This document shows, one piece after another, positions 1 to 64,000 of a stretch of DNA of 64,000 nt; within the stretch, counting starts at the first letter, position 1, and each line of letters opens with the position of its first letter. Location of the stretch: positions 1-64,000 of the forward strand of contig NZ_JAEULO010000031.1 in the NCBI RefSeq assembly GCF_016793705.1, read 5' to 3'. Origin of the DNA: Tabrizicola sp. GTDB lineage: Bacteria > Pseudomonadota > Alphaproteobacteria > Rhodobacterales > Rhodobacteraceae. The translations under genes and the position numbers were made by a program. The notes beneath the pieces are model-generated. The model saw only the letters and a program-made list of their open reading frames with translations. It searched no databases and was not told the origin of the DNA.

Positions 1-1
1 G

Positions 2-1648
<1,647 letters not shown>

Positions 1649-1668
1649 TCCGACGCTTCAGTCACCGG

Positions 1669-1694
1669 AAAGGGCGCCTTCGGGCGCCCTTTTT
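1669..1694 (+). terminator. Rho-independent terminator of groEL
   Basis: An AAGGGCGCC / GGGCGCCCTT stem with a TTC loop is followed directly by a T-run. It starts about 20 bases after the groEL stop and ends the presumed groESL transcript. Confidence 0.85.
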
Positions 1695-1754
1695 CTTTGC
1701 GCGCATCGGGGCGGGCAGGTAGCGTTCGACCCGTATCTGGCAAATGGATGAAAC

Positions 1755-3032
1755 ATGCAGGATGGAAGCGCCGGTCCGGTGCCGGACGCGGCAGAGCCGG
1801 GGCTGCCTGGGTTTGACGCCTGTGCGGCGGCTCTGGCCGATTGCCGCTATCTTCTGGTCATGCCGGTGCCGTGGCACCAGGCGCGGGACGGATCGGTCTG
1901 GCTGGATGAGTTGTGGCATCGCGACCTGATGCGCCACCTTGACTATCTGGGCGACCTGACGGTGCTCGCCCCCCGCCTGCCGCTGGGCGACAGGGCGGGC
2001 ATGGTTCAGGTTCAGGCTGGACCCGGCCTGAAGTTTCGCGCGCTGCCCTGGGGGCAGAGCACGGCTGCGGGCCTCCTCAGCGCGCCCGCGACCTGGCTGG
2101 CCTCGCTGCGGGCGGTGCGCGGCGCGGACATCGTGCACAGCGGCGTGGCGGGCTGGCCCTTCCCTCCGGGACTCTTCGTCAATCCCCTGGCCGTGCTGCT
2201 GCGCAAGCCGATGGTGATCGTGGTGGAAAGCGCGTTCTGGCGGCTGTCGGGTCCCGGCCCGCACAGCCGCAAGGCAAGGCTGCGGGCGGGGGTGGTGGAA
2301 CGCTTCGCCCGCTGGTCGGTACGGAAGGCGGCACTGGCGGTCTTCACCCATGAGGGCTATCGCAGCAGCCTGGGCCGGGGCAGCGAGGCGCAGTCGATCG
2401 TGACTCCGGCCAGCTGGATCGACGCGGAGGATGTGCTGAAACCGACGGTGGCCGAGGCGGCCTGGGCGGCGAAGCCCGCGCAGGTGCGGGTGCTGCTTGC
2501 GGCGCGGCTGACCGAGGGCAAGGGTGTGGCCGTGCTGCTGGACGCCCTGTCGGGTGCAGCGGCGCAGGGCTTGCCGGTGGCGGTGGACGTGATCGGCGAT
2601 GGCCCGCTGCGCCCCGCCGTGGCCAAGGCTGCGGCCCAGCTCGGCCCCGACCGCCTGAACCTTCTGGACCCGGTGCCCTATGGCCCGCCGTTCCTGGGCC
2701 TTCTCGGGCGCTATCACGCGGCGCTGGTGCCCTCGATCACCGACGAACAGCCGCGCATCCTGTTCGATGCCGCTGCCCGGGCGGTGCCGGTCCTGGCCTC
2801 GGACACCGAGGGCCATCGCGGCCTGGTCGAGCCGGGCGTCAATGGCTGGCTGTTCGCGCCGGGCGATCCGGCGGCGCTGCTGGCCGCCTTGCAGCGCGCC
2901 GCCGGGGCACCAGAGGCGTTGCGGCAGATGGGCCTGACCGCGCGGACCTGGGCCGAGGGGCGGACGCATCAGGCGATGCATCTGGCGCGGGCGCGGCGGC
3001 TGGCAAAGCTGTGGCGCGCAGTGCGAGGCTAG
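1755..3032 (+). CDS. Glycosyltransferase, GT4-like
   Basis: A 425-residue protein with a GT-B layout. The N-terminal half is poorly conserved. The C-terminal half (from about residue 245) has the family-4 pattern: VRVLLAARLTEGKG starts the second Rossmann fold, VDVIGDGPLRP follows, and a DEQPRILFDAAARAVPVLAS segment matches the donor-binding E-x7-E region, with D and a second acidic residue in the usual places. No signal peptide or membrane segment is visible, so it is probably cytosolic or peripheral. The sugar and acceptor cannot be inferred from this sequence. It stands alone between the groEL terminator and a convergent gene whose stop codon overlaps its own. Confidence 0.8.
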   Translation: MQDGSAGPVPDAAEPGLPGFDACAAALADCRYLLVMPVPWHQARDGSVWLDELWHRDLMRHLDYLGDLTVLAPRLPLGDRAGMVQVQAGPGLKFRALPWGQSTAAGLLSAPATWLASLRAVRGADIVHSGVAGWPFPPGLFVNPLAVLLRKPMVIVVESAFWRLSGPGPHSRKARLRAGVVERFARWSVRKAALAVFTHEGYRSSLGRGSEAQSIVTPASWIDAEDVLKPTVAEAAWAAKPAQVRVLLAARLTEGKGVAVLLDALSGAAAQGLPVAVDVIGDGPLRPAVAKAAAQLGPDRLNLLDPVPYGPPFLGLLGRYHAALVPSITDEQPRILFDAAARAVPVLASDTEGHRGLVEPGVNGWLFAPGDPAALLAALQRAAGAPEALRQMGLTARTWAEGRTHQAMHLARARRLAKLWRAVRG

Positions 3033-3511
3033 AGGGGCTTGACCAGCCGTTCGATCCAGTGCCCGGTCTCGGCGTCCTGGCGACGGATGCCGGTGGGACG
3101 GAAGCCTTCACGCTCCCAGAACGCCCGTCCGCGAAGGTTTGCGTCCAGCACGGCAAGGTAGAGACGCGGGGCATGGCGCCCCCGCGCCAGCTTTTCGAGA
3201 TGGGCGAGAAAGCTCCGGCCATGGCCCCGCCCCTGGGCCCAGGGACCAAGGATCATCAGGCCGAGATAGGCATCGTTCCTTTCCGGGAATCCGTAGGACA
3301 ACTCCGCCACGCCCGAGAGCCGGTGATCGACGAACAGGCCCAGCCGGTCGCTTTCGGCGGGGTTGCAGTTCGGCGGGGCGTCGGTGAAGAAATCCGAGGC
3401 CTGGTTCTCGGGGTCGCAACGCCCCTTGGCCAGCAGCCAGTAATCCGGCGCCTCGCGGTAGAATTGCGCGACGAGGGCAGTCTCGGACGGGAACAACTCA
3501 CGGATCCGCAT
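3029..3511 (-). CDS. GNAT family N-acetyltransferase
   Basis: A 160-residue single-domain acetyltransferase of the GNAT fold. The acetyl-CoA pyrophosphate loop appears as WAQGRGHGRSFLAHLEKLA near residue 92, and a typical C-terminal strand-helix reads LDANLRGRAFWEREGFRPTG. The substrate is unknown. It is the last gene of a minus-strand run and overlaps the end of the upstream greB-like gene by 14 bases, so the two are probably translationally coupled. It meets the glycosyltransferase gene tail to tail. Confidence 0.85.
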   Translation of the reverse strand: MRIRELFPSETALVAQFYREAPDYWLLAKGRCDPENQASDFFTDAPPNCNPAESDRLGLFVDHRLSGVAELSYGFPERNDAYLGLMILGPWAQGRGHGRSFLAHLEKLARGRHAPRLYLAVLDANLRGRAFWEREGFRPTGIRRQDAETGHWIERLVKPL

Positions 3512-3998
3512 GGGCGATCCTGACGATCTCCAGGTCGAGGCTGCCGGCGGGGCGCTTCCATGTCACCACATCGCCGACCTGCGCGCCCATGAGCGCGCGC
3601 GCCAGCGGCGAGTTCGGGGCGATGCGGTGGCGGGTGGCGTCGGCCTCGTCCTCGCCGGTGATCTCGTAGGTGGTCTGCCGCCCGTCCTCGTCGGCTACGG
3701 TGACTGACAAGCCGAAGGCAACTTCGGTCAGGTCGTGGCCTGCCGGGTCGATCACCACGGCGGCCTTGAGCCGGGCCTCCAGCCAGCGCAGGTCGCGTTC
3801 GGCTGCGGCTTCAGGCAGCTTGTCCAGCCGGTCAGGGCGGGCCTTCAGCGCGGCGAGGTCGGCCTGGCGTCCAGCGATCCGGTCGTGCAGCGCGGCCAGC
3901 CCCCGCGGGGTGACGATGTTCGGGCCGGGGGGCACCGGAAGCTCGGGCAGGTCGGGGCGGTCGTTCCCGGCATCTTCGTTGACGAAAGCGCGGCTCAT
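3498..3998 (-). CDS. greB: GreA/GreB-family transcript cleavage factor
   Basis: A 166-residue protein with the two-part layout of Gre factors. A predicted coiled-coil hairpin (about residues 30-85) contains the acidic stretch needed to reach the RNA polymerase secondary channel. The C-terminal FKBP-like domain has the signature SPLARALMGAQVGDVV. NIVTPRGLAAL at the start of the coil resembles GreB's N-terminal motif. Gre factors rescue backtracked polymerase by stimulating RNA cleavage. The start codon overlaps the stop of the Nudix gene as ATGA. GreB rather than GreA is chosen from overall pattern only. A Gre-like polymerase-binding factor without cleavage activity cannot be ruled out. Confidence 0.8.
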   Translation of the reverse strand: MSRAFVNEDAGNDRPDLPELPVPPGPNIVTPRGLAALHDRIAGRQADLAALKARPDRLDKLPEAAAERDLRWLEARLKAAVVIDPAGHDLTEVAFGLSVTVADEDGRQTTYEITGEDEADATRHRIAPNSPLARALMGAQVGDVVTWKRPAGSLDLEIVRIAHADP

Positions 3999-4450
3999 TT
4001 CAGGATCACTTCCAAGGGGTCGTAATGGGCAGCCCCGGCCCCCCAGGCGGCGTCGGGCAGGCTGTCGGGCTTGAAGCGGATCTGACCGGCAGCAAGCTCC
4101 ACGCGCGAGAAGAAACGGCGCTCGGTGACGACGCCCTCGGGGTCGGTCCAGCTGTTGTCCAGGTCCCCGTCCTCAAGCGTGCAGCGGAAGAAGAGGTCGA
4201 TCTGGTGGAAGCCGGTCTCGGGGTCGTGGAATTCGTTGACCAGCACCGGCGGGCCGACCGCGACGGTCAGGCCGGTTTCCTCATGCACCTCGCGGGCGAG
4301 GTTCTGCGGCAGCGACTGCCCGGCCTCGCAACCGCCGCCGGGGGCGCACCAGAGGCCGAGCCGCGCGCCGGGGTAGGCGTTGACGAGGAGAAGCCGATCC
4401 TCATGCAGGATCAGCGCGCGAGTGGCGAGGCGGGGTTTCATGCGAGCCAT
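3995..4450 (-). CDS. Nudix hydrolase
   Basis: A 151-residue Nudix protein. The Nudix box reads GGCEAGQ followed by REVHEETGL; the first Glu of the consensus is Gln here, while the catalytic REVHEE is intact. Its substrate cannot be read from the sequence. The start is placed at MARMKPRL because the longer reading would run into the preceding gene; a second ATG nine bases on is also possible. It begins 40 bases after ribN and overlaps greB, so it probably belongs to the transcript governed by the FMN riboswitch. That placement makes a flavin-related substrate imaginable, but this is inference only. Confidence 0.8.
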   Translation of the reverse strand: MARMKPRLATRALILHEDRLLLVNAYPGARLGLWCAPGGGCEAGQSLPQNLAREVHEETGLTVAVGPPVLVNEFHDPETGFHQIDLFFRCTLEDGDLDNSWTDPEGVVTERRFFSRVELAAGQIRFKPDSLPDAAWGAGAAHYDPLEVILK

Positions 4451-4490
4451 GCGAAAGGCTTGCGTGGCGCGGGGCGGTTTGTCCAGTGGC

Positions 4491-5381
4491 TCAGGCGGCG
4501 AGAGGTTTCGCCGCCGCCCCCGACCGTTCCGACCAGAGAAGCCAGCTTGAGGCCGCAAGGATCATCGCCACGCCCAGCCAGAGCTGTCCCTCGGGCAGGT
4601 AGCCGAAGATGGCCCAGCCGACCACGACGTTCGAGATCAGCTTGATGTCGTCGAAGGGCTGGACGAAGGCCGCATCCGCCGCAGCATAGGCCAGCGTCAG
4701 CAGGTGCTGCGCGAGGAAGACCAGCGCGCCACCCGCCAGCAGCCAGACCAGCACCCAGCCAGCGGGCCATTCGAACCCGGCATGCAGCGAGATCGCGCCG
4801 TTGATCGGGGTCAGCAGCACCAGCAACCAGAGCGTCACCGTCTCGGGCCGTTCGGTCATCGTCAGGCGCTTGGTCATCAGCGAGGCGGCGGCCCAGAGGA
4901 TCGCGGCGCCCACGGGGTAGAGCGCCGTCAGGGTGAACCCGGTTTCCCAGGGGCGCAAGAGCACCATCGCGCCGGCAAAGCCCAGGGCAGCGGCGCCCCA
5001 GCGGGTGAGGTCGACCCGCTCGCCCAGGAACAGCGCCGCGCCGAGGAGGACGAAGAAGGGCGAGGTCATCACCAGCGCGATCACCTGCCAGATCGGCGTA
5101 CCGTGTGACAGCGCCATGACGAAGGCCTGCACGCCAAGGGCCGAGACGAGCACCCGGATCAGATGCAGCCCGGGACGGGCGGTCTTCAGCCCGGCCAGTC
5201 CGTGCCGGCGCAGGAAGGGCAGGGCCAGGACCAGCGCGATGGCATATTGCCAGAAACTGTCGGATTGCGGGCGAAAGCCAAGCTGGCTGGTGATGATCTG
5301 CGTCAGCGCATTGGCCAGCGCGAAGCAGAGACCCGCGCCGACCATGAAGGCCGCACCGCGGAGAGGGAACGACCGACTCAT
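4491..5381 (-). CDS. ribN: EamA/DMT transporter, probable riboflavin importer RibN
   Basis: A 296-residue inner-membrane protein with about ten hydrophobic segments arranged as two EamA repeats. The start at MSRSFPLRG is fixed by AGGAGA seven bases upstream; a Met five codons earlier has no such site. EamA proteins have many substrates, but an FMN riboswitch with a terminator sits directly in its leader. RibN riboflavin transporters of alphaproteobacteria are EamA proteins under exactly this control. The function is therefore inferred from regulation plus family, not from residues. Flavin excess should shut the gene off. A Nudix gene follows after 40 bases. Confidence 0.78.
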   Translation of the reverse strand: MSRSFPLRGAAFMVGAGLCFALANALTQIITSQLGFRPQSDSFWQYAIALVLALPFLRRHGLAGLKTARPGLHLIRVLVSALGVQAFVMALSHGTPIWQVIALVMTSPFFVLLGAALFLGERVDLTRWGAAALGFAGAMVLLRPWETGFTLTALYPVGAAILWAAASLMTKRLTMTERPETVTLWLLVLLTPINGAISLHAGFEWPAGWVLVWLLAGGALVFLAQHLLTLAYAAADAAFVQPFDDIKLISNVVVGWAIFGYLPEGQLWLGVAMILAASSWLLWSERSGAAAKPLAA

Positions 5382-5414
5382 GGCGTCTCCTTTCACGACC
5401 CGATCAGTCAGGGG

Positions 5415-5440
5415 AAAACGCGCCCGCCCGCCGGGGCGGG
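5415..5440 (-). terminator. Riboswitch expression-platform terminator
   Basis: On the minus strand a perfect seven-pair stem CCCGCCC/GGGCGGG with a CGGC loop is followed by CGCG and four T. It lies between the FMN aptamer and the ribN start, where a ligand-controlled terminator is expected. The T-run is short, so a translational component is possible. Confidence 0.65.
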
Positions 5441-5448
5441 TGGGGATC

Positions 5449-5569
5449 GCTCTCTTCCATCCGGCCTGTCACCGTCGGCCCCGGAGTTCCACCGGATCTG
5501 CTGACCCCCGTTGCCGGGGCGCTCGCGGGCTGTCACCGCCGGTGGGGACTTGCACCCCGCCCTGAGAAC
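5449..5569 (-). promoter_or_regulatory. FMN riboswitch (RFN element)
   Basis: The minus strand carries the conserved RFN core blocks in order: AGGGCGGGGTGCAAGTCCCC, ACCGGCGGTGACAGCCCGCG, then GATCCGGTGGAACTCCGGGG, CCGACGGTGACAGGCCGGAT and GGAAGAGAGC. The closing P1 helix can be read as GTTCTC (5564-5569) pairing with GAGAGC (5449-5454). This is the FMN aptamer that normally precedes riboflavin synthesis or transport genes. Binding of FMN should favour the downstream terminator and reduce ribN expression. Confidence 0.95.
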
Positions 5570-6403
5570 ACCGGAAAAGCCCGGCCAGACAGGGCTAGCA
5601 GGGTGCGGCCGGTGGGGCAAGCACCGCTGGCGCAGGCGGGACGTGCGACAGCGCAGCCCTGCATGACGCTGCGTCGGCTTTGGCCGACGGGTGGAAATCC
5701 GGGCTTGATCGCCGCGCCCGCGCGCAGGACAGTCGGGCCATGTGGCTGACCGGACCCCTTGCCCGCTTCCTGCCCGCCGCCCCCGCGACCGAGGAAGGCG
5801 CAGGCGTGGCAGATGCCGTGATCCTGCTGCATGGCCTTGCGCGCACCGATGCCTCGTTGGCGCCCATGGCCTTGGCGCTGAAGGCGGCGGGGTTCCGGGT
5901 GTTGAACTGGTCCTACCCCTCGACCAAGGCGGCGCCCGAGGCTCTGGCCGAGGAGGTGGGGCAGGCGGTCTCGAGGGCCGGTCCGGGGCGGGTGCATTTC
6001 GTGACGCATTCGATGGGTGGCATCCTGTTGCGCGACTGGCTGGCGCGGCACCGCCCGGCACAGATGGGCCGCGTGGTGATGCTCGCTCCGCCGAACCACG
6101 GGTCGGAGCTGGTGGACAAGCTGGGCGACAATCCGGTCTTCCACATGGTCAACGGCAAGGCGGGCAAGACGCTGGGCACCGGGCCCGACAGCTGGCCGAA
6201 CAGCCTGCCGCCTGCGGACTATCCGCTGGGGGTCATCGCTGGCACGCGGTCGCTCAATCCAGTCTGGAACGCCATGCTGCCGGGGCCGAACGACGGCAAG
6301 GTGACGGTGGAAAGCACCAAGCTTGACGGCATGGCCGAGCATCTGGTGCTGCCCGTCACCCATACCTTCATGATGGTCAACCCGGTGGTGATCCGGCAGG
6401 TTC

Positions 6404-6904
<501 letters not shown>

Positions 6905-7032
6905 GGCGGTCCTCGGGCAGGGCGGCAGCCCGAGCATAACGCAGATTGCGGGGATCGGTGCCCTGATCTGGGTCAGACCGGGCCGGGCTCGTCGGGAACT
7001 TCGTTCCCCCCGTGCCCCTAGCGACGAGAAGA

Positions 7033-7062
7033 CGAAGTCGCACGACACGAAGTCGCACGACA
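7033..7062. repeat. 15-bp perfect tandem duplication
   Basis: CGAAGTCGCACGACA occurs twice head to tail between purK and the iron permease gene. It is probably a local replication-slippage duplication. No function is apparent. Confidence 0.9.
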
Positions 7063-7066
7063 AGGA

Positions 7067-8131
7067 TCAGGCCCGGATCACCCGGTTGACATGCCCCATC
7101 TTGCGGCCCGGTCGCGGGCTCCCCTTGCCGTAGAGATGCACCGCCGTATCACGGGCCTTAAGCAGCTCCGGCACCTTCAGCACATCGTCGCCGATCAGGT
7201 TCTCCATCACCACATCGGCATAGCGGTTGCCATCGCCCAGTGGCAGCCCTGCGACCGCGCGGATGTGCTGCTCGAACTGGTCCACCGTGCAGCCAGCTTG
7301 CGTCCAGTGGCCGGAGTTGTGGACGCGTGGCGCGATCTCGTTCACCAGCAGGCCCTTCGCCGTGACGAACAGCTCCACCCCCATCACGCCCACATAGTCG
7401 AGTGCATTCAGGATGCGGGCGGCGATCAGCACCGCATCGGCACGCTGGCCGGGCGACAGGCGGGCGGGAACCGTGGTCGTGCGCAGGATGCCGTCGCGGT
7501 GGATGTTCTCGCCGGGGTCGAAACAGGCGACCGAGCCGTCAAGGCCGCGGGCGGCGATGACGCTGACCTCGCGGTCGAAGGTGACGAAGCCTTCCAGCAC
7601 CGAAGGCGCGTTGTTCATCGCGGCCCAGGCGGCGGGAATTTCGGCCTCGCCGTCCAGCTTCACCTGCCCCTTGCCGTCATAGCCCAGCCGCGTGGTCTTC
7701 AGGATCGCGGGCAGGCCAAGCCTGTCGGCAGCGGCCCGGAGATCGGCTTCGGAATTGACGGCGGCCCAGGGGGCGGTCTGCAAGCCGAGGTCGTTCAGGA
7801 AGCCCTTCTCGCTGATCCGGTCCTGGCTGACCGCCAGCGCCCGGCGGTTCGGGCGGATTGGCTTCAACGATTCCAGCAGGTCAAGCGCCGAGGTGGGCAC
7901 GTTCTCGAATTCATAGGTGATGACGTCGACGCTGGCGGCAAAGGCGCGCAGCGCCGACTCGTCCTCATAGGGCGCGGTGGTGACGCTATGGGCCACGTCA
8001 CCCGCCGGGGCAGCGCCGGGTTCATAGATGTGGCAGCGATAGCCGAGGCGGCTGGCCGCGACTGACAGCATCCGGCCCAGTTGCCCGCCACCAAGGATGC
8101 CGATCACCGCGCCCTGCGGAAGCTCAGTCAT
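7067..8131 (-). CDS. purK: 5-(carboxyamino)imidazole ribonucleotide synthase
   Basis: An ATP-grasp enzyme of de novo purine synthesis that carboxylates aminoimidazole ribonucleotide using bicarbonate and ATP. The 354 residues are normal length. [12 protein letters not shown] opens the N-terminal Rossmann domain, [12 protein letters not shown] is the ATP-grasp loop, and [15 protein letters not shown] is the conserved C-terminal signature. The start chosen overlaps the last eight bases of purE, so the two genes are translationally coupled and give consecutive pathway steps. An upstream in-frame extension of 28 codons lies inside purE and is discarded. Confidence 0.95.
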
Positions 8132-8603
8132 CCTGCGGCTCCTCGGGGATCGAGGCCGACAGGGCATCGCGCCAGGCGTCCAGCCGCCTGGCAACGCCTT
8201 CGTCCGACACCGCAAGGATCGCCGCCGCCATCAGTCCGGCATTTGCCGCCCCGCCGATGGCCATCGTGGCGACCGGATAGCCCTTGGGCATCTGCAGGAT
8301 CGAGTAGAGCGAATCGACGCCGGCGAGCGCCCTGGTCTGCACCGGCACGCCGATCACCGGCACCCGGGTCTTCGACGCCATCATGCCCGGCAGATGGGCC
8401 GCGCCCCCTGCTCCCGCGATGATCACCTTCAGGCCGCGGGACACGGCGGTCTTGCCATAGTCCCACAGCCGGTCCGGCGTGCGGTGGGCGCTGACGATCT
8501 TCGTCTCATAGGCCACCCCAAGCTCGTCCAGGATTTCGGCGGCTGCCTTCATCGTCGGCCAGTCGCTTTGCGACCCCATGATGATGCCGACCGAAACGCC
8601 CAT
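8124..8603 (-). CDS. purE: N5-carboxyaminoimidazole ribonucleotide mutase
   Basis: Class I PurE converts N5-CAIR made by PurK to CAIR. The 159-residue protein begins with [13 protein letters not shown], which contains the phosphate-binding SxSD motif. It continues with [10 protein letters not shown], holding the catalytic His, and [12 protein letters not shown]. It is full length. It is the first gene of the purEK pair. No purine riboswitch or clear PurR-type site is visible in the short upstream gap. Confidence 0.96.
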
Positions 8604-8689
8604 GCCAATGGCCCCCGCTGCCTGTCAGGGGCGCGCATATACCGCCCTGCCGGATACGGCAAGGCGGCACGTGTCCTGGGTCGGGACGG

Positions 8690-9292
8690 TCAGAACTTCA
8701 TCACATAGGAGACCCCGGCCACCAGCGGGTCGATCTCGACCGTGCCGATGGGGGCGCCGTCGAGCGTCACGTCGGAATCGATGTCGACATAGCGCAACTC
8801 CATCCGCAGCGCGCCCTTGTCGCTGATTGCATAGTCTGCACCGAGGGTGGCTGCGAGGCCCCAGCTGTCCTTGATCTTCAAATCACCCAGGGCCGAGGAT
8901 TCCTCGAAGAAGGCGGTGTAGTTCAGCCCGACGCCGACGAAGGGGGTAAATTTGCCGCCCGTCGGGATGTGGTAGTTCAGCGAGACGGTCGGCGGCAGTT
9001 GCTTGGTCGTGCCCGCGAAGGCGCCGCCCAGGTAGATGTCATGCTTGAAGGGCAGGGCGCCCAGAACCTCGACCCCCAGGTTGTCGCGGATGAAGTATTC
9101 GAAGGTGATCGACGGCCGGACGTTGTTGCCCACATCCGCCGCCGCCCCGGCGAGGGTGCCGTTGCCGTCCTTGGGCATGACGCTGGCCAGTCCGAAGCCA
9201 AGGGTCATGTCCCCGGCCGATTGCGCCAGGGCGGGAAAAGCCAGCGCGGCCGAGGCGAGGAGGGTGAACACGGAAATCTTGATTCTGGTCAT
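8690..9292 (-). CDS. ompW: OmpW-family outer-membrane protein
   Basis: A 200-residue precursor with a Sec signal peptide ending ALAFPALAQS. It is followed by a mature part that fits an eight-stranded beta barrel: alternating strands such as TFEYFIRDNLGVEV and KFTPFVGVGLNYT, and an aromatic C-terminal strand ending SYVMKF. OmpW porins form narrow hydrophobic channels. The ATG of MTRIK is preferred over a GTG four codons upstream. An FNR-like box lies about 60 bases upstream, in line with known oxygen control of ompW in other proteobacteria. The solute is unknown. Confidence 0.88.
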   Translation of the reverse strand: MTRIKISVFTLLASAALAFPALAQSAGDMTLGFGLASVMPKDGNGTLAGAAADVGNNVRPSITFEYFIRDNLGVEVLGALPFKHDIYLGGAFAGTTKQLPPTVSLNYHIPTGGKFTPFVGVGLNYTAFFEESSALGDLKIKDSWGLAATLGADYAISDKGALRMELRYVDIDSDVTLDGAPIGTVEIDPLVAGVSYVMKF

Positions 9293-9348
9293 CTTGCGAC
9301 TCACTGCTTGTTGCCAAGCCAGTTTCTGCCGCGCAGCGATGGAAAAGA

Positions 9349-9362
9349 TTGAGGTGGATCAA
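9349..9362 (-). promoter_or_regulatory. Candidate FNR/FnrL box for ompW
   Basis: TTGAG-N4-ATCAA matches the FNR consensus TTGAT-N4-ATCAA at nine of ten positions. Its centre is about 63 bases upstream of the ompW start, a workable distance for activation. An FnrL gene is present in this window at 43085. Confidence 0.55.
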
Positions 9363-9424
9363 ATGGCTGCGATCTGGCCTGCGGCATTGCGCCGCGAAGC
9401 AGCATGATGTCGCAGGCGCAGATG

Positions 9425-9643
9425 TCAGGCGATGATGTCGGGGATCAGCATGTCCTCGATCTTCACGATCTGGTCCTTCAGCGCCAGCTTCTGCTTCTTC
9501 AGCCGCCGAAGGGTCAGCGCGTCGGGGCGACCGGTTTGCTCAAGCGCATGGATGGCCTGGTCAAGGTCGCGGTGTTCGCGGCGCAGGACTTCGAGCCTGA
9601 TGCCAAGCATCTCGACATGGTTGAGTTCGGTCGGGGCGTTCAT
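9425..9643 (-). CDS. YdcH-family (DUF465) small protein
   Basis: A 72-residue all-helical protein of the DUF465/YdcH family, with the family pattern LEVLRREHRDLDQAIHAL followed by LRRLKKQKLALKDQI. Two helices probably form a coiled-coil hairpin. The biochemical role of this family is not established. It is monocistronic and transcribed away from the heat-shock operon. Confidence 0.88.
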   Translation of the reverse strand: MNAPTELNHVEMLGIRLEVLRREHRDLDQAIHALEQTGRPDALTLRRLKKQKLALKDQIVKIEDMLIPDIIA

Positions 9644-9757
9644 GATGGGACGAATCGGTTCCTGCCTTTCCGCAAGAATATAGGAAAGCGACCCTCATGG
9701 GGGAAGGTTTCTGCGCGAAATCGCGGCAAACGGCTGCGGATCCCTCAGCTGCCGGAC

Positions 9758-9786
9758 CTTGCGGGGCCGGGCGCCGGGCCCCATAT
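9758..9786 (+). promoter_or_regulatory. Candidate RpoH (sigma-32) promoter
   Basis: CTTGCGG, a 14-base spacer and CCCCATAT closely follow the heat-shock consensus CTTGAAA-N13-15-CCCCATNT. The site is about 70 bases upstream of a small heat-shock protein gene, on the same strand. Confidence 0.7.
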
Positions 9787-9854
9787 TCACCCCACGCGGT
9801 GCCCAAGTGCGGGGCCGCAAAGACCGAACCGTCGCTTATGCCAAGGACTGTCCG

Positions 9855-10295
9855 ATGACGAAACTGAGCTTTGGGGCCCATCCCTATCTTCTGGGGTTCG
9901 AGCAGCTGGAACGGCTGGTCGAACGCACCGCGAAATCCGGGGCCGAGGGCTATCCTCCGTTCAACATCGAGGCGGTGGCGGACAACGCCTACCGGATCAC
10001 GCTGGCCGTCGCGGGCTTCCGCGAGGAGGACCTGTCGATCACGGTCGAGGACCGGCAGCTGGTGGTCAGGGGCCGTCAGGCCGAGGATTCGGGGGACCGG
10101 GTGTTCCTGCATCGCGGCATCGCGGCCCGGGCCTTCCAGCGCAGCTTCGTGCTGGCCGACGGAGTCGAGGTGGCCGGGGCCACGATGGAACATGGGCTTC
10201 TCCACGTCGACCTGCGCCGCCATGTGCCGGAGACCGTGGTGCAGACGATCCGGATCGGTCGCAAGGATGCCAGCCAGAAAGGGGGCAACAAATGA
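9855..10295 (+). CDS. Hsp20/IbpA-type small heat-shock protein
   Basis: A 146-residue alpha-crystallin-domain chaperone that holds unfolding proteins without ATP. The crystallin domain covers about residues 35-130: PPFNIEAVADNAYRITLAVA, then EEDLSITVEDRQLVVRG, then the dimer-loop and AFQRSFVLADGVEVAGA. The C-terminal I-x-I anchor is read as IRI. The start MTKLSFG is chosen from family alignment; an in-frame extension covers the promoter region. An RpoH-like promoter precedes it, and its stop codon overlaps the next gene. Confidence 0.93.
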   Translation: MTKLSFGAHPYLLGFEQLERLVERTAKSGAEGYPPFNIEAVADNAYRITLAVAGFREEDLSITVEDRQLVVRGRQAEDSGDRVFLHRGIAARAFQRSFVLADGVEVAGATMEHGLLHVDLRRHVPETVVQTIRIGRKDASQKGGNK

Positions 10296-10519
10296 ACACG
10301 CCATTCAACGGCCTGCCGCAAGGGGCCGACCGCATCGTCTATGTCCGCGAGATCGCGGTGGGCGACCTGCCGGACGAGGTACGCGAGCAGGTGGGCGATG
10401 CGCAGGTGATCTGGTCTGTGCATGGGGCCGATGGCCGCCAGCTGGCGCTGGTCGCCGACCGCAAGCTCGCCTTCCATCTTGCGCGGGAACACGACTTCAC
10501 GCCCGTAAGCGTGCACTGA
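10292..10519 (+). CDS. DUF1150 family protein
   Basis: A 75-residue protein that starts inside the stop codon of the small heat-shock gene (ATGA). It has the DUF1150 pattern: RIVYVREIAVGDLPDEV near the N-terminus and IWSVHGADGRQLALVADRK, ending with a short helix. The family is alphaproteobacterial and commonly sits after an Hsp20 gene; its role is unknown. Coupling to the chaperone suggests it is heat-induced and may act with it. The ATG is fixed by the overlap. Confidence 0.85.
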   Translation: MNTPFNGLPQGADRIVYVREIAVGDLPDEVREQVGDAQVIWSVHGADGRQLALVADRKLAFHLAREHDFTPVSVH

Positions 10520-10611
10520 TTTCCAGCGGCGTCAGCCGTTCGCGGCTGGCCTTGTGCGACGGAACCGCTAGGCTTCGGCGTACTGGGTTTGTTGCGTCAA
10601 TGGAGGTCGCG

Positions 10612-11085
10612 TTGAAAACCACTACCGGATACTCGGGCATTCAGATTTCGTTGCACTGGCTGGTCGCCATCCTGATCGTCGTCGCCTGGTTCACCGGCGA
10701 GGGCGGGAAAGAGGCGATGGAGGTGGTGGAGAAGGGCGGCACGGCAGGTTTCGTCCCGCATGTGGCGATCGGTCTGGCGATCCTGGCCCTGGTCGTGACC
10801 CGGCTGCTGATCCGGCTGGGCCGCGGAACACCCGCCGCGCCAGGAGAGCCGGGCAGCCTGGTGGTGCTGGCCTCGGACTGGGGACACCGGCTGATCTATC
10901 TCCTGATGCTCGCGGTGCCGCTGGGCGGGGTGTGCACCTACTTCCTCGGGCTGGACGTCGGCGATCTTCATGAGCTTGGGGCGAATGTGCTGATGATCGT
11001 GGTGCTGGGCCATGCGCTGATGGCGATCTATCACCAGTATGTGCTGAAGGACGGTGTCCTGAGCCGGATGATGCGGGCGGAGTGA
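10612..11085 (+). CDS. Cytochrome b561 family protein
   Basis: A 157-residue four-helix di-heme membrane protein. The likely heme-ligand histidines are visible in ISLHWLVAI, FVPHVAIG, DLHELGAN and LGHALMAIYH. Bacterial members pass electrons between quinone and periplasmic acceptors or superoxide. A TTG start at 10612 is chosen because GGAGG lies five bases upstream and it begins exactly at the family start KTTTGYSGIQISLHWL. An ATG four codons upstream contains that ribosome site and is less likely. A terminator follows. The electron partner is unknown. Confidence 0.85.
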   Translation: MKTTTGYSGIQISLHWLVAILIVVAWFTGEGGKEAMEVVEKGGTAGFVPHVAIGLAILALVVTRLLIRLGRGTPAAPGEPGSLVVLASDWGHRLIYLLMLAVPLGGVCTYFLGLDVGDLHELGANVLMIVVLGHALMAIYHQYVLKDGVLSRMMRAE

Positions 11086-11093
11086 ACGACGAA

Positions 11094-11123
11094 GGCCGCG
11101 CCCTGAAGCGCGGCCTTTCTTTT
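11094..11123 (+). terminator. Terminator after cytochrome b561
   Basis: GGCCGCG / CGCGGCC stem followed by TTTCTTTT. It lies between convergent genes and may also serve the sulfurylase transcript from the other side, although the T-run is on the plus strand. Confidence 0.75.
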
Positions 11124-11137
11124 CCAGGGCGCCGACA

Positions 11138-12844
11138 TCAGGCCCGGATCAGCCCCATCTGCTCCAGCTTCAAGAGCACCTGATGCGCGCAATGGTCGAC
11201 ATCGACATTCTCGGTGTCCACCATCAGTTCGGCCTTGGTCGGGGCCTCGTAGGGGTCGGAGATCCCGGTGAATTCCTTGATCTTGCCCTCGCGTGCCAGC
11301 TTGTACAGACCCTTGCGGTCGCGGCGTTCGCATTCCTCGATCGAGGTCGCGACATGCACCTCGACGAAGGCGCCGAAGGCCTCGACCATCTCGCGCACCG
11401 CGCGGCGGGTGGCGGTATAGGGCGCGATGGGGGCGCAGATCGCGATGCCGCCGTTCTTGGTGATCTCGCTCGCGACATAGCCGATGCGCTTGATGTTCAG
11501 GTCGCGGTGTTCCTTCGAGAAGCCCAGTTCCGACGACAGGTGCTTGCGCACCACGTCGCCGTCCAGCAGCGTGACCGGACGCCCGCCCATCTCCATCAGC
11601 TTGACCATCAGCGCGTTGGCGATGGTGGACTTGCCGCTGCCCGAAAGCCCGGTGAAGAACACCGTGAAGCCCTGTTTCGACCGCGCGGGGCTGGTCTTGC
11701 GCAACTCGTTCACCACTTCCGGGAACGAGAACCACTCCGGGATGTCCAGCCCCTCGCGGAGACGGCGGCGCAGTTCGGTGCCGGAAATGTCCAGGACGGT
11801 GGAACCCTCGGGGATTTCGTTTGCCGGGAAATACTGGGCCTTTTCCTGCACATAGACCATGTGCTTGAAATCGACCATCTGGACGCCGATCTCGGCCGCA
11901 TGCTTGCCGAACAACTCCTGCGCGGCATAGGGGTCGTAGAAATCCTTGCCCTGACTGTTCTTCCCCGGCCCGGCGTGGTCGCGCCCGACGATCATGTGGG
12001 TGCAGCCGTGGTTCTTGCGGATCAGCCCGTGCCAGACCGCCTCGCGCGGGCCGGCCATGCGCATCGCAAGGTTCAGGAGGGAAAGCGCCGTGGTCTGCGC
12101 CGGATACTTGTCCAGCACCGCCTCATAGCAGCGGACGCGGGTGAAGTGGTCCACGTCGCCCGGCTTGGTCATGCCGACGACCGGATGGATCAGGAGGTTC
12201 GCCTCGGCCTCGCGGGCGGCACGGAAGGTCAGCTCCTGATGCGCGCGGTGCAAGGGGTTGCGGGTCTGGAAGGCCACGATCTTGCGCCAGCCCAGCTTGC
12301 GGAACAGGGCGCGCAACTCGTTCGGGGTGTCGCGGCGGGCCTTGAAGTCGTAATGCACCGGCTGCTGGATGCCGGTGATCGGGCCGCCCAGATAAACCGG
12401 ACCGGCCACGTTGTGCAGGTAGTTGACTGCCGGATGGGCAATGTCGTCGGCGCCGAAGACGCCCGCCGCCTCCACCGCCTTGTTCGGCACCCATTTGTCG
12501 GTGATCGACAGGATGGCGAGGATCACGCCCTCCTGATCCCGCAGCGCGATGTCCTGGCCCGGCTCGACCTTCCCGGCAAAGGCTTCCGACACGTCCAGCG
12601 TGATCGGCATCGGCCAGAGCGAACCATCCGCCAGCCGCATGTCGGCGACGACGCCATCGTAATCCGCCTGCCCCATGAAGCCCTTCAGCGGGTTGAAGCC
12701 GCCGTTCATCAGGAGTTCCAGGTCGCAGATCTGGCGCGGGGTCAGGTCCCAGGACGGCAGCTGCGCGGCCTCGACCTTCAGCTTCTGGGCCGAGTCGGAA
12801 GAGACATAAAGCTCGGGGATCGGGGCGTGGTTCGGAAGCGACAT
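11138..12844 (-). CDS. Fused ATP sulfurylase / APS kinase
   Basis: A 568-residue bifunctional enzyme of sulfate activation. Residues 1-390 are an ATP sulfurylase with the signatures QTRNPLHRAHQEL and GRDHAGPG, which make adenosine phosphosulfate. From residue 399 an APS kinase begins with the P-loop GLSGSGKST and then LLDGDVVRKHLSSELGFS, making PAPS. Both active sites look intact, in contrast to some eukaryotic fusions. This replaces the heterodimeric CysDN system. No SAM or other riboswitch is visible in the roughly 270 bases upstream, which hold no other gene. Confidence 0.95.
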   Translation of the reverse strand: MSLPNHAPIPELYVSSDSAQKLKVEAAQLPSWDLTPRQICDLELLMNGGFNPLKGFMGQADYDGVVADMRLADGSLWPMPITLDVSEAFAGKVEPGQDIALRDQEGVILAILSITDKWVPNKAVEAAGVFGADDIAHPAVNYLHNVAGPVYLGGPITGIQQPVHYDFKARRDTPNELRALFRKLGWRKIVAFQTRNPLHRAHQELTFRAAREAEANLLIHPVVGMTKPGDVDHFTRVRCYEAVLDKYPAQTTALSLLNLAMRMAGPREAVWHGLIRKNHGCTHMIVGRDHAGPGKNSQGKDFYDPYAAQELFGKHAAEIGVQMVDFKHMVYVQEKAQYFPANEIPEGSTVLDISGTELRRRLREGLDIPEWFSFPEVVNELRKTSPARSKQGFTVFFTGLSGSGKSTIANALMVKLMEMGGRPVTLLDGDVVRKHLSSELGFSKEHRDLNIKRIGYVASEITKNGGIAICAPIAPYTATRRAVREMVEAFGAFVEVHVATSIEECERRDRKGLYKLAREGKIKEFTGISDPYEAPTKAELMVDTENVDVDHCAHQVLLKLEQMGLIRA

Positions 12845-13112
12845 GGGGATAACCTTTCAGCGCGGACAAGGCCGCATTTGCGCGGGTCCGTATCCCGACC
12901 GGGGGGGCGGATTCAAGCGGATGCGGGGCATTTGCCGCAGATAAGGCGGAAATGTCGCGCGGTTTCACCCGCGCGGACCGGCGTTCTGCATTGCAGCGCG
13001 ATTGGCGGAGGGAATTCCGGCCAGCCCACGTCCGGCCGGTCAGGGCGGGAAGCCATTCCGCTTGCCAATCCGGCGCCCTGGGCTCCAAATGCGCCGGAAC
13101 CGGGAGGGACCG

Positions 13113-13499
13113 ATGATCGCACCTTTCACCGGCCGCTGCCTGTGCGGCGCCGTGACTTACCGCTGCGAGGCCTTGCCGCTCTGGCAGGGTCATTGCCATT
13201 GCGAAAGCTGCCGCCGGGCGACCGCCTCGCCCCTCACCTCGTTCCTCGGCGTGCGCAACGGGACCTGGTCATGGACCGGAGAGACGCCTGCCGCCTACAA
13301 TTCCTCGCCCGGCACCTGGCGCGACTTCTGCCCGCATTGCGGGACGCAGATGGCCTATCGCAGCGCCCGCTGGCCGGAGGAGATGCATTTCTACGCGGCA
13401 ACGCTGGACGATCCCGTCGCCTACCAGCCCACGGCACATTTCCATTCGGACGAAAGGCTGCCCTGGATGCACCTGTCAGACGGCTTGCCGCTCAAGTGA
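13113..13499 (+). CDS. GFA/CENP-V family zinc protein
   Basis: A 128-residue protein of the glutathione-dependent formaldehyde-activating (GFA) fold. The zinc ligands are readable as GRCLCGAVTYRC, then HCHCESCRRA, then FCPHCGTQ. Gfa itself was described as joining glutathione to formaldehyde, but most family members have unknown roles. The start MIAPFTGRC is placed by a GGGAGG site; an upstream extension of 37 codons is Arg/Pro-rich noise. It stands alone and converges on rppH. Confidence 0.85.
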   Translation: MIAPFTGRCLCGAVTYRCEALPLWQGHCHCESCRRATASPLTSFLGVRNGTWSWTGETPAAYNSSPGTWRDFCPHCGTQMAYRSARWPEEMHFYAATLDDPVAYQPTAHFHSDERLPWMHLSDGLPLK

Positions 13500-13506
13500 C
13501 CCTTCG

Positions 13507-13992
13507 TCAGGCCAGATAGGCGCGGAAGCTGCGGATGACTTCCTCGTAGACCGCGCGCTTGAAGGGGACGATGCTTGCCACCATCTCGTCGGCGAGGATC
13601 CAGCGCCAGGTGGAAAACTCCGGATGCTCCGTGGCGATCTTCACGTCGGCGTCCTGCCCCTTGAAGCGGAACAGGAACCACTTCTGCCGCTGGCCCCGGT
13701 ATTTCCCGCCCCAGACGCGGCCCAGCAACTCGGGCGGCAGGTCGTATGTCACCCAGCCGTGGGTCTTGCCGACGAACTCCACCTTGTCGCGGGTGACGCC
13801 GGTTTCCTCCCACAGCTCGCGATAGGCGGCCTCGCGCGGTTTCTCGCCCTCGTCGATGCCGCCCTGCGGCATCTGCCAGGCGGGCGAGGGATTGTCGATC
13901 CGCTGGCCCGCGAAGACCATGCCGCGGGCGTCGATCAGCACGACGCCCACGCAGGGCCGGTACGTCAGGGTTTCGGGGTCGATCAGGCTCAC
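13507..13992 (-). CDS. rppH: RNA pyrophosphohydrolase
   Basis: A 161-residue Nudix hydrolase that removes pyrophosphate from 5'-triphosphate RNA and so starts mRNA decay. It has [11 protein letters not shown] at the start, the RppH-specific [12 protein letters not shown], then the intact Nudix box ending [14 protein letters not shown], and QKWFLFRF further on. It overlaps the end of ctpA by four bases (ATGA) and closes the gpmI-envC-ctpA-rppH run, an order I know from other Rhodobacterales. Confidence 0.95.
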
Positions 13993-15338
13993 TTCTCTTC
14001 CGGTGCGATGGCGGTGAGGCCCTTGATGATGTCGACGGCATAGGCGAGCTGGTAGTCCTCGTCGCGCAGCTTGGCCGATTCCTCGGCGTGCTGCTGCTCT
14101 TCCAGATACAGCCGCTTTTCCTCGTCCGTCATCGAATCGTTGGTGATCGCCCCGCGCAGGTCGGCTTCGGAGCGCTCGCGCATCGCCGCCGATTTCTCGG
14201 TTTCGGACGCGTTCGGATCGACCGGCGCGACCTCGGGTTGCTGCACCACGATGTCGGGCGAGATGCCAAGCGCCTGGATCGACCGGCCCGAGGGCGTGTA
14301 GTAGCGCGCCGTCGTCAGCCGCATCGCCCCGTCGCCGCGCAAGGGGATCAGCGTCTGGACCGAGCCCTTGCCGAAGCTTTTCGTCCCGACCACGATGGCG
14401 CGGCGATGGTCCTGCAAGGCCCCCGCCACGATTTCCGAGGCCGAGGCCGAGCCGCCGTTGATCAGAAGCACGATGGGCTTGCCGCCGATCAGGTCGCCCG
14501 GCTGGGCGTTGTAGCGCTCGCCGCTGCCCGCCGCCCGGCCCCGGGTCGACACGATCTCGCCCTTGTCGAGGAAGGCATCCGACACGCTGATCGCCTCGTT
14601 CAGAAGGCCGCCGGGGTTGTTGCGCAGGTCGATGACCACGCCTTCCAGGTTGTCGATCCCGCCCAGTTCCTTGAGGCCCTTGTCCAGTTCTTCCTTCACG
14701 CCGCTGGTGGTCTGGTCGTTGAACGTGGTGATCCGCAGCACGACGGTCTTGCCCACCACGCGGCCTTTCACGGCGGTCAGCTTGATCGTGTCGCGGATGA
14801 TCGACACGTCGAAAGGCTCTGCCGTGCCTTGGCGGACCACGGTGATGATGATCTCAGACCCGATCGGGCCGCGCATCTTTTCCACCGCCTCGTCCAGCAT
14901 CAGGCCCGAGACCGGCTCGCCGTCGACATGGGTGATGAAGTCGCCCGCCTGGATGCCCGCCTTGGCGGCCGGGGTGCCGTCCATCGGCGAGATGACCTTG
15001 ATGAAGCCTTCCTCTTGCGTGACCTCGATCCCGAGACCGCCAAATTCGCCCCGGGTCTGGACCTGCATGTCCTCGAAGTCCTTGGCCGAGAGATAGCTGG
15101 AATGGGGGTCGAGCGAGGTGAGCATGCCGTTGATCGCGGCCGTCACCAGCTTGTCGGTCGGGACCTCCTCGACATACTGGCTGCGGACCCGCTCGAAGAT
15201 GTCGCCGAACAGGTCGAGCTGTTCATAGACCGAGCTGCCGGTCACGGCTTCCTGCGCGACGAGGGGACCGGCGATCTGCGTGGTCGCGATGACCCCGGCG
15301 ACGGTTCCGGCCAGGGCGGCCATCACATGCTTCTTCAT
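13989..15338 (-). CDS. ctpA: C-terminal processing protease CtpA (S41)
   Basis: A 449-residue exported serine protease. A signal/anchor segment (residues 5-28) precedes a PDZ domain (about 90-180) that starts [12 protein letters not shown], and then the S41 catalytic domain. The Ser-Lys dyad can be read as Ser299 in [11 protein letters not shown] and Lys324 in [10 protein letters not shown]; their spacing of 25 equals that of E. coli Prc. Likely targets are envelope proteins. The start MKKHVM follows AGGAGA. It sits five bases after envC, an amidase activator; such proteases often cooperate with EnvC-like factors in wall remodelling. Confidence 0.95.
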
Positions 15339-15343
15339 CCGAG

Positions 15344-16459
15344 TCAGTCTCCTGTCCGGGCGAGGCCAGCGAACCACGGGATCGGGTCCACGGGCAAGGC
15401 GCCCTGTCTGAGTTCCATATAAAGCGTTTCCGTGCCGCGCCCGCCAGAGCCATCTGGCGACCCCGCCGCGAATTCCGCCGTCGCTTGCCGGGACCCGCCC
15501 ATCAGGCCCAGGGGTGCTTCGGCGGCGACCACTTCTCCCACCTCGCCATACAGCGTTTCCATCCCCGCAAGCACCATCAGATAGCCGTCCCCGGGCTCAA
15601 GGATCATCACATTTCCGTAGTCGAGCAGCGGCCCGCGGTAGCGGATCGTGGCGGGCCAGGGCGCCGTGACCAGCGCTCGCGGCTGGGTGGCAAGCGTCAC
15701 GCCGGGGCGGCGCACCCCGGCGGCATCGGCCTCTTCCGGCAGGCGCAGGACGGTGCCCAGCGCCGGCAGCGGCAGGCGGCCCTTCTCGGTGGCGAAGCTG
15801 GTGCCGCTTGTCTCGTCCGGCGACAGTCCCGCGGCGAAGGCATCCAGCGTGTCGGCGCTGTCGAGAAGGCCCTTCAGCACCTCCGGGTCCTCGGTGAAGC
15901 GCGTCGGCAGGTCGGTGCGGTCCGAGATCGCCTTCGACAGTTCCGTCCGCGCGGTTTGCGCGGTGGCAAGGCCGGTCTCCAGCACCGCGCCCGCCGAAAG
16001 CTGCAAGGTGCGCAGGTCGGCCAGTTCCTGCAGCTGCGCCTTCAGCGCCAAGGCCTCGCCCTGCAAGGCGGGGGTCACATCGGCCAGGATCATCCCCGAC
16101 CGCGCCGATCCCACCGCGCCCTCGGGGTGCAACAGCAGCAGCGGCCCCGGATTCGCCTCCATCGTCGCCAGCACGCCCAGCAGCCGCCCGATCCCGTCGC
16201 GCTTGGCGTCGAAGGCGCGGGTCAGCGTGGCCTCGCGCAGGGCCGCCTCGCGCAGCGCGCCGCGCAGGGCGGCAAGGCCCGCCTCATAGGCGCGGATGGT
16301 CCTGGAAAGCGCCGTCACCCGGTCGCGCGCCTCGGTCGCGGCCTCCAGCTCTGCCACCGCCGCTTGCAGGTCGGTCGAGGCTTTGGCGGCCTGCTCCGCC
16401 ACGGTCTCGGCGCGCAGGGGCAAGGCCAGCAGGCACAGAAGGACGGCGGCGCGGATCAT
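15344..16459 (-). CDS. envC: EnvC-like murein hydrolase activator (M23)
   Basis: A 371-residue exported protein. A short signal peptide (IRAAVLLCLLALPLRAET) leads into a long coiled coil (about residues 22-200) rich in Ala, Glu and Arg. A C-terminal LytM/M23 domain follows (about 260-365), with IRYRGPLLDYGNVMILEPG and LYMELRQG. Typical active M23 enzymes have HxxxD and HxH; here those positions are RGPLLD and MELR, so the zinc site is degenerate. This fits an EnvC-type activator of amidases rather than a peptidase. It overlaps gpmI by four bases and is followed by ctpA. Confidence 0.85.
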   Translation of the reverse strand: MIRAAVLLCLLALPLRAETVAEQAAKASTDLQAAVAELEAATEARDRVTALSRTIRAYEAGLAALRGALREAALREATLTRAFDAKRDGIGRLLGVLATMEANPGPLLLLHPEGAVGSARSGMILADVTPALQGEALALKAQLQELADLRTLQLSAGAVLETGLATAQTARTELSKAISDRTDLPTRFTEDPEVLKGLLDSADTLDAFAAGLSPDETSGTSFATEKGRLPLPALGTVLRLPEEADAAGVRRPGVTLATQPRALVTAPWPATIRYRGPLLDYGNVMILEPGDGYLMVLAGMETLYGEVGEVVAAEAPLGLMGGSRQATAEFAAGSPDGSGGRGTETLYMELRQGALPVDPIPWFAGLARTGD

Positions 16460-17976
16460 GCGATCAGGGTCTTGCCGGTCATCTCGGGTGGCTGGGGCAG
16501 GCCCATCAGGTGCAAAAGCGTCGGCGCAAGATCGGCCAGCCGCCCGTTGCGCAAGGTGGCGCCGGCCGGGCCGCCGACCAGGATCACCGGCACCGGATTG
16601 ATGGTGTGCGCCGTATGGGGCTCGCCGGTGACGGGATCGACCATCACCTCGCAGTTGCCGTGGTCCGCCGTCACGATCATCGCCCCGCCCTTCGCCGTCA
16701 GCGCCGCCAGCGCGCGGCCAAGCCCTCGGTCCACCGCCTCGCAGGCCTTGATCGCGGCGGGCAGCGACCCGGTATGGCCCACCATGTCGGGGTTGGCGTA
16801 GTTCACCACGATCAGGTCATAGCCCTTCTCGATGGCCGCGACGAGATGGTCCGACACCTGATCCGCGCTCATCTCCGGTTGCAGGTCATAGGTCGCGACC
16901 TTGGGCGAGGGTGGCATGGCGCGGTCCTCGCCGGGGTAGGGGGCTTCGCGACCCCCGTTCAGGAAGAAGGTGACATGGGGGTATTTCTCGGTCTCCGCCA
17001 GCCGGAACTGGGTCAGCCCGTGGGACGAAACCCATTCCCCCAGCGTGTTGACGATCTCGCGCTTGGGAAAGACCGAGGTCATGTAGGTGTTGTGGGTGTC
17101 CGAGTAGTCCACCATCCCCAGCCGCGCCACAAGTTTGGGGCGGGGACCGGTGTCGAAGGCGGCAAAGCCCGGATCGCCGATGGCGGCCAGGATTTCCCGC
17201 GCCCGGTCGGCGCGGAAGTTCAGGAAGAACAGCCCGTCGCCGTCCTTCATGCCCGCATAGCCGTCGATGACAGTGGCGGGCAGGAATTCATCGGTCTTGC
17301 CTGTGGCATAGCCCGCCGCGATGGCATCGTCAGCCGAGGCCGCCTGCGCCACGCCCTTGCCCTGAACGATGGCGCGATAGGCCTCTGCCACCCGCTCCCA
17401 ACGATTGTCCCGGTCCATCGCGTAGTAACGCCCGGTGACGGTGGCGATGCGGGCCGTATCGGGCAGCGCGGCCTCGAAGGCGCGCACCTGTTCGGCGGCG
17501 GATTTCGGCGCGACGTCCCTGCCGTCGGTGATGACATGGATCGCGACCTTCACGCCCTCGGCGGCGATCTCGCGCGCGGCCTCGATCATGTGCGCGCTGT
17601 GGGCATGGACCCCGCCGGGCGAGACCAGCCCCGCCAGATGCGCCGTCCCGCCCGAGGTCTGCAAGGCCGCGATGAAGGCGCGCAGCGCGGGTTCGGTGGC
17701 GAAGGTGCCCTGTTCGATCGCCAGGTCGATCTGGCCCAGGTCCATCGCCACGACGCGCCCCGCGCCGATGTTGGTATGCCCGACCTCCGAGTTCCCCATC
17801 TGCCCGGTTGGCAGCCCCACGTCCGGCCCGAAGGTGGTCAGCGTGGCATGGGGGCAAGAAGCCCAGAGGTGATTGAACGTCGACACCCGCGCCTGTGCGG
17901 GCGCGCTGGTTGCCGGGTTAGGCCCGATGCCCCAGCCGTCGAGGATGCAGAGGACGACGGGTTTCGGGGCGGGCAT
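16456..17976 (-). CDS. gpmI: Cofactor-independent phosphoglycerate mutase
   Basis: A 506-residue two-domain enzyme interconverting 3- and 2-phosphoglycerate with manganese. VVLCILDGWGIG holds the first metal Asp, PTGQMGNSEVGHTNIGAGR holds the phosphorylated Ser, and GAMIVTADHGNCEVM holds later metal ligands. The length is normal. The start MPAPKPVVL is chosen by alignment; 19 upstream codons are Arg/Pro-rich. It is the first gene of the gpmI-envC-ctpA-rppH run. The direct physiological link between glycolysis and wall remodelling is unclear, but the order is conserved in relatives as far as I recall. Confidence 0.96.
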   Translation of the reverse strand: MPAPKPVVLCILDGWGIGPNPATSAPAQARVSTFNHLWASCPHATLTTFGPDVGLPTGQMGNSEVGHTNIGAGRVVAMDLGQIDLAIEQGTFATEPALRAFIAALQTSGGTAHLAGLVSPGGVHAHSAHMIEAAREIAAEGVKVAIHVITDGRDVAPKSAAEQVRAFEAALPDTARIATVTGRYYAMDRDNRWERVAEAYRAIVQGKGVAQAASADDAIAAGYATGKTDEFLPATVIDGYAGMKDGDGLFFLNFRADRAREILAAIGDPGFAAFDTGPRPKLVARLGMVDYSDTHNTYMTSVFPKREIVNTLGEWVSSHGLTQFRLAETEKYPHVTFFLNGGREAPYPGEDRAMPPSPKVATYDLQPEMSADQVSDHLVAAIEKGYDLIVVNYANPDMVGHTGSLPAAIKACEAVDRGLGRALAALTAKGGAMIVTADHGNCEVMVDPVTGEPHTAHTINPVPVILVGGPAGATLRNGRLADLAPTLLHLMGLPQPPEMTGKTLIA

Positions 17977-18036
17977 CGGCACTCTCCGGTCTGGTTCCGC
18001 CGGGGTTTTACGCCTTGGCCGGGGCCGGGGCAACCG

Positions 18037-18924
18037 TCACGCCCGCGCCGCCGCCTTCTCGCGCACCCTTTGCCGCCAAAGCGTGAAGATCCCCGCCGCC
18101 ACCACGATCCCCGCGCCGATGGCGACGTTGACCCGCAAGGTCTCGCCAAAGACGAACAATCCGATGGCTGCGGCCCAGACGATCTGGAGATAGGCGAAGG
18201 GCTGGACGTCAGAAGCCTCGGCGACCGCCAGCGACTTGATCAAGAGCCAGTGGCTGAGGGCGGCTGTGCAGCAGAGAAGCCCCATCCAGCCCCAGTCTGC
18301 CGGCGTCATCCAGCTCCAGTGCATCAGGCCGAAGGGAGTCATCACAACCGCGCCCACGACCCCGGTGTAGAAGAAGCTGACGCTCGCGCTGTCTTTCCGC
18401 GCCACATAGCGGGTGAGAAGCCCGTAAACCGCGAACATCGTGGCCGACAGCAAGGGCACCAGCGCCCAGGGGCTGAACACCCCGAACCCCGGCTCCAGGA
18501 TGATCACCACGCCGACGAAGCCCACCAGGATCGCCGACCAGCGTCGCCAGCCGACCTTCTCGCCCAGGATCGGACCGGACAGTGCGGCCACCAGCAGCGG
18601 ATAGCAGGTGAAGACCGCATGGGCTTCGATCAGGCCCAGCTTGACGAAGGCCACCAGCATGACCGCGATCTCGGCCACGAGCACGATTCCACGCGCGACC
18701 TGCACCAGCGGCAATGCCGATTGCGTCGCCGCCTTGATGCCGCCCTGCGCGCGCGCCGCCATGACGATGGCAAACAGCGCGAAAAACCAGAACCGCACCA
18801 TCACCACCATGGTGACGTGATAATGCGACCCCAGATGCCGCGAGATCCCGTCCTGCACCGCGAAGACCAAGGTCGTCACGATCATCAGCCAGATGCCGAG
18901 CGTCGTATTCTGCGGCGTGGTCAT
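18037..18924 (-). CDS. EamA/DMT family transporter (copy 2)
   Basis: A 295-residue inner-membrane protein with ten hydrophobic segments in two EamA repeats, the second closing with ETLRVNVAIGAGIVVAAGIF. It starts inside the stop codon of the preceding EamA gene and resembles it over the whole length (for example TLGIWLMIVTTLVFAVQDGI against TLGIWLMVTAVAAFAAQDGF). The pair is thus a tandem duplication. The substrate is unknown. Whether the two proteins form a heterodimer or act separately cannot be told. No riboswitch is seen in the leader, in contrast to ribN. Confidence 0.85.
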   Translation of the reverse strand: MTTPQNTTLGIWLMIVTTLVFAVQDGISRHLGSHYHVTMVVMVRFWFFALFAIVMAARAQGGIKAATQSALPLVQVARGIVLVAEIAVMLVAFVKLGLIEAHAVFTCYPLLVAALSGPILGEKVGWRRWSAILVGFVGVVIILEPGFGVFSPWALVPLLSATMFAVYGLLTRYVARKDSASVSFFYTGVVGAVVMTPFGLMHWSWMTPADWGWMGLLCCTAALSHWLLIKSLAVAEASDVQPFAYLQIVWAAAIGLFVFGETLRVNVAIGAGIVVAAGIFTLWRQRVREKAAARA

Positions 18925-19790
18925 GCGGGCTTGCGCTCCAGCGACAGCGAGTAGAGCCCCGCCGCGACCACGATCAGGCTGCCGATGGCGACGGGAAGCT
19001 CCAGCACCTCGCCATAGACCAGTATCCCGACGATCGAGGTGAAGACCAGTTGCAGGTAGGAAAACGGCTGCACCCGCACCGCCTCGATCTGTTCGTAGCT
19101 TTTCAGCACCAGCCAGTGCGACAGGATCGACAGCGCGCAGTAGCAGACCAGATATCCGATGTCGGCGGGCAGCATCGCCGTCAGATGCGGCAGGCCAAGA
19201 CCGGTCATCAGCACCGCCCCGATTACCCCGGGCCAGAAGAAGGCGGGAAAGGTCGGCTCGTCCCGCGTGGTCAGCCGGGTCAGGACGGAATAGAGCGCAA
19301 ACAGGAAGGCCGAGGCCAGCGGCAAGAGCGCGGGCCAGGAGAATACCCCCATCCCCGGCCGCAGGATGACAAGCACGCCGACCAGTCCCGCCCCCACGGC
19401 GGCCCAGCGTTGCCAGCTGATCGCCTCGCCCAGCACCGGGCCGGACAGGGCAACGACCAGCAGGGGACAGACCGAAAAGACGGCCAGCGAGTTGATCAGC
19501 CCGATCTGGGTATAGCCCCAGACGATCAGGCAGATTTCCGCGACCAGCAGCACCGAGCGGACAAGATGCGCGGGCAGGCGGCTGGACCGGATCGCGGCGC
19601 GCGGGCCCTCGGGGCGGCGCAGCGCCAGGAGGATCACGAAGCCCGCGAAGACCCAGTAGCGGATCATGATGATCATCTGGGTCGAATAGGCCGCAGCCAG
19701 ATGCTTGGAAAACCCGTCCTGCGCCGCAAAGGCGGCAACGGCGGTAACCATCAGCCAGATGCCCAAAGTCGGATTGCGCGAAGCGGTCAT
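18921..19790 (-). CDS. EamA/DMT family transporter (copy 1)
   Basis: A 289-residue inner-membrane protein of the drug/metabolite transporter group with two EamA repeats and about ten membrane segments. It is the first gene of a two-gene unit, and the second is its paralogue. The conserved stretch ending repeat one, ALSGPVLGEAISWQRWAAVG, is nearly repeated in the neighbour. The start MTASRNPTLG is set by similarity with the paralogue's start. Substrates in this group include amino acids, nucleobases and metabolites, and none can be chosen here. Confidence 0.85.
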   Translation of the reverse strand: MTASRNPTLGIWLMVTAVAAFAAQDGFSKHLAAAYSTQMIIMIRYWVFAGFVILLALRRPEGPRAAIRSSRLPAHLVRSVLLVAEICLIVWGYTQIGLINSLAVFSVCPLLVVALSGPVLGEAISWQRWAAVGAGLVGVLVILRPGMGVFSWPALLPLASAFLFALYSVLTRLTTRDEPTFPAFFWPGVIGAVLMTGLGLPHLTAMLPADIGYLVCYCALSILSHWLVLKSYEQIEAVRVQPFSYLQLVFTSIVGILVYGEVLELPVAIGSLIVVAAGLYSLSLERKPA

Positions 19791-19929
19791 GACCGGGGCT
19801 GGCTATCACCGGCGCCGGGCGGGCGAAAGGGCAGTTTCGGCCCGAACGCCATGCTCCCAGAGCGCCGATTTGCGTCGAGCGGGGATATATGTGACCCTTG
19901 CCCTCCCCCGGCGGAGGCAAGCGCAGCGA

Positions 19930-21276
19930 ATGGAATTCATCGACCCGCAATTCCTGGCCAGCATCCAGGGCGTGCTGCGGCAGATACAGGGCTTTGCCTT
20001 GTCACTTCTGCAGCCCTATCGACTGTGGCAGGTGCTGGTGGTCCTGATCGCCTTCGCGGCAGCGCATGTCATGGCGCGCATGTTCGCGCAAAGGGTCGAT
20101 GCCTGGGCGCGCAGCCGCCCCAACCTCAAGCGCTGGCAGGCGCGGCTTATCGTCACCGTGCGGAACCGGCTTCGCGGCATCCTGTTCGTGCTGCTGGCCT
20201 GGGGCGCAGTCCTGGTGATCGCGCAGGTCAACCCGTTTCCGTCCCGGCGTTACATCGTGGCGCTGGCGGCGACCATCGGCACCGCATGGGTGGTCATCGG
20301 TCTGCTGACCCGCATGATCCGCAACCGGTTCCTGCGCCGCATCGTCACCTGGGGGGCGTGGATCTATGTCACCCTGCTCTATCTGGGATTCCTCGATAGC
20401 TTCACCGAGTTCCTCGACAGCCTGGCCGTGACCTTCGGAAGCTTCCGCCTGTCGGCGCTGACGGTCATCAAGGCGCTTATCGTCACCGGGGTCTTGTTGA
20501 CAGCGGCCAGGCTGCTCACGACCGGCATCGGCAACCGCATCCGGCGGAACGAAGACATCAGCCCCTCGGTGCAGGTGCTGGTCGTCAAGCTGATGCAGGT
20601 CATTGCCTATGGCACGGCCTTCTTCGTCGGGCTCAAGGCCGTGGGCTTTGACCTGACCGGCCTTGCCGTCCTGTCCGGCGCCATCGGTGTAGGCCTGGGC
20701 TTTGGCTTGCAGAAAGTGGTTTCGAACCTCGTCTCGGGCGTGATCATCCTTCTGGACAAGTCGATCAAGCCCGGTGACGTGATCAGCCTGGGCGACACCT
20801 TCGGCTGGATCGAGGCGTTGGGAGCACGCTATGTCAGCGTCGTCACCCGCGACGGCAAGGAATACCTGATCCCGAACGAGGACCTGATCACGGGGCAGGT
20901 GGTGAACTGGTCGCACTCCAACGAATTTGTCCGCATCGACCTCAAGTTCGGGACCTCTTACGACGACGATCCCCACAAGGTGCGCCAGCTTGCCATCGAT
21001 GCCGCCCTGTCCACCGGCCGTGTTCTGAAGGACCGCCCCGCCGTCTGCCACATCACCGGCTTCGGCGACAGCTCGGTCGACTATGTCCTGCGGTTCTGGA
21101 TCACCGATCCGTCGCAGGGTCTGACCAACGTGCGCGGCAACGTCTATCTGGCGCTCTGGGACACGTTCAAGGCCAACGGCATCACCATCCCCTTCCCCCA
21201 GCGCGAGGTGCGGGTTCTGAAAGATCGCGCCACGGACGACCCCACGCCAGAAACGCTGCCCGCGTCGCTTGCCTGA
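19930..21276 (+). CDS. MscS-family mechanosensitive channel
   Basis: A 448-residue membrane protein. Several N-terminal hydrophobic segments (about residues 15-230) precede the pore helix, whose Gly/Ala-rich sequence GVGLGFGLQKVVSNLVSG lies near residue 255. The cytoplasmic beta domain follows with KPGDVISLGDTFGWIEALG and IPNEDLITGQVVNWSHSN. Such channels open under hypo-osmotic stress. The ATG at 19930 has GGAGG twelve bases upstream; the much longer open frame before it overlaps the divergent transporter gene and is not coding. It is longer than E. coli MscS because of extra N-terminal segments. Confidence 0.92.
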   Translation: MEFIDPQFLASIQGVLRQIQGFALSLLQPYRLWQVLVVLIAFAAAHVMARMFAQRVDAWARSRPNLKRWQARLIVTVRNRLRGILFVLLAWGAVLVIAQVNPFPSRRYIVALAATIGTAWVVIGLLTRMIRNRFLRRIVTWGAWIYVTLLYLGFLDSFTEFLDSLAVTFGSFRLSALTVIKALIVTGVLLTAARLLTTGIGNRIRRNEDISPSVQVLVVKLMQVIAYGTAFFVGLKAVGFDLTGLAVLSGAIGVGLGFGLQKVVSNLVSGVIILLDKSIKPGDVISLGDTFGWIEALGARYVSVVTRDGKEYLIPNEDLITGQVVNWSHSNEFVRIDLKFGTSYDDDPHKVRQLAIDAALSTGRVLKDRPAVCHITGFGDSSVDYVLRFWITDPSQGLTNVRGNVYLALWDTFKANGITIPFPQREVRVLKDRATDDPTPETLPASLA

Positions 21277-21294
21277 ACCGGGATTCGGGCGTAT

Positions 21295-21396
21295 ATGCGC
21301 CACATGCACGGGTTCATCTACTTCAACATCACCGATCATGCGCGGCTGCCCGCCCGCTTCTTCGGCATGACCCGCACCATCCTGGCCCGCCTTTAG
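21295..21396 (+). CDS. Candidate 33-residue microprotein or leader peptide
   Basis: A short reading frame between mscS and leuC encodes 33 residues beginning MRHMHGFIYFNITDHARLP and ending TILARL. Of 32 sense codons after the first, 29 end in G or C, which matches the coding bias of the neighbours. It is rich in Phe, Arg and Ile, and has three Leu codons, two of them in the last four sense codons. I do not recognise it. There is no strong ribosome site in front of either ATG. It could be a leader controlling leuC, a conserved microprotein, or chance. Confidence 0.35.
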   Translation: MRHMHGFIYFNITDHARLPARFFGMTRTILARL

Positions 21397-21489
21397 GCTC
21401 CGGGCCATCGCCCGCGCGGGCGTCCCTGCCGCGCATCCCCATTCCAAGCCCCAAGGCCGCCCGCCCGGCCACAGCCAAGGAACCGAGCC

Positions 21490-22908
21490 ATGACCGCTCT
21501 GCGTACCCTCTACGACAAGATCTGGGATGACCATGTCGTCCACCAGGCCGAAGACGGCACCTGCCTCCTCTACATCGACCGCCATCTCGTTCACGAAGTG
21601 ACCAGCCCCCAGGCCTTCGAGGGCCTCAGAATGACCGGCCGCAAGGTGCGTGCGCCCGAAAAGACCATCGCGGTGCCCGATCACAACGTGCCCACCACGC
21701 TCGACCGCGCCGATGCCGCGACGATGACGGAAGACAGCCGCATCCAGGTGGCAGCACTCGACAAGAACGCGCGCGACTTCGGGATCAACTACTATCCGGT
21801 GTCCGACGTGCGGCAGGGCATCGTGCATATCGTCGGCCCCGAACAGGGCTGGACCCTGCCGGGCATGACCGTGGTCTGCGGCGACAGCCACACCGCCACC
21901 CACGGCGCCTTCGGCTCGCTCGCCCACGGGATCGGCACCTCCGAGGTGGAACATGTCCTCGCCACCCAGACGCTGATCCAGCGCAAGGGCAAGAACATGA
22001 AGGTCGAGATCACCGGGTCCCTGCGCCCCGGCGTCACCGCCAAGGACATCACCCTCAGCGTCATCGGCGCCACCGGCACGGCGGGCGGCACCGGCTATGT
22101 CATCGAATACTGCGGCCAGGCGATCCGCGAGCTTTCCATGGAAGGCCGGATGACCGTCTGCAACATGGCGATCGAGGGCGGCGCCCGCGCGGGCCTCATC
22201 GCCCCGGACGAGAAGACCTTCGCCTATGTCATGGGCCGCCCCCACGCGCCGAAAGGCGCGAAATGGGAGGCCGCGCTTGCCTACTGGAAGACCCTCTTCA
22301 CCGACGAAGGCGCCCATTTCGACAAGGTCGTGACCATCAAGGGTGAGGACATTGCCCCCGTCGTCACCTGGGGCACCTCGCCCGAGGACGTGCTGCCGAT
22401 CACCGGCAGCGTCCCCGCGCCCGAGAGCTTCTCGGGCGGCAAGGTCGACGCGGCGAAGCGGTCGATCGACTACATGGGCCTGACGGCCGGGCAGAAGCTC
22501 ACCGATATAGCCATCGACACGGTGTTCATCGGTTCCTGCACCAACGGCCGGATCGAGGACCTGCGCGCGGCGGCGGCCATCCTGAAGGGCAGGAAGATCG
22601 CCGTGAAACGGGCGATGGTCGTCCCCGGCTCGGGCCTCGTCCGGGCGCAAGCGGAAGAAGAGGGTCTGGCGCAGATATTCATCGACGCGGGTTTCGAATG
22701 GCGGCTCGCGGGCTGCTCCATGTGTCTGGCGATGAACCCCGACCAGCTCGCCCCCGGCGAACGCTGTGCGGCGACCTCGAACCGCAACTTCGAGGGGCGG
22801 CAGGGCCGTGGCGGCCGCACCCATCTCATGTCGCCCGCGATGGCGGCGGCGGCGGCGATCACCGGCCACCTGACCGATGTCCGGGAACTGATGGGCGAGA
22901 TGGTCTGA
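21490..22908 (+). CDS. leuC: 3-isopropylmalate dehydratase, large subunit
   Basis: The 472-residue aconitase-family subunit isomerises 2- and 3-isopropylmalate in leucine synthesis. The cysteine ligands of the [4Fe-4S] cluster are in [13 protein letters not shown] and in [12 protein letters not shown]. Conserved [14 protein letters not shown] and [17 protein letters not shown] are present, and the length is normal. AAGGAACC precedes the ATG. The small subunit gene leuD lies downstream, but a glycosyltransferase gene is inserted between them. Confidence 0.97.
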
Positions 22909-22911
22909 CCC

Positions 22912-24249
22912 ATGGCCGATCCGGCCGACACCCCTGACGGCCCCGTCGCCTCCCGGCGGCGGGTGCTGGTCATTGCGGAAGCCGCGAACCCGGAATGGGT
23001 TTCGGTGCCGCTGGTCGGCTGGTCCATCGCCACCGCGCTCCGCGCGCATCACGACGTCCATATCGTCACCCAGATCCGAAACCGCGACGCCTTCCTGCGC
23101 GCGAGCCTGATCGAAGGGCAGGATTTCACCGCCATCGACAGCGAGGCGGTGGCCCGCCCGATCTGGAAACTGGCCGAGGTCCTGCGCATGGGCAAGGGCA
23201 AGGGCTGGACTATGGTCACGGCGTTGTCGTCGAAACTCGCCTACCCCTATTTTGAACGCAAGCTGTGGGCGCAGTTCGGCCCCCGCATCGCCGCCGGTGA
23301 GTTCGACATCGTCCACCGCGTCACGCCCCTGACCCCCACCGCCAACAGCCTGATCGCGCCGCGTTGCCGCAAGGCGGGCGTGCCATTCGTCATCGGGCCG
23401 CTCAACGGCGGCGTGCCCTGGCCGAAAGGCTTCGACGCCGAACGCCGCCGCGAACGCGAGTGGCTGTCCTATGTCCGGGGTGCCTACCGCCTGTCGCCCT
23501 CCCGCAGCCGGATGATCCGCGCCGCTGCTGCCATCATTGCGGGCAGCCGCCACACCGCCTCCGAGTTCGCCGGGGCCCGCGACCGCCTGACCCTGATCCC
23601 GGAAAACGGCATCGACCCCGCGCGCTTCTCGCTCCGCGCCGCGCAGCCCGGCACGCTGCCGCTGCGCTGCGCCTTCCTTGGCCGACTGGTGCCCTACAAG
23701 GGCCCCGACATGCTGATCGAGGCCGCCGAGCCCTTCCTGCGCGACGGCACCATGGTCCTCGACATTCTTGGCGACGGCCCGCTGATGCCTGCCTTGCGAG
23801 AGATGCTGGCCGCGAAGGGCCTGACCCAAGCCGTCACCCTGCACGGCTGGATCGACCACAAGGAGGTGCAGTCCCTCCTCTCGCAATCCCAGCTTCTCAC
23901 CTTCCCCTCGGTCCGCGAATTCGGCGGCGGCGTGGTGCTGGAGGCGATGGCGCTGGGCGTCGTCCCGGTGATCGCCGACTATGCCGGGCCGGGCGAGCTG
24001 GTCACGCCCGAGACCGGGGTCAAGGTGCCGATGGGCAGCCGCGATCAGGTCGTCGCGGGGTTCCGCGCGGCCCTCGTCCGCCTGATCGCCGCCCCCGAGC
24101 AAATTCCGGCCCTCTCCGTCGCCGCCCTTCGCCGGGTGGAGGAGCATTTCACCTGGGACAGGAAAGCGCGCCAGATCGGCGCGATCTACGACTGGGTCCT
24201 CGACGCGAAGGGTCCCATCCCGCAACCCGTGCCCCTTTCGGGCGCCTAG
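22912..24249 (+). CDS. Glycosyltransferase, GT4-like, between leuC and leuD
   Basis: A 445-residue GT-B protein. The second Rossmann domain starts at [20 protein letters not shown], followed by [18 protein letters not shown]. The donor-site region [20 protein letters not shown] contains the E-x7-E pattern of family 4. The N-terminal part includes [20 protein letters not shown]. It starts three bases after leuC and ends 14 bases before leuD, so it is in the same transcript. It has no evident link to leucine synthesis and is probably a cell-envelope enzyme acquired into the operon. Codon use looks like its neighbours. Donor and acceptor are unknown. Confidence 0.88.
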
Positions 24250-24263
24250 ACAGGACGCAAGAC

Positions 24264-24869
24264 ATGGACAAGTTCACCACCCTCACCGGCGTCGCGGCCC
24301 CGATGCCGCTGGTCAACATCGACACCGACATGATCATCCCCAAGCAGTTCCTGAAGACCATCCAGCGGTCGGGCCTTGGCAAGAACCTGTTCGACGAGAT
24401 GCGCTACACCCAGGACGGTCAGGAAATCCCGGATTTCGTGCTGAACCAGCCCGCCTACCGCAAGGCTCAGATCATCGTCGCCGGTGACAACTTCGGCTGC
24501 GGCTCCTCGCGCGAGCACGCCCCCTGGGCGCTGCTCGACTTCGGCATCCGCTGCGTGATCTCGACCAGCTTCGCCGACATCTTCTTCAACAACTGCTTCA
24601 AGAACGGCATCTTGCCGGTCGTCCTGCCTCAGGAGGCGGTCGATCAGCTGATGGACGACGCCCGCAAAGGCGCCAATGCCCGGATCACCGTCGATCTGGA
24701 AGCCCAGACCGTGACCAGCTCGGACGGCAAGACCTTCGCCTTCGAGGTCGACGCCTTCAAGAAGCATTGCCTGATGAACGGCCTCGACGATATCGGCCTG
24801 ACGATGGAAAAGGCTTCGGCCATCGACGCCTTCGAGAAGAAGAACGCCACGCTCCATCCCTGGGCGTGA
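24264..24869 (+). CDS. leuD: 3-isopropylmalate dehydratase, small subunit
   Basis: The 201-residue swivel-domain partner of Leu[19 protein letters not shown] opens the protein, and [20 protein letters not shown] is the substrate-binding signature. Normal length. The start MDKFTTLTG is in the expected place relative to family members; a long upstream frame belongs to another reading of the glycosyltransferase gene. Confidence 0.97.
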
Positions 24870-25187
24870 GCCTCGCGGCACAGGCTTCGATCTGGTCCGC
24901 GCGCGCCTCTGCTTTCACATTTGCCCAAATATCCTCCGGGGGTTTGGGGGTGGAAAACCCCCAGGTCCCGAGGAGGAGGCGCAGCCCGACGACGAGACAA
25001 AGAGTCTTCGCGCGAAGCGCTCAATATAAAACCGCACCCACCCGCAAGATATTGCGAAACCGTAAACGAAAACTGACAACCACTTGAAAGTACGTATTAA
25101 TCCAGGAATGCCCACCGTGGACAGTCCCGCCCTTGCCGCTCCGCCCTCGCCGCGCTACCCTCCCCGCGACCCATCCCGGAGAACCCC
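24870..25187. other. Intergenic region after leuD
   Basis: About 320 bases without a convincing gene. The left part holds a copy of the dispersed stem-loop repeat. The middle part is AT-richer than its surroundings (around 25025-25105) and may hold the ridA promoter. CCACCGTGGACA near 25112 repeats a 12-mer also found at 59403. An open frame through the repeat is probably not coding. Confidence 0.6.
24912..24968 (-). repeat. Intergenic stem-loop repeat, copy A
   Basis: A segment beginning CTTTCACATTTGCCCAAATA and continuing into the hairpin GGGGGTGGAAAACCCCC. It aligns over about 57 bases with the reverse complement of 27638-27691, sharing CTTTCA, TTTGC, TATCC, GGGGGT, GGGGGTG, AAACCCCC and GGTCC in order. 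I know similar elements between genes in many Rhodobacterales genomes. Confidence 0.8.
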
Positions 25188-25649
25188 ATGCACGGAATCG
25201 AGAAACGCCTCGCCGACCTCGGCGTCACCCTCCCCGACGCCCCCGCCCCGGCGGCGAACTACGTCCCCTTCGTGCAGGTCGGCAACCTCGTCCACATCTC
25301 GGGCCAGATCAGCCAGAACGAGGCGGGCCTGATCAAGGGCAAGCTGGGCGAGGACCTCAGCTTCGAACAGGGTGCCGAGGCCGCGAAACGTTGCGCGATC
25401 TCTCTGCTGGCCCAGCTCAAGAAGGCCGTCGGCGGCGACTGGTCGCGGCTGGACCGGGCGGTGAAGCTCACCGGCTTCGTCAACTCCACCCCCGATTTCA
25501 CCGACCAGCCCAAGGTGATCAACGGCGCCTCCGACTTCCTGGTCGCGGTCCTCGGCGATGCCGGCCGCCACGCCCGCTCCGCCGTCTCCGCCGCCTCGTT
25601 GCCCCTTGGGGTGGCCGTGGAAATCGAGGCGATCTTCGCCCTGAAATGA
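25188..25649 (+). CDS. RidA/YjgF family protein
   Basis: A 153-residue protein of the YjgF/YER057c/UK114 family. The family pattern is clear: YVPFVQVGNLVHISGQISQ, then GFVNSTPDFTDQPKVINGAS, and RSAVSAASLPLGVAVEIEAI, which contains the conserved Arg. RidA enzymes hydrolyse reactive 2-aminoacrylate-like imines. This is the longer subgroup (about 150 rather than 128 residues) whose substrate is less certain. It leads a three-gene run with a phosphodiesterase and an acetyltransferase. Confidence 0.9.
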   Translation: MHGIEKRLADLGVTLPDAPAPAANYVPFVQVGNLVHISGQISQNEAGLIKGKLGEDLSFEQGAEAAKRCAISLLAQLKKAVGGDWSRLDRAVKLTGFVNSTPDFTDQPKVINGASDFLVAVLGDAGRHARSAVSAASLPLGVAVEIEAIFALK

Positions 25650-25659
25650 CCCGCCGATA

Positions 25660-26433
25660 ATGACCCGCGTCCCGCTGCCCGACAGCTTCCTGCGCCGGCC
25701 GATCACCCACCGCGCCCTGCATGATCGGGCGCGGGGCGTGATCGAGAACTCCCCCGCGGCCATCAGGGCCGCCATCGCCGCAGGCTACGGGATCGAGGTG
25801 GACCTGCAACTCTCCTCGGACGGCGTGCCGATGGTCTTCCACGACGAGACCCTCGACCGCCTGACCGCCGAGACCGGCCCGGTCAACGCCCGCACTTCTG
25901 CCGCTTTGGGCCGTATCCGGCTGACCGGCTCGACCGACACGATTCCGACGCTGCCCGAGGTGCTGGCCCTGATCGGCGGCCGGGTTCCCCTGCTGATCGA
26001 GATCAAGGACCAGAGCCTTGTCATGGGCCCGACCGACGGCAGGCTGGAGGCGGCGACGGCGAAGGCATTGCAGGGCTACACCGGCGACGTCGCGCTGATG
26101 TCCTTCAACCCCGCCTCTGTCGCCCATCTGGCGCGCCTGGCCCCCGACCTGCCGCGCGGGATCACCACCTCGGCCTATGATCCCGAGGACTGGAAGCCGA
26201 TGCCGCCCGACGTCTGCGCCCATTTCCGCGCCATCCCCGATTATGACGCCACCCTCTCCAGCTTCATCAGCCACGAGGCCCCAGACCTGTCGCGGGACCG
26301 GGTGGCCGAGCTGAAGGCGCAGGGCGCCAGGGTGCTGTGCTGGACGATCCGCTCGCCCGAGGCCGAGGCAGAGGCGCGGCGGGTTGCCGACAATGTGACC
26401 TTCGAGGGCTATCGGGCCGCGCTTCCCGCTTGA
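25660..26433 (+). CDS. Glycerophosphodiester phosphodiesterase
   Basis: A 257-residue GDPD-family TIM barrel. ITHRALHDRARGVIENSPAA contains the first catalytic HR and the ENS element, though the usual HRG is HRA here. GIEVDLQLSSDGVPMVFHDE carries the metal Glu and Asp and the second catalytic His. No signal peptide is seen, so it is cytosolic and would split glycerophosphodiesters to glycerol-3-phosphate and an alcohol. It starts ten bases after ridA and is followed by a GNAT/FemAB-like gene. Confidence 0.92.
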   Translation: MTRVPLPDSFLRRPITHRALHDRARGVIENSPAAIRAAIAAGYGIEVDLQLSSDGVPMVFHDETLDRLTAETGPVNARTSAALGRIRLTGSTDTIPTLPEVLALIGGRVPLLIEIKDQSLVMGPTDGRLEAATAKALQGYTGDVALMSFNPASVAHLARLAPDLPRGITTSAYDPEDWKPMPPDVCAHFRAIPDYDATLSSFISHEAPDLSRDRVAELKAQGARVLCWTIRSPEAEAEARRVADNVTFEGYRAALPA

Positions 26434-26479
26434 CCTTCCCGCCCATGCCGCCACCTTTCCCCCGACCTCGAGGGTGCGA

Positions 26480-27637
26480 ATGGCCGACCTGACCCTGCAC
26501 GACAGCCTGTCCGAGATTCCCGCCGCCGACTGGGATGCCGTCGCCGCGCCGGAACAGGCCAATGGGCGTCCCATCGACCCGTTCACCACCCACCGCTTCC
26601 TGACCGCGCTGGATGCCTCCGGCTCGACCGGCAAGGGTACCGGCTGGCAACCCCGCCCGCTGGCCCTGCGCGAGGGCGGCTGGCTGCTGGCGGCAATGCC
26701 CCTCTATGTGAAGGGCCACAGCCAGGGCGAATACATCTTCGATCACGGCTGGGCCGACGCACTGGAGCGGGCAGGGGGCCGCTATTACCCCAAGCTTCAG
26801 ATTGCCGTCCCCTTCACCCCCGCCACCGGAAGACGCTTTCTGGGGCCAGAAGCCCACCGGGAAACCCTGTGGCAGGCCGCCATCGGGATCGCGGCGCAGA
26901 ACCGGCTGTCCTCTGTGCACGCCACCTTCTGCACTGCAGAGGAGGCCGAAACACTGGCCGGGGTCGAGGGGACGCTCCACCGCATCACCCAGCAGTTCCA
27001 TTGGGAAAACCGGGGCTACCGGACCTTCGTCGACTTCCTCTCAGACCTGTCCAGCCGCAAGCGCAAGATGATCCGCAAGGAACGCGAGACGGCGCGGGCC
27101 AGCGGGCTGGCGATCCGCGCGCTGACCGGGGACCAGATCGAACCCGCGCATTGGGATGCGTTCTGGGCCTTCTACCAGGACACCGGCAGCCGCAAATGGG
27201 GCCATCCATACCTGACGCGCGCGGCCTTTACCCTGTTCCACCAGACGATGCGCGACGACATCCTGCTGGTCCTGGCCTTCGACGGCAGCCGCCCGGTGGC
27301 CGGGGCGCTGAACTTCATCGGGCGCGACACGCTTTACGGGCGCTACTGGGGCTGCGTTCAGGACCATCCCTGCCTGCATTTCGAGCTGTGCTACTATCAG
27401 GCGATCGACTGGGCGATCACCCAGGGTCTGCAACGGGTCGAGGCCGGGGCGCAGGGCGAACACAAGCTCGCGCGCGGCTATCTGCCGGTCGAGACGCATT
27501 CGCTGCACTGGATCGCGGAACCCGCGTTCCGCACGGCGGTTGACCGCTATCTTGAGGCCGAACGCCGCGCTATAGGGGAAGAGATCGAGGTGCTGACCGC
27601 CTATGGTCCGTTCCGGCGCGTCAGTGCCGAAGCGTAG
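26480..27637 (+). CDS. GNAT/FemAB-like acyl-transferase
   Basis: A 385-residue protein of the group annotated as peptidogalycan biosynthesis or GNAT family. Its first half begins DLTLHDSLSEIPAADWDAVA and includes YIFDHGWADALERAGGRYYP. The second half has RKRKMIRKERETARASGLAI and GALNFIGRDTLYGRYWGC, then EAGAQGEHKLARGYLPVETH, all characteristic of the family. These proteins resemble the tRNA-dependent FemAB transferases, but their substrates are not known. ATG is preferred to a GTG two codons upstream. It ends the ridA-gdpD run, and a stem-loop repeat follows at once. Confidence 0.85.
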   Translation: MADLTLHDSLSEIPAADWDAVAAPEQANGRPIDPFTTHRFLTALDASGSTGKGTGWQPRPLALREGGWLLAAMPLYVKGHSQGEYIFDHGWADALERAGGRYYPKLQIAVPFTPATGRRFLGPEAHRETLWQAAIGIAAQNRLSSVHATFCTAEEAETLAGVEGTLHRITQQFHWENRGYRTFVDFLSDLSSRKRKMIRKERETARASGLAIRALTGDQIEPAHWDAFWAFYQDTGSRKWGHPYLTRAAFTLFHQTMRDDILLVLAFDGSRPVAGALNFIGRDTLYGRYWGCVQDHPCLHFELCYYQAIDWAITQGLQRVEAGAQGEHKLARGYLPVETHSLHWIAEPAFRTAVDRYLEAERRAIGEEIEVLTAYGPFRRVSAEA

Positions 27638-27691
27638 GACCGGGGGTTTCACACCCCCGGACCCCCGTGGGATACTTTCGCAAAGATGAAA
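27638..27691 (+). repeat. Intergenic stem-loop repeat, copy B
   Basis: Starts one base after the preceding stop codon with a hairpin CCGGGGGTTT / ACACCCCCGG, followed by ACCCCCGTGGGATACTTTCG and CAAAGATGAAAG. It is the inverted counterpart of 24912-24968. It reaches almost to the ribosome site of the next gene and may act as terminator or RNA-stability element. Confidence 0.8.
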
Positions 27692-27709
27692 GGCGGGAGT
27701 GAGTCGTCC

Positions 27710-28321
27710 ATGCTGACCTTCTACACCAACCCGATGTCGCGCGGCCGGATCGCGCGCTGGATGCTGGAGGAGGCCGGCCAGCCCTACGAGACGGTGGCGC
27801 TGGACTATTACACCACGATGAAGGCGCCGGAGTATCTGGCGGTGAATCCGATGGGCAAGGTGCCCGCCTTGGTCCACGACGGCAAGGTCGTGACCGAGGT
27901 GGCGGCGATCTGCACCTACCTCGCGCTGACCTTCCCCGAGGCGGGCCTTATGGCCGAGGACAAGGCGGCCTTCTTCCGCTGGATGTTCTTTGCGGCGGGG
28001 CCGCTGGAGCAGGCGGTGGTCAACACCGGCTTTGGCTGGAAGACCAGCGGCCCGCAGGAAAAGCGGCGGGCGGGATATGGTGACCTGGCAGACGTGCTGT
28101 CGGCGCTGACCGAGCATCTGGAAAAGAACGACTACATCGCTGATGGCCGGTTCACCGCCGCCGATGTCTATGTCGGAAGCCAGGTCGGCTGGGGGATGCA
28201 GTTCGGCGGCATCCCCGCAAGCGACACGCTTTCCGCCTACTGGGCGCGGCTCAAGGACCGGCCCGCGCTGCTGGCGGCGAATGCCAAGGACAATGCGCTG
28301 ATCCCGGAGGCCAAGCCATGA
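27710..28321 (+). CDS. Glutathione S-transferase
   Basis: A 203-residue cytosolic GST. The N-terminal thioredoxin-like domain begins LTFYTNPMSRGRIARWMLEE, with Ser in the position usually used to activate glutathione, and contains NPMGKVPALVHDG with its cis-Pro. The helical C-terminal domain has YIADGRFTAADVYVGSQVGW. The start at 27710 follows GGCGGGAG; eight codons upstream would begin inside the repeat. It overlaps the pterin dehydratase gene by four bases. Confidence 0.92.
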   Translation: MLTFYTNPMSRGRIARWMLEEAGQPYETVALDYYTTMKAPEYLAVNPMGKVPALVHDGKVVTEVAAICTYLALTFPEAGLMAEDKAAFFRWMFFAAGPLEQAVVNTGFGWKTSGPQEKRRAGYGDLADVLSALTEHLEKNDYIADGRFTAADVYVGSQVGWGMQFGGIPASDTLSAYWARLKDRPALLAANAKDNALIPEAKP

Positions 28322-28683
28322 CCGCTCTTCTGCCCGAAGCCGACCGCAAGGCTGGACTGCCGCCGCTTGCCGAAACCGGCTGGGCCGCCGTGCCCGGCAA
28401 GGACGCGATCCGCAAGGTCTGGAAATTCCGCAACTTCTCCGAGGCCTGGGGCTTCATGTCCCGCGCCGCGCTGGTGGCGGACAAGGCCAACCACCACCCG
28501 GACTGGACCAACCGCTACAATGTCGTCGACGTGACGCTGACCACCCATTCCGCCAAGGGGCTCACGCAGCTGGATCTGGATCTGGCAAAGGCGATGGACA
28601 AGCTGGCCCCGGAGGCCGAGATCGAGCGCAATCATGGCGAGCCGGTGAGCTGCCTGTGCGAGCTGCATGCGCGCAAGGCCTGA
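28318..28683 (+). CDS. phhB: 4a-hydroxytetrahydrobiopterin dehydratase
   Basis: A 121-residue pterin-4a-carbinolamine dehydratase. The active-site block ADKANHHPDWTNRYNVVDV contains the two adjacent His and the PDW motif, and TTHSAKGLTQLDLDLA follows. The usual role is recycling the pterin after aromatic amino-acid hydroxylation; no hydroxylase gene is visible here. The C-terminal tail (from about residue 98) is longer than in the typical enzyme. It begins inside the GST stop codon. Confidence 0.93.
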   Translation: MTALLPEADRKAGLPPLAETGWAAVPGKDAIRKVWKFRNFSEAWGFMSRAALVADKANHHPDWTNRYNVVDVTLTTHSAKGLTQLDLDLAKAMDKLAPEAEIERNHGEPVSCLCELHARKA

Positions 28684-28702
28684 CGGGTCGCGACCGAACG
28701 GG

Positions 28703-29329
28703 TCAGAGCAGCCCCGCCATCCGTGCTCCGGTCAGGAGGTCGGGAGCCAGATGATGCGCCCATCGGCCCTCGCTTGGCACCATGTCGGGCACCTGCACCA
28801 CCACGCAGCCGGCGCGATGGGCGGCTTCGGCACCGGTTTCGCTGTCCTCGAACACCAGGCAGCGCGCGGGGGCCACGCCGAAGAGGGTCGCGGCCAGAAG
28901 ATAGGGTTCGGGATCGGGCTTCGGCGCACGCACATCGTCCAGCGTAACGACATGGGTGAAGGCCTCGGCGATCCCGGCCAGCCCGAGCTTGCGATGCGCG
29001 CCCGCACGCCCGGTCGAGGTGACGATGGCGAGCGGAGCATCCAGCGCGGGCAAGAGGCGAGCCGCGCCGGGCTTGAGCGCAAGGCCCGCGTCGACCCCGT
29101 CGTTGAAGCCCTTGCGCCAGTGCAGGTTGACGGCGTGCAGATCGACCCCCGGCAGCGCCGCCCGGATGATCTGCGCGGCAGTGGGCTCGTCCTTGCCGAC
29201 CAGCCCGTGCATGAAGGCCTCGTCCACCGGGTGACCATGCGCGGCGAAGGCGGCCATGCCGGTGACAAGCGCGATGCTTTCCGTGTCGATCAGCGTGCCG
29301 TCCAGGTCGAAGAGGATTGCGTCGTACAT
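28703..29329 (-). CDS. HAD-superfamily phosphatase
   Basis: A 208-residue HAD hydrolase. Motif I is ILFDLDGTLIDTE, motif II lies in AIVTSTGRAG, and motifs III and IV are in RAPKPDPEPYLLAA and CLVFEDSETG. A small helical cap sits between motifs I and II, as in phosphoglycolate or sugar-phosphate phosphatases. The substrate is unknown. The ATG is set at the start of motif I; a long upstream frame belongs to another reading of cpdB. It lies 28 bases downstream of cpdB on the same strand and may be co-transcribed with it. Confidence 0.9.
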   Translation of the reverse strand: MYDAILFDLDGTLIDTESIALVTGMAAFAAHGHPVDEAFMHGLVGKDEPTAAQIIRAALPGVDLHAVNLHWRKGFNDGVDAGLALKPGAARLLPALDAPLAIVTSTGRAGAHRKLGLAGIAEAFTHVVTLDDVRAPKPDPEPYLLAATLFGVAPARCLVFEDSETGAEAAHRAGCVVVQVPDMVPSEGRWAHHLAPDLLTGARMAGLL

Positions 29330-29357
29330 CTGGGCCTCCGGGCGGAGGCATAGCCGA

Positions 29358-31313
29358 TCACAGGTGCAGCCGGTAGTGGGTAAAGCCCTCTTCGTCGCGG
29401 ACCAGAGGTTCCGGGCGGTAGCTGGCGATGTCGGCCAGATAGGGGGCGGCGCCCGGTCCGACGGGGAAAGTCGCCATGGTTCCGGGCATCGGCAGGAAAT
29501 GCCAGTTGCGTTCGGGTGGCGCGCCGACGATGCCTTTGCGCTGCACATGGGCGGAAAACACCGATTGCACCCGGGCACCGTCGGTGAAGACGACCTTCTG
29601 CCGGGCGGCCGGGTCTTGCAGCCGCGCCCGCCCGGCGCGGTGGTTGTTGGTGACGAGGAGGAACCTGTCGGTCGCGGCGAGGGGATGGCCACCATGGCAA
29701 AGCCCGGTGATCCGCCGCGCCTCGGGGTTGACCAGGCTGCCCTGGCCATCGAAGCGCGGCGGCTGGCTGAGGTCGATGGCGTAGGAAAGCTGGGGGATGG
29801 TTTCGAAGACGAAGGAGGGCACGGCATCGTCGCGAAGGGGCGCATCGACCGATCCCGGCGCGATCTGGTGGAAGACGGCAGTCGCGCGCTCCAGCCAGTC
29901 GGCCACCTCGGCCCCGGTCAGGAGAAGCGTCACCAGCGTGTTCGGGAAGGGATAGAGATCCGACAGGTTGCGCATCCGGAGCGGCCCGGCGGGAACTTCT
30001 GTGAAGTTCTCGGGTCCACCGCGACCGCCGGCGCGGAACGGCGAGGCCGAGGACAGGAGCGGGAGTCCGGCCCAGCGGGTTCCGGCAAGCGCGACGCGAA
30101 TGTGGTCGATCTTGGCCTCGGCGATCAGCGACAACGCGGCCGAGGGCGCGATGGTGGCGAAATGGCTGTGCAGCGCGACGGCGGTCTCGCCCAGCTGGCG
30201 GCGCGACCAGGCAAGCGTCGCCCGGTGGTCGGGCGCGAGCGCCTGGTGCAAGGCCGGGGTCGACAGTGCGCGGTCTGCACTGCGCTGGCCGATCCGCGCC
30301 GACGCATCGACCACGCGCCAGCGTCGGGGTCCGCAGGTGAAGCGCTCGATCTGGAGGTCGATGATGCCCACATGGTTCGCCGAATGCCCCGGCATGACCG
30401 CAGGCTTTCCCGCCAGTCGGCCGCGAACCGGGTCGATGGCGGGCGAAGCGGGAAAGTCGGTGCCGGGGAAGACCCGGTGGCTGTGCCCGGCGACCAGGGC
30501 GTCGATCTCGGGCAGCGCGGCCAGGGCGGTGGCGGCGTTCTCCGATCCCTCCTCCGGGTCGGTCTCGCCGATGCCGCTGTGGGCCAGTGCCACGATGATG
30601 TCGGCCCCGCATGCGCGCAGCCGGGGCAGCCAGGCACGGGCCGCGGCAAGGATGTCGCGTGTCTGTATCGATCCCTCTGGCGTATTCCGGTCCCACTCGG
30701 CGATCTGCGGTGGGGCGAAGCCGATCACCCCGATCCGCAGAAGATGGGCATGGCCGTCGTGGTCGATGATCTGGCGGCGCAGGATGGCAAAGGGCGGCAC
30801 CAGCGTTTCGTCGCGCGAGGCGCTCTTGCCAAGCCGGGTGGCGACATTCGCCGAGACGACCGGAAAGCTGGCGTCGGCAAGCACGCCGGAGAGGAAGCGC
30901 AGCCCATAGTCGAATTCGTGGTTCCCCAGCGTCGCGGCGTCATAGCCCAGGGTGTTGAAGGCGGTGATGACCGGATGCGCCCGCCTTCGGCGGGTCGTGG
31001 CGGCATAGTCGGCCAGCGGATTGCCTTGCAGGAAATCGCCATTGTCGAACAATAGGCAGTTGCGCGCCTCGCCACGGGCCTCGGCAATTTGCAGCGCAAT
31101 TGCACCCAGGCCTAGATTGGCATTCGGGCGATCCGCACGATAATCGTAGGGCATCAGGCTTGCGTGCAGGTCGCTGGTAGCGATCAGCCGCAGAGACGCG
31201 CGGGGACGAGGGGATGTCGCAGGGAGAATCTCATGGGCGGCAGGCATTCTGTCCGCTTCGGAATCCTTTCGGGTCAGCGACTTGGCGACCGATGCGACGG
31301 GTACTTGATACAT
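29358..31313 (-). CDS. cpdB: 2',3'-cyclic-nucleotide 2'-phosphodiesterase / 3'-nucleotidase
   Basis: A 651-residue calcineurin-like phosphoesterase with a 5'-nucleotidase C-terminal domain. Metal motifs are LIATSDLHASLMPYD, LLFDNGDFLQGNPLADY, TLGNHEFDYG and VAGHSHRVFPG. The C-terminal domain includes PFPNTLVTLLLTGAEVADWL. The protein lacks an obvious signal peptide at the chosen start, whereas E. coli CpdB is periplasmic. The chosen ATG at 31313 is in the best position; an extension of 67 codons upstream covers the divergent promoter region. It probably salvages cyclic and 3'-nucleotides. Confidence 0.9.
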   Translation of the reverse strand: MYQVPVASVAKSLTRKDSEADRMPAAHEILPATSPRPRASLRLIATSDLHASLMPYDYRADRPNANLGLGAIALQIAEARGEARNCLLFDNGDFLQGNPLADYAATTRRRRAHPVITAFNTLGYDAATLGNHEFDYGLRFLSGVLADASFPVVSANVATRLGKSASRDETLVPPFAILRRQIIDHDGHAHLLRIGVIGFAPPQIAEWDRNTPEGSIQTRDILAAARAWLPRLRACGADIIVALAHSGIGETDPEEGSENAATALAALPEIDALVAGHSHRVFPGTDFPASPAIDPVRGRLAGKPAVMPGHSANHVGIIDLQIERFTCGPRRWRVVDASARIGQRSADRALSTPALHQALAPDHRATLAWSRRQLGETAVALHSHFATIAPSAALSLIAEAKIDHIRVALAGTRWAGLPLLSSASPFRAGGRGGPENFTEVPAGPLRMRNLSDLYPFPNTLVTLLLTGAEVADWLERATAVFHQIAPGSVDAPLRDDAVPSFVFETIPQLSYAIDLSQPPRFDGQGSLVNPEARRITGLCHGGHPLAATDRFLLVTNNHRAGRARLQDPAARQKVVFTDGARVQSVFSAHVQRKGIVGAPPERNWHFLPMPGTMATFPVGPGAAPYLADIASYRPEPLVRDEEGFTHYRLHL

Positions 31314-31535
31314 CGAACCCCCAGTGGCTTGCCAGGGCTCGGAACCGCCTGAAACCACGAACCGCTTTCCACACTTTATGCGTGAGCGATCTATCGTTCC
31401 GGTTGTGTCAATGTTGTGGCGAATTGTCGTTATTCGCGCGAAGCCCTGTATTCGCCGCAAGTTGACAATTGAAATTGCAAGCGAAGCGGTGGATTCTAGG
31501 AGAGACAGGAACAATCAGCGGGATGTATATCTTGA

Positions 31536-32483
31536 ATGCGGATTGCTGAAACAGTTACTTTCGGCGGGTCGGCGCTTGACCGGCGGGCGGGTCTGCGGCG
31601 CGATGCCGCAGGATTGGCGGCGGCGCTGGCTTCGGGCGCGGTGCTGCCACTTTGGCGCGGCAAACCGCTCATGGACGGCGAGCGTCCGGTGTGGGTTCCG
31701 GCGGGGCATCCGGCCCTGGCGCCGGCAAGCGAGCCGGTCTTCCTCGGGATCGACGATGGCGTCGCACGCTTTGCCGCCGACCTGTCGGACTGGTCGCCCG
31801 AAGCCGGGGCCCAGGGCATCGAGGCGGGGTTCTTCGACACTTCGGTGCAGCAGCATCCGGCAGTGACAAAGGGCGGGTTCACCGAACTGCGCGGCGTCAT
31901 GACCCTGCTGACCCCGCGCGAGGCGGAACTGGTTGCCACCGCCAAGGCGCTTCTGCAATGGCATCGCAGCCACGGCTTCTGTTCCACCTGCGGCGCGAAA
32001 TCCGGGATGGCGCAAGGCGGGTGGCAACGGACCTGCCCCGCCTGCGCCGCCCAGCACTTCCCGCGTACCGACCCGGTGGTGATCATGCTGGTGACGCGGG
32101 GCAATTCCGTCCTCCTGGGCCGTAGCCCCGGCTGGCCCGAGGGGATGTTCTCGCTGCTGGCGGGCTTCGTCGAACCGGGCGAGACGCTGGAAGCCGCCGT
32201 GCGCCGCGAGGTGCAGGAGGAGACGGGCGTGACCTGCGGAGCGGTGTCCTACCTTGCCAGCCAGCCGTGGCCCTTCCCCGCTTCGCTGATGATCGGCGCG
32301 CGGACCGAGGCCACGAGCCATGACATCCGCATCGACCCGGAGGAGCTGGAGCAGGCGCTATGGGTCACGCGGGAAGACCTGGTGCAGGTCTTTGCAGGCA
32401 GCCATCCGCTGATCCGGCCCAGCCGCAAGGGGGCGATCGCCCATTTCATTCTGCGCGCCTGGCTTGCGGATCGGCTTGATTGA
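31536..32483 (+). CDS. nudC: NAD(+) diphosphatase / NAD-decapping hydrolase
   Basis: A 315-residue NudC enzyme that splits NADH to NMNH and AMP and can remove NAD caps from RNA. The zinc ribbon is FCSTCGAKSG with TCPACAAQHFPRTDP. The Nudix box is GFVEPGETLEAAVRREVQEETG, and the NudC-specific SQPWPFPASLMIG follows. All are intact. No clear ribosome site precedes the ATG. Divergent to cpdB, with about 220 bases between them that are AT-richer than the genes. Confidence 0.95.
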   Translation: MRIAETVTFGGSALDRRAGLRRDAAGLAAALASGAVLPLWRGKPLMDGERPVWVPAGHPALAPASEPVFLGIDDGVARFAADLSDWSPEAGAQGIEAGFFDTSVQQHPAVTKGGFTELRGVMTLLTPREAELVATAKALLQWHRSHGFCSTCGAKSGMAQGGWQRTCPACAAQHFPRTDPVVIMLVTRGNSVLLGRSPGWPEGMFSLLAGFVEPGETLEAAVRREVQEETGVTCGAVSYLASQPWPFPASLMIGARTEATSHDIRIDPEELEQALWVTREDLVQVFAGSHPLIRPSRKGAIAHFILRAWLADRLD

Positions 32484-32539
32484 CCCGATCTTCCTGCTAT
32501 CCGGGTGTCGTGACCTGATGTGCAACCTGTGGAGCGGCG

Positions 32540-33007
32540 ATGAAGCTGGCGGCGAAGACCGATCTTGAAGTTCCTGCCGCCGCCGTCTTTGCCGCGCTGA
32601 TCGACACCCCGACCTGGGAGCGCGAGGCGATCCGCAACGGGGTCGAGGTGGAGCGTCCTGCGGGGACGCCGGACAGCGGCGTCGGGGCCGAATGGCGCAT
32701 CCGCGGTCATTTCCGGGGCAAGGCGCGCAAGGTGACGGTCCGCATCGCAGAGATGACGCCGGGCCAGCGCCTGGCGATGGGGATGGACAGCCCCTCCGTC
32801 GAGGGCACGGTCCAGATCGAGGTCATGGTCCTGTCGCCCCGCCGCAGCCGGCTGCGCGCCGATCTGGAGATCAAGCCGAAGACGCTGGCGGCGCGGCTTT
32901 TCATCAACACGATGCGGCTGGCCAAGGGCCGGGTGCAGGCCCGGTTCGAGAAGGGGCTGATCCAGCTTGGCGCCCGGATCAAGGACCGCTACGACCGTCA
33001 GGCCTGA
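32540..33007 (+). CDS. SRPBCC-fold protein
   Basis: A 155-residue protein of the START/SRPBCC ligand-binding fold. It begins LAAKTDLEVPAAAVFAALID, with the typical first strand and helix, and ends in a long C-terminal helix rich in Arg and Lys. The middle strands (VGAEWRIRGHFRGKARKVTV) are typical of the polyketide cyclase/CoxG-like group. No function can be assigned. Its last ten bases overlap the 3' end of pheA on the other strand. Confidence 0.75.
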   Translation: MKLAAKTDLEVPAAAVFAALIDTPTWEREAIRNGVEVERPAGTPDSGVGAEWRIRGHFRGKARKVTVRIAEMTPGQRLAMGMDSPSVEGTVQIEVMVLSPRRSRLRADLEIKPKTLAARLFINTMRLAKGRVQARFEKGLIQLGARIKDRYDRQA

Positions 33008-33843
33008 ACCGGACCGCGCTCGCGGTCGGCGGGGTAGACCCCCAGGATGCGCACTTCCGAGGTGAAGTAGCGCAATTCCTCCAGCGCCAGCGCGACATTG
33101 GCGTCTTCTGGATGGCCCTCGATGTCGGCGTAGAATTCCGTCGCAGTGAAGGTGCCGCCGACCATGTAGCTTTCCAGCTTGGTCATGTTGATGCCATTGG
33201 TGGCGAACCCGCCAAGCGCCTTGTAAAGCGCAGCCGGAATGTTGCGGACGCGGAAGGTGAAGGTGGTGATCATCTTTCCGGCGCCGCGACGTGTCAGGTC
33301 CGTGTCGCGCGACATCACAAGAAAACGGGTGGTGTTGTTCGCGTGATCCTCGATATGCCGGGCCAGCACGTTCAGCCCGTAGATTTCGGCCGCCAGTTCG
33401 CTGGCCAGGGCGGCGCGGGACTTGTCCCCGGCCTCGGCCACCTCGCGCGCGGCGCGGGCGTTGTCAGAGCTGACCTTGCCACGAATGCCGTGCGCCTTCA
33501 GGAAGCCCGCGCATTGCGGCAGGATCACCACATGGCCATGCGCTTCCTTCACGTCCTCGACCTTCGCGCCCGGGACGCCCAGAAGATTCACATGCACGCG
33601 AACGAAGGCCTCGTCGATGATGTGCAGGCCGGATTTCGGCAGCAGGGAATGCACGTCGGCGACCCGGCCGTAGGTGGAGTTCTCGACGGCAAGCATCCCC
33701 AGGTCGACATCGCCGCGCGCGACGCGGTCGACGACCTCTTCGAAAGTGGTGCTGGGGACCGCCTCGAAATCCGGGCGCGACTGCTGGCAGGCCTGGTGCG
33801 AATAAGCCCCGAGTTCCCCCTGAAAAGCGATGCGTCCGGCCAT
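32998..33843 (-). CDS. pheA: Prephenate dehydratase
   Basis: A 281-residue monofunctional enzyme making phenylpyruvate from prephenate. The catalytic domain starts RIAFQGELGAYSHQAC and includes LAVENSTYGRVADVHSLL and the catalytic NTTRFLVMSR. A C-terminal ACT domain (about residue 195 on) has FATNGINMTKLESYM, a variant of the Phe-binding ESRP motif in which Arg-Pro is replaced by Tyr-Met. Feedback inhibition by Phe is thus likely but altered. The ATG at MAGRIAF is fixed by the family; the upstream frame covers the divergent promoter. Confidence 0.95.
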   Translation of the reverse strand: MAGRIAFQGELGAYSHQACQQSRPDFEAVPSTTFEEVVDRVARGDVDLGMLAVENSTYGRVADVHSLLPKSGLHIIDEAFVRVHVNLLGVPGAKVEDVKEAHGHVVILPQCAGFLKAHGIRGKVSSDNARAAREVAEAGDKSRAALASELAAEIYGLNVLARHIEDHANNTTRFLVMSRDTDLTRRGAGKMITTFTFRVRNIPAALYKALGGFATNGINMTKLESYMVGGTFTATEFYADIEGHPEDANVALALEELRYFTSEVRILGVYPADRERGPVQA

Positions 33844-33902
33844 TGCGCGCGTCCCCCGTGTCGAAAACCTGCCCCGAGGGCGTTTCGCCGCGCGTCTACA
33901 CC

Positions 33903-33932
33903 TTGAAACATGCCGGTGGAAGCGGATAGATA
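33903..33932 (+). promoter_or_regulatory. Candidate sigma-70 promoter for cytochrome c
   Basis: TTGAAA and TAGATA are separated by 18 bases, about 30 bases upstream of the cytochrome c ATG, and AGGTG serves as ribosome site. Based on pattern only. Confidence 0.4.
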
Positions 33933-33964
33933 CCCCGCGAACGCAGACCCCAGATAGGTGAACC

Positions 33965-34495
33965 ATGTTCGACACGATGACGATGACCAAGACGGTGGGC
34001 GCGGTGTGCGGTTCGCTTCTGGTCCTGATGCTGGTGGGCTGGGCGGGCAACTCGCTTTACACCGTGGGCGGCGGCGAACATGGCGAACATGCGGAAGGCG
34101 AACTGACGCAGGCCTACACCATCGACACCGGCGATGCGGCGGCCCCGGCCGAAGGTGGCGAGACGGTGGATGTTGCCGCGCTCCTGGCGGCGGGCGATGC
34201 GGCAGCCGGTGAGGCCGTGTTCAAGAAATGCGGCTCGTGCCACAAGCTCGACGGGTCGAATGCCGTGGGTCCGCACCTGAACGGCGTTGTGGGCCGCAAC
34301 CACGCCTCGGTCCCGGACTTCGCCTATTCCGAAGCCATGGCCGCCAAATCGGGTGAGCCCTGGACGCCGGAAGCGCTCTTCGCCTTCCTTGAGAACCCCA
34401 AGCAGGTGATCCCCGGCACCAAGATGGCCTTCGCCGGCCTGCCGAAGCCGGAAGATCGCGCAAACGTCGTGGCGTTCCTCGCCTCGAAGCCCTGA
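33965..34495 (+). CDS. Membrane-anchored cytochrome c (cytochrome cy/c552 type)
   Basis: A 176-residue c-type cytochrome. An uncleaved N-terminal membrane segment (about residues 10-28) is followed by a flexible Glu/Ala/His-rich linker (35-75) and a class I heme domain. The heme site is KKCGSCHK (Cys89, Cys92, His93) and the likely sixth ligand is Met154 in GTKMAFAG. This layout matches cytochrome cy/CycM, which carries electrons from the bc1 complex to cytochrome oxidase while tethered to the membrane. It is monocistronic with its own terminator. Confidence 0.92.
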
Positions 34496-34519
34496 ACCGG
34501 CCCCATGGCGTGATTGCAA

Positions 34520-34543
34520 AGCCGCCCCCTGCGGGCGGCTTTT
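34520..34543 (+). terminator. Terminator of the cytochrome c gene
   Basis: AGCCGCC / GGCGGCT stem with a short loop followed by five T, some 25 bases after the stop codon. Confidence 0.85.
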
Positions 34544-34644
34544 TCATGCTCACGCAAAAGCGCGCGCCAATCGCGGCTTGTTGGCTCGACAATCGCCGGA
34601 TTAGCATGAATGGTCGGAAGCGGAACCGAAGGGGAGGCTGGCGG

Positions 34645-36561
34645 ATGCGGACAGAAAAGCGCGGGACGGCACGGGTTGACGCAGCACGGGTGAAACCCGG
34701 CCCGGTCTTCGCAGCCGGGGCTCTGATCCTGGGTCTCGCCGCGCTGGCCCTGCCTGCCCGGGCGGAAGCCGTGATCAAGTCGCACGGCATCTCCACCTTC
34801 GGCGACCTCGCCCTTCCCGCCGACTTCACGCATCTGCCCTATGCGAATCCGGACGCCCCCAAGGGCGGCGAGATCAGCGAATGGTCGCCGGGCAGCTTCG
34901 ACAGCTTCAACCCTTACGCCATCGCCGGCAACGCCGCCGCGCTGTCGTCGATCTTCTATGAATCGATCCTGACCGGGACGCTCGACGACGTCAGCGCCGT
35001 CTACTGCCTGCTCTGCGAGACGATGGAATATCCCGTGGACCGATCCTGGGTGATCTTCAACCTGCGCAAGGACGTGACCTTCTCGGATGGCAGCCCCTTC
35101 ACCGCCGATGACGTGCTTTTCAGCTACGAGCTGTTCCGCGACAAGGGCATCCCGGAATACCGCAGCGTCGCGAACGGCAAGTTCCAGTCGGTCGAGGTGC
35201 TGGATCCCTACCGCATCAAGTTCACCTTCACCCCCGGCACCTCGTTCCGCGACATGCCCGCCCAGGCCGGAAGCTCGCCGATTTTCTCGCGCAAGGATTA
35301 CGAGGAGAACAAACGCGACCTTGAAAAATCCAGCCTCCAGCCCTTCCTCGGCACCGCGGCCTATGTGCTGGACAGCTTCAAGCCCGGCCAGCAGGTGATC
35401 TACAAGCGGAACCCGGATTACTGGGGCGAGAAGCACCCACTGAACGTGGGCCAGAACAACTTCGACCGCATCCGCATCGAGTATTTCGGCGACGACAATG
35501 CCGCGATGGAGGCGTTCAAGGCCGGCGTCTACACGTTCCGGACCGAAGGCGACTCGAAGCGCTGGGCGACCAACTACGATTTCCCGGCGATCCAGGCGGG
35601 GGATATCGTCAAGGCCGTGATCCCCTCGGGCGATATAGCTGGCGGCCAGTCGATCATCTTCAACCTGCGCCGCGCGCAGTTCCAGGACCCGCGCGTGCGC
35701 GAGGCTCTGGGTCTGGTCTTCAACTTCGAATGGTCGAACAAGGCGCTGTTCTACGGGCTTTTGTCGCGGATCAACTCGATCTGGGAAAACTCCGACATGG
35801 CCGCGACCGGGGTGGCGACGCCCGAGGAGGTGGCGATCCTGAAGCCCCTGGTCGATGAGGGCCTGCTTCCCGCCAGCATCCTGACCGACGAGGTGCCGAT
35901 GGGATCGGTCTCGTCGGACAGCAACAATCTCGACCGCAAGAATTTGCGCAAGGCCTCGGCGCTTCTGGATGAGGCTGGGTGGACGGTGGGCGACGACGGC
36001 ATCCGCCGCAACGCCAAGGGCGAGAAGCTGCGGATGGAGATGGTCCATGTCCGCACCGACCTGTTGCCGGTGATGAACGCCTATGTCGAGAACCTGCGCG
36101 CCCTGGGCGTGGACGCCAGCTTCGACATCATCGACGACCCGCAGTTGCAGCAGCGCGCCAGCCCGCCGGTCTTCGATTTCGACGCGCTGCCCACGACGGT
36201 GGTCAACGGCGGGCTGGAGCCGGGGGGGGTGCTGAAACAGGCCTGGGCCTCGGTCGCCAAGGATAATTCCAGCCGCAACCGCATGGGCTATGCCAATCCG
36301 GCGGTGGACAAGCTCCTGGACATGGTCGAGGCCGCGAAAAGCCGCGAGGAGTTGACGACAGTGGTCAGGGCGCTGGACCGGGTGCTGCGGTCGGAATTCG
36401 TCATCGTCCCGCGCTATTACAAGAAGGACAACTGGGTCGCCTACTACAACATGTACGAACACCCGGCGAACCTGCCCCCATATGGACTGGGCGAACTGTC
36501 GATCTGGTGGTACAACGCCGAAAAAGCCGACGCGCTGAAGGCCAAGGGCGCGTTGAAGTAA
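34645..36561 (+). CDS. yejA: Peptide ABC importer, binding protein YejA
   Basis: A 638-residue family-5 solute-binding protein. The start MRTEKRG follows GGGGAGG by seven bases. A signal peptide runs to about residue 45 ([19 protein letters not shown]). The mature start [20 protein letters not shown] and [18 protein letters not shown] is the hallmark of YejA, the periplasmic receptor for oligopeptides and microcin C. It heads a four-gene operon with two permeases and a fused ATPase. It is fully intact. Confidence 0.92.
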
Positions 36562-36580
36562 CCAGGAACGGGCAGGGACC

Positions 36581-37723
36581 TTGGGCGCCTATATCCTTCG
36601 CCGCTTGCTTCTGGTGATCCCGACGCTGTTCGGCGTGATGGTGATCAACTTCGCGCTGACCCAGTTCGTCCCCGGCGGGCCGATCGAACAGATCAAGGCC
36701 CGGTTCGAGGGTGAGGGGGATTCGATCCAGAACCTCTCGGGCACCGAGGGCGCCGGGGTTCAGGACGACGACGGCGGCTATGTCGGCGCCCGCGGCCTGC
36801 CGCCCGAATTCCTGGCCAAGCTCGAGGTCCAGTTCGGCTTTTCCCGCGTGGTCTGCGACGAGGGCTTCACCGGCGAACCCTCGCTGAAGGCGCCAGAATG
36901 CCACAAGGAGGCGATCCCCGCCGTGGAACGCTTCCTGATCATGATGGGTAAATACCTCACCTTCGACTTCGGCGAGAGCTACTTCCGGTCGATCTCGGTG
37001 GTGGATCTGGTGATCGAGAAGATGCCGGTGTCGATCACCCTTGGCCTCTGGTCCACCCTCATCGCCTACCTCGTCTCGATCCCCCTCGGCATCCGCAAGG
37101 CGGTGCGCGACGGTTCAAGCTTCGACACCTGGACCTCGGGCATCATCATCGCGGCCTATGCGATCCCGGGCTTCCTCTTCGCGATCATGCTGATGGTCGT
37201 CTTCGCGGGCGGCTCCTATTACCAGTGGTTCCCCCTGCGCGGCCTGACCAGCGACAACTGGTCCCAGCTTTCGCTCTGGGGCAAGATCACTGATTACCTC
37301 TGGCACATCACGCTCCCGGTGACGGCGCAGCTGATCTCCTCTTTCGCGGTGCTGACGCTTCTGACCAAGAACAGCTTCCTGGAAGAGATCAAGAAGCAAT
37401 ACGTCATGACCGCCCGCGCCAAGGGTCTGTCGGAGAGCCGCGTCCTCTACGGCCACGTCTTCCGCAACGCGATGCTGATCGTCATCGCGGGCTTTCCAGG
37501 GCTGTTCCTCGCGGTGTTCTTCGGGTCGAGCCTCCTGATCGAGGTGATCTTCTCGCTGGACGGACTTGGCCAACTCGGCTTCCGGTCAGCGGTCGAACGT
37601 GACTATCCGGTGATCTTCGGCACGCTCTTCGCCTTCGGGCTGATCGGGCTGGTGGTCGGTATCCTGTCCGACCTGATGTATGTCCTCGTCGATCCCCGGA
37701 TCGACTTCGAAAGGCGCGCGTGA
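36581..37723 (+). CDS. yejB: Peptide ABC importer, permease YejB
   Basis: A 380-residue inner-membrane permease. The start is TTG, preceded by GCAGGGA, and gives the family N-terminus [21 protein letters not shown] long periplasmic insert between the first and second membrane helices (about residues 35-130), holding two Cys (VVCDEGF and APECHKE), is typical of YejB. The cytoplasmic EAA loop is read around [20 protein letters not shown]. Its stop overlaps the yejE start. Confidence 0.92.
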
Positions 37724-38832
37724 TGGCGCTTTCGGCCCTCAACCAGCGGCGCTGGCGCAACTTCAAGGCCAACCGCCGCGCCTTCTGGTCGCTGTGGCTG
37801 CTCCTCCTCCTTTACGGCCTCTCGCTCTTTGCCGAGTTGATCGCCAATGATCGGCCCGTCCTGGTGCAGTATAACGGCGGCTATTACATGCCGGTGTTCA
37901 AGTTCTACCCCGAAACCACCTTCGGCGGCGACCTCAGGACCGAGGCCGACTACACCACCCCCGAGGTGAAATGCCTCATCGTCTCCGCCGGATCGCTGGA
38001 TTGCTGGGATGACCCCGACGGCATCCGGGCCGAGGTGGAAAGCGAGGGCACCGCCGCCGGACAAGCCGTCAACAAGGGCTGGATGCTCTGGCCGCCGATC
38101 CCCTACCGTTATAACACCATCGTCGACACCGGCGGCGTCGCGCCCGGCCCGCCAAGCGCCCAGAACTGGCTTGGCACCGACGACACGAGCCGCGACGTGC
38201 TGGCGCGGGTGATCTACGGCTTCCGGCTTTCCGTCACCTTCGCTCTGATCGTCACCGTCCTCACCTCGGTCATCGGCATCGCCGCCGGGGCGGTGCAGGG
38301 CTATTTCGGCGGCCTCACCGACCTTCTCTTCCAGCGCTTCATCGAGCTTTGGTCCTCGGTCCCCACGCTCTACGTCATCATCATCCTGACCGCCGTCTGG
38401 GCCAAAAGCTTCTGGCTGCTGGTGGGCTTGCTGGTCGCCTTCGGCTGGACCGGCCTTGTCGGCGTGGTCCGGGCCGAGTTCCTGCGGGCGCGAAACTTCG
38501 AATACGTCCGCGCCGCCAAGGCGCTGGGTGTCTCCGACTGGCAGATCATGTTCCGCCACGTCCTGCCGAACGCGATGGTCGCGACGCTGACCCTCCTCCC
38601 CTTCGCGGTGACCGGGGTGATCGGCACGCTGGCCTCGCTCGACTACCTCGGCTTCGGCCTGCCCGCCGACCTGCCCTCGCTCGGCCAGCTCACCCGCCAG
38701 GCGCAGCAGAACCTTCAGGCCCCGCACCTCGCCTTCGTCGCCTTCTTCACCTTCGCGATCATGCTTTCGCTCCTCGTTTTCATCTTCGAGGGCATCCGCG
38801 ACGCCTTCGACCCGCGGAAGACGTTCAGATGA
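37723..38832 (+). CDS. yejE: Peptide ABC importer, permease YejE
   Basis: A 369-residue second permease. The ATG shares a base with the yejB stop (TGATG); a GTG three bases upstream is possible but less likely. LNQRRWRNFKANRRAFWSLW is the typical N-terminus. A long periplasmic part lies between helix one and the rest, and GTDDTSRDVLARVIYGFRLS precedes the transmembrane core. The EAA loop reads AAKALGVSDWQIMFRHVLPN. Confidence 0.93.
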   Translation: MALSALNQRRWRNFKANRRAFWSLWLLLLLYGLSLFAELIANDRPVLVQYNGGYYMPVFKFYPETTFGGDLRTEADYTTPEVKCLIVSAGSLDCWDDPDGIRAEVESEGTAAGQAVNKGWMLWPPIPYRYNTIVDTGGVAPGPPSAQNWLGTDDTSRDVLARVIYGFRLSVTFALIVTVLTSVIGIAAGAVQGYFGGLTDLLFQRFIELWSSVPTLYVIIILTAVWAKSFWLLVGLLVAFGWTGLVGVVRAEFLRARNFEYVRAAKALGVSDWQIMFRHVLPNAMVATLTLLPFAVTGVIGTLASLDYLGFGLPADLPSLGQLTRQAQQNLQAPHLAFVAFFTFAIMLSLLVFIFEGIRDAFDPRKTFR

Positions 38833-38842
38833 GGCGGGGTCG

Positions 38843-40426
<1,584 letters not shown>

Positions 40427-40429
40427 CGC

Positions 40430-41653
40430 TTGAAGCTTCTCTTCGTCCACCAGAACTTCCCCGGCCAGTTCCTGCACCTCGCGCCCGAGATGCAGCGGCG
40501 CGGCCATGACGTTCGGGCGCTGACCGCAGCGACCAACAAGACGACCTCGGATGTGCCGCTGCTGCGCTACGCCCACACCGCGCCCGAGGTCGATGCCAAG
40601 GCCACCCGCCTCGGGCGCAACTTCACCACGATGAGCGACCGGGGTGTCAGCGTGGCCCGGTTCTGCCAGCGCCTGCGCGCCCAAGGTTATGTCCCCGACG
40701 TGATCTACGGCCATTCCGGCTGGGGCGAGACGCTGTTTCTGAAAGAGGTCTGGCCCGAGGCCAAGCTCCTGGTCTTCGCCGAATTCTACTATCGGGGCCA
40801 CGGCGCCGACACCGGCTTCGACCCGGAATTCCAGGTTTCGGGCTTCGACCAGGTGATGATCGCCCAGTCGCGCGCCGCCTATATGGCGCAGGCGCTGGCC
40901 CATGCCGACCGGGGGGTCAGCCCGACCGAATGGCAGGCCAGCACGCACCCGCCGCTCCTGCGCCGGCACCTGGAGGTGATCTTCGACGGGGTGGATTGCG
41001 ACCGGCTGGCGCCGAACCCCGATGCGACCTTCACCCTGCCGGACGGCCGCATACTGCATCGGGGCGATGAGGTCCTGACTTTCGTCAACCGCAACCTCGA
41101 ACCCTATCGCGGCTACCACATCTTCATGCGCGCCCTGCCGGATATCCTTGCCGCGCGACCGGAAGCCCAGGTCGTGATCGTCGGCGGGAACGAGGTCAGC
41201 TACGGCGCGAAGCCCAGGGACGGCGCCTCGTGGAAAGAGGTGATCCTGGCCGAGGTGAGGGACCGGCTGGACCTGTCACGGGTGCATTTCACGGGCAAGC
41301 TGCCCTATGACCGGCTGGTCGACCTGATCCATGTCGCCCGCGTCCATGCCTATCTGACCTATCCCTTCGTCCTGTCCTGGTCGATGGTCGAGACGCTGGC
41401 CGCCGGGACCCTGGTCGTGGGCTCGAACACCGCCCCGGTGGCCGAGGTGATCAAGGACGGCGTGAACGGGCGGCTGGTGGATTTCTTCGACGTTAAGGGG
41501 TGGTCGGCGGCATTGACCGATGCCCTCGCCCGGCCCAAGGCCTATGACGCGATACGCGACGCGGCCCGCCGCATGGTGCAGGACCGCTACGACCTGCGCT
41601 CGGTCTGCCTGCCGAGGCAGGTGGAACTTCTGACCCGGCTGGAGCGCGGCTGA
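40430..41653 (+). CDS. Glycosyltransferase, GT4-like, after yejF
   Basis: A 407-residue GT-B protein starting LLFVHQNFPGQFLHLAPEM at a TTG codon just after yejF. The C-terminal domain has VLTFVNRNLEPYRGYHIFMR, then VVIVGGNEVSYG, and a donor region VLSWSMVETLAAGTLVVGSN. I recall that the same N-terminal FVHQNFPGQF motif marks an alphaproteobacterial glycosyltransferase group of unknown role. It is coupled to the peptide importer by position only. It converges on hemN with a 12-base gap. Confidence 0.88.
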   Translation: MKLLFVHQNFPGQFLHLAPEMQRRGHDVRALTAATNKTTSDVPLLRYAHTAPEVDAKATRLGRNFTTMSDRGVSVARFCQRLRAQGYVPDVIYGHSGWGETLFLKEVWPEAKLLVFAEFYYRGHGADTGFDPEFQVSGFDQVMIAQSRAAYMAQALAHADRGVSPTEWQASTHPPLLRRHLEVIFDGVDCDRLAPNPDATFTLPDGRILHRGDEVLTFVNRNLEPYRGYHIFMRALPDILAARPEAQVVIVGGNEVSYGAKPRDGASWKEVILAEVRDRLDLSRVHFTGKLPYDRLVDLIHVARVHAYLTYPFVLSWSMVETLAAGTLVVGSNTAPVAEVIKDGVNGRLVDFFDVKGWSAALTDALARPKAYDAIRDAARRMVQDRYDLRSVCLPRQVELLTRLERG

Positions 41654-41665
41654 GGCCGCCTTGCC

Positions 41666-43021
41666 TCAGATCGCCGAGGAATGCTTGGCCTTGGCGCTGT
41701 CATAGGCATCGAAGGCCCGCGCGATCATCCGGGTCAGGGGCCGCGCGCGTTCCGGGATCGCGAAGCCCTCGTCGCTGACCCGCACCATGTCGCCGAACTC
41801 CCCCGCCGCGCGCTGGAACAACGCCTCGACCCGTGCGGGCGTAACGTCAAAGGTCCGCAGCACCTCGGCGCGCGAGACGAAGAAATCGCACATCAGCGCC
41901 TCGATGATCCGCGCGCGCAAGAGGTCCTCGCCGGCAAAGCGGTGGCCCTTGTGGACCGAGAACCGGCCCTCACGGATCGCCTTGGTATGCGCCGCCGTGG
42001 CCGAGGCGTTCTGCGCGAAGCCCTGCGGGAAACGGCTGATCGACGAGGCGCCGATGCCGATCAGCGCAGGCGCGGTGTCGTCGGTATAGCCCTGGAAGTT
42101 CCGCCGCAGCGTCCCCGCCTTCAGCGCCCTGGCCATCCCGTCCCCGGGCTTGGCGAAATGGTCGATGCCGACCTCGACATAGCCGTCCCACAGGAACAGC
42201 TCCCGCGCCGTTTCGAACAGCGACAGGCGTTCTTCCGGCGTCGGCATCTTGTCCGAGGGAATCATCTGCTGCCGCCGGCTCATCCATGGCACATGCGCAT
42301 AGCCGTAAAGCGCCACCCGGTCGGGCGACAGGGTCAGCAGCTTCTGCACCGAATCGGAAATCCGCGGCCCGGTCTGGAACGGCAGGCCATAGAGGATATC
42401 GGCGTTCAGGCTGGCCACGCCGCGCGCGCGGATGCGCTCGGCCACGTCGCGGGTGAGCTGGTAACTCTGTTCGCGTCCGATCGCCTTCTGGATCAGCGGG
42501 TCGAAATCCTGCACCCCGATCGAGGCGCGGTTCATCCCCGCCACCGCCAGCGCATCCAGCCGGGCATCGTCGATCTCGTTCGGGTCGATCTCGACCGAGA
42601 ACTCGCCGTCCGGGGCCATGGGCGCCACCTCGAAGACCGCATCCGCCAGGCCGCGCATCAGGTCGGGCGACAGAAGCGTCGGCGTGCCACCGCCCCAATG
42701 CAGCCGAGACAGCGTGACCCCCTTCGGCAGGTGGCGCCGCAACAGCTGAAGCTCGGTCTTCAGCGTTTCGACATAGGCGATGACCGGATCGTCCGATGTG
42801 GTGCCCTGCGTCCGGCAGGCGCAGAACCAGCACAACCGACGGCAGAAAGGGACGTGAATGTACAGCGAAACTGCGCTAGACTCGGGCAGCGCTTCAATCC
42901 ATTGGATGAAGTCGCCGGGTCCGATATCGGTTCCGAAATGCGGTGCCGTCGGGTAAGAGGTGTACCGGGGTACGCGTGCGTCGAAAAGCCCGAGGCGGGC
43001 GAGTTGCGGGTCGTGTGTCAT
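41666..43021 (-). CDS. hemN: Oxygen-independent coproporphyrinogen III oxidase
   Basis: A 451-residue radical-SAM enzyme that makes protoporphyrinogen without oxygen. The [4Fe-4S] motif is Cys60, Cys64 and Cys67 in HVPFCRRLCWFCAC, with the HemN-type extra Cys following. RYTSYPTAPHF, LHWGGGTPTLLS and VEIDPNEI are conserved. A HemN C-terminal domain is present, so it is a true HemN rather than the HemW heme chaperone. A perfect FNR box lies 34 bases upstream of the start, shared with divergent fnrL, so anaerobic activation is expected. Confidence 0.95.
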   Translation of the reverse strand: MTHDPQLARLGLFDARVPRYTSYPTAPHFGTDIGPGDFIQWIEALPESSAVSLYIHVPFCRRLCWFCACRTQGTTSDDPVIAYVETLKTELQLLRRHLPKGVTLSRLHWGGGTPTLLSPDLMRGLADAVFEVAPMAPDGEFSVEIDPNEIDDARLDALAVAGMNRASIGVQDFDPLIQKAIGREQSYQLTRDVAERIRARGVASLNADILYGLPFQTGPRISDSVQKLLTLSPDRVALYGYAHVPWMSRRQQMIPSDKMPTPEERLSLFETARELFLWDGYVEVGIDHFAKPGDGMARALKAGTLRRNFQGYTDDTAPALIGIGASSISRFPQGFAQNASATAAHTKAIREGRFSVHKGHRFAGEDLLRARIIEALMCDFFVSRAEVLRTFDVTPARVEALFQRAAGEFGDMVRVSDEGFAIPERARPLTRMIARAFDAYDSAKAKHSSAI

Positions 43022-43055
43022 CAGTTTACCTTAGGGACCGAGCCACCGTCGCTCC

Positions 43056-43069
43056 TTGATGCAGATCAA
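43056..43069. promoter_or_regulatory. FNR/FnrL box between hemN and fnrL
   Basis: TTGATGCAGATCAA is a perfect match to the FNR consensus TTGAT-N4-ATCAA. It lies 34 bases before hemN and 15 bases before the fnrL ATG. The neighbouring FnrL has the E-x-x-S-R recognition helix that reads this site. Confidence 0.9.
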
Positions 43070-43084
43070 CAGACAGGCAGCCTG

Positions 43085-43822
43085 ATGCATGACCATTCCG
43101 TCCACGTTCAGTGCGGCGATTGCCCGATCCGCCATCGGGCCGTCTGCGCGCGCTGCGATACGGACGAACTGGGGCAGCTGGAGCAGATCAAATATTACCG
43201 CAGCTTCCAGGCCGGGCAGACGGTCATCTGGTCGGGCGACCGGATGGAATTCGTGGGCTCGGTCGTCTCCGGCATCGCCTCGCTGACGCAGACGATGGAG
43301 GATGGCCGCCGCCAGATGGTCGGGCTTCTGTTGCCATCCGATTTCGTGGGCCGACCGGGCAGGTCGACCGCCGCCTTCGACGTGACGGCGACGACCGACC
43401 TGGTGATGTGCTGCTTCCGCAAGAAGCCGTTCGAGGAGATGATGGCCACCACGCCGCACATCGCCCAGCGGCTTCTGGAGATGACGCTGGACGAGTTGGA
43501 TGCAGCGCGGGAATGGATGCTGCTTCTGGGCCGCAAGACCGCGCGAGAGAAGATCGCCTCGCTGATTTCCATCATCGCCCGGCGCGATGCGGCGCTGCAC
43601 TTGCGCAAGAAGTCCGGCACGCTGGCCGTCGACCTGCCGCTCACGCGAGAAGAGATGGCGGACTACCTGGGGCTCACCCTGGAAACCGTGAGCCGCCAGA
43701 TAAGTGCGCTGAAGAAGGACGGGGTGATCAGCCTGGAGGGCAATCGCCACGTCTCGATCCCCAGCATGGACCGACTGCTGGAAGAGGCTGGCGACGACAG
43801 CGACGGCGGAATGCTGGTCTAG
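43085..43822 (+). CDS. fnrL: FnrL, oxygen-sensing Crp/Fnr regulator
   Basis: A 245-residue transcription factor. Cys10, Cys13 and Cys21 (CGDCPIRHRAVC) with Cys109 or Cys110 (DLVMCCFRK) match the four iron-sulfur ligands of FnrL, including its C-x2-C-x7-C spacing. The cyclic-nucleotide-like domain and dimer helix follow. The C-terminal helix-turn-helix has LTLETVSRQISALKKDGVI with the E-x-x-S-R contact residues. It activates anaerobic and microaerobic genes such as hemN. The close FNR box suggests self-regulation. Confidence 0.95.
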   Translation: MHDHSVHVQCGDCPIRHRAVCARCDTDELGQLEQIKYYRSFQAGQTVIWSGDRMEFVGSVVSGIASLTQTMEDGRRQMVGLLLPSDFVGRPGRSTAAFDVTATTDLVMCCFRKKPFEEMMATTPHIAQRLLEMTLDELDAAREWMLLLGRKTAREKIASLISIIARRDAALHLRKKSGTLAVDLPLTREEMADYLGLTLETVSRQISALKKDGVISLEGNRHVSIPSMDRLLEEAGDDSDGGMLV

Positions 43823-43905
43823 GCCAGCTTGGCCGCTGCTGCTTGCCAGCCGGGGTGCCTTCAGGCACGGTGACGCAGAATGCCTCACGCCGCGAGGGAT
43901 GCATC

Positions 43906-44907
43906 ATGCGTCGCGTCACCATTGCCGACATCATGCGCGAGACCGGCCTGTCGCGGGCGACGGTGGACCGGGCGCTGAACGGGCGGGGCAGGGTGCATGA
44001 CCGCACCCGGCTGGTGGTCGACGAGACCTTGCGCAAACTGTCCTCGCCGGGGGCCGATCCGGTGCCAAGGCCGGTCCAGGCCGATATCGCGCTGCGCATT
44101 GGCAAGGGCATGATGGGCCAGCTGCGCGCGGCCTGGGCGGCCAGCGGTGCGAAGGGGGCGTTCCACGACCTGCACATGGCTGACGACACCAGTGTCCTGC
44201 GCACGGTCGAGGGCCTGTGCAAGGACGCCTCGCGCCCGCTCGTCGTGACGATCAAATCCTCCGAGCGGATCACCGCGCTCCTCTCGGCGGCACGGGCGCG
44301 CGGCAAGCGGGTGATCGCCGTCATCTCCGACCTCCTGCCCTCTGCCCGCGACGCCTTTGTGGGGCTTGACGACCGCGCCGTCGGCCAGACCGCCGCCTTC
44401 CTGATCGGGCGGATGCTGGGCGACCGACCCACCACTGTCGGCGTCGTGCTGGGCAGCCCTGCCTTCCGCTGCCACGAAGACCGCGAAATCGGCTTCCGCA
44501 CCGGGCTCCGCGCCAATTTCCCCAAGGTCGTCATCTCGGGCGAGGCGCAGGGCGAGGACAGCGCCGAGCTGACCCGCCTTGCCGTCGCCCGCCTTCTGCG
44601 CGACCAGCCGGCGCTGGGGGCGCTCTACAATGTCGGCGGCGGCAACCTTGGCCTGGTCGAGGCGCTGCGGGCTACGGGCCGGGCGCAGGACATGCTGGTC
44701 GTGGGCCACGAGGTGAACCCGGTGACGGCCCCGCTCCTCCGCGCCGGAGAGATCGACTTCGCGCTGGCGGGCGACCCGCGCGAGCTGCTGTCGACCGCCC
44801 TGGCATTGGCCGGCGGCGGCGAACCTGCGAAACAGGGGGCCGAGCGGCTGCTGGATTTCGGCGTCTATACCCGCTTCAACCTGCCTGCCTTCCAGGTCCC
44901 GGCCTGA
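43906..44907 (+). CDS. LacI-family transcriptional regulator
   Basis: A 333-residue regulator. The N-terminal helix-turn-helix is RRVTIADIMRETGLSRATVD with RALNGRGRVHDRTR as hinge approach. The rest is a periplasmic-binding-protein-like sensor domain (about residues 60-330) with LGSPAFRCHEDREIGFRTGL. GAGGGA precedes the ATG. It lies upstream of a sterol-desaturase-like gene and a sugar ABC importer on the same strand, so it probably senses the imported sugar. Confidence 0.9.
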   Translation: MRRVTIADIMRETGLSRATVDRALNGRGRVHDRTRLVVDETLRKLSSPGADPVPRPVQADIALRIGKGMMGQLRAAWAASGAKGAFHDLHMADDTSVLRTVEGLCKDASRPLVVTIKSSERITALLSAARARGKRVIAVISDLLPSARDAFVGLDDRAVGQTAAFLIGRMLGDRPTTVGVVLGSPAFRCHEDREIGFRTGLRANFPKVVISGEAQGEDSAELTRLAVARLLRDQPALGALYNVGGGNLGLVEALRATGRAQDMLVVGHEVNPVTAPLLRAGEIDFALAGDPRELLSTALALAGGGEPAKQGAERLLDFGVYTRFNLPAFQVPA

Positions 44908-45127
44908 CCCCTCCCGCGAATCGACCGGCCGGCGAGGGTTGCGGCGCCATGACGCAATCAGTTTGTCTCACGGGCGTCGCCGTTCAGGCGGCGAGCTTGG
45001 GCGGACTGTCAGAGAATGATGCGTTATGATGCAATTTCTGACGCGAAATGGACAAACCAGTTGCCCGGACACGACCCGCCGCGTCACCTTGCCGCTCACC
45101 CCCGACCAGCACCCAGCGAGGGCAGCG

Positions 45128-46135
45128 ATGGACGACACGAAGTACGGCACCCACAACAAGCGCGGCGACTATACCCCGAACGAGCCCGCCCAGGTGGCGC
45201 CGATCTGGAGCTTCCCGCCGCAGCCCCTGGCGATCCTGAAATGGCTGCCCGGCTATTTCCTGCCCTGGAACCTCCTCTGGACCGCCAGCGCCTTTGCCTG
45301 GTGGGCCTGGGTCGTCCCCGAGAAAGAGGTCATGACCACGCTGGCCTGGGGTTGGGTCCTGTGGCTTTTCGCCGTCAACGCCATCGCCGTCTTCCTGTTC
45401 TACGGCGCGCTGGAATTGCGCCTCTACATCCTTCGCGCGCAAGGCACCCGCTTCAAGTACAACGCGAAATGGCCGTCGGAGCATAAATCCACCGCCTTCC
45501 TGTTCCAAAGCCAGACCATCGACAGCATCATCCGCGCCTTCGGCACCGGCGTCCCGATCTGGACCGCCTGGGAGGTGCTGGTGCTCTGGGCCTGGGCCAA
45601 CGACATCGGCCCCTGGGTCAGCCTGATGGACAACGGCTGGTATCTCTTCGCCGTCTGGCTGTTCCTGCCAGTGCTGCACGAGGTCCACTTCTTCCTGATC
45701 CACCGACTGATCCACACGCCCTTCCTCTACAAGTGGGTCCACTCGGTCCATCACAACTCGGTCAACCCCTCGCCCTGGTCGTCCTTGTCGATGCACCCGG
45801 TCGAACACCTCCTCTATTTCGCGACCGCCGCCTACCACTTCATCATCCCCTCGCATCCGCTTCTGGCGATCTACCAGTTGAACTTCGCGGGCTTCGGGGC
45901 GGTGGTGGGCCATATCGGCTTCGACAAGATGGAAGTGACCGAGGACAGCGCCGTGGAGAGCCACGCCTTCATCCACTACCTCCACCACAAGTATTTCGAG
46001 GTGAACTACGGCGACGGGCTCATTCCGCTCGACAAGTGGTTCGGGACTTTCCACGACGGCACCAAAAAGGGCGATGCGCTGATGAACGCCCGTTACCAGC
46101 GCCGCAAGGCCAGGGCCAACGCCAAGGCCACCTGA
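45128..46135 (+). CDS. Sterol desaturase / fatty-acid hydroxylase superfamily protein
   Basis: A 335-residue membrane protein with about four membrane segments and the His clusters of this diiron family: PVLHEVHFFLIHRLIH, WVHSVHHNSVNP and FIHYLHHKYFEV. Together these give eight or more ligands, the usual H-x3-4-H, H-x2-HH, H-x2-HH set. It should hydroxylate or desaturate a lipid with oxygen. The start MDDTKYGTHN follows GAGGG; a long upstream extension is not convincing. Its place between a LacI regulator and a sugar importer is odd. The substrate is unknown. Confidence 0.88.
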   Translation: MDDTKYGTHNKRGDYTPNEPAQVAPIWSFPPQPLAILKWLPGYFLPWNLLWTASAFAWWAWVVPEKEVMTTLAWGWVLWLFAVNAIAVFLFYGALELRLYILRAQGTRFKYNAKWPSEHKSTAFLFQSQTIDSIIRAFGTGVPIWTAWEVLVLWAWANDIGPWVSLMDNGWYLFAVWLFLPVLHEVHFFLIHRLIHTPFLYKWVHSVHHNSVNPSPWSSLSMHPVEHLLYFATAAYHFIIPSHPLLAIYQLNFAGFGAVVGHIGFDKMEVTEDSAVESHAFIHYLHHKYFEVNYGDGLIPLDKWFGTFHDGTKKGDALMNARYQRRKARANAKAT

Positions 46136-46164
46136 CCCGCATCCCGATTGAAATCTGAATCCGC

Positions 46165-46179
46165 CTGACGCAAGGTCAG
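46165..46179. promoter_or_regulatory. Candidate operator upstream of the sugar ABC genes
   Basis: CTGACGCAAGGTCAG is an inverted repeat CTGAC-N5-GTCAG about 60 bases before the ATPase start. The element TGACGC recurs at 43871, 44950 and 45049, in the gaps around the LacI gene. This is weak evidence for a LacI-family site. Confidence 0.3.
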
Positions 46180-46237
46180 CGCTAACAGCCCGGGAGGAAC
46201 GGTCGTTCAAAGACCGGCGGGCAGGGGAGGGAAGACC

Positions 46238-47761
46238 GTGACGGACGAGCCATCCGCTGTGCCCCTGGTCGAGATGCGGGGGGTGGAGAAATCCTTCCCC
46301 GGCGTCCGCGCCCTGCAAGGCGTCCGCTTCGACCTCCGCTCCGGCGAGGTCCATGCCCTGATGGGCGAGAATGGCGCGGGCAAGTCCACGCTGATGAAGA
46401 TCCTGACCGGAGTCTACCAGCCCGACGGCGGCGAAATCCGCATCGACGGCCAGCCCGTCACCCTGCCCACCCCGCACGCGGCGCAGGCGCTGGGGATCAG
46501 CATCATCCATCAGGAACTTTTCCTGATGAACCACCTGACCGCCGCGCAGAACATCTTCATCGGCCGCGAGCCCCGCAAGGGCCTTGGCATCTTCGTCGAC
46601 GAGGCGAAGTTGAAGCGCGACGCCGCCGCCATCTTCAAGCGAATGAAGGTCGACATCGATCCCGGCGCCGAAGTCGGCCACATGACCGTCGCCCGCCAGC
46701 AGCTGGTCGAGATCGCCAAGGCGCTTTCCTACAACGCCCGCGTGCTGGTGATGGACGAACCGACCTCGGCCCTGAACGAGACCGAGGTCGAGCATCTCTT
46801 CGCCGTCATCGAGGACCTGAAGGCGAACGGTGTCGGCGTGGTCTACATCACGCACAAGATGGACGAAGTGAAGCGCATCGCCGACCGCGTGACCGTCATG
46901 CGCGACGGGCAATACATCGACACCCTGCCCGCCGCCCAGACGGCGATGTCCACCATCATTCAGCTGATGGTGGGGCGAGAGTTGGCCGACCAGCACCGCG
47001 CCACCGGCACCGGCACGGCGGAAGAGGTGCTGCGCGTCGAAGGGTTGAACCGGGGCGCCATGATCCGCAACGTCAGCTTCGCGCTGAACCGCGGCGAAAT
47101 CCTGGGCTTCGCGGGCCTGATGGGCGCGGGCCGGACCGAGGTCGCCCGCGCGATCTTCGGCGCCGACCCGCTGGACAGCGGCACCATCCATATCCATGGC
47201 CGCGAGCAGAAGATCGCCACCCCCGCCGATGCGGTGGCGAACGGGATCGCCTATCTCAGCGAAGACCGCAAGCACTTCGGCCTCGTCACCGGCATGTCGG
47301 TGCGCGACAACGTGACCATGGCCTCCTGGCGGCGTTTCCTCTCCAGCGGGCTTTTCATGCAGGATGACGCGCTGGGGAAGGTCGCCGAGGAATATGTCCG
47401 CAAGCTCAAGGTCAAGACCCCGCATATCCATCAGGAGACCCGGCTGTTGTCGGGCGGCAACCAGCAGAAGGTCGTCATCGCCAAATGGCTTCTGCGCGAC
47501 TGCGACATCCTGATCTTCGACGAACCGACGCGCGGCATCGACGTCGGCGCCAAGGCGGAAATCTACCGGCTGCTCGAAGACCTCGCGGCGCAAGGCAAGG
47601 CGATCATCGTGATCTCCTCGGAACTGCCCGAGGTGCTGCGCCTGTCGCACCGCATCGCCGTGATGTGCGAAGGCCGGATCACCGGCGAACTCGACGGCCG
47701 CATGGCCAGCCAGGAAGACATCATGACGCTGGCGACGCAACGCTCCAGCGCGGCAGCCTGA
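46238..47761 (+). CDS. Sugar ABC importer, dual ATPase
   Basis: A 507-residue protein with two fused ABC domains, as in MglA/RbsA. The first has Walker [16 protein letters not shown] and Walker [13 protein letters not shown]. The second has the variant [14 protein letters not shown] where a full P-loop would be, and a good signature [15 protein letters not shown] with [14 protein letters not shown]. This asymmetry is normal for the family. A GTG start follows GGGGAGGG by seven bases. It forms an operon with the permease and binding protein. It belongs to the ribose/galactose/rhamnose-type CUT2 group. Confidence 0.93.
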
Positions 47762-47773
47762 ACAGGGGGAACC

Positions 47774-48778
47774 ATGACCGACACCGCCGTCCAGCCCGCC
47801 GCCAGCGGCAAGCCCGGCTTCTTCACCACCCAGACGATGCAGAAGGCGGTGGCCTTCGTGGTGCTGGTTGCACTTCTGGCCTTCTTCAGCGCCTTCGCCT
47901 CGAATTTCGCCACCGGCGCCAACATGGTCGGCATCATGCAGGCGACTGCCGTCAACGGTGTGCTTGGGGTCGCCGTCACCTTCGTCATCATCTCGGGCGG
48001 GATCGACCTGTCGGTCGGCACGATGATGACGCTGACCGCCGTCATGGCCGGGATCATCCTGACCAACCTCGGGATGCCCTTGCCCATCGGCATCCTCGGC
48101 GCCATCGCCTCGGGCGCCTTCATGGGGGCGATCTCGGGCGCGGTCATCGCCAAGCTGAAGATCCCGCCCTTCATCGCCACGCTGGGGATGATGCAGATCG
48201 CGCGGGGGCTGGCGCTGGTCTTTTCCGGCGCGAAGCCGATCTACTTCAACGACACGCCGAACTACGGCCTCTTGTCGCCGGAAAGCAGCATCTCCAAGCT
48301 GATCCCCGGCGTGGAGATTCCGAACGGCGTGATGATCATGTTCATCGTCGCCATCATCGCCTCCATCGTCCTCAACCGCACCATCATCGGCCGGATGATC
48401 TTTGCGCTGGGATCGAACGAAGAGGCCGCGCGCCTTTCGGGCATCAACGTCGACCGCTGGAAGATCCTGACCTACGCGATCTGCGGCGGCATCTGCGGCA
48501 TCGCCGGGCTGATCGTGTCGTCGCGGCTGAACTCGGCGCAGCCCGCGCTGGGCCTCGGCTACGAGCTGGACGCCATTGCCGCCGCTGTCATCGGCGGGAC
48601 TTCCCTGGCCGGCGGGCGCGGCACGGTGATCGGCACGATCATCGGCGCCTTCATCATGTCGGTCCTGACCAACGGCCTTCGGGTGATGGGCGTGCTGGAA
48701 GAATGGAAGATCGTCGTCACCGGCGTGATCATCATCGTCGCCGTCTTCATCGACATCGTGCTGCGCAAGAAAGCCTGA
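47774..48778 (+). CDS. Sugar ABC importer, permease
   Basis: A 334-residue RbsC-like permease with eight to ten membrane segments. ISGGIDLSVGTMMTLTAVMA and AAAVIGGTSLAGGRGTVIGT are the classic CUT2 permease signatures. It starts twelve bases after the ATPase gene. It probably works as a homodimer. The substrate is a monosaccharide of unknown type. Confidence 0.93.
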   Translation: MTDTAVQPAASGKPGFFTTQTMQKAVAFVVLVALLAFFSAFASNFATGANMVGIMQATAVNGVLGVAVTFVIISGGIDLSVGTMMTLTAVMAGIILTNLGMPLPIGILGAIASGAFMGAISGAVIAKLKIPPFIATLGMMQIARGLALVFSGAKPIYFNDTPNYGLLSPESSISKLIPGVEIPNGVMIMFIVAIIASIVLNRTIIGRMIFALGSNEEAARLSGINVDRWKILTYAICGGICGIAGLIVSSRLNSAQPALGLGYELDAIAAAVIGGTSLAGGRGTVIGTIIGAFIMSVLTNGLRVMGVLEEWKIVVTGVIIIVAVFIDIVLRKKA

Positions 48779-48858
48779 AGGGAGAGAGACGACAGAACCA
48801 AAGACCAGACCACCCGGACGCGAAGCATCGCGCCGGTTCCAACCCAGGGAGTTGAACC

Positions 48859-49788
48859 ATGAAGAAGACCATCCTGACCTCGGCGCTGGCCCTCGGCCTC
48901 GCCATCGGCGCGCCCGTCTTCGCGCAGGAGACCTATTTCCCCATCATCGCCAAGGGCTTCAGCCACCAGTTCTGGCAGGCGGTGAAGGCGGGGGCCGAGG
49001 AAGCCGCCGCGCGCAATGGCGTGACGATCACCTTCGAGGGCCCGAACACCGAAGCCGAGATCGACAAGCAGACCGACATCCTGAACGCCGCCATTGCCAA
49101 GGCGCCGCAGGGCCTGGGCTTTGCCGCTCTGGACAGCCAGGCGCAGGTTCCGGCGCTCCAGAAGGCCGCCGACGCGGGCATCCCCATCGTCGCCTTCGAC
49201 TCGGGCGTGGAAAGCGATCTGCCGCTGACCACCTGCACCACCGACAACATGGCGGCGGCGGCGGCGGCGGCGGACGGGCTGGCCAAGGCCATCGGCGAGG
49301 AAGGCAAGATCGCCGCGGTGATCCATGACCAGACCTCGGCCACCGGTATCGGGCGTCGCGACGGGTTCCTGAACCGGATCAAGGAGGCCTACCCGAACAT
49401 CGAAGTGGTGGACGTCCAGTATGCCAACGACGCGCTGAAGGCGACCGACAACGTCAAGGCGATGCTTCAGGCCAACCCCGACATCAAGGGCATCTTCGCC
49501 TCGAACGAAGGTGCGGCCATCGGTCTGGCGGTCGCGATCAAGGAATCCGGAGCGCAGATCGTCGGCGTGGGCTTCGACTCCGGGAAAACCCAGAAGGATG
49601 CCATCATGGACGGCACCCTGATCGGCTCTGTCACGCAGAATCCGGTCGGCATCGGCCAATGCGTCGTGGATAGCCTGGCGAAGGCGATCAAGGGCGAGGA
49701 ACTGCCCAAGGTCATCGACACCGGCTTCTACTGGTACGACAAGACCAACATGGCCGACGAGAAGATTGCCGCCGTTCTCTACGATTGA
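48859..49788 (+). CDS. Sugar ABC importer, binding protein
   Basis: A 309-residue periplasmic protein of the RbsB/LacI fold. The signal peptide ends LAIGAPVFAQE. The sequence has KGFSHQFWQAVKAGAEEAAA at the N-terminus, AGIPIVAFDSGV in the middle and VGVGFDSGKTQKDAIMDGTL toward the end. It is the last gene of the operon, about 80 bases after the permease, the usual place for the binding protein in some CUT2 systems. The ligand-contacting residues do not let me choose the sugar. Confidence 0.92.
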   Translation: MKKTILTSALALGLAIGAPVFAQETYFPIIAKGFSHQFWQAVKAGAEEAAARNGVTITFEGPNTEAEIDKQTDILNAAIAKAPQGLGFAALDSQAQVPALQKAADAGIPIVAFDSGVESDLPLTTCTTDNMAAAAAAADGLAKAIGEEGKIAAVIHDQTSATGIGRRDGFLNRIKEAYPNIEVVDVQYANDALKATDNVKAMLQANPDIKGIFASNEGAAIGLAVAIKESGAQIVGVGFDSGKTQKDAIMDGTLIGSVTQNPVGIGQCVVDSLAKAIKGEELPKVIDTGFYWYDKTNMADEKIAAVLYD

Positions 49789-49800
49789 TCCTGGTGCCTG

Positions 49801-49828
49801 CCCCTCCTCCGGCCCGTCCGGGGGAGGG
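49801..49828. terminator. Hairpin between convergent genes
   Basis: CCCTCCTCCGG / CCGGGGGAGGG stem between the sugar-binding protein and the convergent regulator. There is no T-run, so termination is only likely. Confidence 0.4.
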
Positions 49829-49834
49829 AACCCC

Positions 49835-50785
49835 TCAGCCGATCTTCGCGCGCTGAACCAAAGGCGAGCGACCGAAATGGCTGCGATAGACTTTCGAGAA
49901 ATGCGAGGTCGACTGGAACCCGCAGGCCATGGCGATTTCGGTCACCGACTGCTCGGTCTGCACCAGCAGGTTCTGCGCCCGGTTCAGCCGCATCTCCATG
50001 AAATAGTGCTTGGGCGTCGAGTTCAGATAGCGCGCGAACAGCCGTTCCAGCTGTCGCGTCGAAATGCCCAGCTCATCCGCGATCAGGCTGGGAGAGTCCG
50101 GCGCCTCGATGCTGCTCTCCATGATCGCGATGGCGCGCTTCAGATGCTCGTTGCGCATCCCGTGCCGTGACTGGATCGACACCCGTTGCGCCGCCGACCC
50201 CTCGCGCACGGCATTGTAGACCATCTGGTCGGCGACTTCGGTCGCCAGACCCGCGCCATGCGCCTTGCCGATCAGATGCAGCATCAGGTCGGCCGCCGCC
50301 GTCCCCCCGGAGGCGGTGATGATCTTTTCCCGCGCGACGAAGACATTGCGGACCAGGCGGACCTCCGGGAATTCTTCCTGGAACAGGTCGTGCCAGGCCC
50401 AGTGCACCGCCGTCTCCACCCCGTCCAGAAACCCGGCCTTCGCCAGCACATAGGCGCCGGAACAGATCGCGCCCAAGGGCGTGCCCGACGCCCGCTCGCG
50501 CCGCAGCCAGTTCAGTACCGGCGCCGTGGTGTGCGACTGCACATCGACGCCCGAGATCACGAACAGCCGGTCGGCGTGGCGGGTCGGCTCCAGCCCCGCC
50601 CCGGTCAGCGTGACCGATCCGTTGGAGCAGGTTGCGGTCTTGCCGTTCTCGCTGGCGAGCGTCCAGCGGTAAAGCGGCTTGCCCGAGACCAGGTTGGCGA
50701 TCCTGAGCGGTTCGAGCGCGCAGGAAAAGGCGATATGGGTGAATTCCGGCAGCAGGAAGAAGCTGAAGTGCTGGGTCTCGATCAT
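49835..50785 (-). CDS. GATase1/AraC regulator, GlxA or GbdR-like
   Basis: A 316-residue regulator with an N-terminal DJ-1/PfpI-like domain (residues 1-190; FFLLPEFTHIAFSCALEPLR and GAICSGAYVLAKAGFLDG) and a C-terminal AraC helix-turn-helix pair. The pair reads ADELGISTRQLERLFARYL and VTEIAMACGFQSTSHFSKVY. This layout is shared by GbdR and CdhR, which control glycine-betaine and carnitine catabolism in Pseudomonas. It is downstream of proVWX on the same strand, separated by a terminator hairpin. A role in betaine sensing is inferred from family plus context. Confidence 0.8.
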   Translation of the reverse strand: MIETQHFSFFLLPEFTHIAFSCALEPLRIANLVSGKPLYRWTLASENGKTATCSNGSVTLTGAGLEPTRHADRLFVISGVDVQSHTTAPVLNWLRRERASGTPLGAICSGAYVLAKAGFLDGVETAVHWAWHDLFQEEFPEVRLVRNVFVAREKIITASGGTAAADLMLHLIGKAHGAGLATEVADQMVYNAVREGSAAQRVSIQSRHGMRNEHLKRAIAIMESSIEAPDSPSLIADELGISTRQLERLFARYLNSTPKHYFMEMRLNRAQNLLVQTEQSVTEIAMACGFQSTSHFSKVYRSHFGRSPLVQRAKIG

Positions 50786-50807
50786 GACGCTTATCCTACA
50801 GGCGAAA

Positions 50808-50831
50808 GGGCCGCCCCGGAAGGCGGCCCCT
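50808..50831 (-). terminator. Terminator after proX
   Basis: On the minus strand GGGGCCGCC and GGGCGGCCC form a stem around TTCCG, followed by TTTCG. It separates the transporter genes from the downstream regulator. Confidence 0.55.
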
Positions 50832-50850
50832 TGCGCTCATCTGTCAGGCG

Positions 50851-51840
50851 TCACTTCGCTGCGGCGCGGGCCGCAGCCAGCCAGGAATCGTAGTCGGCCT
50901 GGTGCGCGGCGATCCATTCGTCGGCGTGGCGTTGCAGGTCTTCGGGCTTGTCCTCGCCCTTGGAAATGCGCAGTGCCTCGGCCGAGACGTCGTTGATGTC
51001 GATCTTGGCCGCTTCGAACAGCGCCTTGGCAGCCGGGTTGGCTTCCAGGAAGTCGTTGCGCGCCACGACGCGGATCGAGTCGACGGCGAAGCCCAGGTTC
51101 TTGCCGTTGAACTCGGTGTTCGCGGTCGCGCCATCGGGCAGCGGGGTGCCTTCCGGAACCGACAGCCATTCGGCATCCTTGCCCGGGACCAGCTCACCGG
51201 CGACCCAGTAGGGAACCCAGGTGTAATAGAGGATCGACCCGCCGTTATCCTTGCGTGCCATCGCGTCGCCGATCATCGCCGGATAGGCGCCCTGGTTGTG
51301 CGAGACGGTGTCGCGCAAGCCAAGCGCATCGAGATGCGTCTCGATCACCCGCTCGCAGCCCCAGCCGGGGATACAGCCCGCAAGGTCGGCCTTGCCGTCG
51401 CCATCGGCGTCGAAGCGCTTGGCGATTTCCGGGTCCTTCAGCATCGACAGGTCGGTGACGCCCGCCTGGTAGCTGGCTTCATCAACCATGTAACCCTGGA
51501 TCGCGCCGTCGATGTAGGTGCCGACCTTCGACATCACCGCATCGCCGCCGGCCTCCTGGAAGAAGGCGTCATGCAGCACGTCCCAGCTGACGGCCATGAA
51601 GTCCGCATCGCCCGCGCCGACCGCCAGGTGCATGGTCTGGTATTCGGCCTCGTTCGGGGTGGCGATGGTATAGCCCAGGTCTTCCAGCGCCTTGAACAGG
51701 ATCAGGTGCTGCATGTGCTCCTCGATCTGCGTCGGCATGATCGGGCGCACGGTCACGCCCTCGCCGGGCTTGTCGGCGTCCTGCGCGAAGGCGGGGACCG
51801 CAAGGGCCAGCGCCAAAGCCGTGGTCATGAACAGTTTCAT
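50851..51840 (-). CDS. proX: Glycine/proline-betaine ABC importer, binding protein
   Basis: A 329-residue periplasmic binding protein of the OpuAC/ProX family. The signal peptide ends LALAVPAFAQD. The mature part has VTVRPIMPTQIEEHMQHLIL and later DFMAVSWDVLHDAFF, EDLGYTIATPNEAEYQTMHL and LYYTWVPYWVAGEL, which contains Trp and Tyr suited for a quaternary-amine cage. GGGAGA precedes the ATG. It is the last of proV-proW-proX. Because it adjoins an hpbD-type catabolic cluster, proline betaine or hydroxyproline betaine is the likely ligand. Confidence 0.88.
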   Translation of the reverse strand: MKLFMTTALALALAVPAFAQDADKPGEGVTVRPIMPTQIEEHMQHLILFKALEDLGYTIATPNEAEYQTMHLAVGAGDADFMAVSWDVLHDAFFQEAGGDAVMSKVGTYIDGAIQGYMVDEASYQAGVTDLSMLKDPEIAKRFDADGDGKADLAGCIPGWGCERVIETHLDALGLRDTVSHNQGAYPAMIGDAMARKDNGGSILYYTWVPYWVAGELVPGKDAEWLSVPEGTPLPDGATANTEFNGKNLGFAVDSIRVVARNDFLEANPAAKALFEAAKIDINDVSAEALRISKGEDKPEDLQRHADEWIAAHQADYDSWLAAARAAAK

Positions 51841-51861
51841 TCGGTGTCTCCCGGTTGGTTT

Positions 51862-52800
51862 TCAGGTGGTCTTCTTGAACATGGCGGTGATCAGGCCCAC
51901 CGGCCCGGTCTCCCACCAATGGCGATGCCCGCGGTCCCGGCCCGACCGGCCAAGCCCCTGGGTGATCCGGTCCAGCACGATGGCCAGCATGACGATGCCG
52001 AGGCCGCCAACGATGGCCTTGCCCGCATCCAGCCGCCCCATCGCCCGCAGCACTTCGTTGCCGAGCCCCTTGACGGAAATCATCGAGGCGATGACCACCA
52101 TCGACAGGCTCAGCATGATTGTCTGGTTCAACCCGGCCAGAATGGTCGGCGTCGCCAGCGGCAGCTCGACCTTGCGCAGGATCTGCCCCGGCGAGGCCCC
52201 GAACGCCCGCGCCGCCTCCACCACGCTGGGGTTCACCCCCCGGATGCCAAGGCTGGTCAGCCGCACCAGCGGCGGCAGCGCGAAGATGATCGTCACGATC
52301 ACGCCCGAGACGTTGCCGATCCCGATCATCATCACGACCGGGACCAGATAGACGAAGGCCGGGATGGTCTGCATCGTATCCAGCACCGGCCGGATGAAGC
52401 CCTCGAACCGGTCGCTCTTGCCCGCCAGCACGCCCAAAGGTAGCCCGATCAGCACGCAGAGGATGACCGAGGCCACCACGATCGCCAGCGTCGTCATGGC
52501 GAGCCCCCAGGCCTCGGGTGCGAGCAGGCCGAGGATCACCAGACAGGCGCCCACCACGATGGCCCCACGCCGCCCGGCGGCCTGCCAGGCGATCAGCACC
52601 AGCACGACCAGCATCGCCATCGGCGGCGTCGCCTGCAAAGCGCTCTCGATCCCGACGATCACCGTTTCGAAGAACCGCTTGATCGGCTGGATCATCTCGC
52701 GGTTCGAAATCGCCCATTGCTTGATGCCATCGGCCCAGGACGCGATGCCCAGGTCGATCGAAGCGAAGGGGTTCAGCCAGTTGAAACCTTCGTCCGCCAT
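51862..52800 (-). CDS. proW: Betaine ABC importer, permease
   Basis: A 312-residue ProW-type permease. The N-terminal amphipathic part DEGFNWLNPFASIDLGIASW is followed by about six membrane segments. The EAA loop reads EAARAFGASPGQILRKVELP, and the family stretch AFVYLVPVVMMIGIGNVSGV is present. The ATG shares a base with the proV stop. It exports no signal of its own and works with ProV and ProX. Confidence 0.93.
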   Translation of the reverse strand: MADEGFNWLNPFASIDLGIASWADGIKQWAISNREMIQPIKRFFETVIVGIESALQATPPMAMLVVLVLIAWQAAGRRGAIVVGACLVILGLLAPEAWGLAMTTLAIVVASVILCVLIGLPLGVLAGKSDRFEGFIRPVLDTMQTIPAFVYLVPVVMMIGIGNVSGVIVTIIFALPPLVRLTSLGIRGVNPSVVEAARAFGASPGQILRKVELPLATPTILAGLNQTIMLSLSMVVIASMISVKGLGNEVLRAMGRLDAGKAIVGGLGIVMLAIVLDRITQGLGRSGRDRGHRHWWETGPVGLITAMFKKTT

Positions 52801-53870
52801 CACGCAGCCCTCTCTTCGTCACGTCCCTGGATGCCGCGTAGAAGCGCGCGCTTCGTCACCACGCCCACCGGCTGGCCTTCGGCCGCGATCAGGATCGGGT
52901 GATCCGTCCCCACCGCCAGGTCGACCAACTCGTTCAGGTTCATCTCGGGCTTGCCCACCGGCCAGCCGCCCGTCTCCTGCGGGCCCTGCGCCTGCACATA
53001 AGCGGCGAAGGGCTGCATGATCCGCGCCGCTGTCACCAGGTCCAGCTTGGAGATTCCGGCCACGAAATCAGCCACATAATCATCTGCAGGCTGGGTGACG
53101 ATCTCCTCGGGAGTGCCGATCTGCACCAGCACCCCGTCCTTCATGATCGCGATCCGGTCGCCGATGCGGATCGCCTCGTCCAAGTCATGCGTGATGAAGA
53201 TCGTGGTCTTGTGCAGTTCCGCCGACAGCTCCATGAACGTGCCCTGCAACTGCCGCCGGATCAGCGGGTCCAAGGCACTGAAGGGTTCGTCCATCAGCAG
53301 GATCGTCGGGTCCGCCGCCAGCGCCCGGGCCAGGCCCACCCGCTGCTGCATCCCGCCCGAAAGCTCGTCAGGGTATTTCCGGTCCCAGCCGGTCAGGTCC
53401 ACCATGTCGATGGCCTTCGCCGCCACCTTGGCCCGCTCGGTCTCGGACACGCCGCGCACTTCCAGCGAGAAGGCTACATTGTCGCGCACTGTCCGGTGCG
53501 GCATCAGCGCCATCGCCTGAAACACCATGCCGATCTTTTCCGCGCGAAGTTTGCGCAGCGTTTCGGCATTCATCGCGTTAACGTTCTGCCCCTCGATGAA
53601 CACCGTGCCCGAGGTCGGCTCGATCAGCCGGTTGATGTGGCGGATCAGCGTCGATTTCCCCGACCCCGACAGCCCCATGATGCAGAAGATCTCGCCCCGC
53701 CCCACGCTGAAGCTCGCGTCCTGCACCCCGACGACGCAATCGAACTCTTCACGGATATCCTTTTTTGACAGGCCCTTCGACCGCACGGCCTCCATCGCCT
53801 GACGCGACCTGTCACCGAAAATCTTCCAGATCCCCTCGCAGCGGATCACGTCCTCACGGGCATCAGCCAT
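52800..53870 (-). CDS. proV: Betaine ABC importer, ATPase
   Basis: A 356-residue ProV-type ATPase. Residues to about 60 form the ProV-specific N-terminus with SKKDIREEFDCVVGVQDASF. Walker A is GLSGSGKSTLIRHI, the signature is ELSGGMQQRVGLARAL, and Walker B is ILLMDEPFSALDP. A CBS-like regulatory region is at the C-terminus (PILIAAEGQPVGVVTKRALL), as in osmoregulated uptake systems. The start MADARE follows GGAGAG. It is divergent from gntR across a short AT-richer gap. Confidence 0.93.
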   Translation of the reverse strand: MADAREDVIRCEGIWKIFGDRSRQAMEAVRSKGLSKKDIREEFDCVVGVQDASFSVGRGEIFCIMGLSGSGKSTLIRHINRLIEPTSGTVFIEGQNVNAMNAETLRKLRAEKIGMVFQAMALMPHRTVRDNVAFSLEVRGVSETERAKVAAKAIDMVDLTGWDRKYPDELSGGMQQRVGLARALAADPTILLMDEPFSALDPLIRRQLQGTFMELSAELHKTTIFITHDLDEAIRIGDRIAIMKDGVLVQIGTPEEIVTQPADDYVADFVAGISKLDLVTAARIMQPFAAYVQAQGPQETGGWPVGKPEMNLNELVDLAVGTDHPILIAAEGQPVGVVTKRALLRGIQGRDEERAA

Positions 53871-53917
53871 GCAGAATCTCTCCCCCCGGTTTCCAGACTT
53901 CAACCACAAAACTTTTC

Positions 53918-53925
53918 TGTAGACA
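53918..53925. promoter_or_regulatory. Candidate GntR operator
   Basis: TGTAGACA is a perfect palindrome in the divergent proV-gntR gap, in the TGT-N2-ACA form used by FadR/FCD-type GntR regulators. A wider TGTAG...CTACA repeat spans 53918-53947. Confidence 0.4.
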
Positions 53926-54006
53926 ATATGTATTTTATCCGACTACACAGACGGCAAGCTACCTGAGTCTCTGTGAAGACCGGCGAGATCAGGCAGGAGA
54001 GAACCC

Positions 54007-54729
54007 GTGGACAGCGATTCCCGCAGCAAGAAGACGCAATGCATCGAGGACCTGCGCCGCCGGGTCCTGACCGAGGCATTGCAGCCGGGCATTTACCTGG
54101 ACGAGGTGGAACTCGCTGAAACCTACGGCATTTCCCGCCCGCCCCTGCGCGAGGTGCTGCGTCAGCTGGCGGGCGAAGGCTACCTCGTCCTGCACGAGAA
54201 CCGCGGCGCGCAGGTCGCGCCGATGTCGCACAAGACGATGCGCAACTTCTTCGTCGCGGCGCCGATGATCTATGCGGCGACCACCCGCCTTGCGGCGGAG
54301 AACGCGACGCCCGCGCAGATCGTGAAGCTCAAGGAATGCCAATGGGCCTTTCGCCAGGCGATCAAGTCGGGCGATTCGGCGGAACGCGCGCTCGGGAACG
54401 AACGCTTCCATTCCATCATCGGCGAAATGGCCGACAACGAATTCCTGATGCCCTCGTTGCGCCGCCTGCTGATCGACCACACCCGCATCGGGATGACCTT
54501 CTACAACCCCCGCAAGCTGCACCTCGCGCCCCAGCGCGAGCTTGCCGCCGACCAGCACGACCAGTTCATCGACCTGATCGAGGCTGGCGATGCCGACGCT
54601 GCCGGCGACCTCGCAGTCGCCCATTGGGAGCTTTCGCGCCAGCAGATCGAAAGCTTCGTTACTCCCGAAAGCATGACCATTCCACTTGGCCGCGCGCCAG
54701 GGCAGTCCGAAACACGAGGAGCCTCATGA
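54007..54729 (+). CDS. GntR-family (FCD) transcriptional regulator
   Basis: A 240-residue regulator with an N-terminal winged helix (EVELAETYGISRPPLREVLR, then EGYLVLHENRGAQVAPMS) and a C-terminal FCD sensor domain (residues 85-225). The FCD domain holds metal- or ligand-binding His in NERFHSIIGEM, LLIDHTRIG and ADQHDQF. It heads the operon of the DapA-like, aldehyde dehydrogenase, reductase and oxidase genes and overlaps the first of them by four bases. It likely controls this operon and divergent proVWX. Confidence 0.9.
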   Translation: MDSDSRSKKTQCIEDLRRRVLTEALQPGIYLDEVELAETYGISRPPLREVLRQLAGEGYLVLHENRGAQVAPMSHKTMRNFFVAAPMIYAATTRLAAENATPAQIVKLKECQWAFRQAIKSGDSAERALGNERFHSIIGEMADNEFLMPSLRRLLIDHTRIGMTFYNPRKLHLAPQRELAADQHDQFIDLIEAGDADAAGDLAVAHWELSRQQIESFVTPESMTIPLGRAPGQSETRGAS

Positions 54730-55628
54730 AATTCGAAGGCATCTATACACCCGCCATCACACCGCATCGTGAGGATGGGTCCATCGACCGCGACGCATTC
54801 GTCGCCCAGCTGGAATATCTGATCGCGCAGGGCGTCCACGGCATCATCAACGGCGGCTCGACCGGGGAATACTACGCCCAGTCGATGCAGGAACGGCTGG
54901 AGATGGCCTCCCTCGCCCGCGATGTCACCAAAGGCCGCACGCATCTGATGGTCGGCACCGTGGCGATCCGGCTGGAGGACTCGATCACCATGGCCGAACA
55001 CGCGGCCAAGATCGGGGCCGATTCGATCCTCGTCGGCTCGCCGCCCTATTCGGTTCCGACCGAACAGGAAAACGCCTTGAACGCGCTGGCCATCGACCGC
55101 GCCGCCGATCTGCCGATCATGCTCTACAACTACCCGGGCCGGATGGGCATCAACATGGGCGAGGAGTTTCTCGACCGTGTCGGCCGGTCCGCCAACTTCG
55201 CGGCCATCAAGGAATCCTCGGGCGATATCAACCGGGTGCACCTTCTCGCCCGCGACTACCCGCATATCCAGATGTCCTGCGGCATGGACGACCAGGCGCT
55301 GGAATTCTTCGCCTGGGGCGCGCGCAGCTGGGTCTGCGGTGGCTCGAACTTCCTGCCCGCCGAACACCTCGCCCTCTACAAGGCCTGCGCGGTGGAGGGC
55401 AACTTCGACAAGGGCCGCCGGATCATGTCGGCGCTGATGCCGCTGATGCGGGTGCTGGAACAGGGAGGAAAGTTCATCCAGTGCATCAAGCACGGCTGCG
55501 AGATGATGGGCCAGTACGCCGGCCCCCCGCGCCCCCCGCTCAAAGGCCTGAACAAGGACGACAAGCGCCAGCTGGAACAGACCGTGCGCGTCCTCAAGAC
55601 CACCATCGCCCAGATCGTTGCGGAGTAA
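54726..55628 (+). CDS. DapA-family lyase/deaminase
   Basis: A 300-residue TIM-barrel aldolase of the dihydrodipicolinate synthase superfamily. The Schiff-base Lys is Lys162 in FAAIKESSGD, the catalytic Tyr is Tyr134 in LYNYPGR, and the GSTGEYYAQ loop is at 44-52. True DapA functions elsewhere; catabolic members include 4-hydroxy-2-oxoglutarate aldolase, KDG aldolase and the deaminase that turns 1-pyrroline-4-hydroxy-2-carboxylate into 2-oxoglutarate semialdehyde. The next gene is an aldehyde dehydrogenase and hpbD is nearby, so the deaminase is my preferred call. This is inferred from context. Confidence 0.72.
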   Translation: MKFEGIYTPAITPHREDGSIDRDAFVAQLEYLIAQGVHGIINGGSTGEYYAQSMQERLEMASLARDVTKGRTHLMVGTVAIRLEDSITMAEHAAKIGADSILVGSPPYSVPTEQENALNALAIDRAADLPIMLYNYPGRMGINMGEEFLDRVGRSANFAAIKESSGDINRVHLLARDYPHIQMSCGMDDQALEFFAWGARSWVCGGSNFLPAEHLALYKACAVEGNFDKGRRIMSALMPLMRVLEQGGKFIQCIKHGCEMMGQYAGPPRPPLKGLNKDDKRQLEQTVRVLKTTIAQIVAE

Positions 55629-55631
55629 GCC

Positions 55632-57125
55632 ATGAGCCTCCTGACCACCGAAGAATACAAGGCCATCGCCGCCGGTCTCTCCTTCCCGACGACCGCCTTC
55701 ATCGACGGCCACTTCCGCCCCGCAATCAGCGGCAAGACCTTCGACACGCTGAACCCCGCCACCGGCGCAGTGCTGGCCAAGGTCGCCGCCTGTGGCCCCG
55801 AGGATGTGGACCTCGCCGTCCAGAAAGCCCGCGACGCCTTCGAGGATGGCCGCTGGTCGCGCCTGCACCCGAAGGAACGCAAGGAAACGCTCATCAAGCT
55901 GGCGAAGCTGGTGAAGCGCAACGCCCGCGAACTCGCTGTGCTGGAATCGCTCGACTCAGGGAAAACGATCTACGACTGCGAACAGGTCGATGTGCCGGAA
56001 ACCATCAACTGCCTGACCTGGCACGCCGAGCTGATCGACAAGATCTACGACCAGGTCGCCCCGGCCAGTGACAACCACATCGCCATGATCGTCCGCGAAC
56101 CCGTGGGCGTCGTCGGCCTCGTCCTGCCCTGGAACTTCCCCCTCCTGATGCTCGCCTGGAAGATCGGCCCCGCCTTGGCCGCCGGCTGCTCGGTCATCGT
56201 CAAACCCGCCGAGGAAACCCCCCTCACCACCCTCCGCATGGCCGAACTGGCGATGGAGGCCGGCATCCCGCCCGGCGTCTTCAACGTCGTCCCCGGCGCC
56301 GGCCCCGACGTGGGCGAACCTATCGGTCGCCACATGGACATCGACGCCGTCTCCTTCACCGGCTCGACCGAAACCGGCCGCCGCTTCCTGCGCTATGCCG
56401 CCGAATCCAATCTCAAGGAAGTCACCCTTGAAATGGGCGGCAAGAACCCCGCCGTGGTCCTCGATGATGCCGAGAACATCGACCGTGTCGCCGCCCATAT
56501 CGTCAACGGCGCCTTCTGGAACATGGGCGAGAATTGCTCCGCCTCGTCCCGCCTGATCGTGCAGAAGGGCATCAAGGACGAACTTCTGAAACGCATCGTC
56601 GCCCATACCCGCGAATGGCCGATGGGCGACCCTCTCGACCCGACCAACCGCGTCGGCGCGCTTGTCTCGAAGGCGCATTTCGACAAGGTGGCCAGCTACC
56701 TCGACAAAGGCCCGAAAGTCATCCTCGGCGGCAAGGCCGAAAAGGGTTTCGTCGAACCCACCATCCTCGACACCCCTCGCGACGCGAAGCAGGCGAAGGA
56801 AGAAATCTTCGGCCCCGTCCTCTCCGTCCTCACCGTCGACAGCTTCGACGAGGCCATTGCGTTGGCCAACGACACCGAATACGGCCTCGCCGCCAGTATC
56901 TTCACCGCCAACGTCAAGCGCGCGCTCCGCGGCGCCCGCGCGCTGCGCGCCGGGACCGTCACCGTGAACTCCTTCGGCGAGGGCGACATCTCCACCCCCT
57001 TCGGCGGCTTCAAGCAATCGGGGTTCGGTGGCCGCGACAACGGCATCCACGCCCATGACCAGTACACTCAGGTCAAGACGATCTGGGTCGACCTCGCCGA
57101 CGACGCGGACGAAGCCGTCGGCTGA
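55632..57125 (+). CDS. NAD(P)-dependent aldehyde dehydrogenase
   Basis: A 497-residue ALDH. The catalytic Cys is Cys302 in NMGENCSASSR and the general base is Glu267 in TLEMGGKNP. The nucleotide-binding region has FTGSTETGRRF. The start and end resemble E. coli PuuC (for example AMIVREPVGVVGLVLPWNFP and TPFGGFKQSGFGGRDNGIHA). It begins three bases after the DapA-like gene. If that gene makes 2-oxoglutarate semialdehyde, this would give 2-oxoglutarate. A gamma-aminobutyraldehyde or betaine-aldehyde substrate is the alternative. Confidence 0.9.
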   Translation: MSLLTTEEYKAIAAGLSFPTTAFIDGHFRPAISGKTFDTLNPATGAVLAKVAACGPEDVDLAVQKARDAFEDGRWSRLHPKERKETLIKLAKLVKRNARELAVLESLDSGKTIYDCEQVDVPETINCLTWHAELIDKIYDQVAPASDNHIAMIVREPVGVVGLVLPWNFPLLMLAWKIGPALAAGCSVIVKPAEETPLTTLRMAELAMEAGIPPGVFNVVPGAGPDVGEPIGRHMDIDAVSFTGSTETGRRFLRYAAESNLKEVTLEMGGKNPAVVLDDAENIDRVAAHIVNGAFWNMGENCSASSRLIVQKGIKDELLKRIVAHTREWPMGDPLDPTNRVGALVSKAHFDKVASYLDKGPKVILGGKAEKGFVEPTILDTPRDAKQAKEEIFGPVLSVLTVDSFDEAIALANDTEYGLAASIFTANVKRALRGARALRAGTVTVNSFGEGDISTPFGGFKQSGFGGRDNGIHAHDQYTQVKTIWVDLADDADEAVG

Positions 57126-57127
57126 TC

Positions 57128-57892
57128 ATGCGCGTCGGGTTCCTCGGCACCGGAGAGATCACCGCCGCCATGGTGCGCGGCCTGAAAGGCCAGGGTCACA
57201 GGATCCTGGTCTCGCCCCGCAACGCCGCCATGGCCGCGACCCTCGCCGCCGAAGTGCCCGAAGTCGCCATCGCCCCCAACGAACAGGTGGTAGAGGGGTC
57301 CGATGTGGTCTTCCTCTGCCTCCTCGCCCGCGTGGCAGCCGAGGTTCTCCCCAGCCTTCCCTTCCGCGCGGGCCAATCCGTCATCTCGGTCATGGTCGAC
57401 GCCCCCCTCGCCACCCTGCGCACCCTTTGCGCCCCCGCAACCGACATCGCCATCACCATTCCGCTCCCTCCGATCACCACCGGCGGCTGCCCGCTGCCGG
57501 TCTACCCGGCCTCCCCTGCGCTCGACGCCCTTTTCGGCGAGAAGAACCTGATCCTGCCGCAACCCTTCGAGGCCGCCCTCAACGCCCATCTCGGCGCCTC
57601 GGCCCTCTGCTCGCCGATCCTCGACCAGCTCCTCACCGCGACCGAATGGCTGGCCGGTCACACCGGCAACCCCGCCGCTGCCGAGGCCTATATCGCCGCC
57701 ATGATCCGCGGCTACCTGCCCGAGCGCGCGGCAGAGGGCGACCTTGCCGAGGCACTGAAAAAGCTTTCCACCGAAGGCGGCCTCAACGCCACCTTGCGCG
57801 CGGCGATGGCGCCTGCGAAAGAATCGCTCCGCCAAGGCCTGACCGCATTCCACAGCCGCCTCGGGCTGGATGATCCCAAAGGACGGACATGA
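57128..57892 (+). CDS. Pyrroline-5-carboxylate-reductase-like protein
   Basis: A 254-residue NAD(P)-binding reductase of the ProC family. GFLGTGEITAAMVRGLKGQG is the Rossmann start. The second half is the helical ProC dimer domain, though less conserved than housekeeping ProC: the usual GSGPAY segment is absent and ALCSPILDQLLTATEWLAGH is in its place. A catabolic role is more likely than proline synthesis. In this setting it might reduce a cyclic imine such as 1-pyrroline-2-carboxylate, which is a guess. It is coupled to the next gene by an ATGA overlap. Confidence 0.7.
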   Translation: MRVGFLGTGEITAAMVRGLKGQGHRILVSPRNAAMAATLAAEVPEVAIAPNEQVVEGSDVVFLCLLARVAAEVLPSLPFRAGQSVISVMVDAPLATLRTLCAPATDIAITIPLPPITTGGCPLPVYPASPALDALFGEKNLILPQPFEAALNAHLGASALCSPILDQLLTATEWLAGHTGNPAAAEAYIAAMIRGYLPERAAEGDLAEALKKLSTEGGLNATLRAAMAPAKESLRQGLTAFHSRLGLDDPKGRT

Positions 57893-59229
57893 CCGCCTTC
57901 ACCGCCCGCCGCACCCCCGTCCACAAGGGCCCCGCCGCCTGGTCGGCCATCCTGCCCGGCCAGCCCGCCCCGGTCAGCCTTCCCGGCAACCAGACCGCCG
58001 ACGTCGCCATCATCGGCGGCGGCTTCGCGGGTCTTTCCGCCGCCCGCCGGTTGCGCCAGCTGGACCCGACGCTCAAGGTCGCCGTCCTCGAAGCCTCCCG
58101 CCTCGCCGAAGGTGCCTCGGGCCGCAATTCCGGCTTCATGATCGACCTGCCGCACGAGCTTACCTCCGACGATTACGCGGGTCACGGCGACGACCGCGGC
58201 ATGATCGCGCTGAACCGCCAGGCCATCGCCTTCGCCAAGGGCGCGGTGCAGGACTACGGCATCGCTCCTGCCTATTTCGACCCCATCGGCAAGGTGAACG
58301 GCGCGGCCTCCGCCACCGCCGATGCGCTGAATCGCAGCTACGCCGACCACCTCACCTCGCTTGGCGAGCCGAACGAACGCCTTGACGCGCAGGGCATGGC
58401 CGACCTCACCGGCAGCCGCCACTATGTCTCCGGCCTCTACACCCCCGGCACGGTGATGCTGCAACCCGCAGGCTTCATCCGCGGCTTCGGCGAAGGCCTC
58501 CGCGCCGTTGGCACCGGCGTCTGGGAGAACAGCCCCGTCACCGCCTTCAGCCGCTCCGGCAGCGGCTGGGCCGTCACCACCGCCAAGGGCACCGTCAGTG
58601 CAGGCAAGGTGATCCTCGCCAACAACGGCCATCTCGAAAGCTTCGGCTTCGCGAGAGACAGGCTGATGCACGTCTTCCTCTACGCCTCGATGACGGTGGA
58701 CCTGCCCCCCGAGACGCTGAAGCAGCTCGGCGGCCAGCCCCGCTGGGGCGTCACGCCCTCCGACCCGATGGGCACCACCATGCGCCGGATCGACACCGCC
58801 CTTGGCGGCAACCGCATCATCACCCGCACCTGCGCCAGCTTCCTGCCCGGGATGGAGCCTTCCGACGCCACACTGAGACGCACCGCCACCGTCCACCGCC
58901 AGAAATTCGCCGACCGCTACCCCGCGCTTCGGGACGTGAAGCAGGAATACACCTGGGCCGGGCACCTCTGCCTGACCCGCAACGCCGTCTCCATCGCGCG
59001 CGAGCTGGAACCGGGCCTTTACGCCGCCACCGTCTGCAACGGCCTCGGCACCGCGCGGAGCACCCTCACCGGCATCGCCGCCGCCGAACTGGCGATGGGC
59101 CAGGAAACCGACGCCACCCGCCATTTCGCCGCCGAGGCCCAGCCCAGCAAACTCCCCCCGAAACCCTTCTCCACCCTTGGCGCGAATATCTTCCTGCGCT
59201 TCAAGGAATGGCGCGCCGGGGCGGAATGA
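57889..59229 (+). CDS. FAD-dependent amine/D-amino-acid oxidoreductase (DAO family)
   Basis: A 446-residue flavoprotein. VAIIGGGFAGLSAARRLRQL is the FAD-binding motif, and LAEGASGRNSGFMIDLPHE is the loop typical of the PuuB/OrdL and sarcosine-oxidase-like branch. C-terminal NGLGTARSTLTGIAAAELA closes the FAD site. It should oxidise a secondary or primary amine to the imine. Next to an hpbD gene it is a good candidate for cis-4-hydroxy-D-proline (or D-proline) oxidation. It is the last gene of the GntR-led operon. Confidence 0.85.
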   Translation: MTAFTARRTPVHKGPAAWSAILPGQPAPVSLPGNQTADVAIIGGGFAGLSAARRLRQLDPTLKVAVLEASRLAEGASGRNSGFMIDLPHELTSDDYAGHGDDRGMIALNRQAIAFAKGAVQDYGIAPAYFDPIGKVNGAASATADALNRSYADHLTSLGEPNERLDAQGMADLTGSRHYVSGLYTPGTVMLQPAGFIRGFGEGLRAVGTGVWENSPVTAFSRSGSGWAVTTAKGTVSAGKVILANNGHLESFGFARDRLMHVFLYASMTVDLPPETLKQLGGQPRWGVTPSDPMGTTMRRIDTALGGNRIITRTCASFLPGMEPSDATLRRTATVHRQKFADRYPALRDVKQEYTWAGHLCLTRNAVSIARELEPGLYAATVCNGLGTARSTLTGIAAAELAMGQETDATRHFAAEAQPSKLPPKPFSTLGANIFLRFKEWRAGAE

Positions 59230-59304
59230 ACCGTCGCGATCAACCCAGATCGCCCTCGGCGAGCGGCCCAGAAACCGCCAATAGCCCCTCCCCGCGACCC
59301 GCAG

Positions 59305-59324
59305 GGTGCGTGATTTCACGCACC
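59305..59324. other. Perfect 9-bp inverted repeat between convergent genes
   Basis: GGTGCGTGA and TCACGCACC flank two T bases in the 186-base gap between the oxidase and the first SDR gene. There is no strong T-run. A second palindrome, TGTCCACCGTGGACA, follows at 59400-59414. Both may be transcription-end or repeat elements. Confidence 0.6.
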
Positions 59325-59415
59325 TTCCTTTCGCCTGCATTCCTTGTCAAACGGTTAACGCCCACGCGCAAGCCATTGATTTCGCGCAGTCGGATTTTTT
59401 GTCCACCGTGGACAC

Positions 59416-60144
59416 TCACGGCAGCGACAGCTTCGCCATCCGTCCGCCGTCTACCGTCCAGACCTGCCCGGTGACGAACCCCGCCTCCTCGGAGGCCAGC
59501 CAGGCCACCAGCGCCGCCACCTCCTCCGGCCGCCCGGTTCGCCCGACCGGATGGATCTTCCCGATGTTCGCCCGGAACCCCACCGGATCCGGCATCCCCT
59601 CGACGAAGGCCTCGTTCAACTCGGTGTCGATCCATCCCGGAGCCACCGCATTGCACCGCACCTCCCGCGAGTGATCGACGGCAACGGCCCGGGTCAGCCC
59701 GTGCAGCCCGGCCTTCGAGGCACAGTAGGCCGCATGGGTCGGGTTCGACCCCAGCCCCTCGATGCTGCCGATGTTGACGATGCTGCCCCGGACCGCCCGC
59801 AGATGCGGCAGCGCCGCCTTGATCAGCAGGAACGGCGCGGTCAGGTTCACCCGCAGCGTCCGCTCCCAGTCGGCAAGGCTCATCTCCTCGACCCCCGCCT
59901 CCTGCATGATCCCGGCGTTGTTGACCAGCACGTCCAGCCGCCCGGCCCGCCCGACGACCTCTCCCACCGCCGCCGCCGGGGCCGCAGCATCGGAGAAGTC
60001 CGCCTCGATCCCCTCGAACTCGGCATCCGACCCGCGCTGCGCGGTGAAGACCCGTGCCCCCTCCGAGGCCAGCCTCCGGGCAATCGCCTGCCCGATCCCC
60101 GACCGCCCGCCCGTGACCAGGGCCACCTTGCCGTCGAACCTCAT
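59416..60144 (-). CDS. Short-chain dehydrogenase/reductase (SDR 1)
   Basis: A 242-residue classical SDR. Cofactor motif [12 protein letters not shown], structural NNAG in [11 protein letters not shown], and the catalytic Ser-Tyr-x3-Lys in NIGSIEG and YCASKAG are intact. An alcohol or ketone on a catabolic intermediate is the likely substrate. It starts inside the SDR 2 stop codon. It ends the minus-strand operon. Its 242 residues equal the neighbour's length, but the two sequences differ clearly, so duplication is old. Confidence 0.92.
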
Positions 60145-60869
60145 TTGACCGGCTTCCCGCCATTCACCTCGACCACCGCGCCGACCATGTAGCGCGCGGC
60201 GTCGGAAGCGAGAAACAGGATCACATCGGCGATGTCCTCCGGTTCCGCGATCCGGCCCAGCGGCACGGTCTTGCCCAGCTCCGCCACCGCCGTATCCGGA
60301 TCGAACCCGCGCTTGGCAAAGCCCGTGCGCAGCATCGGCGTGTTGACCTCGTTCGGGGCCACCGCGTTGATGCGGATGCCCTTGTCGGCATGATCCATCC
60401 CCATGCACTGCGTCAGCGAGGCAATCGCAGCCTTGGTCATGCAGTAGACGGCGTGCCCCGGCCCCGGCCTGAGCCCCCAGCAGGAGGCGACATTGACGAT
60501 GGCCGACCCCGGCGGCAGCAGCGGGATCGCCGCCCGGCAGATGCGGAACGGCGCCTGCACGTTCACCCCCACCGACAGGTCCCAATCGGCATCCGAGGTC
60601 TCGTCCACCTTGCCCCGCGTGATCACGCCCGCGTTGTTGACGATGATGTCGAGGCCGCCCAAAGCCGACTTCGCCGCCGCAGGAAGCCCATCGGCATAGG
60701 CAGCTTCCAGCAGGTTCCCCGGCAGATGCGCCTCGGCCTCCACCCCCGACACGTCGCGGTCCGCCACCGCCACAAGCACGCCCCGCGCCCGCAGCGCCTT
60801 CACAACCGCCGCCCCGATGCCGCCCGCGGCCCCCGTGACCAGCGCCTTCTTGCCTTTGAGATCGCTCAT
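60141..60869 (-). CDS. Short-chain dehydrogenase/reductase (SDR 2)
   Basis: A 242-residue classical [22 protein letters not shown] is the cofactor motif, followed by [12 protein letters not shown] and the catalytic YCMTKAA. An Asp in [10 protein letters not shown] at the end of strand two suggests NAD rather than NADP. It begins nine bases after hpbD. The substrate is unknown; oxidation of the 4-hydroxyl group of a hydroxyproline derivative is one possibility. It precedes SDR 1. Confidence 0.92.
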
Positions 60870-60877
60870 CTTCTTCC

Positions 60878-61981
60878 TCACCCGAACGCGAGAACCGGCT
60901 TGCCGAACATGCCTTCTTCTGGCTCGACCCCCAGGCCGGGGCCTTCCGGCAGCTTGATGTGGCCGCCGACGATATTGACGCCGCTCCTGTCGTAGTTGCC
61001 CTCGATGTAGGGCGCGGCCAGCCAGACCCCTTCGTTCAGCCGAGGTTGCACGGTCGCGCCGATATGGGTGCAGGCCGCCGCGATGATGTCGCCACCCCAG
61101 GCGTCGTCGCAGGTGTGGGGCAGGCTGCGCGCCTCGCAGATGTCGCGGAAGGCGGCCATCTGCTGCAACCCGCCGATCCGCGTGACCTTCATGCCGAAGC
61201 CGTCGACCAGGCCCTGCCCCGCGACGCGCACCACCGTCGCGAGGTCCTCGCCCATCTCGTCGAGGTAGATACCGTGATGGACCTGCCCCCGGATCGCCGC
61301 CAGTTCCTCGATGGTGTTGCAGGGCTGCTCGAGAATGAAGGGAATATCCTGGCATTCGCGCGACAGCCGCAGCGCATCGCGCGTCGGAAGGCCCCGGTTG
61401 CCGTCCGCCGCCAGCCGCACGCCCTTGCCCTTGATCACGTCCCAGACCTTGCGCAGCACGGCGATGTCGATTTCCACCGGACGCCCGCCGATCTTGATCT
61501 GCAGCCGGGGATAGCCCTCGGCAACCTTCTCGGCGGCGATGCGGGCGATCTCGTCGGGCTCTCCGACGCCGGTGGCGTAATAGGAGGGGACGCTTTCCTG
61601 CGCCACCCCGCCCAGAAGCTCGGCGACCCGCAAGCCGGTCGCCTTGCCCATGATGTCATGCGCCGCAATGTCCACCGCGGCCTTGGCATAGCGATGCCCG
61701 TTCAACAGGCTGTCCATCTTCCGCCGCAGGCTCAGCGGATGCGGCGAGGCGCCGATCAGCCCCGGCCCCATCTCCTCCAGCGCCGCGCGTGCCCCCTTGG
61801 CATGCGCCGGAGCATAGGTGGACCCCACCGGGCAGGTCTCGCCCCAACCGACAAGGCCGGTGTCGGTGACGATCTTCACCAGCGTGGTGTCCAGCGAATA
61901 CACCTTGGCATTGGCCATCTTGTAGGGCCCGTTCTTGACCGGCAGGTCATGGGCGTAGACGTGGAGTTCCTTGATCTTCAT
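60878..61981 (-). CDS. hpbD: 4-hydroxyproline betaine 2-epimerase (HpbD)
   Basis: A 367-residue enolase-superfamily enzyme (mandelate racemase/MLE type). Lys163 ([11 protein letters not shown]) and Lys265 ([10 protein letters not shown]) are the two acid-base residues. Asp193, Glu218 and Asp241 are the magnesium ligands. Tyr56 and Trp320 sit at the positions I recall for the cation-pi contacts in HpbD of Pelagibaca bermudensis. The whole sequence matches that protein closely from memory. It converts trans-4-hydroxy-L-proline betaine into the cis-D form, and also acts on proline betaine. A betaine importer is nearby. Confidence 0.88.
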
Positions 61982-61992
61982 CGGTCTTTCGC

Positions 61993-62022
61993 AAAAAAAT
62001 TGGCCACCCCGGAAGGCGGCCG
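61993..62022 (-). terminator. Terminator between the MttB-like gene and hpbD
   Basis: On the minus strand GGCCGCC / GGGGTGGCC pair around TTCC and are followed by AATTTTTTT. It lies between two genes that otherwise appear co-oriented, so hpbD may be lowered by partial termination or have its own promoter. Confidence 0.7.
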
Positions 62023-62032
62023 GTCACAGGGA

Positions 62033-63583
62033 TCAGTGTTCGGTGTTCAACTCGTCCACCGCCGGAATCTCGCGCTCCCGCCGGGCGATGTAATCCAGCA
62101 AAGCCTCGTTGACGCCTTCGTCCAGCTTCGGCTCCTCGTAGTCGGCCAGCAGCTGCCGCGCCCGGTCCAGCGCGCGCTGGGTGATCTCGACCGAACCCTC
62201 GGCCTGCCATTGCTCGATACTGTTGTTGTCGAACAGCTTCGGCATGAAGAAGGCCCGTTCGAAGTTCTCCAGCGTGTGCGGATGGCCCAGGTAATGCCCG
62301 CCGGGCCCCACGTCGCGCACTGCCTGCATCGCCTCGTCAAAGTCGTCCCAGCGCGGGCCTTCCGCCATGCGGTAGCCCATCTGGCACATCTCGGCATCGA
62401 CGACGAACTTGGCGATGGAACAGTGCATTCCGGCCTCGTTCCACCCGGCGGAGTGCCAGATGTAGTTGGCCCCGGCGTGCAGGACCGCGTTCATCGTCAT
62501 GGCACTTTCATACCCCGCCTGCGCGTCGAAGGTCTTGGCCCCGCCGAGAAGGTTCGAAGTGCGCCACGGCACGTTGTAGTAGCGCGCCATCTGCCCGATC
62601 ATGAAATTCATGAGGGAAATTTCCGGCGTCCCTGCCATCGGCGCGCCGGATTTCATGGAGACGGTCGAGAGGTAGTGGCCGTAGATCGCCGGGGCGCCCT
62701 TGCGGATCACCTGCGTATAGGCCAGCGCCGACAGCGCCTCGGCGTTGAGCTGCGCCACGGCGGGGGCGACGGAGGCGGGGGTGTTCGCCCCGCCGAGGAC
62801 GAAGGGCGAGCAGAGGACGGGCTGCTTCCGCTTCACGAAGGCGCGCATGGCCGACAGCATCGTCTCGTCCCAGACGAGGGGCGAGTTGCCGTTGCAGTTG
62901 CCGGTGGTGACGGGGGTTTCCTCCATCACATCCTTGCCGAACAGGATCTCGCACATCGCCATCACATCCTCGGCGTTCTTGCCCGAGGTCGTCATGCCCA
63001 TGAAGGTCTTGTCCGAGTGTTTCATCGACGAATAGGTGATGTGCAGGTGCCGGTGGCTGACCTTCATGTCCATCGGCTCGACGATGTGGTGCGCGGTGGA
63101 ATGCAGCGCGGGCGACATATGGGCCAGCTTGTGGAAGGTGTTCAGGTCGGCGATCGTCGGCCAGCGGCGCACGTCGTCGAGGTCGCGGATGAAGGGCGCG
63201 CCGGTCATCGGGACAAAGATCGAATGCTTGCCGCCGAAGGGCAGGCTGCGCTCGGGGTTCCGCGCCCGATAGGTCCAGCCCGAGGGAATGGTTGCGATCA
63301 GTTCCCGCACAAGCCCACGGTCCAGATGCACCCGGTCGCCGACCACCTTGGCGCCCGCCCGCTTCCAGTCGGCTAAGGCGATCTCGTCGCGGAAGGTCAC
63401 GCCGACCTCTTCCAGGATCGACATCGAGGCATTGTCGATCTGTTCCACCCGCGCGGGGTCCATCACCTCGCAGTCGGGGATGCCGCGTTTCAGCGCGGGG
63501 AGCATGTCGAAATCCGGGGCCGAGCGGAGCGCACGGCGGGCCCCGCGGCCTCCGGCACGGGCGGTTCTGACGACTTCGTTCAT
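62033..63583 (-). CDS. Non-pyrrolysine MttB-family methyltransferase
   Basis: A 516-residue protein of the trimethylamine methyltransferase (MttB) superfamily. It has the family N-terminus (RSAPDFDMLPALKRGIPDCE then MSILEEVGVTFRDEIA) and the barrel segments PFVLGGANTPASVAPAVAQL and TPEISLMNFMIGQMARYYNV. No in-frame TAG is present, so it does not use pyrrolysine and belongs with MtgB, MtpB and MtcB, which demethylate glycine betaine, proline betaine and carnitine to a corrinoid protein. AGGAGGG precedes the ATG. It sits beside hpbD. A corrinoid protein or reactivase is not in the window. Confidence 0.85.
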   Translation of the reverse strand: MNEVVRTARAGGRGARRALRSAPDFDMLPALKRGIPDCEVMDPARVEQIDNASMSILEEVGVTFRDEIALADWKRAGAKVVGDRVHLDRGLVRELIATIPSGWTYRARNPERSLPFGGKHSIFVPMTGAPFIRDLDDVRRWPTIADLNTFHKLAHMSPALHSTAHHIVEPMDMKVSHRHLHITYSSMKHSDKTFMGMTTSGKNAEDVMAMCEILFGKDVMEETPVTTGNCNGNSPLVWDETMLSAMRAFVKRKQPVLCSPFVLGGANTPASVAPAVAQLNAEALSALAYTQVIRKGAPAIYGHYLSTVSMKSGAPMAGTPEISLMNFMIGQMARYYNVPWRTSNLLGGAKTFDAQAGYESAMTMNAVLHAGANYIWHSAGWNEAGMHCSIAKFVVDAEMCQMGYRMAEGPRWDDFDEAMQAVRDVGPGGHYLGHPHTLENFERAFFMPKLFDNNSIEQWQAEGSVEITQRALDRARQLLADYEEPKLDEGVNEALLDYIARREREIPAVDELNTEH

Positions 63584-63708
63584 GGCGTCCCTCCTGGCGC
63601 TGCGGTCGCGCCATCAGGCGTCGGATTGCGGGCATCCACAGTAGCGGCTGCGAAGCGGATCGGGGTTTTTGCGACATCCCCGACAGAGCGGCAGCCGCAG
63701 GCGGCCCC

Positions 63709-64000
63709 TCAACCCGCCCGCGCGAAGCTGTCGGCCGACGAGGCGGCCCAGGCCTCGGCGAACCGGGGCGAGGAGGCAGGGTCGGCGGTCAACTGGCCGG
63801 ACGCCAGCTGTTCGTATTGCTCGGCCAGAGAGATCACCTTGTCCGACGACGCCCGGCGCAGGAAATGATGCGGGCGCAGTTCGGAGGGATGCGCCAGTCC
63901 GGCGGCCGCGACCAGTTCGGCCAGCGCATGCAGCGTGTTCCGGTGGAAGCTTGCGACCCGAAGGGCCTTGTCCGGCACCACGATGGCCCGCTGGCGCAAC
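63709..64000 (-). CDS. FMN-binding glutamate-synthase-like protein, C-terminal fragment
   Basis: The last 97 residues of a gene that continues beyond the right edge. HRNTLHALAELVAAAGLAHP and SELRPHHFLRR match the end of FMN-binding glutamate synthase family proteins, the stand-alone version of the GltB synthase domain. Relatives include the large subunit of N-methylglutamate synthase. It is on the same strand as the MttB-like gene, 125 bases upstream. The start and the catalytic centre cannot be seen, so function is open. Confidence 0.65.
   Translation of the reverse strand, partial: LRQRAIVVPDKALRVASFHRNTLHALAELVAAAGLAHPSELRPHHFLRRASSDKVISLAEQYEQLASGQLTADPASSPRFAEAWAASSADSFARAG

Follow-up and report, generated by a model that had tools for sequence, protein, structure and literature searches.

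The locus raises the question of how the first N-methyl group of a proline-type betaine is removed in an island in which the epimerase gene hpbD lies next to a gene for an MttB-type methyltransferase. The window analysed here is a stretch of 64,000 nucleotides from contig NZ_JAEULO010000031.1 of Tabrizicola sp. (assembly GCF_016793705.1), in which the island spans positions 49835-63583 and encodes regulators, a ProXWV transporter, a lyase, an aldehyde dehydrogenase, a reductase, an oxidase, two SDR dehydrogenases, HpbD and MttB (Table 1). The contig continues to 94510, position 64000 being simply the edge of the window; on its upstream side, MttB is bordered by an FMN-type glutamate-synthase-like gene. 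The same island is present in Cereibacter sphaeroides 2.4.1, where it lies on plasmid pB (DQL45_RS21260-RS21315), with HpbD encoded by DQL45_RS21310 and MttB by DQL45_RS21315. We consider it rather likely that the island encodes a variant of the hpb pathway acting on (4-hydroxy)proline betaine, in which the first N-methyl group would be removed in a B12-dependent manner; its demethylation seems to replace an oxygen-using enzyme by a B12-linked methyltransferase.

Table 1. Features of the island, with positions in the window
Feature	Position	Strand	Basis
GlxA-family regulator (DJ-1/PfpI + AraC HTH), GbdR-like	49835..50785	-	PF01965, PF12833
ProX betaine-binding protein	50851..51840	-	NCBIfam ProX 400 bits, over cut-off
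ProW permease	51862..52803	-	NCBIfam ProW 355 bits, under cut-off 439
ProV ATPase	52800..53870	-	NCBIfam TIGR01186 354 bits, over cut-off; ATG start checked
GntR-family regulator	54007..54729	+	NCBIfam GntR-type matches, all under cut-off
DHDPS (DapA)-family lyase, proposed Pyr4H2C deaminase	54726..55628	+	PF00701 172 bits
Aldehyde dehydrogenase, proposed alpha-ketoglutarate semialdehyde dehydrogenase	55632..57125	+	PDB 7uyy 712 bits
ProC-like reductase, optional part	57128..57892	+	PF03807 56 bits
DAO-family FAD oxidase, proposed D-(hydroxy)proline oxidase	57889..59229	+	PF01266 145 bits
SDR2, NADP-type motif	59416..60144	-	PF13561 197 bits
SDR1, NAD-type motif	60141..60869	-	PF13561 169 bits
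HpbD, 4-hydroxyproline betaine 2-epimerase (predicted)	60878..61981	-	PDB 4e8g 652 bits
Non-pyrrolysine MttB, proposed (hydroxy)proline betaine:corrinoid methyltransferase	62033..63583	-	PF06253 728 bits

A first-pass annotation had listed a transporter, two regulators, an epimerase, a methyltransferase, an FAD oxidase, a DapA-like protein and an aldehyde dehydrogenase, all of which are in place, but it missed the two SDR dehydrogenases and the ProC-like reductase inside the island. The GlxA-family regulator scored 311 bits against the NCBIfam GbdR model, short of the cut-off of 480, and its C. sphaeroides counterpart is annotated as GlxA family. The epimerase named in that annotation is HpbD, a predicted 2-epimerase of (hydroxy)proline betaine, judging from its matches to solved structures and its preserved active-site residues. 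It matched PDB entries 4e8g, 4izg and 4j1o with 652 bits and 2pmq and 4h2h with 516 bits, all of which we take to be HpbD structures, and shares 76% identity with the product of the gene annotated hpbD in Paracoccus pantotrophus. In an alignment of 81 sequences, K163, K265, D292 and W320 were present in all and Y56 in 80, these five being presumably the active-site positions of HpbD. The competing NCBIfam label, cis-3-hydroxy-L-proline dehydratase, was rejected at 283 bits against a cut-off of 500, the PDB match being far better.

Linkage of hpbD with MttB-like genes in other genomes, a check suggested by the same annotation, was indeed found: an MttB of the same subfamily is present in 43 of 80 HpbD loci (the best 80 of 119 relatives retained in the scan), lying on the same strand and no more than 300 nt from HpbD in 27 of these 43, and the linkage spans several orders. 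The association is more than chance. By class, the best 80 of 119 comprise 38 loci with MttB only, five with MttB and a Rieske component, 12 with a Rieske component only and 25 with neither, and 24 of these 80 carry the complete block of MttB, SDR1, SDR2, FAD oxidase, aldehyde dehydrogenase, DapA-like lyase and GntR-family regulator, the last being present in all 24 full islands. It should be kept in mind that a gene was scored only above a set identity and over a quarter of its length, that the MttB of locus L013, shortened to 95 residues by a contig edge, was therefore scored absent while a 140-residue remnant in L035 was scored present, that loci L017 and L019 are cut off at the edge of the stretch examined, and that a Neorhizobium record, which bears no annotation, was left out of the comparison. 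At 14 HpbD loci whose flanks are complete, MttB and Rieske genes are both absent from the vicinity, which counts against the variant-pathway reading, and no MttB is annotated within 9 kb of the HpbD locus on a Phaeobacter inhibens plasmid, so that this locus does not illustrate the linkage.

In Paracoccus onubensis (L056), the same gene order is preserved with a stachydrine-demethylase-type Rieske oxygenase/reductase pair in the place of MttB; the oxygenase matched PDB 3vca and 4qup with 536 bits, and in its genome MtgC was not found, nor was any MttB-family match at E 1e-15. The island MttB itself is encoded by an uninterrupted 516-codon frame with no in-frame stop or amber codon, and covers PF06253 over 1-500 of 500 positions (728 bits), placing it in the non-pyrrolysine branch of the MttB superfamily; it matched PDB 4yyc with 494 bits and the glycine betaine methyltransferase 9yce with 347 bits. 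From linkage and exchange, we propose that it is a (hydroxy)proline betaine:corrinoid methyltransferase. The linkage, the replacement by a known type of demethylase and the joint occurrence with MtgC would give this MttB subfamily a specific candidate substrate.

Homology searches placed the corrinoid protein, the pterin-binding methyltransferase and the reductive activase in the genome, all in trans: MtgC, DUF1638 and MtgE-like genes are located on contig C33, an MtgD-like gene on C1, and a RACo/RamA-like gene on C8. Of 78 genomes, 47 had both hpb-type MttB and MtgC, 14 had MtgC alone, one, of 1.9 Mb, had MttB alone, and 16 had neither (Fisher p=1e-7, kinship ignored), with the genome of L035 entered as having no MttB and a contig-edge MtgC fragment in G005 as MtgC present. 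In L035, MttB is reduced to its remnant at the island position, and the genome is without MtgC. MtgC is also kept for methionine synthesis, which, like the uncorrected kinship, counts against the variant-pathway reading.

On this basis, betaine would be imported by ProXWV and epimerised at C2 by HpbD, as expected from its family function and retained active-site residues; MttB would transfer the first N-methyl group to MtgC, encoded elsewhere in the genome, from which MtgD would pass it to tetrahydrofolate, with RamA and DUF1638 reactivating cobalt as modelled on Ruegeria MtgBCD; the second methyl group would be removed by an HpbA-like flavoprotein encoded on another contig; and the FAD oxidase, DapA-like lyase and aldehyde dehydrogenase would take D-hydroxyproline to 2-oxoglutarate. 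Epimerisation may precede or follow demethylation, sequence being no guide to this, and we infer the reaction order, the substrate and the role of the SDRs. HpbD, the conserved MttB linkage, the exchange for a Rieske pair and the corrinoid machinery all favour the path as first drawn, but the SDRs had no place in it.

The FAD oxidase scored 120 bits against the L-pipecolate oxidase model, below its cut-off of 600, and all 25 NCBIfam ALDH models among the matches listed for the aldehyde dehydrogenase were under cut-off. For the DapA-like protein, the closest PDB chain among the matches listed reached 123 bits and none of the 60 chains among them is named as a Pyr4H2C deaminase; superfamily and context fit. 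With the DHDPS type that neighbours FAD oxidases at certain other HpbD loci it shares about 29% identity, and it belongs to a different branch, so that deamination to 2-oxoglutarate semialdehyde is only likely. Oxidase and ALDH members and, at the superfamily level, a DHDPS member are also shared with t4Hyp catabolism as described in PMC4113996. The ProC-like reductase was found at 69-82% identity in four of the 80 loci (best 80 of 119) and at 38% in a fifth. Both SDRs are regular companions of HpbD, present in 36 of the 43 MttB loci, and to our knowledge have no role in the published hpb pathway. In SDR1, beta strand 2 ends in Asp in all 42 aligned sequences (41 from loci plus that of the window), and SDR2 has Gln36-Arg37 in 41 of 41 (40 plus that of the window), sequences below 60% identity, shorter than 200 residues or containing a stop having been excluded. 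With these opposite cofactor motifs, the pair probably acts on the ring hydroxyl, and might perhaps invert C4 via a 4-oxo intermediate. A broader reading, in which the island would funnel all 4-hydroxyproline betaine stereoisomers to one product through HpbD at C2, the SDR pair at C4 and B12 demethylation, appears rather unlikely; B12 methyl transfer would there replace the oxygenase, so that the first methyl group would feed folate/methionine directly, with no formaldehyde.

Alternatively, the substrate of MttB could be a different quaternary amine, such as glycine betaine, carnitine or an uncharacterised compound, that enters through the same ProXWV, and MttB would then adjoin hpbD merely through shared betaine catabolism. 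The closest solved relative of ProX is a glycine betaine-binding protein (PDB 1r9l, 304 bits); ProX has Trp where 1r9l has W65, W140 and W188, which we take to be the cage residues of the latter. Seven MttB-family genes occur in the genome, and of its four B12-binding matches one is MtgC-like. We nevertheless find this improbable in view of the tight MttB-HpbD adjacency across orders and the exchange for a stachydrine-type Rieske pair in P. onubensis. In addition, the hpb-type MttBs form a separate clade of 43 tips against nine paralogues (support 1.0 on an unrooted split, with pieces below 340 residues excluded), and in other genomes the paralogues situated about 2.5 kb or less from mtgC share 41-46% identity with the island MttB and belong to another subfamily.

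One demethylation step had been reported as not covered by visible genes. This holds for the island, which has no N-demethylase gene, but not for the genome, in which an HpbA-like flavoprotein of the N-methylproline demethylase type, encoded at C56:59489-61489 and unlinked to the island, is a good candidate for the second N-demethylation. It is 69% identical to a Paracoccus homologue over 671 aa and 78% identical to the first 191 aa of annotated HpbA, and in six MttB-class genomes (G023, G030, G031, G032, G033 and G035) no more than 1.2 kb separates such a gene from one for an hpb-type oxygenase, a proximity that connects it with this chemistry. Its presence here and in 37 of the 43 MttB-class genomes, together with that proximity, argues against a route that bypasses the second demethylation, with N-methyl-cis-4-hydroxy-D-proline oxidised directly by the FAD oxidase and methylamine freed by the DapA-like lyase for the N-methylglutamate route. 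Such a route would agree with the lack of a demethylase gene in the island, with a protein of this genome that scores 665 bits, over cut-off, against TIGR03105, a type III glutamine synthetase model that presumably covers GmaS, and with the six of 43 MttB-class genomes that have no HpbA-like gene at E 1e-200; overall, we judge it unlikely.

The reported absence of a Rieske demethylase applies to the island and, at the hpb-type level, to the whole assembly (94.5% complete). Rieske demethylases elsewhere in the genome had been named as evidence that would overturn the proposal; the three ring-hydroxylating oxygenase alpha subunits that we found reach no more than 30-32% identity with the hpb type across 187-234 residues, versus 49-100% for 13 oxygenase genes within HpbD loci (100% being the query itself), and are not favoured as a hidden demethylase. 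That an unlinked Rieske oxygenase performs the demethylation while MttB merely salvages methyl groups is very unlikely given this distance and the 15 of 43 MttB-class genomes with no oxygenase at least 45% identical to the hpb type, even though the other 28 have one somewhere in the genome, so that MttB is often not the sole option. A linked formaldehyde dehydrogenase gene, as a marker of oxidative demethylation, points in the right direction, but the numbers are too small to lean on (fdhA near HpbD in 0/38 MttB-only, 0/5 mixed, 3/12 Rieske-only and 1/25 remaining loci).

Comparison with the published hpb pathway shows that HpbD, the betaine ABC transporter and the HpbA-like demethylase (here in trans) are shared, whereas the island has MttB where that pathway uses a Rieske oxygenase/reductase for the first demethylation, adds two SDRs, and has no linked formaldehyde dehydrogenase, as is the case for all 43 MttB loci. 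We know of no HpbD-type pathway in Eubacterium limosum. Its MtpB, a cobalamin-dependent proline betaine methyltransferase cited in PMC12478193, is by its description of the same superfamily and has the same predicted reaction as the MttB of the window, but its host is an anaerobic acetogen, unlike the present system. The description of the demethylation route as new has to be limited, cobalamin-dependent proline betaine demethylation being already known in an anaerobe. MtgBCD(E) of Ruegeria pomeroyi DSS-3, which couples glycine betaine demethylation to methionine synthesis (PMC12478193), shares a non-pyrrolysine MttB and the MtgC, MtgD, RamA and DUF1638 gene kinds; the MttB described here differs in its separate clade, its linkage to hpbD and its proposed substrate. 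The same paper reports up to seven MttB paralogues in marine and related bacteria, with glycine betaine as the sole assigned substrate, and suggests methylated compounds of other kinds as substrates for the additional paralogues found in marine bacteria. Our literature search, with most subscription papers outside its scope, returned no paper joining MttB with HpbD or hydroxyproline betaine; the probable B12-dependent hpb variant was foreshadowed by a 2025 paper, while its assignment to this substrate was not found in the literature searched. If the variant-pathway reading is correct, oxygenase and B12 methyl transfer, two unrelated chemistries, would interchange in one catabolic operon, the choice between them would follow whether a genome keeps MtgC, and the breakdown of plant/algal osmolytes would be tied to vitamin B12 supply.

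A peptide-pattern search for proline racemases gave no match and was evidently too strict, as a sequence search identified proline racemase-family genes at L012, L014, L022, L036 and L089, with a shorter match at L032; in L012, L014 and L022 these genes sit within the island.

All of the genes that the first-pass annotation had placed in a hydroxyproline-betaine or proline-betaine island at the end of the window were recovered there by the window annotation and profile matches, while two SDR-type dehydrogenases and a ProC-like gene were missing from its list. The left block (minus strand) consists of a GlxA/GbdR-like regulator, ProX, ProW and ProV; the middle block (plus strand) of GntR, a DHDPS-family (DapA-like) lyase, an aldehyde dehydrogenase (ALDH), the ProC-like reductase and a DAO-type FAD oxidase; and the right block (minus strand) of SDR2, SDR1, the 4-hydroxyproline betaine 2-epimerase HpbD and the non-pyrrolysine methyltransferase MttB. 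HpbD matches PDB entries 4e8g, 4izg and 4j1o at 652 bits and is 76% identical to hpbD as annotated in Paracoccus pantotrophus; all 81 aligned sequences keep K163, K265, D292 and W320, and 80 keep Y56 (with a gap in the remaining one), residues which we take to be catalytic or substrate-binding. Alignment of ProX with E. coli ProX places Trp at W65, W140 and W188, presumably the betaine-binding cage of the latter. The island most likely encodes a version of the hpb pathway that depends on B12, and MttB quite probably acts on (hydroxy)proline betaine within the HpbD pathway. Every module is already known: MtpB is an anaerobe's module of this kind (as cited in PMC12478193), and MtgBCD, another known module, serves glycine betaine breakdown in marine bacteria. 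A search of mostly open-access literature found no paper assigning a function to this MttB subfamily.

Conserved linkage of hpbD with MttB-like genes, which had been proposed as a check, was indeed found in other genomes. From an HpbD scan of GTDB genome contigs we took the best 80 of 119 relatives, so that the sample leans to close relatives, with at most 10 kb of flank per side. MttB of the window's subfamily (identity of 60% or more across a quarter or more of the protein length) is present in 43 of the 80 loci, including a 140-residue remnant in L035 (Rhizobium freirei); 38 of these lack and five have a nearby Rieske component, L044 being placed among the five on its reductase alone. Another 12 loci have a Rieske component only (called in L064, L066 and L078 from a reductase match alone, 40-42%), and 25 have neither, 14 of them with full flanks and one, L013, with a 95-residue MttB piece where the contig edge cuts the gene. 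In 27 of the 43 loci MttB and HpbD share a strand and are no more than 300 nt apart, and the whole block of MttB, SDR1, SDR2, FAD oxidase, ALDH, DapA-like and GntR genes recurs in 24/80, with four further loci (L013, L034, L056 and L075) having it minus a counted MttB. The window's MttB is 75-96% identical to its counterparts in 42 of 43 loci (64% in the L035 remnant), and the 43 tips of the hpb-type clade, the window's included, are set apart from nine paralogues at a support of 1.0. Cereibacter sphaeroides 2.4.1 carries the same island on its plasmid pB, with every gene except the ProC-like one (MttB 88%, HpbD 75% identical). On pSymA of Sinorhizobium meliloti AK57 (L121) the island looks damaged: the HpbD match is split in two and no gene is listed from the DHDPS gene to 10103, in PLSDB tables that are incomplete.

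The gene order bears out the earlier statement that the island has no Rieske demethylase, and the three ring-hydroxylating oxygenases elsewhere in the genome are only 30-32% identical to the hpb-type oxygenase across 187-234 residues. An oxygenase at least 45% identical to the hpb type is absent from 15 and present in 28 of the 43 MttB-class genomes. Locus L056 (Paracoccus onubensis) is the window's island with a Rieske pair in place of MttB, in the order Rieske oxygenase, reductase, HpbD, SDR1, SDR2, FAD oxidase, ALDH, DapA-like, GntR, ProV, ProW, ProX and regulator. PDB matches to its oxygenase include 3n0q (586 bits), 3vca and 4qup (both 536 bits); the last is entered as a demethylase, and 3vca is the stachydrine demethylase of S. 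meliloti. An MttB-family search of this genome at E 1e-15 gave no match, and a search for the corrinoid protein MtgC yielded nothing closer than a 33% match, in a frame of 934 residues that by its length is probably MetH-like. Loci L018, L022 and L089 have the Rieske pair next to MttB, ahead of HpbD; in L018 MttB and HpbD are separated by an alcohol-dehydrogenase-like gene.

The corrinoid machinery is encoded elsewhere in the window's genome: contig C33 carries MtgC-like, DUF1638 and MtgE-like genes, C1 encodes a pterin-binding protein resembling MtgD, next to a putative methylenetetrahydrofolate reductase (by eye, with no family match), and C8 encodes a RamA-like activase. Among its four B12-binding matches no frame is as long as MetH. 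The same kind of set is described for Ruegeria pomeroyi and Phaeobacter inhibens in PMC12478193. MtgC (counted from 74% identity upwards; G005 has a contig-edge fragment only) was sought in 78 genomes, comprising 50 behind the 43 MttB-class and seven Rieske-only loci and 29 behind the other 30 loci, with one overlap. Both MtgC and hpb-type MttB occur in 47, MtgC only in 14, MttB only in one (G025, a 1.9-Mb genome) and neither in 16 (Fisher p 1.1e-7, an indication only because the genomes share descent). The genome of R. freirei (G014) has no MtgC and, besides the MttB remnant, one 30% MttB paralogue.

One demethylation step had been described as lacking a visible gene, which holds for the island itself; elsewhere in the genome, an unlinked HpbA-like flavoprotein on C56 is a candidate for removal of the second methyl. 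A Paracoccus homologue near hpbD is 69% identical to it across 671 residues, a protein annotated as 'N-methyl-L-proline N-demethylase HpbA' is 78% identical to it in that protein's first 191 residues, and 37 of the 43 MttB-class genomes have such a gene at E 1e-200 or better. DAAO, DHDPS and ALDH members serve the lower part of trans-4-hydroxyproline catabolism, according to PMC4113996. The window's DHDPS-type protein belongs to a different branch from those found next to FAD oxidases in certain other HpbD loci (~29% identity), and none of its listed PDB matches exceeds 123 bits. Loci L012, L014 and L022 have proline racemase-family genes inserted between those for SDR2 and the FAD oxidase, which favours a pathway that passes through hydroxyproline or proline. 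L024 has an HpbA-like flavoprotein (49%) at this position.

The SDR pair is the least understood part and, to our knowledge, has no role in the published hpb pathway. SDR1 and SDR2 occur together in 36/43 MttB loci and in 6/37 others (L013, L034, L056, L064, L066 and L075). Asp at the end of the second beta strand usually denotes NAD in SDRs; it ends this strand in 42/42 aligned SDR1 sequences, which would make SDR1 NAD-dependent, while Gln-Arg in 41/41 SDR2 sequences suggests NADP. Judged from these motifs, such a pair would fit a reaction that inverts a secondary alcohol, in this case the 4-hydroxyl. Several HpbD loci (L014, L015, L018, L044, L053 and others; 18/80 at 55% or more, 14 of these within 300 nt) also have a gene resembling MDR-type alcohol dehydrogenases/quinone reductases near HpbD, a further hint of redox chemistry on the ring hydroxyl.

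Features of the window's genome and of the R. freirei locus, with locus coordinates (L) beside contig coordinates (C) where both apply
Feature	Position	Strand	Remark
Sugar-type ABC transporter genes (ATPase, permease, binding protein, by eye)	window 46238-49788	plus	just ahead of the island, which they face
Island	window 49835-63583		
SDR2	window 59416-60144	minus	
SDR1	window 60141-60869	minus	
FMN-type glutamate-synthase-like gene	L010:3709-5343 (C27:63709-65343)	as MttB	immediately upstream of MttB; at 60% or more only in L012 among 80 loci
DadA-like D-amino acid dehydrogenase (by eye)	L010:12132-13436 (C27:72132-73436)		~8.5 kb past MttB
MttB paralogue	L110:8760-10268 (C15)	same as next	abuts next
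HpbA-like FMN oxidoreductase	L110:10268-12292 (C15)	same as previous	
MttB paralogue	L109:3301-4821 (C64)		close to large FAD protein, dimethylglycine/sarcosine dehydrogenase-like by eye
MttB paralogue	L111:9793-11355 (C40)		as for C64
MttB remnant, R. freirei	L035:9425-9850		FAD oxidase gene on one side, HpbD on the other

The DadA-like enzyme might also take part in oxidising the D-amino acid. The window's genome has seven MttB genes in total, and the extra paralogues of marine bacteria are suggested, in PMC12478193, to act on other methylated compounds. The C15 pair is possibly a second unit of MttB followed by a flavin demethylase, for another quaternary amine.
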